Shown: positions 1-64,000 of the stretch, in pieces | Layout: every line of letters starts with the position of its first letter | How positions within the stretch are numbered: the stretch's first letter is position 1 | NCBI GenBank assembly: GCA_002917075.1 | Contig: NTMA01000026.1 | Span: 388,327-452,326 of the forward strand | Source of the DNA: Hawksworthiomyces lignivorus | Lineage: Eukaryota > Ascomycota > Sordariomycetes > Ophiostomatales > Ophiostomataceae | DNA length: 64,000 bases | Direction of reading: 5' to 3' | The notes under the pieces: generated by a model | The model's database searches: none | What the model was told of the DNA's origin: nothing | What the model saw: the letters and a program-made list of their open reading frames with translations, nothing else | Made by a program: the position numbers and the translations under genes

Positions 1-1
1 T

Positions 2-3000
2 GATATTTTGATTAAACTGCTTTCGGTCGATCCTGGAAACTATCCCGATGCGCCGACAGAAGCAATTAGACGGGTGTTGGAGCAGGCGACTGGCCGCCCA
101 TACCCCCGAGGAGAAAAGATATCTCTTCATGGTGTCGGTGCGTGTATTCAGGGATTCATGGACCGCCAGAGATTACGATGCCAAGGAGCCACTAACAGGA
201 TCAGAATCTATACGGATGGGCACAACTGTGGCAACGAATGCACTGCTTGAACGCAAGGGCGAGCGAGTAGTCTTTGCTGTCACTAAGGGGCTGAAGGTAA
301 CCGATGACTTCAAGATGTGATAAGACAGCGGAAGACGACTGACTAACTTTGGGTAAGGACCTCCTGCACATAGGCAACCAGTCTAGGCCGAGATTGTTTG
401 ACTTGGCTATCAACAAGCCAGACACGCTGTACTCCAAAGTCATCGAGGTAGATGAGCGGGTGACCCTCCCGGCGTGGACGGAGAGCAAAATACCAGAGAT
501 CATTGACATCGCCTCTAACCCGGCATTCGTCGAGGGTGTTACGGGCGAAGCTGTGCAAATTCTGAAGCCAATTGGTAAGTCTTCAACAATGAGCAGTCCA
601 TATTTTTCTATAACACAATATCATCTCTATGCTCTCTGTATATCTAACATCTCAGACCTGGAATCAACTAGAGCCAGTTTGCAGGCCGCTTACGACGAGG
701 GCTTCCGCTCCATTGCGATTTGTTTGATGCACAGCTTTACTTTTCGCGCCCATGAAGAGGCTGTGGGGAAGCTAGCAGAGTCGATTGGCTTCACACACAT
801 CTCGCTCAGTTCGGAGTTGTCACCAGTCGTCAAGATTGTATCGCGCGGCCACTCATCCACTGCCGACGCGTATCTGACGCCAGAGATACAACGATACATC
901 AGCAGCTTTGAGGCCGGCTTCGTTAATCTACGCACCAGCGGCTGCCGGTGTGAGTTTATGCAGAGCGATGGTGGCCTTGTTAATTTCACGGGTTTATCAG
1001 GGTTGCGATCGCTCTTATCCGGCCCTGCTGGCGGCGTTGTCGGCTATGCGCGCACATGCTATGACGAAACCATTGGGACGCCGGTCATTGGCTTCGACAT
1101 GGGCGGCACAAGCACCGATGTGTCCCGCTTTGCGGGTGAATTCGAGCAGGTGTTCGAGACCACAACGGCCGGTGTTGTTGTGCAGAGTCCCCAACTGGAC
1201 ATCAACACCGTTGCGGCGGGCGGCGGTAGTATATTGAGCTGGCAGAGTGGAATGTTCAAAGTTGGACCAGAGAGTGCATCTGCGCATCCGGGTCCAGCAT
1301 GTTACCGCAAGGGTGGGCCGCTCACTGTGACCGATGCCAACTTGGTCTTAGGTCGACTGCGTCCAGAGTTCTTTCCAAATATTTTCGGGCCAAATGAAGA
1401 CCAACCTCTAGATATTAATGCAAGCCGTGTACTATTCGAAGAGTTGACGGCTGAAATCAACAAGGAGGTCTCTGAGAAGCTGACCATAGAAGATGTAGCG
1501 ATCGGGTGAGTCATGAGAACAGAGTAGGAGATAATGGACCTTCTCAGTAGGTACTGATGTTTTTACGTTTAGGTTTCTCGACGTAGCCAATGAAGCTATG
1601 TGTCGGCCCATTCGCACGCTTACTGAGGCGAAAGGATTCGATGTTGGCCTGCACAACCTTGCATCTTTTGGTGGCGCTGGCGGCCAGCACGCGTGTGACA
1701 TTGCGAAGCGGCTGGGAATCTCCCGCATTCTTATACATAAGTACTCATCAGTGCTTTCTGCGCACGGCATGGCTCTTGCAGACGTCATTACAGAGGCACG
1801 CTCACCGTCAGCGGCAGTTTATAGCACCGAGACGCTGCCGCAATTTTCTCGAGAGCTAGACACGCTGCAGGCACGCGCCGTGCGCTCGCTGGAGGTCCAA
1901 GGCGTTGATGCGTCCTGCATAAGTACCGAGCGCTACTTGAACATGCGTTATCACGGTAGTGACGCTGCACTCATGATCCGCGAGACTCCTGATACGGCCA
2001 GCGCGGCAGGCGGCTGCTTGGCCATGTTTGAACAGGCACATCAAAACCAGTTCGGTTTCTTGCCTGTGGGCCGCGATGTCATAGTGGATGACTGCCGTGT
2101 ACGCGCAATCGGATCAAGCGGAAGTGATGCGCCGTCCCCGTGGTTAGTGCAACTCAAGGCCGTTGCCGCCGCCTCCTCCTCGGCCACTACCGCAGCACCT
2201 GCAACGTCAACCAAGGTCTATTTTCAAGACGAAGGTTGGCGGGCGACGCCCCTCTACATGCTAAACCAGCTCACTCCAGGCACCAAGATACCAGGGCCGG
2301 CGCTAATAATCGACGACAAGCAGACGATTGTCGTCCTCCCCCAGGCCGCGGCGATCATCGTCGCTGACCTTGTGATCATCGACGTACAGGTGGGCACCAA
2401 AGCCACGCTCTCGGCCACGCAGGCCAATCCCATCCAGCTGGCCATATTTGGCCACCGTTTCATGGGTGTGGCCGAGCAGATGGGCCGCGCCTTGCAGAAC
2501 ACCAGCGTCAGCACAAACATCAAGGAGCGTCTAGACTTTTCATGCACTGTTTTCTCGTCCGACGGCGGACTAGTTGCGAATGCGCCCCATGTGCCTGCCA
2601 TGGTAAGGCAGCAACTGTTTTTTTATTTTTCGTTCCATTTTCAGAATAGCACTGACGCTCATCATAGATTGGAAGCATGGCCTTCGCTGTCAAATGGCAA
2701 ATCAAGTACTGGGGTGATAATCTCCATCCAGGCGATGTCATCCTATCCAATGCACCAGGTAATATAAATACATCTAAACCCGTTAACAAGTCGTCATCGC
2801 GTCTAACTATTTTTGCTGTTAGAATGCGGCGGAACGCATCTGCCTGACCTGACCGTGATAACTCCCGTCTTTGATGCTGCAGGAGAAAAAATCATCTTTT
2901 GGACTGCTTCTCGTGGACATCATGCCGATGTGCGTGACAATTTTTCTCATCTGCTCAATCGCTATTATTTTGCTAATGTGCTGCTTTCTAGATTGGTGGA

Positions 3001-4445
3001 ATAGCTCCTGGTTCGATGCCGCCGTCTTCTAGACACCTGTCAGAAGAGGGCGCTGTCATCAAGGCATTCAAAGTTGTCGAAGCTGGCCACTTCAAAGAAG
3101 AAGAGCTCACGGAGCTGCTAATGGCCCCTTCCAAAATACCAGGTTGCAAAGGCACACGTTGTTTACAGGATAATATCTCTGACATTAAAGCTCAAGCTGC
3201 AGCAAACCACCGTGGCAGCCAGCTAATTCATGCCCTGATTGGCGACTACGGTCTAGAGGTGGTGCAGTTCTACAGTATGTGGTATTTTGCGAGGAGCTGT
3301 TGGCACGGTTAAAGGGAAAATGCTAATACCTTACAGTGGAACAGATTCAAAGCGCAGCCGAGAGAGCCGTCCGCGATATGCTTAGACAGATTTACCAGAC
3401 AACCGATGGCAAACCACTAGAGGCTGTTGATTACATGGATGATGGTACACCCATTCGGCTTAAAGTAACCATTGATGAAGCAAGCGGTGGCGCGATTTTT
3501 GATTTTGAGGGTACTGGTCCTGAAGCGTATGGTGAGAGAAACATCTTTTCCTATTTTATGTTGCTTCGTGTCTCGGAACTCTCCACTCTCTGACCACCTT
3601 TAGGTAATTGGAATGCTCCCATTGCCATTTGTCACTCTGCCATCATATTTGCGCTGCACTGTATGGTCAACATGGAGATCCCACTCAACCAAGGCGCCAT
3701 CCGCCCCATCGATGTTCGCATCCCCGAGTCGTCGCTGCTGCACCCGTCAGAAGACGCGGCAATCTGCGCTGGCAATGTTCTGACGTCTCAGCGGATTGTG
3801 GACGTCATCTTCAGAGCCTTCCGCGTGTCGGCCGCGAGCCAGGGATGCATGAACAACTTGACCTTTGGCACCGATGACGCCGAAAACGGCTTCGGATACT
3901 ACGAGACGATCTGTGGTGGTTCTGGCGGCGGGCCGACTTGGGACGGCACGAGCGGTGTCCACACAAATATGACTAACACACGGATAACCGATCCGGAGAT
4001 TCTAGAACGCCGCTATCCTGTTATTTTGCGCAGCTTCTGCTTGCGGCAAGGCAGTGGCGGGTCTGGCATTCATCCTGGCGGCGACGGCATCATACGAGAG
4101 CTAGAGTTCTGCATTCCCACCAAAGTGTCGATTCTCAGCGAGCGCCGCGCATTTGCGCCGTACGGCCTTGAAGGGGGTGCCGACGGTGCTCGCGGCGAGA
4201 ATCTTTGGGTGCTCAATACGGGCCGCGTCATCAACTTGGGGGGCAAGAACACGGCAATGATGTCGGCCGGCGATCGCATCGTCATTCGTTCACCCGGCGG
4301 CGGAGGCTGGGGCAATGTGTCGAAGCTAGACATTAGCAAACTGGCCATAAACGGTCACAACCATGCCCAAGCAACGAAGCACCAGTTTGTGAGCATCGCT
4401 AATGGCACAGTGGACATGATCAACTCTATGGGTGAATCAGCATAG
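2..4445 (+). CDS. 5-oxoprolinase / hydantoinase A-B fusion enzyme, 5' partial
   Basis: This is a cytosolic ATP-dependent amidohydrolase of the 5-oxoprolinase family, which opens 5-oxoproline or a related cyclic amide. The first visible residues (IKLLSVDP) match family position about 35, so the true start lies left of the window. Proposed exons are 2-137, 199-296, 358-574, 656-1505, 1573-2602, 2668-2758, 2823-2929, 2992-3274, 3337-3531 and 3604-4445. All joins keep frame and give about 1282 residues, close to the fungal full length of about 1300. The HyuA half carries [18 protein letters not shown] and the actin-like ATPase motif [13 protein letters not shown]. The HyuB half begins near [12 protein letters not shown] and holds [12 protein letters not shown] and a glycine-rich SPGGGGWGN end. 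It heads a cluster carrying the GAGGAGCACCAC motif, so the substrate may be a specialised lactam or hydantoin instead of glutathione-derived oxoproline. The substrate is inferred; the family is clear. Confidence 0.9.
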
Positions 4446-4921
4446 ACGTTTGGTGGTAGAATTAGTATCATATTATAAGACGTAGTAGTTCAATATATAA
4501 TTTATAAACACTTTGGAAGTATTCTTTATTTTGCTGAGCATATAATTCAATTTACATCTTGATTTACTCTCCTACTCTATGGTATGCTTTATTGGTGTGT
4601 GACGACAACATTGGTTGCTGATTCTGAAAAGAGAACTTCTGAATTCTACTTTGTGATCACTTGTAACGGTAACTTTGACCGGGTTTGCGTATAGATATTA
4701 CCCAACAATTTAATACGATTAAGTTGATCGTTTAGCATTGTATCTATTGGGATTGTTACGACCTTCTTTGAGTCTGTCCCTAGTCGCAACATCTCGCCTC
4801 TGGCGTTGAGATAGAGAATTCTCTCCTCGTGATACAGAAACGTCGAGTAATAATATGAGCCAACACAGTAACATCTGGACATGTATTGCCATGCTTCCCC
4901 AGCTTTAGTGGACCCTAAAGT

Positions 4922-4933
4922 GAGGAGCACCAC
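4922..4933 (+). promoter_or_regulatory. Cluster motif GAGGAGCACCAC, copy 1
   Basis: Exact 12-mer 368 bp upstream of the dioxygenase start codon. First of five identical copies in the same orientation within the cluster. A role as a regulator binding site is inferred. Confidence 0.6.
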
Positions 4934-4961
4934 TCATCGAATCCATCATCAGGTCAACTAG

Positions 4962-4973
4962 GAGGAGCACCAC
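4962..4973 (+). promoter_or_regulatory. Cluster motif GAGGAGCACCAC, copy 2
   Basis: Exact 12-mer 328 bp upstream of the dioxygenase start codon, paired with copy 1. The flanking bases differ from those of copy 1, so the pair is not a simple local duplication. Confidence 0.6.
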
Positions 4974-5300
4974 GCTTTGCTGTTGATACCTGGTGTGGCC
5001 AAAGTCAGCTGAGTCCAGTCAAGTTGAGCACATTGCATATGCTCCTCCAACCCTTGGCCTCCGTCGTCGCTTTACCCCTCTGCCACGACGGCTATCCGGA
5101 ACCGGTTCCATCACTCTCATTTCTGCTCCTCTAGATTGAAGCGCAAGTAAGATGGATCTGTTGACCATATAACTGATGTCTTCATCAGAAAAAAAAGAAA
5201 AGCATTTCAATTGCGTCTAGATTCATTAACCACTGATAAGCATCCCAAAGAAAACCAAACTTTACTGTTCTCGCGCTACCTAAACAATCCCATCTTCACG

Positions 5301-6760
5301 ATGTCTAACCTTCCTAGCCTTGACTCCCTACCGGAATACGTCCCTCCTCCTCCAACCAAGGAGAACTGTAAGACACCCACCGTATATATCAATTATTCGT
5401 GGTTGATCATTGATTACTGACTTGAACACAGTGGACTATGTCGACCTGGTCAACATTGATCTGTCCAAGTTTGACACACCCGAAGGCCGCAAGGAGCTCG
5501 CCAAGGATCTTTATTCTGCAGCTACTGGCTATGGATTCTTGACTCTGACAAACCACGGCATTAGTAATGAACTTTATCAGCGTCAGATGCGCATCGCCAA
5601 TGCGGTTATGACCCTCCCAGAGGAGCTAAAGTCTCCATATGAAGGTGCATAATCATTGATGCAAGACATGAAAATTTACATTACTTACCAACCTAATAGT
5701 AACACCGGAAGAAGATGCCCGTGGTCTGTATGTGGGCTACAAGCCTCATGGTCCACTTGGTCACAAGGGTGGATTTCCCAAACAACTGGACCATTACAAC
5801 ATCCTCGTACATGATCCCAAGAATCGAGAGCACCCAGAAATCATGCGCCCATTTATTCCAGAAACGGTTGAACTTATGCAGTTCATCCGTAGTAACATTC
5901 TGTCCAAGCTGCTCTCCTTGACGGCCATGATCCTGGAAGTGCCAGAGGAGACCGTACTGTCCACGCATGCTCCGGGAGGCTCCAAGACTGAGTACATCCG
6001 CTACGTGAGATTTCCCTCTTTAATTTTTTTTTTTTGCCATATTGGCCGATTTCACTCTAATCTCCTTCTATAGATGATGTGCGAGCCTCGCTCTAAAGAG
6101 GAGAGCGAAAAGTACCGTGATATTTTCCTCTCTGGCCACACTGGTAAGTCGATAAATCTACTATTAAATTAGTGGAGCAGTAGAGTTGTTCGCCACGAAA
6201 AGAAAATCTCAAAAAAAGAGTAATATCTAACATTCGTAGACTGGGGTACGTGGACGTTCCTCTTCAGCCAGCCTATCGCGGCGCTGCAGGTGCTATGTCA
6301 CCATACAGGGCGCTACCGCTGGGTGCGGCACCAGCCCCATGGCCTGGTCATCAATTTTGGAGAGGCCCTGGAGCGGCTGACAGGCGGCGTCTTCAAGGCC
6401 ACAGTGCACCGTGTAGTGCAGCCTCCGGAGGACCAGCGCCACCTGCGTCGTATTGGTGTGATTTACTTTTCGCGACCCGCGGATGAGCGCGAGCTAGTGC
6501 CCATCGAGGGTTCGCCGTTGCTAGAGCGCTTGGGCTGCGACAAGCCCATTGACGAGCGTGTTTTCTGCATGGCTGACTATCTAGATGCGCGAAAGCATGG
6601 TTGGCATCGGTACGAGTTTGACATCGACAAGCCGCGCGATGCGGAAAAGCACGCTGATTTCTTTGATGGAGAGTACCCCGATCCTGAGGGCCACAAGAGC
6701 CTGGGCAAGTTTGATAACCTGCCGCGCCTCAACTACCAGATCCCGCAGGTCAAGACTTAG
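5301..6760 (+). CDS. 2-oxoglutarate/Fe(II)-dependent dioxygenase, isopenicillin N synthase-like
   Basis: A non-haem iron oxygenase that couples 2-oxoglutarate decarboxylation to hydroxylation, desaturation or ring chemistry on a small molecule. Exons 5301-5367, 5432-5644, 5700-6004, 6074-6143 and 6240-6760 keep frame and encode 391 residues. The N-terminal DIOX_N region contains YVDLVNIDLSKF and GYGFLTLTNHGI. The catalytic domain has the iron ligands HTDWG (H and D) and ATVHRV (distal H), with the downstream Arg of RRIGVIYFSRP expected to bind 2-oxoglutarate. All key residues are present and no break is seen. Two motif copies lie in its promoter, which ties it to the regulator gene at 10.5 kb. 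It lies in the same direction as the oxoprolinase, 0.85 kb downstream. The substrate cannot be read from the sequence. Confidence 0.9.
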
Positions 6761-8055
6761 AGAAAAAGAGGAGTCAGAAGAAATAGGCATGATGCCAGGA
6801 GTAGCTTCAGCCAGTAAGGCAAGCTAGAATTCTCATTATCCATAGTCAAAATGCTACACGTAATCATTACATGAGAGATTGGATGCCGTTCCCAGTTATA
6901 ACAGGTTAAAACTCATTTGAGTAAACCGTGGCCACAAGAGGCTACACCGAAGCCTCACCGCAGATGCAGAGACAACCTGGCTCATAGCTCGTCAGAAGCA
7001 GCGCAGTTAGAGCACGCTCGGGTTACCATTTTTGGAAATAATGCCATTTGGGGAAGGTTATTGAAAGAACAGTAAGTGTATAACTTTCAAAATAAGGGCA
7101 GCAACTTTCCTAGGCCCGCTACGTCTCCTGGGGAAACTAGATAATGAGAATAAACAGAGAGAACGGTCTAGTAATGAGGGAAATAAAATTCCGCTGCGGT
7201 TCAACCAATGCAAGGAGATCTAAGTTCCTTGTAAGGTATGTGAGATAGGCGGAATTTGTTGATGTCCCCATGCACATGAAGCAATATTGTGGAAGAACCA
7301 GCTTAACAGACAGCAACAAGTGGTGTAAAGTTGATTGCTTGGCTGGAGCTCCGCTTTCCTGTCTACTCTTGGCAAATTTAGAGCTAACAACGGGTTTCGT
7401 TTCTCCAGTCGGGCTAGTGCCATCTTTACGACGCTTATAGGAGAGTTTAGTGTCCTCTTATCAACACTTATCGATGCTACTAGCACAATGCCCTTATCCA
7501 CGACGTCGTCCTCGCTGTGGACCCCTCATTTCTACTCCTATTTCTCCGTGACAGCTGTAAACAGTACAGACCTGATCCACGAGCTGACTTGTCCTTACAT
7601 TTATTAGAGCGCTTGCTATTTGCCCCAGCTCTCTACTACTGCTTATCCCGGCGTCCCGGTTTGTGGGGAATATCTTGCGCTTGTACGCGGATTACTTAGT
7701 GCGTTCCTTGGTGAGAGGAGCACCACCTTAATGGTAGCATTTCACCCTCGTCATTTACTAGAGATTCACGTCTCCATCAGATAGTACAACATCCATTGAA
7801 GATAATGCGAGGTATTTCGTATGCACTGAGAAAAAGCACGGTCGTGGTGTACCACCAGGAAGGGATATAAGGTCGCAACGGGTGAGCATCCAGATGGTCA
7901 TAGGTGAGGAGAGACAACACGAGACAGGTAACAGGCTCGACACCAAGCAATCTTCGCTGCTATTTCACCGTTGTCTGCCATCTTTCTGTTGCAGGGCAAC
8001 GACTTTAATAGGACAAGATATTCTTCCTGTGTCTACTTATCAACGACGCAATACG
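6761..8055. other. Intergenic, 1.3 kb, with cluster motif copy 3
   Basis: Short ORFs on both strands show no recognisable domain or codon bias. The only distinct signal is GAGGAGCACCAC at 7715, near the permease. Confidence 0.5.
7715..7726 (+). promoter_or_regulatory. Cluster motif GAGGAGCACCAC, copy 3
   Basis: Exact 12-mer 330 bp upstream of the permease start codon, same orientation as the other copies. Confidence 0.6.
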
Positions 8056-9767
8056 ATGTTTGAAAAAGCGCGGAAATATTTTACGGGGCCGCCACGGTCA
8101 CCGTTGGAGAGGAAGCTTGTGTTCAAGTTGGACTTCTTCATTTTGACGTTCTGCTGTTTGGCTTACTTCGTGTACGTAGATATCTGCTACGCAACAGCCA
8201 GGAAGGCGATAGAGCTACGACAGCTAACTTGCATTCCAGGAACTATCTCGATCGATCTAATGTCACCCAGGCTTATGTGTCGGGCATGAAGACAGATCTT
8301 AATTTCCACGGTGCTCAGCTCACAGTTGTAAATTCCATTTATCAGACTGGGTACATCCTGTGAGTTTCCTCGAGAAATTAGAATCTGGAAGAGAAAAATG
8401 AGAACAAGAGAATGCCAAAATAAGTGCTAATTGTTTCCCGCAGTGGCATCATCCCCAACAATTTGCTCTTGGCACGATTCCGACCGCGGATCTTCTTTCC
8501 ACTCATGATCTGTATCTGGGGGTCTCTCTGCATGTGCAATGCAGCGGCCAAGAGACCGCAGGATATCATGGCCATTCGCTTTTTCCAAGGCTATGCGGAG
8601 TCGTGTGTTTTCGCCGGCACTCATCTCATTCTAGGTGCATGGTATACGGAGGAGGAGTTGGGCAAGCGCAGCGCCATCTTCACCAGTTCTGGACTTGCCG
8701 GTGGCATGTTCGGTGGTTTCCTTTAAACGGCTATCCATGAATCTATGGATGGTTTGTCCGGTCTGTCCGGTTGGCGCTGGCTATACATTGTGCGTTACTT
8801 CCACCTGACAGCTGTTAGATAGTGGTAATTTTCTCTCGAGGCGAAAAATACTAACCTGATCTCAGATCGACGGTGTAATTACCTTCCCTGTGGCCATCTA
8901 TGGTTACTTTTTCTTCCCCGACACGCCAGCCACCACTACAGCAAGCTACCTGTCACAGGAAGAAAAGGAGCTGGCGATTGCGCGAGTTCCTATCTCCGAG
9001 GAAGAAATACCGGTTCTGAATTCTGCTTTCGTACGCAAAGTCATGACGTCGTGGTACGTATATGGCTTTGGTATCCTGTGGGTGCTGGCCAACTGCTCTG
9101 AAGCCTTCAGCTCCCAGAGCTTGCTCAATTTATACATGCAGGCCCACCCCACAATCCACTACACTATCTCACAGTTGAACAACTATCCAACCGGCGTGCC
9201 CGCTGTCGGCATCGCTTCTACGTTGCTGTGGGCCACCTACACCGACATCTACGGGCGGCGCTATATTACCGGCTTCCACAATGCCGTTGTTGGTATCTGC
9301 ACTTCAGTTATCATCTTGGCACCGACCACAACCACCGCCGGTATCTTTGGTGCCTACTATTGGGCCGGTACCATTTACTGCTGCCAGGCCACATTTTTTG
9401 CCTGGGCGAACGACACCATGCGCGGCCGCCCACCTGCTCTTCGTGCCTTCGTTATAGCCTTCATGAACTTTGCCGGTAACTCCTTTCAGGTTTGGTGGCC
9501 GCTCATTTTCTACCGCGCCGATGATGCACCTATGTTTAGAGTACGTCTTATCCCCTTTCTTCCCTCCTCTATTCTCAACATGGACCCTGACAGCTGCAGC
9601 GCGGAGCAATTTGCATGATTGTCGTCACCGCCCTTCTGGGTATTTGGACTTTGGTCGTGATCCTGTTGGAGAGATGGCACAAAAAGAGACAGGTTGTTTT
9701 GGACGGAATCGATGAAGTCGGTTCGACATCATCCAAGCTGGCCGAAGAGGGCACGAAATCTGCGTAG
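8056..9767 (+). pseudogene. MFS anion:cation symporter (Dal5/allantoate permease family) with in-frame stop
   Basis: A plasma-membrane transporter of the ACS family, which takes up organic anions, vitamins or small amides. Exons 8056-8171, 8240-8359, 8444-8789, 8866-9540 and 9600-9767 join in frame for 474 codons, but codon 8724-8726 is TAA. It lies between GGMFGGFL and TAIHESMDGLSGLSGWRW, where relatives usually have Gln, so a single C-to-T change in CAA would explain it. Family marks are NYLDRSNVTQAY after helix 1, GWRWLYIIDG, and DTPATT after helix 6. Both sides of the stop stay intact and spliceable, so the damage is very recent, a sequencing error, or read through. Termination at the TAA would leave about 180 residues and no working transporter. 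Motif copy 3 lies upstream, so the gene belongs to the cluster regulon. Confidence 0.8.
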
Positions 9768-10516
9768 ATTGCTCAAATGATGTAGATACGCTTTTTATTT
9801 CATCTTGCCTTTCCACTCAATTTAATCACTGTCGTTTTAGTTCTCATAACAGGCTTGACTTTCCACCTGTTGTGAATGACGATTATAGGACTTTGACAGT
9901 AAATGCATGAAATATGATTTAGTACACATCCTGATCTTACGTCGTAAATGTTCATGTAGCGTAAATTTGGTTTGCTGTGAGATGGCGCGTACGCTTCAGT
10001 CTAGGCTGTTCCTGGACATGCAAACTTGCGTTGCTGTGTTCTTCTAGCTCTACCCCGGATTTTTCTGTGCTTGTGCTTGTCAAAGCGAATCCTCAGCCAC
10101 CTCGGTTGTCACCAAGAGGAGCACCACTTCATGACAGCTTTGGGACCCCTGGTATGTGTACCCGTAAAACTGCACGCTAAGACTCCAGATCTCATTAGCT
10201 AGTCCTATCTCGAGTTCCCCTCTCTTTGATTAGCCCCACAATAGTGATAAGGTCGTCATCCAGCACAAATTCTCAGAATATGGGAAACAAGCAGATCGCT
10301 GTTATTTCGGCTCTATGCCATACGCGCTTCTTCCTGCTACTCTTCAGCTGCCTTGTGCTTTCTTTCCTGCTTTCAATACGAGCCACTGTCGCGGGTGTAC
10401 ATGCGCATCAGTGCCATCTAGCCCAGCTTACGGACGGCTTCACAATATAGTGTCTGCGCATCCGAGGAGGGCTACGAGGTCACATTCGTATCTAAAACAT
10501 TGTATGATCTCGCAGC
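9768..10516. other. Intergenic between permease and regulator, with cluster motif copy 4
   Basis: No coding region is seen. The regulator promoter contains GAGGAGCACCAC at 10116, which suggests autoregulation. Confidence 0.5.
10116..10127 (+). promoter_or_regulatory. Cluster motif GAGGAGCACCAC, copy 4
   Basis: Exact 12-mer 390 bp upstream of the regulator start codon, same orientation as the other copies. Its place before the regulator's own gene fits autoregulation (inference). Confidence 0.6.
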
Positions 10517-13279
10517 ATGTCGGCAGTAGCCGAGGATGCTATAACGTCCGCACCGGACACCAACAGTGTGCTGCGTCCCTTTACATGCTCTGCATGTTCG
10601 AGTCGCTTCACTCGGCTGGTGGGTTTCCAGTCACTACTCAGTTCCGCCTTTGGTGGTCGCTTCTGTCAAAAGTATAGCTAATAGTCAGCAAAGGAGAATC
10701 TAAGTCGACACACGCGCTCTGGTGAGTGCAGGCCGCTGGCTTCCAACGCTGCTTGAAAATGTAATTCTTATCAAGACGTATCGACCAGTCCACAGTGAAT
10801 CAAACCATCGCCCGTTCCCATGTCCATACTGCGACGTTTCCTTCTCTAGAAGGCAAGTATCCCGATCTCACCTGGGACGGCTTCATTTCGCGTGCCAATA
10901 TAGGCCAGAAAACGGTAGTTAATTCTAATGCTTCTCTGGAGGACAGCGATCTAAGGAAGAGACATATCAGAAAATCCCACCAGAAAGGCTCAAAGTCGCC
11001 CACTGCCATACCTGCAACTGCGAGTGTCCTTGAGGTCACAACAGAAGAGGTATTTGATCATTATTATTGTTCCACATCCTCTCGATTCGCACTAGCTATG
11101 TAAGAACGGGAGTGTTACACATGCTGAAATTTGTGGCTCTTCAGCAGCCCCCTGCTCAGCAGTTATCTCAAAATGAGATATCGTGGTTGTTCAAGTTGCC
11201 GCGATATATTGCTGCATACTTTAACATATTCCATCCGACGTTTCCCATGTTGCATAAGCCAAGTATTGACATGGCCACGACTAAAGAGCCTCTCCTTCAA
11301 GCTATTGCCTGCATAGGATGCATATATCACACACCACAAGAATCGTTTAGCACATCTCTGTTCGAGGCGGGACTCAAGACACTTGATGCTTATGTATAGT
11401 GTTACGCCGTCCATACTTCATTCCCTTCTATTTTTGGAAGTCAAAGTCTGTTAACACTAATAGACAAATCAAGATCGGTCGCGTTTCCGTGAGATATGGG
11501 TCTTCCAGGCATATATATTGTTTGAAGCATTTGCTCTCTACAGCTGCGTAGAAAATCAATATCCTAGATCCATTGAGATACACCGGCGGCTAGTTGACGC
11601 AGCACGAGAATTTCAGATATTTCAAGATAGTGCCACCTTGAACGGTAGCAGCCCAGAAACCTCGATGTGTGAAATTGGGGAAACTGATTCTGAAGAGAGC
11701 CGGTGGAAGTCGTTTATTGATCATGAATCACTAAAACGGTAAGTATCATAAGCAGCGCTGATATCTTCTGTCAATAGGAAGACAATAGAGAGGCTAACAT
11801 AGCCAGGGTTGTCTTTTCCTTATACTATCTCGACGCACAGCTGTCGGTGAGCTGCAACGTGCGACCGCTCTTGTCGGCGCTCGAGCTTAAGTATCAGCTC
11901 CCGTGTCCCGACAACCTCTGGAACCTTCCTACTGCTACCTCGTGGAGTCTGATGCTACAGGTGCAGAGCCTGTCTTTCAATATGAACGAAGAGGATGACT
12001 ACGACGGCAATCCTGAGCCGCGGCCAGCTAATGGAGATCTGTACGAGTGCCTGCTGCAGCTCATCCATCGAGATACGGGCGTGCGGCAACCGCTAGGCCT
12101 CTTATGGTACTCACCATTTGCCACCCTCATGCTCATCATACAGATGCAAATGATGATCCGCGACATGACGCTCGCAAGTGTGTTCTTCTTTTCGAATATG
12201 AACTTGGGGTCGAAACGACACAACCTGTGCGCGCGCACTCACATAAATCTTTTCTCTTTACTCGCATCAGATATCTAACAAATGCTTTAGGTCCCTGGTC
12301 TCTGAAGACAATAGGTCGCAAATTTTTCAAGCGCTCCAAAGCCTGGGAGGTACATATTCCAGTACATAGTAGCAGAGGAGAGCACTAGGCAAGCCAAGCT
12401 GACAAGATCCCGTCGTCTTCAGACCTCATTCCGAAGCTTGCCTCACTGGACGAGCTAGATGATGTCACGACCATGTTTGGACAGGAACCGTCTGTGCGTG
12501 CCGAGCGAGGAAGCAAAGCTCTGTGGCATTCGGTATGGGTGGCGTGGCACTACACAGCTATGTCCCTCACACATCAGGATGCACTCCTCACTACAGGAAT
12601 CGTCGAATTTGGTCTTCCTAACTCGATAGCAAGTACGATTATGACAACATGTAGTGGATACACCTGGATTCTTGTGCTAATAATTATTGGTATTCAAGCT
12701 TGCTTGGAGCTAGGAAAGCCACGGTCCAAGGATTACCGCGACATATACAACGACCGGGATTTCATACGCATAGTAAGTTGCTATTTTCCTCTATGTTGCC
12801 GTTGCGCAGATGTGGAACGGAAATAGAAACAAAACTCAAATTTCTGTTAGATGGACCACCTCGAAGAGATCATGCACTTGATCAACTCACCGGAAGTGGC
12901 TCTGGTCGAAGTTGGAACGCCATCGCAATGCCACGAAGACCCATTTACGACTCTTCTCTCATACAAGGCGTGCGTCATGGGCTGGCGACTAGTCCGCCTC
13001 ATAGCTCTCGGTGTCGAGCATATGCGAATGAGCACGTCCATGGGAGATGTGCCGGTTAAGGCCAGTATTTCTGTGTCGCTGGCTTCTGTAACGCTTTCGC
13101 GACTTATGAGAGCTATCAACTCGGACGATACTGGCGCCATCTCCACACTTATGAGTGGAACAAGATCTGACATAAGCTATCTGTGCTGGGCTGCATCGGC
13201 CTTTGCGTTAAGGAACACTTGGCCCTTGGGTTCGTGCATGGTAGCTGGTTTTCAAGAAGCAATGAGAGAAACGACATGA
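10517..13279 (+). CDS. C2H2 zinc-finger / fungal-trans-domain transcription factor
   Basis: A nuclear regulator that probably controls this cluster. Proposed exons are 10517-10618, 10694-10721, 10789-10852, 10947-11049, 11145-11393, 11464-11738, 11807-12177, 12291-12349, 12407-12632, 12699-12772 and 12851-13279, giving 659 residues in one frame. Two N-terminal fingers appear only after splicing: FTCSACSSRFTR-LENLSRHTRS and FPCPYCDVSFSRS-DLRKRHIRKSH. The middle and C-terminal parts match the fungal-specific regulatory domain (FHPTFPMLHKP, then RVVFSLYYLDAQLS and LPCPDNLW, then WVAWHYTAMSL). The intron after 10852 has a GC donor (GCAAGT) and an AG acceptor at 10946. The join at 12177/12291 is the least certain, because alternative donors nearby were considered. 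The target is inferred to be GAGGAGCACCAC. Confidence 0.8.
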
Positions 13280-13392
13280 CATTAACTACCTACTTGTACG
13301 GCGTGTAGATTCCTTGCGCTGTACAAATAAGCAATTCACGATTCTCAGTTGCGGAATTCATGTCATGTTAATATTGAATGCTATGTGATTAT

Positions 13393-14203
13393 TTACAAAC
13401 CATCATAGTCTGGATATGTTCCACCAGGCTCATCCCGGATTACGTTTTCGCCGAGATACTTTGTAAAAATGGGATCAGAACGGAAGCGCATGTAGTACTC
13501 ATGAACGATAGGGTGTTTGGCCGCCCAGGACTTAGTAAAAACCTTCGACAAATTAGCCTCGAAATACTCGGAGAGAAGAAACAACTCACATATTGATAGC
13601 CACGAGCCAGACCGGAGACGACAAACAAATCGGCAATGGTGAGCGTATCGCCGACCAGGAATTTCTTTCCCTTGATGCTTGTTTCGATAGCGCGCACCGT
13701 AAGCTCGCAGTTCTCTTCCAGTTGCGCCAGCTGCTCTGGACTGGCCACGGAGCGACCGATGATCGGGTTGATCCACGCCATAATTGGGGGCAGCAGCTCA
13801 TAGTCGGTGAAAGAGGCCCATCTCAGTACAGTGGTCTCCTCGCGCAGATTTGAGCCGAGTAGTGTCGTTTTAGGATCTTGCTTGGCCACTAAAAAGAAAG
13901 AAAAGCAGACTGTTAGAAGTAGTGTGGCTAGACAGTAGCAGGGACAAAACCAGGCCTAGACGTACGGAACCACGATACAGCAATATTCTCATAGACGCAG
14001 AAGCCATCAGCTGTCTCCAAGGCAGGTACCTTTCCTGGGTGGAACTTGGAGAGGTATTCGGCACCAACACCGCCCTTCTCCGGATATATCTTGATGGGAA
14101 ATGCGTTTACGATCTCGACGTCAAGCTTCATCAGCTCAGCGATGTATAGAACCATCGTCGAGCGAGGAGCTTTGGGATAGGTATAGATCTTGCCAAATGA
14201 CAT
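13393..14203 (-). CDS. Glutathione S-transferase, EF1B-gamma-like
   Basis: A cytosolic enzyme that joins glutathione to electrophiles or isomerises substrates. Exons 14203-13966, 13888-13590 and 13542-13393 keep frame for 228 residues. The N-terminal thioredoxin-fold part contains KIYTYPKAPRSTMVLYIAEL and the cis-Pro segment GKVPALETADG, followed by YENIAVSWFLA. The helical C-terminal domain has the N-capping-type region GDTLTIADLFVVSGLARGYQ and the sequence VFTKSWAAKHPIVHEYY, characteristic of the EF1B-gamma-like class. The second intron is only 47 bp. The gene is divergent from the reductase at 14654, and the shared 450-bp promoter holds motif copy 5. A role in detoxifying a reactive intermediate of the pathway is inferred from context. 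Confidence 0.88.
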
Positions 14204-14653
14204 GATGGGCGTGTGTGACTATGCAGACTTTCTTGAATCTTTTTTATGGCGCTGAGCTTTACTTGTTGGCTACTAACAGGAAATTTAAAGAGGAAAGCAC
14301 ACAACACTTAATATATTACTGCAAGTGACTTTTCTGCAGGCTACACCCCGTAATTCGAGGAGCTCATTCCAAGTGTGCTCTTGCAAGTGGGTAATTTCCT
14401 AGGTTTTGAGCTGTCGGATCTTATCGCGCCCGACCCTGGCGGAGCTTGAGGAGCACCACCTATATTGATTATGCTAGCGCCGGAAATTACGATAACGTAT
14501 TTGTGGCTTCCAGAAGGACATTGAATATGAAAAGCTTCTAATTCTGGACGCACATCCTTCAAATTTGCGGCCAGTCATAGGACAAATGCTTGTGTCTGTA
14601 GTGTTTCGTGGAAGACTTGAGACGGACTTCTTATTACTTATTTTCCGAAGTGA
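14204..14653. promoter_or_regulatory. Divergent promoter of GST and SDR genes
   Basis: A 450-bp bidirectional region with one motif copy near its middle, 245 bp from the GST start and about 195 bp from the SDR start. One site could serve both genes. Confidence 0.55.
14448..14459 (+). promoter_or_regulatory. Cluster motif GAGGAGCACCAC, copy 5
   Basis: Exact 12-mer in the GST/SDR divergent promoter; the last of the five copies I found in the window. Confidence 0.6.
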
Positions 14654-15818
14654 ATGGCCACCAGCAAAATGTCTACGATTCAGTAAGCCGCTATGATGTC
14701 CGCAGAAATTCATACTTGGACTCACAAAATCTCGCAGATATGTTCTGGTCACCGGTGCCACCGGCATGGTTGGAAGCCACGTCGTTGACAATCTCCTCCG
14801 GCACGGCTTCAAAGTGCGTGCAGTAGTACGGTCAAAGGCTAAGGCAGCAAGACTTCAAGAGACGCAAAAACACTTTAGTGACCGGCTCGATTTCTATTAT
14901 ATTGACGACCTCTCAACCCCAGGCGTATTTGACCATACGTTGAAGGACATTGAAGGCGTCATACATGTAGCAAGTGTGAGTTTCCCACTCTACAGTGCGA
15001 CGTATTCCAAACACAGAAAAGGATACAGGCTAACAATCAACTAGCCACTGAACTACGATGCGGTGGACAAGGAAAAAGAGCTCATAATTCCAGCTATCCG
15101 CGGTGTACAAACACTTCTAGAAGCCTGTAATAGCAGCAGCGTTCGTCGGGTGGTGATGACGTCTTCGTTTGGTGCCGTGCTCGACATGGGCCGCGAAGAG
15201 GCAATGGCATACACGTACTCTCCACGTGATTGGAATCCAATTACGTATGCCGAAGCAGCAGATCCAGCGGCATCTCCACAGGACGCGTACCGAGGTTCAA
15301 AAGTGTTTGCAGAGCAGGCAGCGTGGGAATTTGTCAAGACAGCGCGGCCATCCTTTGACCTGGTCACGCTTTGTCCGTCCATGATATTTGGGCCCGTTGT
15401 TGGCGGATTTGCGACGGCTGGGGAGCTCAACGAGTCTAACAAGCTTCTCTGGAAAGTCGCAAATGGAGGGTCGTCCGCGCCACCGGAACCGCTGCCGCCA
15501 GCACGCTTCAATTTCTGGATCGACGTGCGCGACCTCGCCGAATTACACGTCCAGATGCTCTTCAGCGACAAGGCTGGCGGCAAACGCTACATGCCCGTAG
15601 CACCAGAGAAATTCAACTACCAGCTTGTGTCTGAAATCATGCGACACGATGTTCCAGAGTGGCCCAGTGAGCGAGTTGCAATGGGCACCCAGACCATTAA
15701 GGAGCATATCAATGGCGATCGTGGCGATATAGAGGCTGATTTCCCACTTGTGAAGTATCACTCTTTGAAGGAGACCGTAGTAGATTTTATGAAGCAGGCA
15801 ATGGCGGCGAAAGCATAG
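14654..15818 (+). CDS. NAD(P)-dependent extended SDR reductase/epimerase (GRE2/DFR-like)
   Basis: A cytosolic oxidoreductase that probably reduces an aldehyde or ketone with NADPH. Exons 14654-14682, 14738-14975 and 15045-15818 encode 346 residues in frame. The Rossmann motif VTGATGMVGSHV lies at the N-terminus. The catalytic residues are Ser in VVMTSSFGAV and Tyr and Lys in DAYRGSKVFAEQ (YxxxK), all intact. NFWIDVRDLAELHV is typical of the dihydroflavonol-reductase and methylglyoxal-reductase branch. The start was chosen at the ATG that gives a short lead (MATSKMSTI) before the beta strand YVLVTGATG. It shares a promoter and motif copy 5 with the GST, so it belongs to the same regulon. The substrate is unknown. 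Confidence 0.9.
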
Positions 15819-16531
15819 TTTAAATATTATTATTTTTAAGTTGGTTCGCCATGATTTTGGACAGGGTATGTTGCAATTTTTCATTTCAGCGTTCTGCTTT
15901 TGTAGTCTGGGCTCACTCAATAATACGGTCTCCCCAAGCAAACCCTATAGATTTGAAGGGCTGGGGTATTTATTATTACACTTTCTCCCATTTTTATTTC
16001 TTATTTCTATTTTCACTTTATTATGGATAATGTTTTTAATAGAAGAGATAGAAAAGTGTTTTCACAAGAGGTTCCAAGCTTCAATTGTTACGACTTCATG
16101 CTAAGCGGTAGGAACCAAGAAGAGTGACAAAATGGTAAACTTGGTGGAATACATTTCAATCTTTTAACTTGTCTTTACTTTGAGAAGAATCTCTTTCTTC
16201 TCTAGGAAAAAATTGAAGACAATTTGAGGTATTTCTCAATAACGCTTCTGGATACGCCAGCTTTCTTTAAATCCAAAACATGCGCGTCGGAGTAGACCCG
16301 TGACACAGCTTTTCCCCAAAGCGACCGACACGCCGAGATGCTTCTCTAGAGTCAAGCCACACCAAGAGATAAACATTCATTTAGCTATCTGAGGTATCAT
16401 ATCAATAGGAGAAATAAATATTGTTCTATGTAATTTGCTTATGGGTATCAAATGAAGACAAACTGTCTGCTTCTCAGGTGTCAATATCACACATAAACTA
16501 ATGTGCACAAAACTATCACGGCTTCTATTCG
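15819..16531. other. Intergenic, AT-rich, convergent 3' ends
   Basis: A 0.7-kb AT-rich stretch between the SDR and NLR genes, which converge here. No feature is seen. It may mark the right edge of the metabolic cluster. Confidence 0.5.
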
Positions 16532-19500
16532 CTAAATTTCAATCATATCAGTGTCCTCATCTGTTGTCGTGCATTTTGATGCTCTTCTTTTCACACGTTG
16601 GTCAAATTGAGCAAGCACTGCTGTACGATTTTCAACTTCGCTGTCCACGCCCGTCAGCACATTTGCATCACCGGATCTGTTGTCTTCACCATCGCTGCTA
16701 ACTCGCCATTGGAGTGACGGAGCGCTCTGCTGCACGTGCAAGACAGCATAATCGCGCGGTGTCATGCCGGTTTCGTCCTCGATGGTGCCGTCGGCCCCAT
16801 GGTCGAGCAGCCACTCCACAGCATCGACCGCTCCGCTGTCGACTGCCCAGTGCAGTGGTGTGCGGCCGGTCTTGTTGCGTGCATCGATGAAAGCTGGCGG
16901 CCGCTGAGGGTTTGAGGGGAACAGCAACTCGTGGAGACACGCAGGCTGGTTCATGTTGGCTGCCGAGTGCACTGGTAAGCTGCCGTTAGTTAGCTGGCAG
17001 TCTAGGTCAGCGCCAAATTCGTCTAGGAGCGCTGCCAGGAGGTCTGGCCGCCCGGATCGGGCTGCCTTGTGCAGGGGCCGCCAGCCCTCGACGTTGCCGG
17101 CCGGGGCATTTACGTCTGCGCCATATTCTGAGATGAGCACGCGCATGGCTGCGATGGTGCTGGCACTATCGTGACCGGCGCACCGGATGAGCGTGTGTAG
17201 GGGCGGTTCGTCATGCTCGTCTAGGTGGCTGTGCCGGTGTGGGTCGGCGCCCGCCGCAAGGAGAGCACGTATAACATCGACAGCTTCGCCGTATTTCTCC
17301 TCCTGTCTTCCCTTTTCATCAGTGCGACAGTCCTCTCCTATCGTCGAGTCTACCTCAAATTGTTCTTTCTCATTTATCATATCGGCTTTGTCGCTTCTGC
17401 GATTGCCGACATTCATGCAAGCCGCCGCCAACATGGTTGTGTCTGTTCCGTATGGATGGCTGACGCCATTAGCGTCAGCACCAAAGGCTAGCAGCTCTTC
17501 CACAACGCGGAGCGAGCCGCCTTGGATCGCCCAAAAAAGCGAATTGTCAGTAAATTCTCGAGATGCACCGCTTGCGGCAGAATTTGTTGCCTCTCCGGTG
17601 CCGTTATTTGGCTTCTCGAGGCTAGAAGAAACACGAATTGATACCTTGGCTTGTAGTTTAGCGCCAGCTCCAAGTAGCAGGCAAACAATGGCCAAATTTG
17701 ACTGATATGCAGCCATGCTTAAAGGCGTCCATGGTTCATCCCCTTCGAATGGGGTGTGGATGCCATGATGTTTACACGCTGGAGGAATTTGATTTGGATC
17801 GGCCCCATGCGCCAAAAGACAGCTCACGATGTCTGAACGACCGCTATGAGTAGCAGCCTGCAGCGGCGTGAAATAAACACAATTCTTGCTGTCATGGTCG
17901 TAGTAGTGCTCGGGGCGAGACGTAAGGTGCACACTGGCACCAGCGATCAAGAGGTACACAACTGTCTCGCAGTGTCCGTTCCATACGGCTGCCTGCAATG
18001 GAGTACCGCATTCGCTGGATGCGTTGTTAATATCAGCGTGGCCTTCTTTTACAAGCAGGCCTACCATGTCGAGGCGTGGAGAGGATGCAGCCTGGACCAG
18101 GGGAGGAAGGCAGCCGCTGGCGCTTTTGTTGACGTCAGCGCCGTGCTTCACAAAAAGGGCAACAATCTCAGGCTTGTCATCTGCCACAGCCTCGCAGATA
18201 AGATACGTTTTCCGTCCAGCCTCTGTGGTTAGGGGCATATTGAAGTCAACGACACCGCTTCCTACAATTTGTTCAACAAGACTCCTTTCCCCGTTCCTGT
18301 ACGCCTCGATGATGACTTTTCCTAAGTCGCTGTGCTCCTTCAGCTTCCAGGGATCTAACTGGAGATCTTCTTCGGTTTTATATTGTCGTGTTGTTTCTTT
18401 TTCTTTGGCAGTGGTCGCCAGTATATTTTCGATTAAGTCGTTGTAGCCCAGCTGTGATGCGCAGCTGATAGCCCACGAGGGCATGTAGACGGCAAAGAGG
18501 GCCAACACCTGCTGAACATTCGTCTGTGTCAGCCTCAGGGGGGCTTTGAAAGGCTGTTTGCCGAAGACTGTATAAAAGCTCGAGTGGATTATGCCTTTTT
18601 TCGTCTTCGGGAGGATAATCTCCATACACTCGGTAAAGCCATGGTAAGCCGCCACCGCCAGGGGATAGGGATGTGGGCTCTTGCTGTAGAACCTGTTTGG
18701 ATCGGCTCCGGCCTCCACCAGGTGTCGCACAACATCTACGTAGTTGTTACGGCACGCCAGCATCAGCGGTGAGCTCTCCATCTTGTATCCTAGCCCGTTT
18801 GGTAATGCTTTGTACTGCAACAAGAGAGCGACCATGTCTGCATGACCTGCTGCCGCAGCTGCCCGCAGTGGCTCTTGGAATAATCCGCCACCGCCCAAGG
18901 GGTTGGCGCCAGCCTCCAAGAGCAGCCGGGCGGTACCAGTATGTCCATAATATGCCGCAGCCTGCAGGCAGCTTTTGTGTGTGTCCCCCGTCACAGCAGG
19001 GTCAGCACCGGCCGCAAGCAGCAGTTGCACCAGAGCCTCCAGCCCAACAGAGCTGGCGTAATACAGTGGCGCGGGAAACTCCTGGCGCTCGGGGTTTGGG
19101 TTTCGCCAGGGCTTGCCCGGGTCGTAGAGGCGACACCAGTTCTTGTAGTGTCCCTCGTCGCCTGTTCGTATGCCCACCAGATCCGCAGCCATTCTCGTCA
19201 GCAAATCGTCCCGTGCGTGTGTTTCCGAGCGGGCAAAATGATGAGTCCAGAGTTCTGCCGCAACGCGCGCCAGCGGACGATCTTCCAACAACACTTCCGT
19301 TGCTGGACTGTCCAGTGCAAGCAAGTAATGTAGCAACGTTTTTGCAACATGAGCATGGACAGAGGAAGCGTCTTGGATTGCGGTGAGGGATGGTGGCAGG
19401 TTTTCACCATCGTTCAAAAAATCGGCTACAAAAGACTTTGACAGAATGTACTCCTTCACCGTGTAGTGTGCAAGGCTCAGCTCCGTCGTAGGCTCCGCGC

Positions 19501-21589
19501 TGGAGCCGCCGGCTGGGCTTGGCTTCGTGATTGTCCTGACCAGCGTCGTGCACATCGACGAGATGTCGCTGAGATCGGGAACGCGCAAGTCTTCGTCAAA
19601 GGTGTATTTGCCGTCGCGACTGTAGCTCTCGTCGTCGTCCAAGTCTACCGCCAAGATGTCTGCGGCCGCACGGATATCGACAGGGCTCGGTGACACAGCC
19701 AGCCAGAGCAGAATGCGGATGGCATACGCGCGGTGGAGCTCGTCGACGCTGCCGAGCGTACGCCTGTACGTCTCTGACAGAGATTGTGGCAGGGCAGTCA
19801 AGGCCTGGCGGACTTGCCGAATAGTCACGCATTTTTGCAGCATACCCAGCTGGCAGTCAGCCCAGCGGAACATGCCGCGGGCGCCCTGGGAAAGGGACGC
19901 GTGGATCTCGCGTCGAAGCTGCGGCGGCCAGCGGCGAAGCTTGGGGTGCGTGTCGAGCTGCTGGCGTATGAATGCGTCAATGTCGGAATCCACCTTGTTT
20001 GCTTCGGCAATCATAACTAAGCTGCTGCTGCTGCTCGCTGTGCTCCCGCCATGGAAAAGTGTACTGATTTCGGGTGTGTGGCGACTTGTCAGAAAGATGC
20101 GCAGTTTGCCGCCACCACTGGTCGACGAGGACGGCGGAAGCAAAGCCTGGTTCCAAGAGAGAATTTCGCTGAGATATTGAACCAAGACTTCTTGGTTGGT
20201 ACATTCGTCCAGTGCATCCAGTACAATGTAGATGTCCTCCTCGTCACCGATGGCCTGCTTGATGAGGCTTCGAAGCGTCGCAAGGACATCCTCAGCCGAC
20301 GGCTCTGCTGCTTCGCCAGAGACAGAAGTGATATTTCTGTTTGTCATTAAGACTGGGATTTGGTCATAGGAGAAATATTTATTGTTTGGTGTTGGCCTGA
20401 AATAGTTTGCGGCGAAATTGACAACGCTGGGCGGCAAAGTCTCTCTACCAGCAACCAGCTGCGAGACCAGCGAGCGCAACATCGTCTCCGGCCGAGAGAT
20501 GGCTTCATTCCCAAAGTCGAAATAAAAGTACGCCAAAGAACTAGCCGTTCCTTTGAATGACTGTCGAGTGTCGCAAAGCTGGGCTTTCTGGATATGGTCG
20601 ATGACACTGGACGCAAGCACAGATTTACCACTACCGGGGATGCCATGCAGCCAAATGCAAGGCAGAGATGCTGGTTCTTTTTCTCCAATTTTTGGGCCAT
20701 CTTGCAGCCAAGTGAGAAATTCATCGCTCTCGAGAAGCCAGCGTGACGTTCCCGGGGCTCGTCGACTGCAGTTATCGCGGTGCTTGGCGGTCATGTCACA
20801 AGGAGGTGCCAGCCACTCCACGATAAGCTCTCGCCGCTTGCGTAGCCGCGACTCTTCTGCAGCCTTCGCAGATTCCTGTCTTGCAGCTTCTTCTTGAGCA
20901 AGCTGGGTGGCTTGCGTATTGCGGATGTCCTGGGTCGTGCGGTGGATGTCGAGCACGGCGCTGGCTGTGTCGGTGGTCAGGGCAAGCTCAATCACACTGC
21001 GTAGACGATGGATCTGCTCCAGCGCCCGAAGAATGTCCCCTTCCTGCAGCGGCCACAGAAGCATTAGCGCGATGCCAAGTAACTTTCGGTGGGCCTGCTG
21101 CTGCTGCTGCTGCTGCTGCTGTTTCCATACTTTCATGGGCTTTCGCAACCGCTCTTCGACGCTCTCAAGTTCTACCAGGCACTGAGAGAGCAGACCATCT
21201 GTGTTCCCAACAAGCCCTGCGAGGGCTGGAAGCAGCGTAAAATGGTCATTTGAAGTCACCTCTAAACTCTCCAATGTAGATTTTTTATCGGCGACATATT
21301 TGGCTGTATTGTGATCCAGTGAAGTGGCTTCCTCATAACCGGGAAGCCCCCCAGTCTTGTCATCGAATGTCCGGCTGTCGTACTCGATCCAATCTTGCTG
21401 CTCGCTATCTAGTAATTGAAGAAGCCGTTCAACAATGTTACGCAACGACTGCACTTCGCTAAGGAGCCGAACGACGTCTTTCTTTGCGCCCTTGACCCCT
21501 CGTCGATAATCATAGCACAAAGAAATGATGCTGCCGCTGATTTGAACCACAGCGATAAGACTGGCCGTGATGCTCAAAGGGTCCGCCAT
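16532..21589 (-). CDS. NACHT-ankyrin STAND/NLR-like protein
   Basis: An intronless 1685-residue NOD-like receptor of the fungal STAND type, the group that includes heterokaryon-incompatibility and presumed innate-sensing proteins. The N-terminus (MADPLSITASLIAVVQISGS) matches the fungal STAND N-terminal helical domain. Nine consecutive CAG codons give a poly-Gln run near residue 160. The NACHT domain follows GTSRWLLESDEFLTWL and has Walker A GIPGSGKS near residue 317 and Walker B IYIVLDALDEC near residue 455. From about residue 840 to 1620 there are many ankyrin repeats (for example APLYYASSVGLEALVQLLL and TGRTPLHWAVDSGAVDAVEW). The frame is intact throughout, so it is likely functional. The ligand and effector output are unknown. 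The repeats are not near-identical, unlike those of the fast-evolving WD40-type het genes. Confidence 0.92.
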   Translation of the reverse strand: MADPLSITASLIAVVQISGSIISLCYDYRRGVKGAKKDVVRLLSEVQSLRNIVERLLQLLDSEQQDWIEYDSRTFDDKTGGLPGYEEATSLDHNTAKYVADKKSTLESLEVTSNDHFTLLPALAGLVGNTDGLLSQCLVELESVEERLRKPMKVWKQQQQQQQQQAHRKLLGIALMLLWPLQEGDILRALEQIHRLRSVIELALTTDTASAVLDIHRTTQDIRNTQATQLAQEEAARQESAKAAEESRLRKRRELIVEWLAPPCDMTAKHRDNCSRRAPGTSRWLLESDEFLTWLQDGPKIGEKEPASLPCIWLHGIPGSGKSVLASSVIDHIQKAQLCDTRQSFKGTASSLAYFYFDFGNEAISRPETMLRSLVSQLVAGRETLPPSVVNFAANYFRPTPNNKYFSYDQIPVLMTNRNITSVSGEAAEPSAEDVLATLRSLIKQAIGDEEDIYIVLDALDECTNQEVLVQYLSEILSWNQALLPPSSSTSGGGKLRIFLTSRHTPEISTLFHGGSTASSSSSLVMIAEANKVDSDIDAFIRQQLDTHPKLRRWPPQLRREIHASLSQGARGMFRWADCQLGMLQKCVTIRQVRQALTALPQSLSETYRRTLGSVDELHRAYAIRILLWLAVSPSPVDIRAAADILAVDLDDDESYSRDGKYTFDEDLRVPDLSDISSMCTTLVRTITKPSPAGGSSAEPTTELSLAHYTVKEYILSKSFVADFLNDGENLPPSLTAIQDASSVHAHVAKTLLHYLLALDSPATEVLLEDRPLARVAAELWTHHFARSETHARDDLLTRMAADLVGIRTGDEGHYKNWCRLYDPGKPWRNPNPERQEFPAPLYYASSVGLEALVQLLLAAGADPAVTGDTHKSCLQAAAYYGHTGTARLLLEAGANPLGGGGLFQEPLRAAAAAGHADMVALLLQYKALPNGLGYKMESSPLMLACRNNYVDVVRHLVEAGADPNRFYSKSPHPYPLAVAAYHGFTECMEIILPKTKKGIIHSSFYTVFGKQPFKAPLRLTQTNVQQVLALFAVYMPSWAISCASQLGYNDLIENILATTAKEKETTRQYKTEEDLQLDPWKLKEHSDLGKVIIEAYRNGERSLVEQIVGSGVVDFNMPLTTEAGRKTYLICEAVADDKPEIVALFVKHGADVNKSASGCLPPLVQAASSPRLDMVGLLVKEGHADINNASSECGTPLQAAVWNGHCETVVYLLIAGASVHLTSRPEHYYDHDSKNCVYFTPLQAATHSGRSDIVSCLLAHGADPNQIPPACKHHGIHTPFEGDEPWTPLSMAAYQSNLAIVCLLLGAGAKLQAKVSIRVSSSLEKPNNGTGEATNSAASGASREFTDNSLFWAIQGGSLRVVEELLAFGADANGVSHPYGTDTTMLAAACMNVGNRRSDKADMINEKEQFEVDSTIGEDCRTDEKGRQEEKYGEAVDVIRALLAAGADPHRHSHLDEHDEPPLHTLIRCAGHDSASTIAAMRVLISEYGADVNAPAGNVEGWRPLHKAARSGRPDLLAALLDEFGADLDCQLTNGSLPVHSAANMNQPACLHELLFPSNPQRPPAFIDARNKTGRTPLHWAVDSGAVDAVEWLLDHGADGTIEDETGMTPRDYAVLHVQQSAPSLQWRVSSDGEDNRSGDANVLTGVDSEVENRTAVLAQFDQRVKRRASKCTTTDEDTDMIEI
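21095..21121. repeat. (CTG)9 trinucleotide repeat coding for poly-Gln
   Basis: Nine uninterrupted CTG units on the plus strand read as CAG glutamine codons in the NLR gene. A pure repeat of this length is prone to copy-number change. Confidence 0.9.
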
Positions 21590-22160
21590 TGTTGAAAAAA
21601 AGAGAGATCTATGTTGAAAATCGTTCTGAATACCAGGAGAGCCTTCATTTTCGCACTTTCTTTGAAGGAAACCAGATGTTGCAAATATTTATTCAACAAG
21701 ACGATACAAAGTACCGCTGTTGTTAAGTTGCCGTCAGGTGAAGTGGCTCAGCCACATTTCATGCAATAATGGCGCATTTGGCTGAGGGGAAATGATGCTG
21801 GTATGCATGTCCCTTTGCAGATATCCGCACTGGCAAATCAGATTGCCTCCGCGCCATCCATTATTTCAATCCTCGGATGCAGGAGTGAGGCCTCTGGAAA
21901 TAGCTTGAAAATCAAATTGCAAGAATCATTGCCTGAACACGGCTGTGCAGCCTTACGTGGCGGAAAGAGAACAGGAATTCACATTGTCCATGAGAATTTC
22001 ATGTACAGTGTTAATTCTATTGTATGGTCATTGGATTTCTGCAGAGCTGCAAGCAAATGGGCTCCGTAATTTATTATGACCATCAAATAGGTGTGTCGTT
22101 TTGAAATGTCTTACCCCAGCACCTGATGAGTAGTAGATTTGGCTGCCTAAAGGTTTGTAG
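21590..22160. other. Intergenic, NLR promoter and monooxygenase 3' flank
   Basis: A 0.57-kb stretch with no convincing gene, repeat or RNA feature. Confidence 0.5.
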
Positions 22161-24172
22161 CTAATTTGGTATTGGGTGCGCGCTGCTCGGCACGCCAGCT
22201 TTCCACTGGTAGGTTGCCGCCACATGCTCATCCAGGGGGTACTTTTGACCTTTTTTCCCATAGAAATTCTCTCGGTATGTTCCACTAGGAACTACATAGT
22301 CGTCCCAGAATAAGCCGCGGCGCTGCAGTTCGGGAAGCAGCAGTTCAATGATATCTTTAAACGATTGAGGGAAAAGAGCGTAGGCCTGTATGCTGTGGTC
22401 AGAACCTGTGATAACGGATAAGATTGGACATAAGAGGCCACAAGATAATGGAAATCTTACGAAGTTAAAGCCGTCAACATCTGCCTCAGCCACCCATGTC
22501 TCTAAGCCGTCAGCTACCTGGCTGGCAGTCCCAACCAAGATGGGGCCGTTGCCGCCTATGCTGACGTGTTCCGCGACGGTATGCTTGGTCCATTTTGAAT
22601 TGGTTGGCGAGAATCGAGCATATCCTTCGACGGTAGACCTACTCTTGTCAGATGAAATATATTTGGGTCATAGATGGAAGAGGTGGCAGGGAAGCGAAGT
22701 GAATAGACGGAAAAAAATGAATTCCAATAAGAAATTCGAGAACCACTCACCGAACGGCATTGCTCTCTACTTGCCGCAGCTCTTCTTCATCACCATACTG
22801 GTTCAGGTCAATGCCAGTCCAGCCGCCGAAGAGAGCCAATGCGCCCTCCAGCGACGCATACTGCCGGTAGTCCTTGAGCTTGGCCTGGGCCTCTTCCTCC
22901 GTGCGGCCGAGAATCGGCGTCACCAGCGCCAGGACTTTGATATGGGCGGGATCGCGCCCAAACTGGTCTTTGGCCGCTTGCCGCACTTCAGCAATGTTCT
23001 TGGCGCACACGGCTGGCGCGTGGGCTGACACAAAGATGGCCTCGGCGTGCTGCGCAGCAAACTGCTTGCCTGACCGCGAGGTGCCAGCCTGTAGTAAGAG
23101 GGGCGTGCGCTGCGGGCTCGGCTGAACGATGTGCGGGCCAGGCACGGTAAAGTACTTGCCCTTGTGGTGGATGGGGCGCACGAGCGCCGGGTCCGTGTAG
23201 ATGCCGCGGGCGCGGTCGAGCTGGACGGCATCATCGCGCCAGGAGGACTGGAACAGCTTGTATAAGACCTTGACATACTCCTCGGCCTGGGCATACCGGT
23301 CGTCGTGCTGGAGTGGACATGTAAGCAGTGTGATAATCTCGCGTGCGGGGATGGCTTGCGGTGGGTTTCAACATACAGCTGGCTGTTCGGCCCGGCCTAA
23401 GTTGCGGGCCGCCGAGTCGAGGTAGCTGGTCACAATCTGGCTCCTCTTTAGCAAATAATAATAATAATAATAATAAAGTCACGACTTTTGCAGTTGATTC
23501 ATGGTTTGAAAAGAGCTCACATTCCACCCTAGTCTATGTTAAGTGTTAGATAAGATTAACCTGGTTGCGCAATATCACTTCGGGAATAATCAGACTTACC
23601 GGCCTTTACTCAAATGATCGATTGTCGAGAGCCTTCTTGCGAGGTGATACGGCTGCTCATAGGTCGTCGAGACCGTCACGCCAAAGCCAATGCTCTTGGT
23701 CGCTGCCGCCATTGCCGAGACCACGGCCAGGGGCTCGGTTACGGGCCACTGCGCACCTGATATGACCGCCGGATCCAGGGATTGCTTGTACACATCGTAG
23801 CCCCCTGGTCAAAGGAATAGTTGGATGTCAGCCGGATTAAAAAATACATAGAGGCCTCTACACGAGGACAAGAACTTTACCTAGGACATCCGCGATGAAT
23901 ATCCCGTGGAACTTTGCCTCTTCGAGCAGTTTGGCTAGCTCGACCCAGTGGTCCACGTCCGTAAAGCGCCATGACTGGTCATCAGGATGGCGCCAGAGGC
24001 CCGGAGATTGGTGACCGCTACCTACACGTAGGGCGGGTCAAGATTTGTCAAAAGAGATTCCTGCAGATAAAGTAGGGGACTTTATTGGGATGGGGGAAAA
24101 CCAACACATTTCGACAAATGCATTCACAATAAGGCGTTTCTTGACGCCATTATTGCCATTTTGGGACGCCAT
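22161..24172 (-). CDS. FMN-dependent monooxygenase, NtaA/SnaA/DszA (luciferase-like) family
   Basis: A flavin-dependent oxygenase of the bacterial-luciferase fold; relatives oxidise nitrilotriacetate, sulfur heterocycles, or plant and xenobiotic compounds with FMNH2 supplied by a reductase. Exons 24172-24106, 24021-23881, 23804-23600, 23533-23521, 23436-23377, 23307-22751, 22638-22461 and 22385-22161 encode 481 residues in frame. Exon 4 is a 13-nt micro-exon that supplies LGWN, completing the conserved GRLGWNIVTSYLDSAARNLG. Other family marks are GHQSPGLWRHPDDQS, FGVTVSTTYEQPYHLARR, LQAGTSRSGKQFAAQHAEAI and ADVDGFNFAYALFPQSF. The sixth intron (112 bp) is the longest. It is divergent from the MDR gene at 24810, which suggests joint control. 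Bacterial-type ancestry is possible, but the seven introns show long residence in fungi. Confidence 0.88.
23456..23476. repeat. (AAT)n microsatellite in intron
   Basis: About seven AAT/TAA units inside the fifth intron of the FMN monooxygenase gene. Confidence 0.8.
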
Positions 24173-24809
24173 GGTTGGAGGCTGATCAGAGCAGGGGACT
24201 ACACCTTAACGGTAATGGTGGAAATGGGACGAGTCAACTCCAGATGCTTTCTGCAGACAGAATCAATTGATCTTAGTTCAGGGCCAAACGGCCTGATTGA
24301 TAACCCCCGGCATCCAGAGTCCAGCCTCCGGTGACGGAGCCGAAGAAGGACACACGTTGCAACATAGCGCAATCGCCGTGCCGATGGCGTGGGTGTGGGA
24401 TGTGCTAGCCGGATGCTTCTCAGTGGGACGCCTGGGGAGAGGGGGCAGGCGATCCCAAACAGATAAAGTAATGCTGGTGTGAGATCGGTAGGTGTGGGAG
24501 TCCGTTTGTGCTTTGGCTGCTTTTGTAAGTCAGTGTGGCCCTGGAGACTCATTCGGTGGCTCGGCATTAAGCCATTCCTCCTGCTGATGTCGCCATCGTT
24601 GTCAACGAAACAAAATTGCATCTTGCAGAGGCAGCAGAACATAAGTAAGCCGACAATTAGCAATTGGCAGGTCTTCTGTGCAGGATGTCCAAAATGAAGA
24701 CAATCGAACCATACCTGCAAAAATGGGCGGTTTTCTGGCCATATTTGGGAGAAAAGGAAAACGGAAGGCCATAGTAGAGGTGCAACCGTTGCCCACCAAG
24801 ACGAGAGCC
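24173..24809. promoter_or_regulatory. Divergent promoter of FMN monooxygenase and MDR genes
   Basis: A 637-bp region between two divergent start codons. The cluster motif GAGGAGCACCAC is absent. Upstream in-frame ATGs at 24678 and 24723 could lengthen the MDR protein. Confidence 0.5.
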
Positions 24810-26288
24810 ATGTCGACAGTACAGCCCGTGGTCCCAGACACTCAGAAAGTCTTGCTACTACATGCCCCAAAAGAAAAATACCAAGTAGCGGAAGATTACC
24901 CTGTCCCTATCTTCCAGCTCGACCGAGAGGTGCTGGTTCGGACGGTAGCCATCGGCCTCAACCCCATCGACTGGAAAGCTCCGTGAGTTTTGGGAATTTA
25001 TTATGTTTTCGTGGCAATAAATTTTTTTTCCCCTTTTTTTTCTGTGAAGCGTACTTATTAACATTGTCGTGACTACAGAGATTTCAATTTTGGGATTCCC
25101 GAACTGCCATACATTTCGGGCCGTGAGTTGACGGGGGAGGTGGTCAAGCTCAACAATGGCGCATCACGAATAGCTGTCGGTGATCGAGTAAGTTGCAACA
25201 GAGGCAATTTTTATTTTATTTTTCTGGGGCAAAAGCAGAATTTAAGGTCTTGTGTTTTGTACTCTTGGCTAACGTGGATCAGGTTCTTGCCATCTCAACT
25301 GACTACCGCGACCTGCGTAAGGGGGCATACCAGGAGCATGTTATCGCTTGGGACTTTAATACGGTCAGGTTACCGAGGCATCTCTCCTACGCAGACGGCG
25401 CAACACTTGGCGTGGCATTCGTCGCAGCGGCTCTATCATTGGGAGTCTGCATTGGCCTCGATTTCTCCAGCATCGAGGGTGGGCCCGATCTGTTCGACCT
25501 CGTTCGGCAAGTTCCCCCAGAAGATCTGCCAAAGGACGTGAGGCATGAATGCTTGGATAATATCGCAAGCCATGAAAGAGCACAAGCCGGCGACTGGCTG
25601 GCTGTGTGGGGTGGTACGTATTTCATAGTAGTGCTCCTCCTAGCATGAAAGTATTCATATTTTGTTTGCTTGCTAATCGGTTCAACAAGGCTCCGGGACG
25701 TCAGCAAACTTGGCCATACAATTGGCAAAACTGGCTGGCCTGAAAGTTGTTACGATTGTCGACAAGGCCAAGCACGGGCTGTGGCTCACGAACCACCAGG
25801 CCCTTCGCGCCGATCTGCTGGTCGACAGTCACGATCCGCAACGAGCAGTCGATATCATTGTTGGCAACCTAGGCGATAAGCTACGTTTTGGCTTCGACAC
25901 CCGGGGACGCGATTCTGCAGCATGGCTGCTCAAGGCGTTGTCTCCAGATGTGCACTCTTCCAGCCAGCCAGGTGGCCCTCCGTCACCGCCCGAGACACCA
26001 TCTGATCCCTCCCGCCGACCGTCCCACTTGGTCGGCTTGACCGGCTTGCCGAAGCAGACGCCACCAGAGGGTTCTGTCTTCCATACAGTCCCCATCAAAC
26101 TATTTCACGAAGTGCCAGCCATTGGAGAAGCGCTCTCAGCCTGGCTGGAGAGACTGCTGGAAAAACAACTGATCGTTCCTCCCGAAATTATTGCTACAGA
26201 AACAGGCCTTGAAAACATCAATTCTGCGTTAGACAGGATGAGAAACGGGGAAATCAGCGGCGGCAAACTCGTCGTTAATTTGGCATAG
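24810..26288 (+). CDS. Zinc-type alcohol dehydrogenase / trans-enoyl-reductase-like MDR protein
   Basis: A medium-chain dehydrogenase/reductase of the fungal enoyl-reductase-like branch, NADPH dependent and cytosolic. Exons 24810-24982, 25079-25187, 25283-25613 and 25690-26288 encode 403 residues in frame. The GroES-like part carries VRTVAIGLNPIDWKAP and PYISGRELTGEVVKL. The nucleotide-binding part has WGGSGTSANLAIQLAKLAGL (GxGxxA type). The catalytic zinc cysteine and histidine are replaced (LNPIDWK, GRELTGE), as is usual in this zinc-free quinone-reductase-like group. An insertion rich in Pro and Ser follows ALSPDVHSSSQ. The start ATG at 24810 (MSTVQPVVPDTQ) fits the family; two upstream in-frame ATGs are possible. 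It probably works with the divergent monooxygenase; the substrate is unknown. Confidence 0.87.
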
Positions 26289-26466
26289 ACGAATGATTTA
26301 ATGAAAAAAGAATCATACACAGAAGCATTTAGAATTTATTCAACTGTACTACATCTGATCTGGGGAGTTTCAAACAGCCGACCACAGTAGTGTACTCTCG
26401 TCTTGTATATCAACAACATCAGCTATTGCGTATCTTTCTATTTTTACTTTTTTGGCTTATTGAATA

Positions 26467-27064
26467 TCAGGTTTCAGTCTTCCCAGAAATTTTCTCCTCG
26501 CCTGAATTGTCGGCCTCTTCGGGGTCTCTAGATGCCGCGACTGCCGGTGCCGGGTCTTCCGCCGTCGCCGTCACCGTAGAGCCAAAGTGCTGCAAAACGA
26601 GCCACACTGGAAACAGGGAAAGGCCCCACAAGAGGAAGTTGAAGTAGACGCCACCCACTTCAGCAAACAGTGTGAGAGAGGTGAGGCCGTAGCTCAGGGC
26701 CTGCCATGCGGACTCGGTTCCACGGAGCAGTGCCGCATACCGGACGATCTCGGCCGGGTCGCTGGCGAGGTTGTGGATGATGAAGTACCTGATTCGTCAG
26801 AAAATAGAGGAAGCAGTCGCAGTGAATTCTACCAGATACTCACAAGAAAAGGTAATTGATCTGGAAGCCAATTGTAAGAAGCACAAAGACGCCAAAAGCG
26901 GCACCAAATCCGCTGCTTGACCAGTCGTAGGTCGGATGTGTCTTGTGAAATTTGGCGACATTGACAGTGGCCCAAATCCACCAAGCACCTTGCAGCACAA
27001 CAATAACGAAGAATGAGGAGCGAGTTCGTAGTCTCAGAGGCACCTTTGTGCGGTCAAGCCAGTA
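26467..27064 (-). pseudogene. UNC93-like membrane protein, 5'-truncated remnant
   Basis: Two exons, 27064-26844 and 26788-26467, join through a normal 55-bp intron into 180 residues. They match only the C-terminal third of fungal UNC93-like MFS proteins: YWLDRTKVPLRLRTRSSFF, a helix VIVVLQGAWWIWATVNV, the DWSSSGFGAAFGVFVLL segment, IVRYAALLRGTESAWQALSY, a last helix FNFLLWGLSLFPVWLVL, and a charged tail ending in TGA. A good acceptor (TTTTAG) precedes the first exon at 27065. No matching exons exist in the 490 bp before the SSZ1 stop codon, where the sequence is low-complexity and AT-rich. The N-terminal eight or so helices are therefore missing here. The two exons have no frameshift, so the loss may be recent. 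A short expressed protein cannot be excluded. Confidence 0.65.
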
Positions 27065-27558
27065 CTAAAATTTTGATTAGTTACTTGGGTTTATTTTTGC
27101 CATTGCTTTCTTTTGGCTGTTTTTTTTTTTTTTTTTTGTTTTGTTTTGTTTTTACTGGGAAGTCGGCTGGCAACAAGTCGGGCCTGCGGGCAGACAGTGT
27201 TCGAATACGATTGTATATATAATAACTATACAGTATAATAATACCTTTTACCAATGCGAATAGGTGCATCTAGGAATTGGGAGCACGTGCTTCCTTTTGG
27301 AGAGTCATGCGAGAGAAAAGAAGCGACAGAATGGGGACAGAGCCGTATTGCCAAAGTCTATTGCATTTGCCACGTCTTCTATCTATGCTAGGCCGCGTGA
27401 GCCCCTTTTTTCCTCCGGTCCGCCTTATCAACACCCCATTTTAAGATCCGTGTGTCTCTTTAATATATTTTGCCAAAGATGAACCAAAACAGAAGCTGAA
27501 AGAGGCCGTCCTCTCTCTTCCTCTCTCTCCCCTAAATTCTCCTCGCTCTGCCTTTCCT
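27065..27558. other. AT-rich spacer with T18 tract beside UNC93 remnant
   Basis: Contains 18 consecutive T at 27120-27137 followed by TTTTG repeats, then the 3' flank of SSZ1. No gene is seen. It marks the break point of the truncated UNC93-like gene. Confidence 0.5.
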
Positions 27559-29497
27559 TTAAAAGGAGCCGCGGATGGCCGCCTTGCCGCCCACCTCTCT
27601 CGCTGTGAAGGTGACGGAGAAGTCGGCGCGGATGCTGATGGCGACCTCGATCTTGGCGTTCTTCTTGACGCCGCGCAGGGCGGCCTCGGCCAGGACGTCC
27701 TGGACCTTCCAGCCGCGCTGCCGCTGGTCCTCCTCCTCTTCGTCGTCGTCGTCAAAGTCAGAGTCGTCCTCGTCATCGTCCTCGTCGTCGTCCTTGCCGG
27801 CCTTGTCCTTCTTGGCCGCGGGGATCGTGTGCACGTGCGTGCTGCCCTCGGCAAAGCGCAGCAGCACGTCGCCGCCCTCCTTGGGGCCCGCCAGCAGCAC
27901 GGCGCGGCGGATGGGCACGGCGGACTCGGCGGCGATGATGGGGGTGAAGACCTCCTGGGCCGCATCGGTACCGGCCGCAACCGGGACGGCGACGACGCCG
28001 ACGGCCAGGGACGTGTGCTGGACGGTGCGCACCATGGGGTGGGCGCTCTGCTCGATCTCGTCGTGGTCAAAGTCGCGCACGAGGTTGGCCTGCAGGGCGG
28101 CGCCGCGGGCCTGCAGCTCCGAGGGGTTGGTGGCCGTGGGCACGGTGCTGGGGGCGACGACAGCGGCGTGGGGCCCGAAGAGGGCGCGCAGGTTCTCGGC
28201 GATGCGCGGCGTGTGGGCGGTGCCGCCGGACAGCAGCACGACGTCGACGTCGATGGGGTCGAGGCCGGCCTTGCTGACGACGGCCGACGCCAGGCGCGAG
28301 ATGCCGTCAAACACGGGGCGCGCCAGCGTCTCGTAGCGGAAGCGGTTGACCGTGCTCGTAAAGTCGATGCCGTCGGCCAGCGACTCGACGCTGAAGGAGG
28401 CGTTGGCGCCCAGGCTCAGCGCCTTCTTGGCCGCCTCGGCCTCCAGCCGCATCTTGGCCAGGCTGCGCGCGTTGTCGCGCGGGTCCAGCCCCTTGTTCTT
28501 CTTGGCAAACTCCTTGGCGAAGTGGTCGATCAGCACCTTGTCCAGCGCCGCCCCCACAAACTCGTAGTCGTGCACCGCCGCCAGCACCGTCGTCATGCCC
28601 GCGCTCGACGACAGCACCGCCGCGTCCGACCGCGTTCCGCCCAGGTCCAGCACCACAATCACCTTGTCCTTGGCCCCCTGCCCGTCGGCTGTCTCGCCGC
28701 TCGCCGCCTCCGCGTCTATCCGCGCATTGTACGCCGCCGCCACCGCCGCCGGCTCCGCGATCAGCTGCAGGATCTCCAGGCCGGCCGCGTCCGCCGCCTT
28801 CACGATGGCCTGACGCTGGGCGTCCGTCAGGTTGGTGGGCACTGAGATGACGGCCGACGTGACCTTGCGGCCCAGGTAGTCGGAAGCCGAACCCACCAGG
28901 CGCCGCAGGTACCGCGTGGCCACCTCGTGCACTGAGACCGTCGACGGCGCCGCGGGCGTGGGCTCGTCGTCCTCGTTCTCCGCCGGGGTGGCCGCCTTGT
29001 CCACAATCGAGAACGTCACCTGGCCGGCAGTTTCTTGCGGGTGGGCGGAAGCATGGCAGTAGGTGGGGTCGATGGAGGCAAAGCTTGGGAAGAGTTAGCA
29101 CAGCGCTGCCTTGAGAGTATATGGACGCATGCGGATTAGAGAAAAGCACTGGACGTACTCTCTACCGAGCAGGTCCTTGAAGTAGGACACGGTGTTTTTT
29201 GGGTTCCGCACAAGGAAGTTCTTCGCCTGCTGGCCGTAGTACTCCTCGCCATCGACATAGGACAGGACGGTCGGGATCTGGCGATCTGTAGGGTGTTAGA
29301 CGCCTCGCAGCCTGTAGTGTGCTGGGTCAAAGAGATAAGGACTTACCACCGTCCTCGTTGGCAATAACCTCTACCCGGTCGTCGAACGTGTAGGCAATCG
29401 AGCTGTTGGAGTTGCCAAAGGCAATACCGATAGCTGTCCGCTCCTCAGGCGCAACCTTGGTGGCCGACTGGGGCACCGCTGCCCCTTCTGAAGACAT
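27559..29497 (-). CDS. SSZ1: Ribosome-associated-complex Hsp70 homologue Ssz1
   Basis: An atypical Hsp70 that pairs with zuotin in the ribosome-associated complex and helps nascent chains fold at the exit tunnel. Exons 29497-29347, 29285-29159 and 29083-27559 encode 600 residues in frame. The nucleotide-binding domain has TAIGIAFGNSNSSIAY, VTSAVISVPTNLTDAQRQAI, VIVVLDLGGTRSDAAVLS and VVLLSGGTAHTPRIAENL. The changed phosphate loops (IAFGNSNSS for the DLGTTNS type) fit the Ssz1 class, which binds but hardly hydrolyses ATP. The substrate-binding part is short and is interrupted by a long Asp/Glu run at about 27733-27799. The start is at MSSEGAAVP. An in-frame upstream ATG at 29611 would add a hydrophobic lead and is judged untranslated leader. 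Yeast Ssz1 has 538 residues, so this one is longer, mainly through the acidic insertion. Confidence 0.88.
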
Positions 29498-30296
29498 TGG
29501 AAAGGTGTTGAAGTGCTGGACGTGGGGATATGCTTTTTTCGGAGTGTCAGACACAAAGTACAGCCAAGCAGTTGCTCCCAAAAAGCTCGCAAGAATGCAG
29601 AGTAATTGCACAAAAGTGGATGGTGAGAAACGAAAAAGAGCGCCCGAAACGACGTATCCAGAAAAAAAAAAAGTTAAAAAAAAAAGTTGAGTATCTTTTA
29701 GCGTAGACAGATTTCTACGCCCACTATTGGGTGCTTGATATGTATCTATACAATGTAAATGGCCGTCCAGTTTATGGTAAGCAAGGTACTGTATACTTGC
29801 CCCTCTTACAAGTTGCTATCCCACGAGCACGATCTCCCGCCAAAGACTGGACAACCCGCCTGCTTCACGACAGAGTAGAAACTGAAATCTAATTCAGACG
29901 CAGTAATCTCAAATTCGTTCAGCAGTTATTTGCACCGGAATATGACTTAGCTGGAGCAAAACGACATCTCTGAACTCTCACAGCTGGGTCAACTACATTG
30001 CTCGTCTAACCTCGTTAAAAGCATATCAAATGGCATATTATCACGTGATAATACTAGACTCTCGCTTTAAGTATACTGTATATATTGTAAATTTAGACTG
30101 TATATTGTACACTGTACGTGTTATTGTGTTGGAGAGCCCAGACATCGCCTCTCTGTTTGTATATAAAGTTCAATTTACATGCTTTTACAAAGTTGAATAA
30201 TTATTGTTCTAAATGGATATTCTTTGCTCTCCTATAAGTAGCAAAGTGCAAACATCTTCCCAAATTCCATCAGTTACTTTAGTTAAGATGAAATTT
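29498..30296. other. Intergenic, SSZ1 promoter side
   Basis: An 0.8-kb stretch with A/T-rich repeats near 30050-30120 and no coding signal. Confidence 0.5.
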
Positions 30297-33002
30297 CTAT
30301 TGAATTATGGGTTTTGGTTCGCCTTTGCGCCAGATCAACTCATAATCACCAGAGCCAACTTCACACATCCCTCTATCCTTGAGGCAAACTTCCGCAGTTG
30401 TGCCAGCAGGAATGCTCAATTTCAAAGTAACTTCCTGGGACTCTTCAGTCAGTGCCCAAGAATTAGACAACTTTCCAAACGGTGTTATAATAGCCGCTGA
30501 TGCGTGCAGAATTTCACCGCTGATCTCGGGCGCGATACGGATCCGTTGCCATCCTCGACTTGCGGCAGAGAGACCTCCAAGACCCTCAATCAGCCAACCG
30601 CTTATCGCGCCGAGAGAGTAGTGATTGTGGGACAAATATGCGTCGCCCTTTTTGTCGTACCCTTCCCACGTCTCCCATACAGTCGTAGCCCCGTGCTCAA
30701 TTGGATACAGCCAAGAAGGCACAGTTTTTTGAAGTAATATGCGAAATGCTTCTTGCACGTAGCCGCCTTCACAGAGGGTGGGAATCAACCACCGAGTGCT
30801 TAAAAAGCCTGTGCCCAAGTGATAATCGGTGTTCTGGATCAGTTCCGCCAGCCGTCTCAGTGCCACTACCTTCGTCTCCTCAGAAACCAGGTCAAATTGG
30901 ACGGCTCGCACGTAGTCATCCTGTTTATCTTCCGCGATCCTCTGCCCGCCACTCCGGACGAAGCACTTTCCCCACGCTTCCCTGACCTTCAAAGACAAGT
31001 CTTTGTAGTACCATGCGTCTTCTTCCTTTCCCAGTACCGTCGCCACGTCCGAAAGTATGCGGCTGGATTCGGCAAGATAAGCTGTGGGAACTGCCGGGCT
31101 TGGGAAGATGAATATACCCTTAATCCAGCTGAAGAGACTAGTCTCTCCCGGTCGAAGCCACTCGCCCCAGTGAAAGTGGCTATCAACGATGTATTGCTCT
31201 ATCTTGCGAGAGCGCCCAAACAGCCAGCGGCGCCAGCTCCGTCGTGTGCTTGCGGCTGTCTCCAAAAAGGAAACCCACTTTGTCATGCTTTCATATTGTG
31301 TTCGGAGTATCTCGATGTCTCCGTATTCCTGGTAGAGTGTCCAAGGAATGAAAACAGAAGCATCACCCCACCCGGCAGAGCTTGATGTAAGCCTACACGT
31401 GAATGAAGACCCTGAGAAATCCGAGTCACCGCTAGGAATATACGGAGGAATACGGCCATCGGGATACTGCTCCTCCTTGAGATTGCGCAAGTACCGGTGC
31501 AGATATGCCTGTACGTCCGTCATCAGAATTGCCGTGGGAGAGAACACCTGAATGTCTCCAGTCCATCCAGATCGCTCTCGAGTAGGGCAGTCCGTTGGTG
31601 TCGCCATGAAATTCGAAACCAAGCTCCACCAGGTGTTTTTATACAGCTGATCTAAGAGTTCGTTGGAGCAACTAAATTCACCTGTCTTTACATGTATCGA
31701 AGATATCACGATGCCTTCAATATCATCGAGTTGTAACAGTGCTGTTGGCAGTATTCCATCTACTTCAACGTATCGAAACCCGTGGATTGTAAACGATGGC
31801 TGGACCCATTCCGACTGGCCGGACAGAATGAACTCGTCCTGCTGGGGCTTATCTTTGCCAAATGGCATAAGGTAGCTGACATTGAGCTCACCATCTTGTC
31901 CTAATACCTCACTATATGTGAGAGAAGCCTTGGATCCACATTCTCCGCGAAGGCGAACCCTTGCGACGCCCGTGAAATTTTGGCCAAAGTCGACAAGCTG
32001 CTTTCCACTCGGCGACATCCAAATTCTTTCGGGTTTCAATCTCTCGATCTCTTCAACGCGATCGGTCTCTTCCGCAATCAGCTGTTTTGTTGGAACTGGA
32101 AGGATGTCTACAGGTTCAAAACCAAACTGCTTTTTGGCGCTGCAATCAAGCCAGTCGTTCTCGGATATTCGCATGTCTATGGCCTCGCCGGCCTTGGGAT
32201 CTGATCGCGTAATTCGGCCCGTGTCCACTTCCCAGCTCTCATCTGTCGAGAACTCGAGAGTTTTGCCGTCCACCAAGTCAAGCTTGACGAGAGCGTAATA
32301 GCCGAGCCGGTTGCCGTAGCAGTTGCGGGTGCCGAAAGCGTGATTTTCTCCACGAAAGTGTCCGTCTGCGACAACTGCGCCGAGAACATTGGCACCCTCA
32401 TGGAAGCTCTCAGTAGCATCGTAGACTTGGTATTCGACGTATCGATGGTACGGAGTCCATCTCGGCACTTGGGCAGCAGCAGTAATGTTTGTGCCGTTGA
32501 CAAAGGATTTGTACCAACCAAGCGCGGTAGCGTAGACTCGGGCTCGGCGGACAGGTCCGGGGACGTTGATAATTTTGCGAAAGTAAAGAACGTCTTTGTC
32601 GTCGTCTTGCTTGATTTTTGGATTGAGCTTTCGGCTGATCCACTGGGAACGAAACTCGGCAGCGTCGAGAAATCCTGTCTCGAACCATGCCCTCTCGCTC
32701 CAGCTGCCTTTTCGATCTGCTTGGTCAGCAAGTGATACTCTCCAATAGTATCGCGTTCTTGAATTCAGTCTTGGTCCGTTATAGCGAGAACCGAAAGGTA
32801 GATTGGATGAGACGGGACCACTGCTCCAGATGATTGACAACGGAGTAAAAGACTCGTCTCGGCATACTTGTAGGTGATACGCTGTTTGAAGGACAGCCTT
32901 TTGGTCCGACTTAAGATGCCATGAAAATAGTGGATTGGGCGTGTCAATTCCGAGAGGCGTAGATCGGTAATTGACCTTTAGGTCTGTAGCAGATAAAGTC
33001 AT
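30297..33002 (-). CDS. Alpha-L-rhamnosidase, glycoside hydrolase family 78
   Basis: An inverting glycosidase that removes terminal alpha-L-rhamnose from plant glycosides or pectic side chains. It is a single intronless frame of 901 residues, the usual size for GH78. The N-terminal Fn3-like domain includes TPLGIDTPNPLFSWHLKS. The rhamnosidase N domain follows (RARVYATALGWYKSFVNGT). The (alpha/alpha)6 catalytic domain has the hallmark TPTDCPTRERSGWTGDIQ and GWGDASVFIPWTLYQEYGD, then TVWETWEGYDKKGDAYLSHN. The C-terminal beta domain begins near WQRIRIAPEISG. There is no signal peptide (start MTLSATDLKVNYR), so it is probably intracellular and acts on imported glycosides. The sugar porter and Zn2Cys6 regulator beyond its promoter support a rhamnoside-use locus. 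No catalytic segment is missing. Confidence 0.93.
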   Translation of the reverse strand: MTLSATDLKVNYRSTPLGIDTPNPLFSWHLKSDQKAVLQTAYHLQVCRDESFTPLSIIWSSGPVSSNLPFGSRYNGPRLNSRTRYYWRVSLADQADRKGSWSERAWFETGFLDAAEFRSQWISRKLNPKIKQDDDKDVLYFRKIINVPGPVRRARVYATALGWYKSFVNGTNITAAAQVPRWTPYHRYVEYQVYDATESFHEGANVLGAVVADGHFRGENHAFGTRNCYGNRLGYYALVKLDLVDGKTLEFSTDESWEVDTGRITRSDPKAGEAIDMRISENDWLDCSAKKQFGFEPVDILPVPTKQLIAEETDRVEEIERLKPERIWMSPSGKQLVDFGQNFTGVARVRLRGECGSKASLTYSEVLGQDGELNVSYLMPFGKDKPQQDEFILSGQSEWVQPSFTIHGFRYVEVDGILPTALLQLDDIEGIVISSIHVKTGEFSCSNELLDQLYKNTWWSLVSNFMATPTDCPTRERSGWTGDIQVFSPTAILMTDVQAYLHRYLRNLKEEQYPDGRIPPYIPSGDSDFSGSSFTCRLTSSSAGWGDASVFIPWTLYQEYGDIEILRTQYESMTKWVSFLETAASTRRSWRRWLFGRSRKIEQYIVDSHFHWGEWLRPGETSLFSWIKGIFIFPSPAVPTAYLAESSRILSDVATVLGKEEDAWYYKDLSLKVREAWGKCFVRSGGQRIAEDKQDDYVRAVQFDLVSEETKVVALRRLAELIQNTDYHLGTGFLSTRWLIPTLCEGGYVQEAFRILLQKTVPSWLYPIEHGATTVWETWEGYDKKGDAYLSHNHYSLGAISGWLIEGLGGLSAASRGWQRIRIAPEISGEILHASAAIITPFGKLSNSWALTEESQEVTLKLSIPAGTTAEVCLKDRGMCEVGSGDYELIWRKGEPKPIIQ

Positions 33003-34189
33003 TTTCGTGGCAGTACTTAGTTTTCTCTGAGATGTATTCAGAGTATATTCATAAACACGCCACCTTTGTTAGAAATTTTTTGCTAGAAGAGACCGATGAA
33101 AACTATGCCTCTCTCGGCTATTTATATCTCCTAGAGTCTTCGCATAGCAAAAGATATCAACAACTGATGACATATCTTCTTCTTCAGAATATAACCCACC
33201 ATCGGGCCAGGAAAACACCGAGCCTTCGGCTCCTTTAGAAGCGAAAGAATCAGAATTCAGATTGCTCTTAGTGTTGGCATGTGGTGACTTTGGAGTCGGG
33301 TGATCAAATAGTCGATCCACAGCTTCTCTAAACCTCGCCTGGTCTTCTCTCTAACCACAGCTCAATACACGGGTGGACCTACATCAAAGGTTTCGGGTCG
33401 TACGTTGACTCGTTCATATCACTGCAATTACACCGCATTACAAACTCAAGACACTGCATCCAATTACCCTTAGCATCTATAAGAGAGTAGATAGTTGTAA
33501 GTGATAGTATTGATGGCGTGGAGGCAAGAAATTCGCCTGCCTTCTGCTCTTATAACTAGTAGAGTTGTGGTTTTCTTGGCATTTTAAGCAAGCTTAAACC
33601 CCAGTTTACTATATGTATCCCATGTAAATAATATGGCCCAAGGCCAGATCAGTCATTCGATACACCGAGTTCGACCATCCACTGTGTGCTCAAGCTTCTC
33701 GGCCAAAGATTCCAGCTACTAGCTATACCCCTGAAGCCGTTCTGCGATAAACTCTATCTTCACTTGAGTCAAGCAGCATCAATAAGCAAAGTGATTATAG
33801 AAGGTTAGCTCTGCTCGCAAACTCACCCCTTTTCCGTCTTAGCTTCTCTTAGCTACTTTATATCTCGAGAGATGTCCCCGCAGGGGTTAATAGGATATAT
33901 GAATCGGTCATGTGGAGAAAATGCGGAGAGTTTGTGGAGAGCTTGCGGAAGTGAGGTTCTGAATTAATGAACACACAACTCCGGAGCTAAAGGAGAACTT
34001 TGAACAACACTTGTTCGGGCCAACAAGAAGCGATAGCACTGACACATTGAAACAGCTATTAGGCTGGCAATCTCATGATGCAAAAATTCTATATCAAGGA
34101 AGGTCTCGTAAGGCCCGCCTTTTTGTCTCTTAACCTTGAATCAGAGTTTCCGTTCTTATCTCTAAGCTTCTAGTGCCAACATCGACAAT
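33003..34189. promoter_or_regulatory. Divergent promoter of rhamnosidase and sugar porter
   Basis: A 1.19-kb AT-rich region between two divergent starts, likely holding control sites for both. I could not identify a clear CGG-type palindrome by eye. Confidence 0.45.
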
Positions 34190-35867
34190 ATGGACGATAA
34201 CAAAGTATCCGTTGTGCAGGCCGAAGACGTCAATGTGCCGGTGAAGGGCGGCTTTATTGGCGTGCTTCAGAGCCTCGCGAAGCATCCCAAAATTCTTCTC
34301 ATCTCAATCTTTATCAGCATGGGCAACTTTACGTATGGCTTTGACAACTATGCCTTGTCTATATGCCTCTCTATGCCAGCATTCCAGTGAGTCGCTGCTC
34401 TAAATCCGCAACAGCATCTGACATCGTATCAGCCTAACTCTGAAGACAGACAGCAGTTTGGCAAGCTGGCCGACTCCCCTGCAGGGCCGACCTATATCAT
34501 CCCAGCATACTGGCAATCTCTCTGGAATGCTATAGCGCAGTTGTCCACTGCGTTTGGGGCGTTCTTCGTTGCCAGCATCTGCGACCGATTCGGCCGGAGA
34601 TTTGCTTTAGTGGCCTCTGGCTGCGTGTGCGCTGCTGGAATCGCCGTATTATATACTTGTTCTCAGCCCGGTGTTTTCTTGGCAGGAAAAATGATTAATG
34701 CTATTGGCCTTGGCATGTCCCTTTCGACTGGTCAAGCTTACGTTGCTGAGATCACGCCCGTCAAAATCAGAGGCGTCTTGCTCTCCCTGCAAGCTCCTCT
34801 TCTTGTGAGTTGAGAGCTTCGACTCAAAAATCATGGCTTTTGACTGACTAGCGTAGTTTGTAGGCGGCCTTGTCGCGTCTATTGTTGGTTTTAGCAGGAT
34901 CAATATCCCGACAAACGACTCCTATAGGACCCTATTTGCGGCAGGGTGGGCTATTCCAGGAATTTTGATCTTGTGTGCATATCTCATCCCAGAGAGTCCG
35001 CTCTATTACATTCACCGCGGCAATATTGAAGGTGCTCGGAGCTCTTTCCAAGCGCTTCATCAGAAGGATGTCGATATTGATGCGCTGTTGAAGGAGGCTA
35101 TCGAGACTGATCAACACGAACGAGAGCTGATGAATCTGTCAAAAGACACCAGCTACTTGGATTGCTTCAGAGGCACAAACTGGAGGCGAACGAGGATTTT
35201 GCTTTATATGAATGGCCTGAATCAGCTTCTCGGCTCAACTTTTGTAGCCAATGCGGCCTACTTTCTAGTCTCAGCAGGAATGCCGGCGTCGAACATCGCT
35301 ATAGTCTTGCAAGTCGGCGTGGGTCTCAATTTCCTCTTCTCAATCATTTCCCTTGGACTTCTTAGTTCGCTAGACCGAAGAACTATTATTCTCGGAGGGT
35401 CGGCTATATGTGCCATCTGCTTCGTGCCAATGGGTATCGCCGGCTGCTTTCCTGCAAATTCCTCAGCTTTGTGGGCTGTTGGTATTCTCCAGCAAATTGC
35501 GGCAATCATCGGCCTTTCGCCAGCCTATGGTCCGTCTCTGGCGGTTGCTGCCGAGCTGCCGCAGCTGCGTCTCAAGTCGAAATCGGTGTCCATTGGGTTC
35601 CTGTTCAACTATGTTTTCTCGGCTCTCTGGAATGTTGTAGTCCCATACATGTTCAATGTAGACGAGGGCGACCTGGGTGGTAAAGTGGGATTCATATTCG
35701 CCGGGACGTCTGTTTTGGCATTTCTGTTGCTGTGGGTAGAACTACCCGAGACCAAAGATGTCGCATACGCGGATCTTGACCAGCTGTTCTTAGACAAGGT
35801 TCCAGCAAGGAAATTCAAATCAGCCGCGCAGGAACTGAGGTCAGCACCTCGAAAGAGCGAGGGCTAA
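34190..35867 (+). CDS. MFS sugar porter (possible rhamnose/glycoside transporter)
   Basis: A plasma-membrane sugar:proton symporter with about 12 helices. Exons 34190-34386, 34450-34804 and 34857-35867 encode 520 residues in frame. The sugar-porter signatures are present: DRFGRRFAL between helices 2 and 3, a PESPLYYIHRGN segment after helix 6, GLNQLLGSTFVANAAYF in the sugar-binding helix 7 region, and VELPETKDVAYADLDQLF at the C-terminal end. The central loop is of normal length. It is divergent from the rhamnosidase and followed by a regulator on the opposite strand, so L-rhamnose or a rhamnoside is the likely cargo (inference). No break was seen. Confidence 0.88.
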
Positions 35868-36031
35868 GTATTGAAGCTTGAGGGCGTCTTTTCTCAATTC
35901 ATTGCCAAGCTGGCGTAGCTTGAGCACAAGTATATAGCGACATCAACTATAGCTGGCAACTGCAAATAGCAACTCTTTTTGTTTCATTATATTAGTTAAT
36001 GCCTTGATTGTTAGCACTTGTACCGAAGCCT

Positions 36032-37772
36032 TCAAGATTCTCCCCTAGTCCTAAGCAGGCTGGCGATGTGTATGCCACCTGCTGACACAATATGTTGTAA
36101 TGCGGCCTCGCAAGCCGCCCTCTGACTATAAGTGGACACTGGGCACTTTGCAACAATAGTGAGCGGCCACGTCAACAAGTAGCCGTATGCAGCGGCAGAT
36201 GGAGGGTGCGAACCGGTAATGTCATGACCCCCGATCCATTCTGATAGTGGGAATACTGTTTGCGAACAGATTTGTGACACAAAATGCGTTGCACTCTGAG
36301 TTGCAAGCGCCAAAGTTGTACAGGCCATCTCCCTCTCTGAGACGTCTGGCGAATGCAGACGCAAAAGTCTCTGGCAGCACGCAGCCGTTGCACTATAAAA
36401 GCAGATGAGAGAAGAATGAACGAGAGCCCAGAAGCACTCAAACCATTTGGAGGAGGGCGCAGGAGGAATAGGAGCAGCAGTGGTTGTATTGGATTCAATA
36501 ACATGCCCACCAATCCAGTTGCTCGGAAGAGATCGGATCCAAGCATCCAAATCCTTCTGTAGCGTCATAGCTCGACAGATTACTTCCAGCAGCAGACTTT
36601 TTGGGAACGCGTCTTGGTCTTCGAAATGCTCTGTGCTGACACTGTTGCATGCCTCTCGCGCGTGTCGGCAGAATTCGCCAAGTTTCATCAACATCCAGCC
36701 GGACGAGAGCGAGGGATTATTGGCTAACTCAACGTCAGGAAACAGTGATGAATCATAGTTCGGCTTACCCGTCGAGAGCGAATCAATATGCTGGCGGGTG
36801 TCAGTTCGGAATATATCGTGAGGGGGGTCCCGAGGTAACTCACCAATTGGGTAGCTACCCAACCGAACAAGGAGAGATCCTTCATGCTCGTCAGCGGCTT
36901 CTGTCTCCGGGCCTGGAGAAGATAGATCATGCCAGTGATGTGTGAGTTGCTGCCAATCCTTTCGCCAGCCATATCCTGTGGGTGTCAGTCAGGATTCTTT
37001 GGTCTGCAGATTCATTTCTCTCCATTTTCCACCTTAAAAGAAAAATGAAAGCTCGCATATAAGGGACAAGATACCTCAAATAAGCTCAGCAGCATGACAG
37101 CTGCAAGCGTTTCGTCTTGCTCTGCGCATTTTCCTGCTTGGAGAACGTGACGGACCGAGTTTAAAGCTCTGCAATATAGTTTTCGGGCCTTGGTACGTAA
37201 TAATGAAGACTTGGAGAAGTGAGAAAGACAAAAACACGCAGCTGCCTGCATGGCCAAGTGCATACATGAGTCTCTGGTCGAACCAGCGTAGAGATCAGGA
37301 AGGAAGTCAAGGTGACCTGGGAATGGAGATGGGCCGTCTGACGGCTGGAGAACGTGCTGGTGGATGAAAAAGATAACCGATTCATCTTCCCAAAGCGGGT
37401 CAGGATCTGGAGGCAAGAAGACATTATTTACAACATGCTCCGATGAAGCAGGAGGGTTGCTAAGTCTCATGAGTGTGTTCTCATTTTCCTCAGGTGAGCG
37501 GTCGGCGCTTTGCTGTTGCACGGTGCTTCGTAATTCACCTTTTCGCCTGCCCATACGCTCATTTTCGAGGCGGATGGTCAGACCGCGATAGCCAGGACAC
37601 GGCTGACCAAACGCCTGACATCTGCGGCATCCTGGCCTTCGCTCATCGCACTGTCGACAACGCATTTAATGAGATTCTGCTGCATTACGGTCTGAGTCGA
37701 GACAACACTTACTCGAACCTTGCGATTTCGACAGCGAAAACATCCGCCACTCAATTTGCCCGGGAACACCAT
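36032..37772 (-). CDS. Zn2Cys6 transcription factor, fungal-specific
   Basis: A nuclear activator or repressor with a GAL4-type binuclear zinc cluster. Exons 37772-37713, 37650-37075, 36975-36844 and 36790-36032, all phase 0, give 508 residues. The zinc cluster is split by the first intron: GCFRCRNRKVR joins CDERRPGCRRCQAFGQPC, giving the spacing C-x2-C-x6-C-x6-C-x2-C-x6-C. The rest resembles the short fungal-trans family typified by LRTKARKLYCRALNSVRHVL, MIYLLQARRQKPLTS and a helical C-terminal half. The start MVFPGKLSGG is the usual short lead before the cluster. It converges on the sugar porter 165 bp away, and so is a candidate regulator of the rhamnosidase and porter. Confidence 0.85.
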
Positions 37773-38017
37773 ATAGTTATCTTCAAGGCGAGATAGAAGA
37801 GGTATTACACTGATGTTAACATTAAGAAGACTCGCATGTAAAGAGGCCAATGGAAGGTAACACCGGTTTGCCAAATTCACGCTGTTGAGATGGTCATGTA
37901 GAACAGAAGTAAAGTCCAGCTGTAGGGAAGCGGCCAGAGGGTTAATGGTGCAGCGCCCCCTCTTTTAGAGCTCCAGATTACTCAATTTGGCACCTACTAC
38001 GGAGTAGAGTAGGGGTC

Positions 38018-38328
38018 GATCACCTAAAAGGGCAGACCTTTCAACTAACTTTTGGAGTGAAATGCTACCGGACCAGCCAAAAGGGCGAACCAGTCAAAAG
38101 GTCAGACTGGTAAAAAGGCCGGACCATCCAAAAAGTTGGACCAGCCAAAAGGTCAATAATAAACTTCTGTTGCACTTTTGATTTTTTGAAAACAAAAATG
38201 TCAAAATTATGAAATACATGGATTTTTTTTCTTTTTCTAATTGCTTTTAATATGCTTCTTTCTCAAAATCAGCTGGGCAAGATATATTTATGTTCGTCCT
38301 TTTGGCCAGTCCGACCTTTTGGGTGATC
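38018..38328. mobile_element. Foldback/MITE-like element built of 17-bp repeats
   Basis: The two ends form an imperfect inverted repeat: GATCACCTAAAAGGGC at the left and the complement of GATCACCCAAAAGGTC at the right (14 of 16 identical). Five tandem 17-bp units lie at 38070-38154, and at least one further unit lies inverted at the right end. The centre is AT-rich and non-coding. There is no transposase, so it would be a non-autonomous element. No clean target duplication is seen. Confidence 0.5.
38070..38154 (+). repeat. Five tandem 17-bp units, consensus GGACCAGCCAAAAGGTC
   Basis: Units start at 38070, 38087, 38104, 38121 and 38138, all exactly 17 bp with a few substitutions each. Inverted relatives lie near 38297-38328. 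Confidence 0.8.
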
Positions 38329-38719
38329 AGCCACTAATACAGAGTATATGTACTTAACGGAGTACTGCGTGATAGTGATAGGTGCGCATTGGCACTGTGA
38401 ATATGATCACGTGTGTGCGTGGGTCGACTAACCGAGCTGGACATGACATAATACGCGCTACTGGCCCCCATGTTGCTGGGATACCGCCTAATTACATGCA
38501 ACTTTTTTTTTTAAGAGGCCCTGACCAGACTACCGCGACGAGGCGACAAAAGCTATCTATCCAGCACTTTGATACCCGGATCTATACGACATCCATCATA
38601 TTGCCTGTCCAGCAGCATCACGACAGGCTTATCGGCGTCGTGGTTTTTTGTGTTGCGACTCTCTTTTTATTTTTTTTTCTTCCTGTCGTTTGCTTTTTCT
38701 TGTTTCTCACGCAGGTAAC

Positions 38720-40358
38720 ATGGCGCCGCTCGTCCTTCACAACGTGCCAGACGATGAGCTGTACACGGGCAAGGATGGCATCACGCGCCCCTTTGCCGTA
38801 GTTGGCGCAACAGATGAGTACGTGTCTTCATGTGTGCGCATTGCATATTGTCTTTGATTGATTCACTGCGCAATAGGCCGCAGCTAACACTCCCCTTTTT
38901 CTTCCAATGCACAGACGCCGATCTGCGCGGCTACGACGACAGGCAGCAGCAACACAGGGTTCCTTTGGCCGGGCGCGGTCGCGGCAGCGCGCCGGGTCGG
39001 TGGGCCCGGGCGGCGGGCGGAGCAAGCAGCAGCAGGCCAAGACGACAACGACGACGGCGATGGCGGCGGACGAGGTGTTTGGCGCGTGGAAGAAGGACCA
39101 GGAGCGCGTGTTCCAGCAGCAGCACCACCACGGCGACGGCCAGGCGGGCCAGCAGCAGGGCGGCGGCGGCGCGGACCACCTACTAGAGGGTCCCGGGGCG
39201 GGGGGCAAGACCCCCGGCCTGTCGCGCAAAGTGAGCAGCGGCAGCGCCAACATGGACGAGGCGCCGCCAGCGGGGTCGTCCCAACAACAGCAGCAGCAGC
39301 AGCAGGCGGTGCCTAAGAAGCCCCAGAACCAGCCGACCGAGGTCATCCTGCGCGGCTACCGCTCGGCCGACTACCAGTACGCGGCGCTGCGCCACTACGA
39401 GCAGCTGGCCGGCCGCATCTGCGAGGACTACCCGCGCGACCCGCCCGTGGCCAGCCGGCGGTACCGGTCGAGCCTGCGCGACGCCGCGGCGCGCTCGGCG
39501 GCGGCGGCGGCGGCGTCGTCGTCGTCATCGTCGCCGGCAAACGCGACGCACAACGGCGCCGCCTCCACTGCTGCGGCTGCCGCCTCGCCCGGCGCCCTGA
39601 CCCCCGCCGAGCGCCAGGCCGTCATGCAGCGCGCCGCCGGCGGCCGCCACTGGGTCAAGGTCACGTTCGAGTCCGCCCAGGCCGCCGACGCCGCCCTCTA
39701 CGCCTCGCCCCAGAGCGTCCTGGGCTACCTCGTGTCCGCCGAGCTGTACCGCGGCGTGCCGCTGGCCGACGCCGACGACGTCGCCGTGCCCGACCCGGAC
39801 GCCCTGGTCGAGTACGAGCGCGCCCGCCACGGCGGCGGCGCCCACGCCTTTGGCCGCCTGTCCCCCTACACCTCGTCCTCGCGCACCGTCGACTCCGGCA
39901 CCGTCACCCACGACGACCCCTTTGCCGCCGGCGCCTCGTCCGTCTCGTCCGCCACCGTGACGGGCACGGGCCCGGCGGCGGGCGGCGATGCGGACGCCTC
40001 CTCATCGCCGGCAGCGGCAGGTGCCAGCGGTAACGGCAGCCAGGCCGTCGCCGCCGCCGTCTCGACTGGCAGCGACAACAGCGAGTTCTGTCGGAGGATC
40101 CCCACAGCGCGCCGCGCCACGCTCAAGGCGCCGGAGCTGGCCCTGCTGCCGCGCGAGTCCGCCGTGCGGCGCGTGGTTAAGCGCCTCCCGCTGCTCCACC
40201 GGCTGACGGGCACCATCATCGGCAACCAGGTGCCGCGGAAAGAAAACGGCCTGTTCGACTGGGAAAAGGCAAGTCTGTATTGGAAGCTGATCTGGTGGCT
40301 GGATTTCTTGTTTTCGCTGTTTGCCGGAGAGATCCTCGACGCAAACAAGGATGAGTAG
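38720..40358 (+). CDS. NUP53: Nucleoporin Nup53/Asm4 (Nup35 family)
   Basis: A scaffold nucleoporin that links the inner ring to the pore membrane. Exons 38720-38817 and 38915-40358 encode 513 residues in frame. The N-terminus ([20 protein letters not shown]) is typical of the filamentous-fungal protein. A long low-complexity part rich in Gln, Ala, Ser and Gly follows. The RRM-like Nup35 domain runs from [19 protein letters not shown] through [20 protein letters not shown] to [10 protein letters not shown]. It is interrupted after [13 protein letters not shown] by an Ala/Ser-rich insertion coded by repeated GCG and TCG triplets. The C-terminal amphipathic helix [20 protein letters not shown] would insert in the nuclear membrane. 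The coding GC content is very high. Confidence 0.82.
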
Positions 40359-40676
40359 GAGGGGGGAGTTTCTAGGGAGTTTGGTACATAAGAGAGCGGC
40401 TACCTTTTGGTTTTTTGATCATTTTTTTTTCTTCTTATTTATTGCAGCACATTTTGTTGCCACGGGAGCATTCACAGGGCCATCGTCTGGTTTTCATGGA
40501 AAGTTTCGGAACAGCTTAGATCGTTCACAATTGTTTCATGTACAACATATAATTCACTTTATGGTAATTTTTTTTATCTTTATTAAATGAGAACGGGACA
40601 CCAAAAAAGGGAAAAACAATGAAAAAGCCTGTTCACAAATTTATACCAATGGTCTTTATCGTTTTTTTAAACTCCT
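40359..40676. other. Convergent 3' intergenic region
   Basis: The 318-bp AT-rich 3' flanks of NUP53 and the dehydratase gene. Nothing else is seen. Confidence 0.5.
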
Positions 40677-42436
40677 CTAGTTGTTCTCCTTGACGAACTT
40701 GCTGTTAGGGACGGTGTACAGGTCGAGATACTCGTCCACGGGCAGCTTGTCGACGCGGCTGCCGTCGGTGCTCAGCTTGACGAGCTCCTCGACGCGCTCG
40801 GCGCTGAAGTGGGGCTCAAGGTGGCGCTTGAACTTGGCCAGGATGACGGGCTTGGCCTCTTCGCGGCGCAGGGGGTGGCCAAGGGGTGCCTCGACGGCGA
40901 CCTCGGGCAGAACCGTGCCGTCGTTGAGCTCGACGGTCAGGGCGTTGGAGATGGTGCGCTTGGTGGCGTCGTGGTAGTCGGCGGTGAACTTGGGGTCCTC
41001 GACGCAGGTGATCTTCTTGCGCAGGGCATCCAGCTCGGCGCTGGTGGCGGCCTCGGAGCCGTCCAGGTAGTCGGCGGCCGTCAGGCGGCCGTACATGAGC
41101 ATGACGGCGGACATGTACTGCACGCAGTGGTCGCGGTCGGCAAAGTTGTTCAGCTGGGCGAACTGCTTGTCGATGATGCGGATGCAGGCCTCGTGCGTGC
41201 GGCAGGTGATGGCCTTGATGTCGGCGGCCGACTTGCCGGCGGCCTTGAGCTGGTGGTAGATCTTCTCCGAGGCCTCGACGGCGGTCTGGGCGTGGAACTC
41301 GGCCGGGTACGAGACCTTGAACAGCACGTTCTCCATGACGTAGCTGCCGTAGGGGCGGTTGAACTCAAAGGGCTTGCCCTTGAAGAGCACGTCGTAGAAG
41401 CCCCATGTCTTGGCCGTCAGGACCGTGGGGACGCCGTGCTCGCCCGCCAGGACGCGCAGGGTCACGGTGACGGCGCGCTGGCAGGCGTCGCCGGCAGCCC
41501 ACGACTTGCGGGACATGGTGTTGGGAGAGTGGCGGTAGGTGCGCAGGCTCTGGCCGTCGACGAAGGCCTGCGAGACGGCGGCGGCGATGCCCTCCTTGTC
41601 CATGCCCAGCATGTCGGCGACGACGGCGGCGGAGGCGACCTTGACGAGGAGGACGTGGTCCAGACCGACCTTGTTGAACGAGTTCAGGATGGCCAGGTTG
41701 CCCTGGATCTCGTGGGCCTTGGTGGCATAGGCGAGCACGTCACCGACGGTGACGATGCGGCCGCCGGCCAGCTTCTTGGCGGCGCCGCTCTTGTTGGTGC
41801 GGTTGATCCAGTCAGCCACAGCCAGGATGGCGCCCAGGTTGTCCGAAGGGTGGCCCCACTCAGCAGCCAGCCAGCAGTCGTTGTAGTCGAGCCAGCGGAT
41901 CATGGCACCGATGTTGAAAGCACCGTTGACCGGGTCCAGCTCGTAGTGCGTGCCAGGGACGCGAACACCAGCCGGCACGACCGTGCCGTCAACGATGGGG
42001 CCCAGCAGCTTGGTGCACTCAGGGAAGCGGAGAGCCTCCAGACCGCAGCCGAGGGTGTCCAGAAGGATCCATCGTGCAGTGTCGATCTGACGAGTTGGTA
42101 GTTAGCATGGAGAACAGAAGCACACAAATCAAGCTGCAGTAGGAGATCTGAGGGGGAGGCAGAACGAACAGCCAGATCAGACGTGATGGGCTTGGTCACG
42201 TAGGTAGCAATGTCATCGATCTCCTTGTCGTAGGCCATGGTGGGCTTGCTGACGGGAGCAGACGAGTACGCGCGGCGGCCGGAGGCGACGAAGCTGTTCT
42301 GTCTTGCGGTGGGAGCGGCAAGGGGAGTAGCCGCGGCGGAGGACTGCAGAAGAGCGGAAGAGAGGACGGCGACGGAGCGTGTCTGCGGACGCAGCACTCG
42401 AGAGGCAAGGCGAAGGCTGCGCGCGGCAGATGACAT
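40677..42436 (-). CDS. Mitochondrial 2-methylcitrate dehydratase (MmgE/PrpD family)
   Basis: An enzyme of the methylcitrate cycle that dehydrates 2-methylcitrate to methylaconitate, so that propionyl-CoA from odd-chain fatty acids and Ile, Val and Met can be used. Exons 42436-42170 and 42086-40677 encode 558 residues in frame. The first 60 residues are rich in Arg, Ser and Ala with no acidic residue (MSSAARSLRLASRVLRPQTR), a mitochondrial presequence. PrpD-family marks include TARWILLDTLGCGLEALRFP, GAFNIGAMIRWLDYNDCW, HPSDNLGAILAVADW, SFNKVGLDHVLLVKVASAA and DRDHCVQYMSAVMLMYGR. A bacterial-type PrpD has about 480 residues; the extra length is the presequence. No break is seen. Confidence 0.92.
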
Positions 42437-43727
42437 GGCTGGTGAGCGAGGGTGAGGGATGAGTGAGAAGGAGGATGAAGATGGGAAGTGAATGAGTCTC
42501 TCACTCTCTGAATCTCAGGCAAAGGAGAAGGAAGATTTTCAACACAGGCGAGGAAGACTTTCAGCTTCCTTTTTTTCTTCGTTTCTGCCTTTAATTCTTT
42601 TTCAGTGTGTCTGACCTCGGGTCTTGGGACAGCCAACAGAACAGCACAATCCAGACAATGTGGCCCTAAAAGAGATCTAGTTTCCTCGGTTGGAATCTCT
42701 GGGGGTCTCGTCAACAGGAGAATTAATTTTTTTGTTCTATTTTTGCTGGCGCTGTGGTTTTGTCCTGTGTGTATTGGGGGTAAGGCACAAGTCTCTGGAT
42801 CCCTTGAAGCGAATTGTCTTATCCAAATTCTCTCCCAATTGGTGAAGCCCCGGGAAATGGTTTACCGCGGCAAGCCGAGAGCCCCACCGGCAACTTTTCG
42901 GTTGACAGCCACCGACTGGCTCTTGCCACTTTATAGCTCCATCTCACACCTAAAGAGTACCATTGGGGGGCAACCGCGACAGATGCGCAGCTATATTCAA
43001 TCGCAGCTTCCCGCAAAAAGTAATGTCTGTGTGACAATGGTTACAATTATGCATAATATGCCTGTTCGCATTATTCATGTCAAGTCCGGCCCTCCGTCGG
43101 CCGAGACCTCGTCGACCGACGTAGTTTGTGCTCGGTGCCGTTTCGTCTATCTACGAGTTGTAAATCCCATACCGAATGGATCGAGAAGACATTTTTCCAT
43201 TAGTTGCCAATACCCGCGGCTCAACCGTCTCTCCCATCCTGCCCCTGGAAACGTTTTGTCCTCCTCCGAATTGTCGGAGGTGACGTCACTGTCTCTTTTG
43301 CTGAAAGCTGCCCGTCTGCGCCTGCTCTGTTATTAACGTGCTTATTTCTTATACATGCATCAATTCTGTGATCTCCCTACTGCGTCGTCCCTTCCCTGGC
43401 AACGGTTGTTGTTCTGCGTGCTTGCTTCTCTCGGGCTAAGTAATGGTCTCTGGTTTGCCGTCGCGGCTTCCTTTGCTCTGCTTCAACCCCGCACCATGAT
43501 TGGCCAATTGAGGAAAAACCCCTCTTCCCCGCCAATGAGGGGACTGACGACTTCCGGGCTCCACTGCACCGAATCACCGCTAATTTCTTTGACGTAAGTA
43601 GCCGGAATAGCGGCTGCTTTTGATAGCTTCAAGCTGCCAGCTGCCGACAGCTGTACTTGTCCCTCCCCGAAAGTAAATAAGTTCATCTACAAAGTTTCTT
43701 GGCGGCTTCAGCTAGTCCCTATTCACG
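42437..43727. other. Intergenic, divergent promoters
   Basis: The 1.3-kb region between the dehydratase and M24 genes, which diverge. It includes a TGACGTCA element at 43280 (cAMP-response-like) and CCAAT-like boxes, but no coding region is supported. Confidence 0.45.
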
Positions 43728-45328
43728 ATGTGGCTGCTGCGTGTACTCCCTGTCCTCGTCTGGGCAGCTGCTTTTGTCGCCGCTGATGCGGCTTCTGCGT
43801 CTTGGGGGCTGAAATATCATACTGTTCCGCCTCTGCGGGAACAGGCAACCATTCAGAATGCTTGGACGGCCGAGCGGAAGACGATCATCCCCGGCCTGCT
43901 GCACAAGTATGGCGTCGATGCGTGGCTGGTAGGTATTGGCACGAATTTGTGTCACCTGATTGCCCAGCAACATAATGTGAATCTGACTGCTTCTCTTTCT
44001 ATTAGATGAGCCAGCGTGAATACGCAGAAGACACTGTCTTCTGGTCGCTCAAGGCCGCCGAGCAGTTCTCTGCCCGTCGGCGGACCACCATCCTGTATGT
44101 CGCCGGAAACAGCAGCGCTGTAACGGCGACGGTGGCTCTGTCGGCGCGCACGCAGGTCCTCGTCGACGCGAGCACGGGGCGCACCGCGACAGAGTACTAC
44201 TGGATTGACAACACGCCGGCGCTGTGGGCCGAGCTGCAGGCCGTGTTCGCCGCCGCAGACCCGGCGCACGTCGCCATCAACGCCGCCGAGGAGCTGGCGT
44301 TCAGCTCGGGCCTGCACGCGGGCGAGCTGGCGGCGATCCAGCGGGGGCTGGGCCCGCGCTGGGCGGCGCGGCTGGTGGACGACCTGCCGATGCTGGCCGT
44401 CGAGTTCGTCGCCACCATGGTGCCCAGCCGCCTGCCGTGGTACCGCCGGCTGCAGGAGACGGCGTGGGCCGTTATCCACGAGGCGTTTAGCGCCCGCGTC
44501 GTCGTCCCCGGTACCACCACCACCGCCGACGTCAAGTGGTGGATGCGCGAGCGCCTGCAGGCGCAGAACGTCACCACGTGGTTCCAGCCGTCCGTGTCGG
44601 TCCTCAAGGGCGAGGCCGAGCCGTTCGCAGCAGCTGACGACGACGGCGACACCGCGCCCATCATCATCCAGTACGGCGACCTGCTGCACGTCGACTTTGG
44701 CATCACCGCCCTCGGGCTCAACACCGACACGCAGCACCTCGGCTACGTGGTGCCCCCGGGCTACAGGGCCGCCGACGGCGACTACGTGCCGCTCGGCCTG
44801 CGCAATGGCCTGGCCGCCGGCAACCGCCTGCAGGACCTCACGCGCCACGCCATGGCCCGGTCCATCGGCCGCAGCGGCAACGCCATCCTGCGGGACATCC
44901 GCGCAGCCATGGCGCGCGAGGGGCTCGAGGGCAAGATCTACTCCCACCCGATTGGCGACTGGGGCCATTCTGCAGGGACGCTGGTTGGTAAGTTTTCTTT
45001 TTTTGCATTTTCCTTGTTGCGTTCTTACTTTGTGTGCTGCTCCCCCTCGACATGTTACTCATGCTTTCTCCCAACAGGAATGACGAACCTCCAGGACGGC
45101 GTGCCTGTGCTGGGCGACCTGCCCCTGTTGTCCAACACGTACTATAGTGTCGAGCTGTCCGCTACGCACTTTGTGCCGGAATGGAATAGCACGGTCATCT
45201 TCCCCCTGGAGGAAGACGTCTACTGGGACGCGGCGACGGGCATGTGGGAATGGGTTCAGGGCCGCCAAGAGCGGTTCCATCTCGTTTTACCGCCGAAAGA
45301 GAGCAGCGCAGGTCCTGAAGAACTGTAG
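43728..45328 (+). CDS. Secreted peptidase M24 (creatinase/aminopeptidase P-like) family protein
   Basis: A probable secreted metallohydrolase with the pita-bread fold. Exons 43728-43928, 44006-44987 and 45078-45328 encode 477 residues in frame. Residues 1-23 (MWLLRVLPVLVWAAAFVAAD) form a signal peptide. The N-terminal creatinase-like domain is followed by the catalytic domain. All five expected metal ligands are present: two Asp in LLHVDFGITALGLNTDTQH, His in SHPIGDWGHSAGT, Glu in YYSVELSA and Glu in FPLEEDVYW. The protein therefore looks active, probably on X-Pro peptides, although the exact bond is unknown. The last intron (90 bp) is a multiple of three and could be retained without a frame break. 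It is not in an obvious cluster. Confidence 0.82.
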
Positions 45329-45531
45329 GGGTTTTTATTGACTGCACATAACAAAGCACATGCACATAACAAAGTATATGACATATCACGACGATCAGCT
45401 CGACGAGTTCCTTTATTTGTAAATTTGAATTAGCTCTCATAATTTGGTACCTCGCAATACACGCTATGCATTTTCCGATTTTGCTTTGCTCTGGCCAGCT
45501 ATATTATTATTCCACAAACGCCTGACAGCCT

Positions 45532-48339
45532 CTAATTGCTGATCGGCGTCCACCGCGCCAGATGCCCTACTCGCTGTCCAACGTTCCGGACAATGCAAAA
45601 GCGTGCTTCTCTGTTGATGGGCACGCGGTCGGTGGCGCCACCCTCGCCGCCGGCCTGCTCGCCCGCCGCCTCGGCCGGGCCGTCGGCCGCCACGATCGCC
45701 TCTGCCAGCTTGTGCGCGCTGACGTGGCCGATGCCGAACCCCTTGCCGTTCTGGAAGCGGTGCGCGCCGCTCGTGACAAACCCGATCAGGTCCTCCGCAC
45801 CGGGGAGCGGTAGCTCGCCTGGCCCGGACGACGACGACGACGACGGCCGCGGGTACGGAAGGGGCGTCTCCAGCAGCGACTGCGCCAGCAGCTTCTTGCG
45901 CGTGTCCATGTCCGCGTCCGCGGGCATGCGCCGCCGCGGCGCCAGGCGCTGCTGCTGCCCGCGCCCGCCTGCCGCCTGCGCTAGCCAGAGCTGGCGGAGA
46001 CTGCTCGCTGCGGCGTCGGGCTGCTGGTCCGCAGCTCCATCGCCGCCGCCGCCGTAGCCGTCTCCTGGCGGCGCCGCTGGCAGGCGGTAGATGCGCGCCA
46101 GCGGGTCCGGTACGCCGCCCCACAGCAGCTGGACGGAGATCGTCATGAGCTGGTACGGCGAGCGCCACTGCGGCTGGCGCTGCAGCCGCGCACATTGCAC
46201 GGCCGCGCGCACCTCGCCCCACGTGGCGTGCTGCATCTGCCGGACCAGGTCGGGCTGCTTCTGGGGCCGCAGCGCCTCAAACTGGACCTCCTCCTCGACT
46301 TTGTCCGCTTGCTGCCCATCTTTCTCGCAAGTGTCCATGCTCTCCTCTGATCCGGGCCCTTCATTGCCGGCTTTTTCTTCTTCGAAAGACGCAAGCAGAT
46401 CCGTCGAAACACTAGCCGTGCCATATAGGAATTCCCAGTCGCATGCAAAGCCCGATCCCAATTCGCCCTTTTTGCCGTTGCCGAGATCAACCGCCTTCCA
46501 CTGCGTTCTCTTGGGCGACGGCTTTGCGTTCCACTCCTTTTCCAGGCGTCGCCGGCTCTGCAGCTCCCAGTCCCACCCCGTGGGCGTGCCCGGAAAGTCG
46601 GCCGGAAACCAAGGGCGGCCACGCTCCAGCGACATATGCCGCTCCTCGTCCAGGCCGGCGTACATCGGACGGTGGCCGCTGCGGAGGCGCTGGAGGTGCA
46701 AACGCTGCCAGATCATGTCGATGCACGTCCGCGGCGCCAGTAGCGTCCATGTAGGACTGGCAAAATTGCGGTCGTTGGGGTCTGCCATGGCGGGTATCGA
46801 CGACCCGGCCACGGCAACGATGACTGGGATCGGTTGGCTCTCCGCAGTAGGCAGCAGCTTCTCGCCGAGCGCCAGTTTTCCCCGCCTCTTGTCGAGAGTA
46901 GCCTGTGGCGGCTGCCGGGCGGCCTTGTGCCGAAGGAGATTGTCGAACAGGCCCGAGGGCGATCGCACATCTCTGTTGGCTGGCCATCCGGCAAGTACGC
47001 TGCTTCCAGCACCGAGACTCTGCTTCGCCTTTTCTGAGTCGGCAGGCTCGTCAAGCCGAGGATCTTGGATGCTAAGTGCGAGCATGGTGCCGCTCGCAGG
47101 CCCCAGTGCCGTTGTGTCAAAGCTCCGCAGCTGCAGGAAGTCTCCGCCGTGCGGTTCCAGGGGCGAGTTCTTTGTCTGGTAGGGATAAATGGCGCCGGCG
47201 AGCGTCTCGGCGGCGCTGGTGCCGGTCATGTCGATGCTGCCAATTTCCAGGCGGAAATCGCGCACGTCAACTTGCAGCTGCTTCTGCGCCACCTCGTTGT
47301 TGACTGTCGTCCACACATGGGAGAAGATCGTAGGGTGCACCCGCAGGAATGCCTCGCGGGTTGTTTCGTCTGCAGCTGTCTCGCCTGCTGGATTGTAGAT
47401 GAGGGTCATGACCCCGCAGTTACCTGGGCCACCCAGCTCGCCCGACCCGACCTGGCCTCCCGCCTGGCTCCGGCGGTGCTGCTGGTAGCCAAACGACCGC
47501 GGCAGCTTCACGTCCACAAAGCAAGAGCCGCTCCGCAGCGCCGGCGTCAGGAGATGCGGCTCCACGACCGACACCAGCGCCATGTCCAGCTGCGCGGACC
47601 GTCCTCGCAGGTGGATGGTCGCCATGTAACTGGTGTCCCAGGAGACGCACATCCCCGGCCTGAGGCCGGAGGACCGCAGGGACGTCCGATAGGTCTTGTT
47701 CGCCGGCGTCTTCACGACGACCGAATTCCAGAGGCTGCCTGGGTTGGCCAGCTGCGCCCTCTTTGCCTGCCACCTGTGCGTGGGCAGTCTCAGGTTCTGG
47801 ATGGGAAGAGGCGGCCGCGGGCAGGTCGACAGCGCCGCCCCCCCGGCCTGCGCGTCGTCATCGTTATCGACATCGATAGCATCACCTCTGTCGTCATCCA
47901 GCGCCGTCTCTTCTGCTTCGCCAGCACCCGCCTGCGCGGCCAGCTTCTTCTCCTGCTGCAGCTTGACGCGCTTCTTGGCGTTCTCATAGACCCAGGCGCT
48001 GGCCGGGCGGGCCTTTTTGCGCTTGGCGAGCCCCGTGGCGACGCTCGGGGTGTTGTCCGCAGCCTGGTCGCGCTGGGCCTGCCTGCGCAGCCGCCTGGGT
48101 AGCCGTTTGGCGTTGTGGCTCGCCGTGCGGCGCCGCATGCTGCGCGGCAGCCGCTGGAAGGCCTTCTCGACCCGGCCATCTCTGCTGGCCTTTATGTTTT
48201 TGTGCAGGTCGCCGATCTCCTTCTGCAGGCTGGTGAGAAACACCGTCAGGTCCAGAGAATCAACCGGCTGCCTGCTGTCGTCCCGGCTCGGACGACCGGC
48301 TGCCCCGTCGCCCTTTGCAGATGCCATACTGCGAGGCAA
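45532..48339 (-). CDS. POP1: RNase P / RNase MRP protein subunit Pop1
   Basis: The largest protein of RNase P and RNase MRP, needed for tRNA 5' processing and rRNA cleavage in the nucleus. It is one intronless frame of 935 residues (yeast Pop1 has 875). The N-terminal POP1 domain has LPRSMRRRTASHNAKRLP, a basic region, and LPTHRWQAKRAQL, followed by RTSLRSSGLRPGMCVSWDTS. The central POPLD-type region includes PVIVAVAGSS, TWTLLAPRTCIDMIWQRL and RPWFPADFPGTPTGWDWE, a well-kept block. The C-terminus ends with GFVTSGAHRFQNGKGFGIGH and SAHKLAEAI. A second Met (residue 5, MASAKGDG) is an equally plausible start. Acidic and Ala-rich linkers are inserted between domains. Confidence 0.87.
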   Translation of the reverse strand: MPRSMASAKGDGAAGRPSRDDSRQPVDSLDLTVFLTSLQKEIGDLHKNIKASRDGRVEKAFQRLPRSMRRRTASHNAKRLPRRLRRQAQRDQAADNTPSVATGLAKRKKARPASAWVYENAKKRVKLQQEKKLAAQAGAGEAEETALDDDRGDAIDVDNDDDAQAGGAALSTCPRPPLPIQNLRLPTHRWQAKRAQLANPGSLWNSVVVKTPANKTYRTSLRSSGLRPGMCVSWDTSYMATIHLRGRSAQLDMALVSVVEPHLLTPALRSGSCFVDVKLPRSFGYQQHRRSQAGGQVGSGELGGPGNCGVMTLIYNPAGETAADETTREAFLRVHPTIFSHVWTTVNNEVAQKQLQVDVRDFRLEIGSIDMTGTSAAETLAGAIYPYQTKNSPLEPHGGDFLQLRSFDTTALGPASGTMLALSIQDPRLDEPADSEKAKQSLGAGSSVLAGWPANRDVRSPSGLFDNLLRHKAARQPPQATLDKRRGKLALGEKLLPTAESQPIPVIVAVAGSSIPAMADPNDRNFASPTWTLLAPRTCIDMIWQRLHLQRLRSGHRPMYAGLDEERHMSLERGRPWFPADFPGTPTGWDWELQSRRRLEKEWNAKPSPKRTQWKAVDLGNGKKGELGSGFACDWEFLYGTASVSTDLLASFEEEKAGNEGPGSEESMDTCEKDGQQADKVEEEVQFEALRPQKQPDLVRQMQHATWGEVRAAVQCARLQRQPQWRSPYQLMTISVQLLWGGVPDPLARIYRLPAAPPGDGYGGGGDGAADQQPDAAASSLRQLWLAQAAGGRGQQQRLAPRRRMPADADMDTRKKLLAQSLLETPLPYPRPSSSSSSGPGELPLPGAEDLIGFVTSGAHRFQNGKGFGIGHVSAHKLAEAIVAADGPAEAAGEQAGGEGGATDRVPINREARFCIVRNVGQRVGHLARWTPISN

Positions 48340-51003
48340 GTGGAGCGTGTATCTGTGTGTATGCGTGTGCAGCTCTCTGTGACTTGTGCTTCTCTGCTGA
48401 CTCTATTCTCATGACATAAGCACGCAGGGCATATAGCTAGCCCGAAAGTGCGGCCAAATGGAACATGCTCTCAGAGGCGTCTCGTCGGTTTCTGTAGTGA
48501 TAGGTGTGTGCTGTGCGCTGTGACCTGTGCGCAGTGAACTTTTTTTTTTTTTTCTTTCTAGTTCGACGCGGGTGAGCCTTAGTGCTTCGCGTCTCCACTT
48601 TTTCATAGCAACAGTGCTATACGTCACCGCAGCCCCACTAAAAGAAGGCTGAAGGTGCGACTCTGGCAGAGTCTCAGATATCGTCAAGGGGTCGAAATAA
48701 ACTCGTCCGAACTCTTTTCTTGCAGGCCCATATGCTGCTACGAGAACCAAAGAATTTGTCTCAGCGGGATATCTCCAGCATATCTCCAATATATGGAGCA
48801 AATTGAACCCGCATTGGGCTAGGCGAGGGCTGAAAGCGCCGGCAATTACAATCACGTGGAAATGGACACTTGTTCTTATGGCTCGGGGAGAAGATGAGAC
48901 CTCAGCGGAGACGGTGCTGTCGAGGGAAAGGAGGTGGATGGCGAGACAGAAGAAAGCATTGTAACTTCGGCTCCGAACTTACGGCATTCTACGTCATGAT
49001 CGTTCATTTCTGCGAAAAGAACCAGCCTTGTGACAGGTCCTACTCGTAAATAATGCCGACTAACCTGAGAGCTGAAAAAAAAAACGCCCCTAAATTTCAG
49101 GGAGTGGAAAAAATACTCCGTACCGACATCTTCTTTTCCACAAGGGGTCGCCGATTTTGGTTGCCTGTAAGGCAAAATTCGGGACGTGCACAGCGAATGC
49201 TTGCGCAGTGCCGGACCGAAGCAATCCCCGCCTGTTCGTAAACAGGGGCTCAATTACACGCAATGAAGCAATAAATTCGGAGTTCGCGAGATTGCTGCAA
49301 GTCTGGCGCCGGATAGACTCATCCACGGAAAAAAAAACCATTTTCTCTACTTTGCATATTGCATATTTAGCCATTTTTTTTACTTCGTTTTGCCCTATTG
49401 CGACAGAAACGGAACGATGCTGAATCTTTCACTTGATCATTGAGCCTGTTCTAGGAATGTTTTCGGTGAAACTTGGCTCACGCACTTTCTCTCTTCTGGG
49501 TAATGTTTTTTTATTTATTTATTTATTTTATTTTTCTATCGCCATGAAATGGCGGGTGCACATAAACGAACCCGAAGTGCGAAAGTGTTTCAATGTGGAA
49601 GTGTGGTTCCAGCATTTCGGTGCTCGCTCTGCAGAGAAAGGATGCTGTCTTTCGTCTCATGTTGACAACATGCCTCTTTCTGGCGTGCGCGATGTGCATC
49701 TCCATTTCTTTTTTCTGCATTGATGTCTTAAGAAAGCCAAGAGAGACAAGTTCGGAATTGAAAAAGTTATGGGTTGGCAGGTGTGTGGCTTGGAACTAGA
49801 ATCTAAGCGAGGCTCGCGTAGTGGATTTTCCTGCGTTGGAAACCGGATGGATGGGAGCGGCAGAAGGGCACTTCGCAGTGCCATTTCATGCTGAGTTGAG
49901 ACATGGCATCTGGGGAAGAGCAAGGCCACCGGTAGCAGAGATATGCACAGGCCTCGGCATTGGTCCCAAAAAGGGTTTCATGCGCCGACTGGGAAAGGCG
50001 TGTTACACAGACTGAGGGGTTTCTGAAAGTCGCATGCTCGCCCTGTATGGGTTTCTTGTTTTCGGGACTTTTCCCTGCTTGTTTTGATTTCTTTTCTTTT
50101 TCTGTCGCTCGTTGGTGTCTGGCTCGTCCGCTGGCCGTCCACGCCATTCCTGGCAATTCCGCATATTTTTCTGCTTCGTGCAGCCTGCCCCCCCTTTTAG
50201 CCTGGCCAGTCTGGTTCCTGGTTGAGCACTCTTCTCCCAAACTGGCGAATGCCCCGCGTGCTTTGCTTTTTTGCTCGCATTTCTCATCCCTTACGGGGCC
50301 GAGAGGCTGGCACAGGCTCGAGAGGCTCCAAGAGCTACCAGAGGCTCGAAACGGACGCAGGAGTGAAAAAAAGAAAAGAAATATTGAAGAAGAGCAGAAA
50401 AAAGGAAGACAAAAGGGGGGGAAGAAAGAATCCGACGCCCAGTCAAATCCGTGTGGCATTTTCAGCTTGTCCCCCCCCTCCGGGGGCCTCCCAGCTTTTC
50501 TTCGAGATTCTCCAAGAGCCTTCCGAGTCATCTACGCCATCTGGCGTTCTGCACAGCACATCCAAACGGCTGGGTACGCCTAAAGCAGGACGGTTGTCGT
50601 CCGGAACGATCCCCTGTTGGCGGGCTTGGGGCACGGCCCCGCTTTTTGCCGCACTTCAAGCATCTTCCTCTGGCAACCCGTAACCCAATTTACTGCGTTT
50701 CTCTCATCCCAAGCGTCTCCCCGTTTGGTATTCGTGCATGGCTCACCTGGATGCATCTACCCTGCTCCGCGACAATAAGAGCCAAGGTATATTACGTCCG
50801 GCTTCTGCAGCCTTGCGCTGCGAGCAGACGTTGGGACAAATTTTCGCTGTTAAGGAAATCTCGTTTTTTTTTTTATATGCGGCTCGCTTACCGTCAGGCC
50901 GAAAATTTTTTTGTCAAGTCTTTCTCATCGCCGTCCCTTTCCTCGCTTAATTCCTTTTCCTTTTTTTGGTTTTTGCCTCCTCTCATACCCAAACTCAGTT
51001 GCC
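48340..51003. other. Large gene-free stretch, 2.7 kb
   Basis: The divergent upstream regions of POP1 and the Elp6-like gene. Long ORFs here have no recognisable domain and are rich in Phe, Ser and Leu or in Lys, as expected of pyrimidine- or purine-rich spacer. Pyrimidine tracts are frequent. A copy of TACTCCGTA lies at 49114. No tRNA or other RNA fold was recognised. Confidence 0.45.
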
Positions 51004-52083
51004 ATGGAGACCCTCATCCCCGAGAAGCTGGAATTGCACTTTGAGGCGGCCAAATCCGCCAAGCTGCTCACCGTCCAGGGCATGGACGAGACAGGCTGCG
51101 GCTGGCTGGTCGTGCGCCTGCTGGGTGACTGGCTCCGCCGGTGCGTCAAGCCCAACGACGAACCGAGCGACATTGCCGTCGTCGTCTTCTCGCTGCACAA
51201 CAACTTCGACTACTACGCCAGCAATCTGGCTCATTTTGTATGGATTTCTTTGACCAAGCACCCCCCCAACCCCCCCCCCCCCTCTTGGACGTTTTATTTT
51301 TGCCACCCCGCTTCTTTGTGCGCTTGCATGCCTAATGCTTCGTTTGTGAGACGCTAACCGAGCGCAACGCAGGGCATCGACCTTAGACGGCACGAAGAGA
51401 AAGGCCACTTCAGATACCTCGGTGACATGTTCACGCAGCTCATGGGCGACAAGACGAGCACGCCGCCCGTCGAGCCCACGACGACGCTCGAGGCGTCCAT
51501 GGAGCTCCTCAGCGACTGGGCCGCCGAGCTCCGGCAGACCTACCAGCGTACCGTGCTGATCATGGAGGCGCCGGAGCTGACCATGCCGCTGCTGGATGCC
51601 GGCGGCAAGCGCACCGAGCAGTGGCTGACTATTGTCCAAGGCGCTTCATATGTAGGTCTTCTTTTTCCCCCACTGCGAGCTGTTCCATGTTGCGCGCATC
51701 GAGAGGCGGGGAACTTTAAACATGACACCACAATAAGATGAAATAAAGAAATGGGAGCGTGCTGACAGAGGACCTGGCAGCAATTCAACAACGCCATGCT
51801 GTCGCTGATGCTCAACTCGCCCCGGATGGGCCGCACGCGCGAGGAGTTTGAGGAGACCATGGCCAGCATCCACGGCGTCTCGGCCATCATGACGCGCTCG
51901 GACATGACCATGGCGCTGCGCGGCAGCCCCTTCCGCAACACGCAGGTCGACGGCACCATGCGGATCGCCTACCGCAGGGACTACGAGCCGCCGCGGCCCA
52001 ACTTGCGGTGCGAAGAAGAGGGATTTGCCTACAGAGTCAAGCCCGACGGGCGCAACGTCGAGATCATCGCCACGTACACGTGA
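51004..52083 (+). CDS. Elongator subunit Elp6-like protein
   Basis: Exons 51004-51237, 51373-51651 and 51769-52083 encode 275 residues in frame. The order of segments fits a RecA-like Elp4/5/6 fold without a Walker A: LLTVQGMDETGCGWLVVRLL, an IAVVVFSLHNNFDYYASNL strand and helix, a second strand near RTVLIMEAPELTMPLLDA, then FNNAMLSLMLNSPRMGR and a C-terminal FAYRVKPDGRNVEIIATY. In fungi Elp6 looks like this: about 270 residues, no ATPase loop, ending in a strand that reads V.PDG.v. It would act in the Elongator complex that modifies wobble uridines in tRNA. The assignment rests on recall of weakly conserved homologues, so a general conserved protein is the alternative. Confidence 0.5.
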
Positions 52084-53294
52084 AAAAAGTGCTGTCTGCC
52101 AGGGCTACGATTTAATTTGCCAGCGATTTTTTTTTAGAAGAAAAGGGCGAGCGTTGATACGTTTCTGCGGCTGCATTTTTTTTTTTTGGTATCTTGTACT
52201 GCTATGTTCCCTGTACGGTGGGTTTTGGCGTTTGCTGTGTCCGCATCGGCAGATGCGGGCAGTCCGGGCAGCTCGGGAAATCTTTGGTTTCCGCTGTGCC
52301 TGTTTTGTTTTCAGCTCTCGCTCCCCTTTCCCCCTGTTTTTGACATGGGGCTTAGGTTGGTAGCAATTTCTATTATTTTTTAGTTTTATCCTTTTTTAAA
52401 GGATCTACGGAGTATAATATGTTAAGATGGATCTACGGTGATGTGCCATGTAAGATACATCCATTCCTGCTATAAGATAGAACATGGGGATAGAGCTGGG
52501 GGATGTTTGGGGGGGCTGTCTGAGCTTGCAAATTGTAGCTAGAATAGAATACGGCACCAGTGCCAGAAAAGCGAAGAGCCAGCTTGCTTTAGAAATTGAT
52601 TTCCGGTATACAGATCACAATCATATCGCGATGCCCGAATCGAAGATTATAATTCAGAATGAATTAATTTCCTTTTCTAGACATATCTCTATTAATATCA
52701 TCTTTCTCTCGAGTTAAGCTTAATACATGCCTAGCAGCCGGATGTATGCTTGCTTACTCGGCGTGCCCGTAGTAAATGTGCAGGCTTAATTCTCAGACAC
52801 GCCTAAGCGTCTGGGCGCGGAGTATTACTTCCTGCCAGCCTGCGTGTTAACTAGTTAAGCTAAGCTTAAGACGTATTAAGGTGCGCCAAAGAAAATAAGG
52901 CCCCAAATTCACGTGATCGATCAAGTATGCATCTTAGTCAGCTATTGGATTTTCAGGGATTTCGGCCCTTGGTTAATCCGTCGGCGTGCCCTACTTTCTG
53001 CCGCACACGACCTCTGCCCTCGAAATTTCTCCCTGTTGGGTGGATCCCTCCTGGAATCAGCGCTTGTGCGGCGAGAAGAGAAAAAAACTTGTCTACAGAG
53101 AAAATCGCTTCTGCTTCTCCCTTCCCCTCCCCCAACCAAACATCACCAACTAACCACGCCCAGCCATTTGTCCTAAAGGTGAGCTATTCGCGGTTTCCTC
53201 GTTGCTCCCCTGGCATTGAAACGAAGTGCTCTTTGATTCCTACCAATTTCGCTGTGCCGTTCGTGAAACTGACTGGAGCAGACAACCATCCAAA
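52084..53294. other. Intergenic with eL37 promoter and leader
   Basis: Holds TACGGAGTA at 52406 and the CT-rich tract near 53100-53130 typical of ribosomal-protein promoters. No coding region is seen. Confidence 0.5.
53179..53281 (+). other. Predicted 5'-UTR intron of eL37 gene
   Basis: The donor GTGAGC follows CCTAAAG, and the acceptor GGAGCAG lies 13 bp before the start codon, with a CTGAC-like branch site. The inference is from splice sites only. Confidence 0.45.
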
Positions 53295-54178
53295 ATGAGT
53301 ACGTTCTTGAATTTCCCTGGATCCCCCACGACAAACTTTGGCTCTGTGCTCTCTTCGGCTCTACGCACCATTTGGCTCAGCTCTCCAGCTCTCGTTTCGA
53401 CTCTCATCTCGGCGGAATCAGTTCGAATTTATCGACAGAACTCTGGGCGTGCTCTGGGCGGCAGCGGCGGACGAAATGTATCGATGGGAATCAAGTTCAA
53501 CATAACCAGTGTTGGAGGAGTTTGAAAGACGGAATGGGTGAACTGCCAAGCGATCGAGATCGAGAAGAGGCCATACGACGCACGAGAGAGCTGCAGACCA
53601 AAGAATTCGTACTTTGCGATTGACACGGAACCGCGTGACTGACGATTGATTTCACTTTGCAGCCAAGGGTACCTCCAGTTTCGGCAAGCGCCACAACAAG
53701 ACGCACACTTTGTGCCGTCGTTGCGGTTAGTTTCCTCCCCGGGTCTCGTTTCTTGTTTCTTGTCCGGCGTACAGACTGCAGCCTACGCTTGGAATCTCAT
53801 GGCAGAGAGAAGGCTGAAGTGCTGACAAAATTTTCGGGAACAGGTCGCCGCTCCATGCACGTCCAGAAGAAGGAGTGCTCCACCTGCGGCTACCCCTCCG
53901 CCAAGGTCCGGAAGTGTACGTACAGCCAAAAGAACGATGATGGTTCTTCTTTGATCTAGGAAGACCGACCCCAACGCCCAGATGTCGGCCTGGGACCCCT
54001 TCAAGCCGGTCATTGTATGCTAATTGAATCCCGAACAGACAACTGGTCCGAGAAGGCTAAGCGGAGAAAGACCACCGGTACCGGCCGCACCCGGTACCTC
54101 AGCACTGTTGGCCGGCGGTTCAAGAACGGCTTCCGCACCGGCACTCCCGCCGGCGCACGGGGGGCTACCCGCGCTTAA
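53295..54178 (+). CDS. RPL37: 60S ribosomal protein eL37
   Basis: A small zinc-ribbon protein of the large ribosomal subunit. Exons 53295-53298, 53663-53725, 53844-53915 and 54039-54178 encode 92 residues, the standard size. The first exon codes for Met plus one base, and the 364-bp first intron lies directly after it. The protein begins [19 protein letters not shown] and has the zinc ligands CRRC and CSTCGY (C-x2-C ... C-x2-C). The end, [19 protein letters not shown], followed by the basic tail, is highly conserved across eukaryotes. The long early intron and the CT-rich upstream tract are usual for highly expressed fungal ribosomal-protein genes. Confidence 0.96.
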
Positions 54179-55124
54179 TTGTCCAAATCTAGATGACGAA
54201 AGGGGTGGGGAAGAGAGAGAGGTTGGGACGTGAGCCTAGATGAGTCTCGTGTGTTTTGAGGCGAGACGGGCGTGACCAAAAAAACGGAATGGTGGGATAG
54301 GTGGGCGCATATTTCACAAGGAAGGGTACACACTATTTTGTTGTTCGAACTTCTTTTTATTTCCGAACAATCCTGCCTCTACCAGGGCGGTTGTTTTGAC
54401 GTCGTGCCTGACTTTTAGCAACCAAACAAACAAGGATTCCAAAAAAAGCAAAAAATTTATTGATATACTACGGAGTGTTTGCTCCCAAGGCTTGGGACCA
54501 CGAGCGTGTGCATGCGAGTGTGTGCATATATGTGTGAGCGTGTGTGTATATGTGTGAGTGTGTGAATATATGTGTGAGTGGGTGTGTGTGTGTGTGGCGG
54601 GCGTATGTGGGCGTGCGTTTGTGCCTGCGCATGTGCCTGCGTATGTGCCTGCCGGGGTCTAAGCCAGGCTCTCCAGGCATCATTTATAAATGCTGCTCCT
54701 TAAATTGGTCACGGTTGTTTCCGTTCCCCCCTTTTATGTTCATACGCTCGTGGACGGGACCCATGCCATTCAGATCACTGAGGCTTCTATATTCTAATGA
54801 GTTTATTTCATGGGGACAATAGTAAGATATTGCGGCCCTGTTAAAGGACATATATAGCATCTGCGTCTTTAACTAAAGCAATACTGAGTGCCAGCTCTCT
54901 CAGCCCGAACATGAAAAAGAGAAACCACCCCCAAATAAGCTAAACTAAAAAAATTCTAAGCCTAACTACATAGTATGGGCTGCCCAGCCTTGACAGACTG
55001 GCAGCGATCTAAATGTCTTTGATTTATGAAAGTCCCCAAGCCCCCTGCCCTGCTCCGCCCCTTGCCCAGCAAGTCATATGCCCTCTGCCTGTTTCCGAAA
55101 GAACGCCTGAGCCTTCCATCTTTG
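54179..55124. other. Intergenic with TG-rich repeat
   Basis: The 3' flanks of eL37 and of the small Ser-rich gene. The main content is the TG/TA repeat listed separately; no gene is seen. Confidence 0.5.
54500..54655. repeat. TG-rich degenerate microsatellite
   Basis: About 150 bp dominated by GTGTG, TATATG and GTGAG units, ending in repeated TGTGCCTGC. Low complexity, with alternating purine and pyrimidine bases. Confidence 0.8.
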
Positions 55125-55602
55125 CTATGAGGACGAATTAGACGTGGACGAGGACGAAGAGAGCACTTCGTTGACGGCTCCGGTGATCACCCGGGATAAG
55201 AAAGCCGGGTTGGCAGTCGAGCCGGACCTAGAATCCACTGGCTCAGCGGTGGAAAGACGTGAGATTAAAGTACAGCTAAAAAACGCTGGGTGCTTACTGG
55301 GAAGAGCTTGCATAACTCGGCATGCTGGAGTAGGCCGAGCCGTTCGCTGCGGCGGTCGACGTCGACGCCGCTACGATGGTCGTGGAGATGGTGGACAGCG
55401 GAAGCGTAGACATCTCCTGCTGGAGCTTCTCGCTGGTTTCTTTGTCGAGCTGGCTCATGGCGCTTACGGATTCGGGTCCGCGTGCAGAACGAGACGAGGA
55501 AGAAGAGGCCGGGGGCAGTGAAGCTGGAGGGGAAGAGGAAGACAAGACTGGAGAAGCAGAGGACGGGGAGAGAGGCGGTGGTGAAGTTGAACGATGGCTC
55601 AT
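55125..55602 (-). CDS. Small Ser-rich protein of unknown function
   Basis: Exons 55602-55298 and 55227-55125 join in frame (intron 70 bp, GTAAGC donor, TTCTAG acceptor) for 135 residues. The first 48 residues are Ser/Pro-rich and probably disordered. A more ordered segment reads MSQLDKETSEKLQQEMSTLP, and the C-terminal part reads NPAFLSRVITGAVNEVLSSS before a Ser tail. I do not recognise the family. The consistent splice and the amphipathic C-terminal helix argue for a real gene. No transmembrane segment or signal peptide is present. Confidence 0.45.
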
Positions 55603-58600
55603 GGTGAAGAAGGGAGACGTGGGGGAGATGGTAGACGGCCGTTAGAATGATTTATATATGTACGTGTATCTGTCAAATTTGCCTTTTTCTGTCGCGGATG
55701 ACTCGTATCAAGACGACGATCGCTCAGAGGCAGCTAGAATGCGTATTTCAAACCCGCAAATGCGAGGATAGGCAGAGTCGGCGATGACCAGCGATGGACG
55801 GAGCCGGAACCGAGGAAAGCGAAGCCTACGTCAAGTTCGAGGTGCCCTTTGCTCTGCCGGCCTGGACAGGTGAGCCCGCCAGCATATTCTGCAGTATCTC
55901 TAAGTTCTGTATTTAGAATACGGCGAAGCGGCGAAGGAGAACGGGATGGGACGAATAGGGAGCAGAGGAGTGAGAGTAACAAAAAAAAAAATTGGGAGAT
56001 TTAGAGCCCGTAAGAAAAAAAATAATAATAATTAAAAAAAGACAGGAAAAAAAAAAACTTACCACACCCCCTACTGCGATCTCTTGAGGCTATTTCACTA
56101 CAGTCGACGTCCCGAGGCTTTTCTTCGCCCGAGTACGCTCTTCTGCCTCTCTGGATATGAGGCGAAGCCTGCATTCGAGGAAGGAGGAGCAGACAGAGGC
56201 TATTTGTACAACAGACCGAGATCAAAAAAAAAGAACCAAAGTCGTCTGTCTCTTGCTTCCACGGAGGGATGATGGACTCGAGCCAGAAGGGCAGGAGGCA
56301 GGAAAACTGGCCATGAGTAGCCGTCTAACGGCTATACCTGATTGGCGCATTCATGAAAGACGTTTTAGGGGAATTTGCTGCCTGTGTTCCTAGGGTGCAG
56401 CGAAGAACAAGCGAGGTCTAGTTATTAGGGAATGGTGCTAGCTGATCTGTGACACGGCTAGACAGCCGCTGTCTCGCCAGTCGTATTCGTCGTATTGGGC
56501 CACACCATGCTAAATTTCCCAGGGCCCTGGGGCCCTGGACGTTTTTTTTTTTCTCGCCGCCGATGCATTATGCTCTGCCGTTATGGTCGATGCAAGGCAA
56601 CACCCCTGATGACGGTAGTTGGGCTTGGGTGTGGTCCGTCTGTCCTTTCTGCTGGGCTGTGTTCTGCATGGGCTCCTTTTTTTCTAAATTTTGTTTCAGC
56701 ACTCATTGGTTGCAGAAGTTTAATGTTCCTCCCCGTTTTTTCGCGATCACCAGTCGTCGGACTGCCCTCTTGTTTCTCCGTGTTCTTTTTTTGTAAGCCT
56801 AAGCAGGAGCTGAACCTGGGAAAATGAAACGGTCGTATTCTTGATATGCAAGATTGGATTTGATAGTACGGAGTACGAAATTTTCTTTTTCTTTTATTAA
56901 TTTTTTGTTCTTTTTTTATGGTTCTGCCATTGTTCAAGATGACACGAAATACGGTGGATTTTTGGGGTGCGGTCTAGGTGCGTCACAAGAGAAAGGGGCA
57001 GATGAGCACACAAAAGGTGTGGTGCGAGCGAGCAAGGCAGAGGCTGAGACGGCGTCGAGAGCCTTGCATTCCGCTCGCGACATACTTCCAGAAAAGGCTA
57101 TAGGGCAGTAGCGACATTCCTCTCAGTGGCCTTGCATCTCTACGTCGTATGGCAGACAGGGGCAGCAGGGTCCCCAGGACCACCAAGCAGCTCCGGCTTG
57201 ATGGCTCTGGGTCAACCTCGTGCGCCTGTTCTGCCTTGCCAGAAGTTAGTCATCCGATCTTCGCGAGTAAGGAGCTCTGGTCTACACCGAGGCCCGTGTT
57301 AGAACCGTGTAAGTGACTGTCGATAACGCCGAGTTGCACGATCAGTCAAACAGCAGTAGTCAAACGGGGCAAACGATATATGCACGCAAGCATGCAGAAA
57401 AAGAAGGTGCAAAAGACAGGCAGACAGGCAGTGACATTCTTTCTTTTTTTTTTCTTCTTCTTGAACAGCCACAAGGGACAACGGATAGTCTCTTCCGGGG
57501 GGAAGCTAGACTCGCTGGCTGTGAAATAGCAGAGAGGCGCAATGGATAAACGTGCAGGAAACCCCGACAAGGGCGTCAACTGCTGCCATGACACAGGCGG
57601 GCACAGTGCCTCTCCACGGTTCACATTCTGGCATTCCTAGGGCTGGCCAGCAATGTCTTTCTTTGCTCGCATATGTGTGTATATTTAATATTGCAGCGAA
57701 GGATGTGCTCGTCAGTGGTGCAGCGAGGCATATCAGCAAAAAGAGACGGGGGCCATGTGCGGCTGAGGAGAAACAAGGAATAGCAAAAAAGACGGCTAGC
57801 GAGAAAGAGTGCAAGATTATTCGCCAAGACTGCTTCGAAGGCAGCACCAAACCAGGTTCGACAAGACCCACAGCACTGGCCTGTCGATGAGAGCAGCTTT
57901 AGCCGGTAAACGGTAAGACGCTCAACTCAACTCAATGCGGAGGACGGAGGACGGAGCATCAATACATACGAGAGCATCGTTGTATTATGTGCGTGTGCGT
58001 GCGTGCTTTTTGTCTGTCGCAAGGAGGCTAGCAACAAAGTACATACATACCTTCTCGTACATGGTGTGTGCGGAAGTGCGTGCAGCGTATCTTACGCGAA
58101 GGATTTGCTGCGGTCACACTCTTGGGCTCCCGTGTGACTGGACAGAGACCGCGATGAGAGAACGTGATTTACAGCGGTGCCCCCACACCAAGCAATTTGT
58201 CCAAACTAGTTGATTAAGGCTTACTTTGGAGACGGCCGTCATGAAATTGAGACGAGAAAATAACAGGGTAAGAGAGGAGAAATTGGAGACGAGAATGACT
58301 CGCAGGGTGTCTCTCGATGGCAACCCGTCGTTCCCCTCTCCTTGCCATTTCAAGTATACGACGAGAGTTGCACTATGAGGTAATAGGCTACTCCGTGCGC
58401 TCTTTGTGTGTATGTGGTACCTTCATCCCTGTCGACAAGCTGTGCCAGCCGGCAGAAGGGCTTGCAGATCCTCACGAGAACTGCATCTAGCAACAATCGG
58501 AGAAACCACCAACAGCGGAGAAATCCCACCAAACACAATAAGCACATTAAACACACCAAACCCACCGGAAGCCACCACTATACCCACCATGAGCCACCAA

Positions 58601-59088
58601 AGCAACCCACCCACGCACCCACCAACAATGCTTGTTGAGCTTTTTCACTGCTTTTTCACTGCTCTTTGCCCCTTCGGGCCTTAGCCTGTGGTTGGTCACG
58701 TCTATCGGCGGCTTTCGAGTGGCCTGGCTGGGCTTCAGTGCTCCGACCTGTGGCGCTATCGGCGCGGCGTGAAGAAAAACAGCATGAAAAAAGACCAGGA
58801 TACCAAAAAAAAAAAAGAAGAGAAAAATAAGGTGACAGATGATTAAGAGACAGAAAAGGAAAAGAAAAAAATAGAGGAACGGAAATACCTAATACGACCG
58901 TAGTACAGAGAGTAAACAGCGCGTCTATAGCTCTTTCCAAGTTTCATGCAGAATTTTTCTCTCTTTTCCCTCTTCCTGCTTTCCTCACACATCACGGCTT
59001 CGAAACGCGTTCTCTCGAACATTCAAAAATCGCAGACAAATCGACATACTCAACTCGTACGCTAGCAAAAGCTCAATTTTTTATCGCA
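55603..59088. other. Gene-poor stretch, 3.5 kb
   Basis: The largest gap of the window. It contains A-rich tracts near 55980-56060, TACGGAGTA at 56867 and a CCACC/ACACC-rich low-complexity tract at about 58500-58630. A short exon-like ORF at 55794 is mentioned under findings. No other coding or RNA feature could be supported. Confidence 0.45.
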
Positions 59089-61883
59089 ATGGGACAGCCT
59101 TCCTTCCAGGCGTCCAACGCCGTCATCTACCTCACATATGGCGCTTTTCTGTGAGACTTCAGACAATTGAAGAAACCGTAGAATTGCAGCGCCTGGATGA
59201 TGATACAACTAACACAACCAACCCGCAGCGTGCTCGGAACCGGTATTGCTTGGCGGTTGCGTAACCAGACCAAGAGCAGCAGCGACCTGCTGGCCGGCAA
59301 CAGAACGCAGACGGGTATTTAATTTCTGGAGATGCTTGCTTTTCTTTCTTTCTGCGCGGCCTCTGCGCTTGCTTGCCTTGCGCTGTTTGGCTCTCTTTTA
59401 TCTGCACCTGACTAACCAGAGCCTGCCTGCAATTTGCTGTTGGACATGTTGATAGCTGTGCCGCTTGCTCTAAACTTTATCGCCTCTGGTGAGTGAAGAG
59501 GATGCATAGCAAGACAAGAGATGGGTAGAGAAAAATAAGAGGGATCAAGCTTTGGAGAGCGGCGGCAGCAAAGGAGACGTCCAGTCAACATTGTCCAAAA
59601 CAGTAGGTCCAAGAGGAAGAACTGGAAATGCAGGCAGGCGGGTGTCTGTGCAGGTAGCTCCCTGTGGCCTGCCATGCTGGCACCGCGATTCTGCCTCGAG
59701 ACCAACCAGCGCCAGCCTTGGCCGCTGACACAGCTTCCGGCTTACTCGCTTATTGCATGTTTGTTACGGAGAAATCCAGCAACCTCTGCAAGCCCGATTC
59801 ATCTATTGTGTTTTCCACTACCAGATGGTAAAACGGAATTGGCGATGGCGGGTCTCGGGATCCAGCTGACTTTCGCAAACACCGCAAAGTCGTCGTCAAA
59901 GTCCAGGTTCGTCTAGTGTTACGCTTACACCATCTCTCTCTGTTCTCCACCTTCTCTTCGACTTCTCCGCGCTGCCTCTTGCGGCGCGGGAAGTGTAGAA
60001 AGGTGGAGGACTGCGGCTCACTACGGGCGCCGAGTCCTTGAGAGGGGAGGACGAAAGAGCCGCGTCTGAGGATCTGTATATTCTTTGGGGATTATGCAGT
60101 TCTCTTCAGATGCGATTGCTTCCTCCCCTTCATGAGACGAAGCTGAGAATGTACCGTGATTACTCGATCAAGATAATGCTTGCGTGGGAAAGTGCTGCCG
60201 CTCTTCCAAATTCTCTCCCCTTTACTCAGCTCACTTCACTTGTCTCATGCTCGAATCTTTTCCTTCCCTCCTCTTCCAAGAGGCTGCCCGTCTCCCCTTC
60301 TTCTTGTCACAGCCTTGTAGTTCCTCTCCCAAAGCCCCTCCTCGGATCGCTAACTAGACAGCTCTCGGTTCCGGTATCCTGTTCTCCTACCCGCAGCTGG
60401 CCGTCATCTCCGGTATTCAGGGTGTCATCGTCTACGCCTTGTCTTCGGCCCTGCCCATGTTCGTCTTTGCTGCTCTGGGTCCCATCATTCGCCGCAAGTG
60501 CCCCGAAGGCTTCGTCTTGACCGAATGGACCCGCCAGCGCTACGGCATCCCGGCCGCCATCTTCCTCGGCTTCTTGACCCTGGCCACGCTCTTCCTCTAC
60601 ATGGTGGCTGAGCTGTCCGCCATCGGCCAGGTCGTCAACGCCCTGACGGGCCTCGACGGTCTTCCTGCCGTCATTGTTGAATGCGTCGTCACGACTATCT
60701 ACACAGGTAAGCGAGGCTAATCTGATTGTCGATTCTTCGAATGGCTCGGGGCTAATGCATATCGTTAGCTGTCGGTGGCTTTCGCATCTCGTTCATCACC
60801 GACAACATCCAAGGTGCCATGGTCCTCGGCCTGATCATCATCGCGACGATCACGGTCGGCGCGAAGACGCACATTGACCGCGCCGACGTCATCGACTCGG
60901 GCCTGCTCAACGCCAACCTTCTCGGCTGGCAGCTGCTGTACATTCTGCCCATCGCCATCTTGACCAACGACTTTTTCCTGTCCAACTTTTGGCTGCGCAC
61001 ATTTGCGTCGCGCACCGACAAGGACCTGTGGATCGGCATCTCGCTGGCCGCGGTGGGCATCCTGATCATCCTGACGCTGGTGGGCTGCGGCGGCCTCGTG
61101 GCCGTGTGGTCGGGCGCGTACCCGGGGCCCGACCCGGAAGACGCCGACAGCAGCGTGGCCTTTTTCCTGCTGCTGGAGCAGCTGCCCAGCTGGGTGGTGG
61201 GCATCGTCATCGTCATGTCTATCAGCCTGTCGACGGCGGCCTTTGACTCGCTGCAGAGCGCCATGGTGTCGTCGGCGTCCAACGACATCTTCCGCAACCG
61301 CCTGGGCCCCATGTACATCCGGTTCGGCGTCGTGTTGGTCATCGTGCCCATTGTCGTCCTGGCCCTCAAGACGCCCAGCATCCTGCAGATCTACCTCATC
61401 TCCGACCTGATCTCGGCTTCTACCATCCCCGTGCTGATCCTCGGCCTCTGGGACGCCGTCCCGCTCTGGAGCGGCACCGACGTCATCGTCGGTGGCCTCG
61501 GCGGCCTGCTGACCGTCTTCGCCTTTGGCGCCATCTACTACAAGTCCGCCCTGGCCGGCGCCCAGCTGCTGCTCCTCGAGCAGGGCCTGTACGAGGGCGA
61601 CTGGGGCGCCTTTGGCGCCTTCGTCGCCGCCCCCGTCGGCGGCCTCCTCTTCGGCCTGGCCTCCTTCCTCGTTCGCATGGCCTACCTCTACGTGCGCGCC
61701 CGCAGCGCCGGCCGCCCCTTTGCGCCCCTCGAGCACATCCACAACGGCGACTACAATGCTGGCGGCAGCGGCGTCCGCGGCACTACCGTCGCCGTGGACC
61801 AACAGCCCTACCTCTCGCACAGCGGCCTGGGCGTGGACGCGGACGAAGAGACGACCGGCCGCAAGGGTCCCCAGGTGTTTTAA
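59089..61883 (+). CDS. Dur3-like urea/sodium:solute symporter (SSS family)
   Basis: A plasma-membrane transporter of the SSS family related to the fungal high-affinity urea carrier Dur3. Exons 59089-59150, 59229-59314, 59456-59488, 60362-60706 and 60769-61883 encode 546 residues in frame. The start MGQPSFQASNAVIYLTYGAF is followed by ALNFIASALGSGILFSYPQL, where family members have the substrate-site helix. YALSSALPMFVFAALGPIIR and EGFVLTEWTRQRYGIPAAIF come next, then many helices up to YLYVRARSAGRPFAP. The protein is shorter than Dur3 (about 690), mainly at the C-terminus, so it may be a paralogue for urea, polyamines or another solute. The third intron (59489-60361) is 873 bp, with a good donor GTGAGT and branch GCTAAC before the acceptor. 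The second is 141 bp. Confidence 0.82.
59489..60361 (+). other. Unusually long intron of the SSS transporter gene
   Basis: 873 bp from GTGAGT to CTAACTAGACAG, about ten times the local norm. No exon, transposon end or snoRNA box was recognised inside it. Confidence 0.7.
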
Positions 61884-62616
61884 GCGCACCCGGGACAGGT
61901 ATAAAAAGGACAGAGCATTCAACAAGCTTGGCTTTTTTTTGGGACTCCCAACTCCAGAGCGCTACGCTGGCAGATGGATAGTACAACCCGAATCAAGCCT
62001 CGTCCTCTTATCTTCCTTGAGTTGAGAGTCTGCATTGGGTGTGCATTGGAGCAACGTTGGTGTCCAATGTGCCCGGACAAGTTTTTTCAATGCATGGCAT
62101 TGGTGTAGCTTAACTTTACAATAAGTTTTTGCGATAGAGAGAGTATCAGTATGATTTAGTGATGAGGTTTTGGTGCTTCGAAGTGCCTCTGCACTCATTC
62201 GTATCAGAACAGAGCAATTCTGAAAACCTACCCAACCCAACTACAGAACCTCAAAGACAAATTGACTCGTAGCTCGCCGTGCGATTTTTCTAGCGTAAAG
62301 TACAATGCACAGCCAACTGTGCAGGGGAAACGTATCAACAATTTCATATAATGAGGAATATGTTCATGAGTCACACAAAAATGTGAAGGAAAGAAAGATA
62401 TTCTGCACAAGGAGGTATAAACACAGAGGTATAAAATAGGGATATATAATGGACGATCAATAGTCTGAGGCAAGGGGGAAAAAGTAATGCTAGAAAAAGG
62501 GGTCGAGGAAGAAACTCGAGGAGAAACAAAAGATAGTAGGCAGGTGCAAGAGAAATAGATACCTGGGGACCGGTCATACCAACGCCGAATACCACATAAG
62601 AAAACGCTAGAAACAT
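61884..62616. other. Convergent 3' intergenic region
   Basis: A 0.73-kb region between the SSS and EOS1 genes. No feature is seen. Confidence 0.5.
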
Positions 62617-63951
62617 TCAAAGATCCAAAGTGAAGTTGCCAATGTCAAAGAGATTGCCGGCAATGCGCGCCGTCTCCGTGCACAGGCGCCGGCCCAGCGA
62701 CACTACGGGCACGTCTACGTACTCAGGCCGGTCCCAGTAGAGCTGTGCCAGCAGCGACGCCATGCTGATGAAGCTGGCCCCGGAGAAGACGCTGATGGAG
62801 ATGGATGTCTCTTTTCGGATGTTGATCTTGCGCTGGGTGACATGATACAGCCCCGTCAGGATGGCAGCAATGCCGATCCAGGCCGGCAGCAGCAAGCGCG
62901 CGTCGCCGCCGCCGCCAGCCAGATAGATGACCCATGATGTCAGATAGCCGTTGAGTGCGTTGATGGCAAGCAGCCGCACGATCGTCGCCTGGGGCGTGTA
63001 GTTCAAGAGCCTGCTCACCCAAGGAGGGTCAGCAACACAATTCTGTAGCTCAAGATCCGCAGAGGGTAGACCTACCATCGAGACATGAGACAGTCTGTAA
63101 AAAAGAAGGAGAGATATGCCGAGACGCCGCACTAATTCCGTGTGTTAGCAAACGAGAGCCAGGTTCTCTCCGAGTAGAGCAGTGCCGAGACCCACCCAAA
63201 TCATGGCCAGAGCTGTTTCCGTCAGCTTCAGCCTGCTTTCCAGCGAGAGCACTGGCCGGTCGTGTGCGCCAATACCACCGCTGCCGTCTGCCAGCCCGAA
63301 TGCGCCATGCGCCAAGGCCAGGGCATGCAACTGCACAAGCAAGCGGATGAAGATGCCCAGACTCCACCAGATGGCCGGACACACAGACAGCGAGCGGCAG
63401 GCAAAGAGCGGCAGGTGCCACAGGCTTGGAAGGCCAAGCACGACGGCTACGCGCGGCTGGAGCAGTGACGGCCGTGCTACCTGTCCATCGTCCTCCTCGC
63501 CGTGCCTCTCGTCATATGCAGTTGGAGAATGTCCGCTGTGCGTGTGCGTATGTAAATGGGGAAGGGCATGGACAGACGGGCCGTTGCCGTTGCCGCTGCT
63601 CATGTAGCTGGTACTAGTCGTATAGATAGCATGAATGTTTCCGGCCCCGGCATTCACACCTCCGCTGCTGATGCTGCCGCCACTATGGTCGAGAGCCACT
63701 GCGCTATGCCGCTCTTTTGGTGTCGAGGCGACGGTCGACTTTCCACGCCGCACGTTGTCTTCGCTGTCCGTCTGAAACCGCACAGTCTTTCTGTGAGTCG
63801 GTGCGGAGTGGGTCGCCGCAGAAGGTGAGGATAAGGAAGAGGTTAGGCCCGGAGTTGGTGTGTAGGGAGGTAAGGCCGCGGATGGTCCTGAGCTGCTGGA
63901 TTTGTTCGGTCTGTTCAGAGGTGCCGCGGCCGAGGCCGAAGATGAGGACAT
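62617..63951 (-). CDS. EOS1: ER membrane protein Eos1 (N-glycosylation, oxidant tolerance)
   Basis: A multi-pass ER membrane protein linked in yeast to N-glycosylation and oxidative-stress tolerance. Exons 63951-63196, 63131-63076 and 63010-62617 encode 401 residues in frame. The first 160 residues are Ser/Thr/Pro-rich and cytosolic. The Eos1 domain begins LQPRVAVVLGLPSLWHLPLF and continues with CPAIWWSLGIFIRLLVQLHA, TALAMIWCGVSAYLSFFFTD, CLMSRWLLNYTPQATIVRLL and NALNGYLTSWVIYL, ending GIAAILTGLYHVTQRKINIR and ETSISISVFSGASFISMASL. These blocks are closely conserved among fungi. The yeast protein has 366 residues. Without the 64-bp first intron the reading runs into an early stop, so splicing is needed. 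Confidence 0.85.
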
Positions 63952-64000
63952 AGCGAGGAAAGGAGAGGGGGAGGAGAGAATGGAAGAACGAAGGGGGGGG

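Follow-up and report, generated by a model that had tools for sequence, protein, structure and literature searches.

Abutting inverted half-sites in every promoter region of a ten-gene run of Hawksworthiomyces lignivorus, a predicted operator of the run's own C2H2 regulator

Pathway-specific regulators in fungi are generally Zn2Cys6 proteins. The closest precedent for the locus described here, the HxnR regulon of nicotinate catabolism in Aspergillus nidulans, is governed instead by a C2H2 protein, presented as unusual in the accessible text of its description (PMC5746545). According to the parts available of that paper and of PMC8478523, HxnR is a pathway-specific regulator of 865 residues with two C2H2 fingers and a PF04082 domain, is encoded among its targets, is itself inducible, and controls genes for MFS, 2OG-dioxygenase and oxidoreductase proteins, with bidirectional promoters shared between genes. 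Its sites are predictions (5'GHGGGG, relaxed 5'GNGGDG), stated there as not determined by experiment and listed as single hexamers with no fixed dyad (PMC5746545, PMC8478523).

Other C2H2 systems offer partial likenesses, described here from the accessible portions of their sources. Yeast Adr1 acts on a palindrome with two sites at UAS1, with a half, TTGGAG, that resembles the GNGGAG found here; the halves of the UAS1 oligonucleotide face outward across 8 bp, whereas those described below face inward with 0 bp between them (PMC6769490). GipA of Aspergillus fumigatus, also a two-finger C2H2 protein, has candidate sites in all gliotoxin-specific promoters except that of gliM; its fingers come from the 3' end of its gene, unlike those of the regulator here, and its site, 5'-TNNVMGCCNC-3', is single and variable, unlike the dyad (PMC4006717). 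CreA, a general carbon repressor, is a C2H2 protein reading SYGGRG (PMC5795998).

The window, a stretch of 64,000 nucleotides of H. lignivorus DNA, contains five exact plus-strand copies of a 12-mer that the original prediction took to define a cluster-wide regulon (Table 1). All five are present where predicted, and chance is an unlikely origin for them: 100 shuffles of the window gave a mean of 0.02 copies, none reaching five, and in 113.9 kb of the contig it is the sole 12-mer with five copies, A-rich runs and trinucleotide repeats aside. Gene structures and start codons are sequence-predicted models; measured against these, the copies lie 195–390 bp before ATGs, in keeping with the 200–400 bp claimed. 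Family and structure-sequence searches of the cluster proteins named enzyme classes and no substrate, and the best reading of the ten-gene run is a catabolic or detoxification cluster. Its two GST genes look related. A monooxygenase gene upstream and an ankyrin gene downstream fall outside the ten.

Table 1. Genes and dyads at the locus; plain numbers are window positions.
Feature	Position	Strand	Details
Hydantoinase/oxoprolinase (OXP), 3' part	1..4445	+	Pfam Hydantoinase_B 3.4e-208, Hydantoinase_A 1.2e-98
OXP modelled start	C111:388177, 150 bp left of window	+	gene model
OXP promoter dyad GAGGAGCTCCAC	C111:387697-387708		469 bp before OXP ATG
Dyad GAGGAG-CACCAC	4922..4933	+	368 bp before dioxygenase ATG
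Dyad GAGGAG-CACCAC	4962..4973	+	328 bp before dioxygenase ATG; 40 bp from 4922 site
2-oxoglutarate/Fe(II) dioxygenase	5301..6760	+	model, 5 exons, 391 aa; Pfam DIOX_N 2e-13, 2OG-FeII_Oxy 6.2e-11
Dyad GAGGAG-CACCAC	7715..7726	+	330 bp before permease ATG
MFS permease gene	8056..9767	+	in-frame TAA at 8724-8726; pieces either side each match MFS_1
Dyad GAGGAG-CACCAC	10116..10127	+	390 bp before regulator ATG; candidate autoregulatory site
C2H2/Fungal_trans regulator	10517..13279	+	model, 11 exons, 659 aa; Pfam Fungal_trans 9.3e-25, zf-C2H2 6e-08
Glutathione S-transferase GST1	13393..14203	-	model, 228 aa
Dyad GAGGAG-CACCAC	14448..14459	+	divergent GST1/SDR promoter; 245 bp (GST1) and 195 bp (SDR) from ATGs
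NAD-dependent epimerase/SDR	14654..15818	+	model, 346 aa; last gene of run with a site

The shared sequence is real, but its unit is not the simple 12-mer first described: two half-sites of 6 bp, GNGG(A/T)G, form an inverted repeat with no spacer. The near-palindromic spelling found at all five window sites is thus one form of a wider motif. In its degenerate form, GNGGAGCNCCNC, the dyad has exactly eight matches across the 113.9 kb covered, all inside 19.4 kb, the five window sites being joined by three near-identical dyads to the left of the window. Over these eight sites, 10 of 12 columns are conserved at 2.0 bits, whereas of 24 flanking columns one reaches 1.19 bits and the other 23 stay at or below 0.59, bearing out the claim that the flanks vary. 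All 16 half-sites read GNGGAG or GNGGTG, and so fit the relaxed HxnR-type GNGGDG; the middle base of the outer triplet varies freely (T 8, A 7, C 1), that of the inner triplet being A 11 times and T 5 times.

Inward-facing pairs of half-sites number eight at spacing 0, as against one in the cluster promoters, and five in all 113.9 kb, at spacings 1–15. Lone half-sites are common (494 GNGGWG in 113.9 kb), which counts against the reading proposed below. In an outward-facing control scan over 13 spacings, the top two chance pairs score equal to the real sites (19.19), so half-sites do pair by chance; the six highest-scoring pairs fall at spacings 6, 0, 11, 1, 12 and 12, and this scatter argues against a fixed outward, Adr1-like arrangement. 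Outward half-sites with an 8-bp gap, as in Adr1 UAS1, are likewise not what the dyads present, and Adr1 is not cluster-specific. A Zn2Cys6 reading was also set aside: neither CGG nor CCG occurs in any of the five window sites.

From the hydroxyacid dehydrogenase gene through the SDR gene, every promoter region of the run (seven of seven, three of them divergent) holds a dyad, singly except for the two at the dioxygenase, and none of the four convergent intergenic regions does. Across the run, the sites lie 165–469 bp before the modelled ATGs. The off-window oxoprolinase promoter, named beforehand as a check, does hold a site, GAGGAGCTCCAC, as do two further promoters to the left. The predicted cluster regulon gains support from the concentration of sites, the oxoprolinase site, the blind search and the finger residues described below, and proves larger than proposed, with ten genes and eight sites that lie partly off the window. 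Eight dyads in 19,354 bp compare with 0.018 predicted from the background set by the 41 GNGGAGCWCCAC places elsewhere, an expectation for a motif selected post hoc, once the sites had been seen. When the seven promoters were searched blind for shared 12-mers, the dyad motif emerged in all seven at no more than one mismatch; in 12 shuffled promoter sets the best motif reached two or three of seven.

That the sites belong to a dispersed repeat, or to a promoter segment duplicated and moved with duplicated genes, is scarcely credible, even though the resemblance of the two GST genes would suit such an origin. By blastn the seven promoters share no match longer than 16 bp, and the matches with E below 0.1 are all at the sites themselves (12–14 bp), with no homology found beyond them; the sites avoid convergent regions, and 8 of the 13 other genome copies of the 12-mer lie in coding-like sequence. 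An RNA-level element in 5' leaders is a highly improbable reading too. Some sites could be transcribed, given their distances from start codons, but these distances vary almost threefold, and single sites serve divergent gene pairs, for which an RNA element would have to be read from opposite strands.

Genome-wide (43.7 Mb), the exact 12-mer occurs 18 times, and the proposed check of whether hits concentrate at this locus came out in its favour, with five copies here within 9.5 kb and 13 elsewhere (8 in coding-like sequence, 4 not, 1 unclear). It is somewhat commoner than its read-backwards control, as judged from 18 versus 8 exact copies and 358 versus 259 at no more than one mismatch. The pattern GNGGAGCWCCAC, cluster included, gives 51 matches versus 49 for the control. 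By coding potential, 11 of its 41 places outside the cluster are at or below 4.7, the level of the cluster sites, 4 are unclear (5.4–6.8) and 26 are coding-like (at least 10.3), a rough measure, since it also puts 3 of 35 genic control points at or below 4.7. The neighbours identified, a PEP carboxykinase (L014) and a protein O-mannosyltransferase (L012), have no common theme; with totals so near the control, the outside places are treated as background, and extra regulon members there were set aside on the basis of these neighbours.

Inside the run of site-bearing genes is the gene for the regulator. Like HxnR, its modelled product has two C2H2 fingers near the N-terminus (C-x2-C-x12-H-x4-H, residues 24–76) followed by PF04082 (residues 123–331), though it is shorter than HxnR. 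The model was built by hand, with an intron in the second finger that uses a GC donor at 10853; Pfam zf-C2H2 matches the second finger only (53–76). The finger helices are R-LEN-LSR and R-SDL-RKR, so that the contact residues at −1, −4 and −7 before the first zinc-binding His are R, N, R in finger 1 and R, L, R in finger 2. Under the C2H2 recognition code, which pairs Arg with G and Asn with A in the available part of PMC12264921, finger 1 is predicted to read GAG and finger 2 GNG, giving 5'-GNGGAG-3', which is the half-site. Counting against this match, the right half is GTGGTG in five of eight sites, and an inner T is not the expected preference of the finger 1 Asn.

The site might be bound by another two-finger C2H2 protein, either by itself or paired with the cluster regulator in a heterodimer, and this we regard as unlikely. 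A paralogue at C153:55725 (helices R-HEN-LKR, R-PDL-RNR) has identical contact residues. All seven orientable sites point one way, on the plus strand, an orientation that a symmetric dimer does not need, and left (GAGGAG) and right (GTGGTG) halves are often unlike; a heterodimer would account for both. The paralogue, however, is on a different contig, whose only GNGGAGCWCCAC place is about 100 kb from it, whereas the cluster regulator sits among its own sites. Recognition by CreA is very unlikely. The genome does encode a protein, L069, with fingers that we take to be CreA-type, and half-sites GTGGAG and GCGGAG match SYGGRG as given in the accessible text of PMC5795998. Yet SYGGRG is present in only three of the eight dyads, missing from the other five and from every window site, and a genome-wide repressor would leave the concentration of the motif in one cluster unexplained; CreA may act on the cluster in addition.

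We consider it likely, from the fit between fingers and half-sites, that the dyad is the site of the cluster's own regulator, bound head to head and switching on ten genes including its own; the dyad is probably the cluster's own switch. Each monomer would read 5'-GNGG(A/T)G-3', the outer GNG being contacted by finger 2 and the inner GAG or GTG by finger 1, and two monomers head to head on abutting half-sites would specify GNGGNG-CNCCNC. With a dyad at each of seven promoter regions, three divergent, ten genes would fall into one regulon, under activation rather than repression. The regulator's own promoter carries a copy, as claimed and as expected of an HxnR-type regulator; this fits autoregulation. 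Activation would presumably come from an inducer acting through the protein's C-terminal half, the mechanism proposed for HxnR; this inducer would probably be a compound that the pathway handles. By Pfam, no counterparts of HxnS, HxnM, HxnN or HxnT are evident among the ten genes.

In the literature searched, no zero-spacer head-to-head dyad operator was found for a pathway-specific fungal C2H2 factor, and the portions available of PMC3998117, PMC12941744 and PMC9304392 gave no site for such a factor. Papers with the literal 12-mer included none on a fungal regulatory site, judged by title; searches found no paper covering the cluster's whole gene combination, and none joining C2H2 plus Fungal_trans, a gene cluster and a palindromic site.

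The prospects are about even that the operator of this two-finger C2H2/Fungal_trans regulator is one fixed dyad, GNGGWG-CWCCNC, whose halves abut head to head with no spacer and which serves the whole catabolic cluster, the regulator's own gene included. One locus unites regulator, predicted half-site and operator in agreement, and this makes a rule testable, namely that two-finger monomers gain specificity by head-to-head abutment; such a dyad may also lie behind the HxnR sites. The sites would mark the limits of a co-regulated ten-gene pathway, and the dyad would give a motif with which to search other fungi for clusters of this kind.

Spread over ten neighbouring genes, partly left of the window, are eight short palindromic sites, here called dyads. 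The original prediction had read five identical 12-mers as a cluster-wide regulon of the in-cluster C2H2 regulator, and exact plus-strand copies of GAGGAGCACCAC stand at all five of its positions (shuffle mean 0.02 copies). The window spans C111:388327–452326, at the right end of its contig, and window coordinates are contig positions less 388326. With ~50 kb of upstream sequence joined on, 113.9 kb was scanned for the degenerate palindrome GNGGAGCNCCNC, which matches just eight places. Its occurrence at window −629 places a dyad in the oxoprolinase promoter left of the window, where the prediction had proposed looking; this promoter also holds a second, degenerate copy, GAGGAGCCCCAA (L019:9575). 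Gene models are predictions from sequence, made with a short splice-aware script and curated by hand; their families come from Pfam.

Dyads, genes of the run and left neighbours (window coordinates, unless a contig is named)
Feature	Position	Strand	Detail
Dyad	−4894		GTGGAGCTCCGC
Dyad	−2396		GAGGAGCTCCAC
Dyad	−629		GAGGAGCTCCAC
Dyads	4922, 4962, 7715, 10116, 14448	+	12-mer GAGGAGCACCAC
Run gene 1		−	hydroxyacid dehydrogenase
Run gene 2		+	GST2
Run gene 3		−	DHDPS-family protein
Run gene 4		+	class I aminotransferase, nearest in PDB to aspartate aminotransferases
Run gene 5		+	hydantoinase/oxoprolinase
Run gene 6		+	2OG dioxygenase
Run gene 7		+	MFS permease
Run gene 8	10517–13279	+	regulator, 659 aa, hand-curated model
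Run gene 9		−	GST1
Run gene 10		+	SDR
Dyad-free left neighbours	C111:371600–381600		Fungal_trans regulator; allantoate/N-carbamoyl-type amidohydrolase; MFS transporter; phenol-2-monooxygenase-type flavoprotein

The run has seven intergenic regions with promoters, three of them divergent, and every one contains a dyad, 165–469 bp from the modelled start codons; the dioxygenase promoter region contains two. Promoters make up 22% of the run sequence, and the chance of all eight sites falling there is ~6e-6. Dyads are absent from the four convergent regions examined (two within the run, one per edge) and from the promoter of a phenol-hydroxylase-type monooxygenase just outside it. Adjoining the regulon is a stretch without dyads (loci L020 and L019), and on the right the boundary is a 1,685-aa open frame (window 16532–21589, minus strand) with many ankyrin repeats alongside an NPHP3_N nucleotide-binding region, which makes its architecture NLR-like. 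The run's MFS permease has an in-frame TAA (window 8724–8726) with MFS_1 matches on both sides, which may mark a pseudogene, an assembly error or an allele; its promoter dyad is intact.

In the genome (43.7 Mb, 191 contigs, fungal in gene content), GNGGAGCWCCAC matches 51 times, at 49 places, and its read-backwards control 49 times; eight of the GNGGAGCWCCAC places fall within the cluster's 19.4 kb. The other 41 places give an expectation of 0.018 per 19.4 kb (Poisson P ~3e-19, a descriptive value because the motif was picked after the sites were known). In a blind comparison without prior motif choice, in which all 12-mers of the seven promoters were matched at ≤1 mismatch, GAGGAGCTCCAC was the sole 12-mer found in 7/7 promoters, whereas the best 12-mer in each of 12 shuffled sets reached two or three.

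The 12-mer of the window, GAGGAGCACCAC, is concentrated here: it has 18 exact genomic copies, against eight for its read-backwards control, with five of the 18 in the window and 13 elsewhere. Allowing ≤1 mismatch raises the numbers to 358 for the 12-mer and 259 for the control, so it is slightly commoner than the control in the whole genome. The 13 outside copies lie in coding-like (8), not coding-like (4) or unclear (1) sequence. One non-coding copy (C126:869630) is directly followed by a second GAGGAGCAC. Another (C128:138257) has an exon of a PEP carboxykinase gene (PEPCK_ATP, 7.4e-41) ~1.2–1.5 kb away, a proximity that could be chance; a coding-like stretch closer by, at ~216–383 bp, may by eye be the 5′ part of that gene.

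A dyad consists of two hexamers in inverted orientation; of the 16 half-sites, seven read GAGGAG, five GTGGTG, three GTGGAG and one GCGGAG. Conservation is confined to 12 bp (one of 24 flanking columns reaches 1.19 bits, the others ≤0.59), and the run promoters share no match longer than 16 bp, bearing out the earlier view that these are not copies of one repeat unit. The half-site GNGGWG alone is common (494 in the joined stretch), and outward-facing chance pairs, with 13 spacings allowed, can equal real sites in score. Inward GNGGWG/CWCCNC pairs at zero spacing number eight, every one in run promoters; at spacings of 1–15 there is one in run promoters and five across the joined stretch. The distinctive feature of the sites is this fixed inward zero spacing.

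The regulator carries a Fungal_trans domain and a pair of C2H2 fingers. Both fingers fit C-x2-C-x12-H-x4-H, and their helices are R-LEN-LSR-H and R-SDL-RKR-H. An intron inside the second finger (10853–10946) has an apparent GC-AG pair (donor AG|GCAAGT), which, among splices tried by eye, gives a canonical finger. In C2H2 proteins, finger 1 takes the 3′ triplet. In the recognition code as described in PMC12264921, the residues at −1, −4 and −7, counted back from the first zinc-binding histidine, specify the 5′, central and 3′ bases, respectively, Arg standing for G and Asn for A. The predicted triplets are thus GAG for finger 1 (R,N,R) and GNG for finger 2 (R,L,R), which combine into 5′-GNGGAG-3′ as the predicted sequence. 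As predicted, the half-sites are free at the outer middle base (T 8, A 7, C 1); at the inner one they prefer A (A 11, T 5). Among loci with two-finger stretches extracted, one other protein, a paralogue at C153:55725, has identical predicted base contacts, with weak similarity to the regulator's Fungal_trans region.

The analysis shows the sites themselves, where they lie, how their halves are spaced, their concentration in the cluster and the domains of the regulator. From these we infer the binding, its stoichiometry, the sign of regulation and an inducer: two regulator monomers would bind the dyad head to head, with their first fingers meeting at the centre, and the bound regulator would activate the run, its own gene included. 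This arrangement leaves unexplained the frequent GTGGTG right half, less favoured by finger 1 in the prediction, and the position of GAGGAG, which in all seven dyads that have it (C111:385930–402785) is the left half on the plus strand of a nearly symmetric motif; asymmetric loading or a heterodimer could lie behind both.

Among known systems, Adr1 also binds a palindrome, but with halves described as outward-facing and 8 bp apart rather than inward (PMC6769490); GipA sites are described as single and variable (PMC4006717), and the CreA consensus given in PMC5795998, SYGGRG, matches none of the five window sites. The top NCBIfam match of the dyad-free upstream monooxygenase is PRK08294 (226.7 of 560 bits, under the curated cut-off), the family given for HxnV too (PMC5746545, PMC8478523). 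The nearest precedent is HxnR of A. nidulans, an in-cluster, inducible protein described as having two C2H2 fingers and PF04082, with predicted sites GHGGGG or GNGGDG, which according to its authors are not experimentally determined (PMC5746545, PMC8478523). The half-site class is the same, whereas the fixed dyad of this cluster goes beyond the published HxnR site description.
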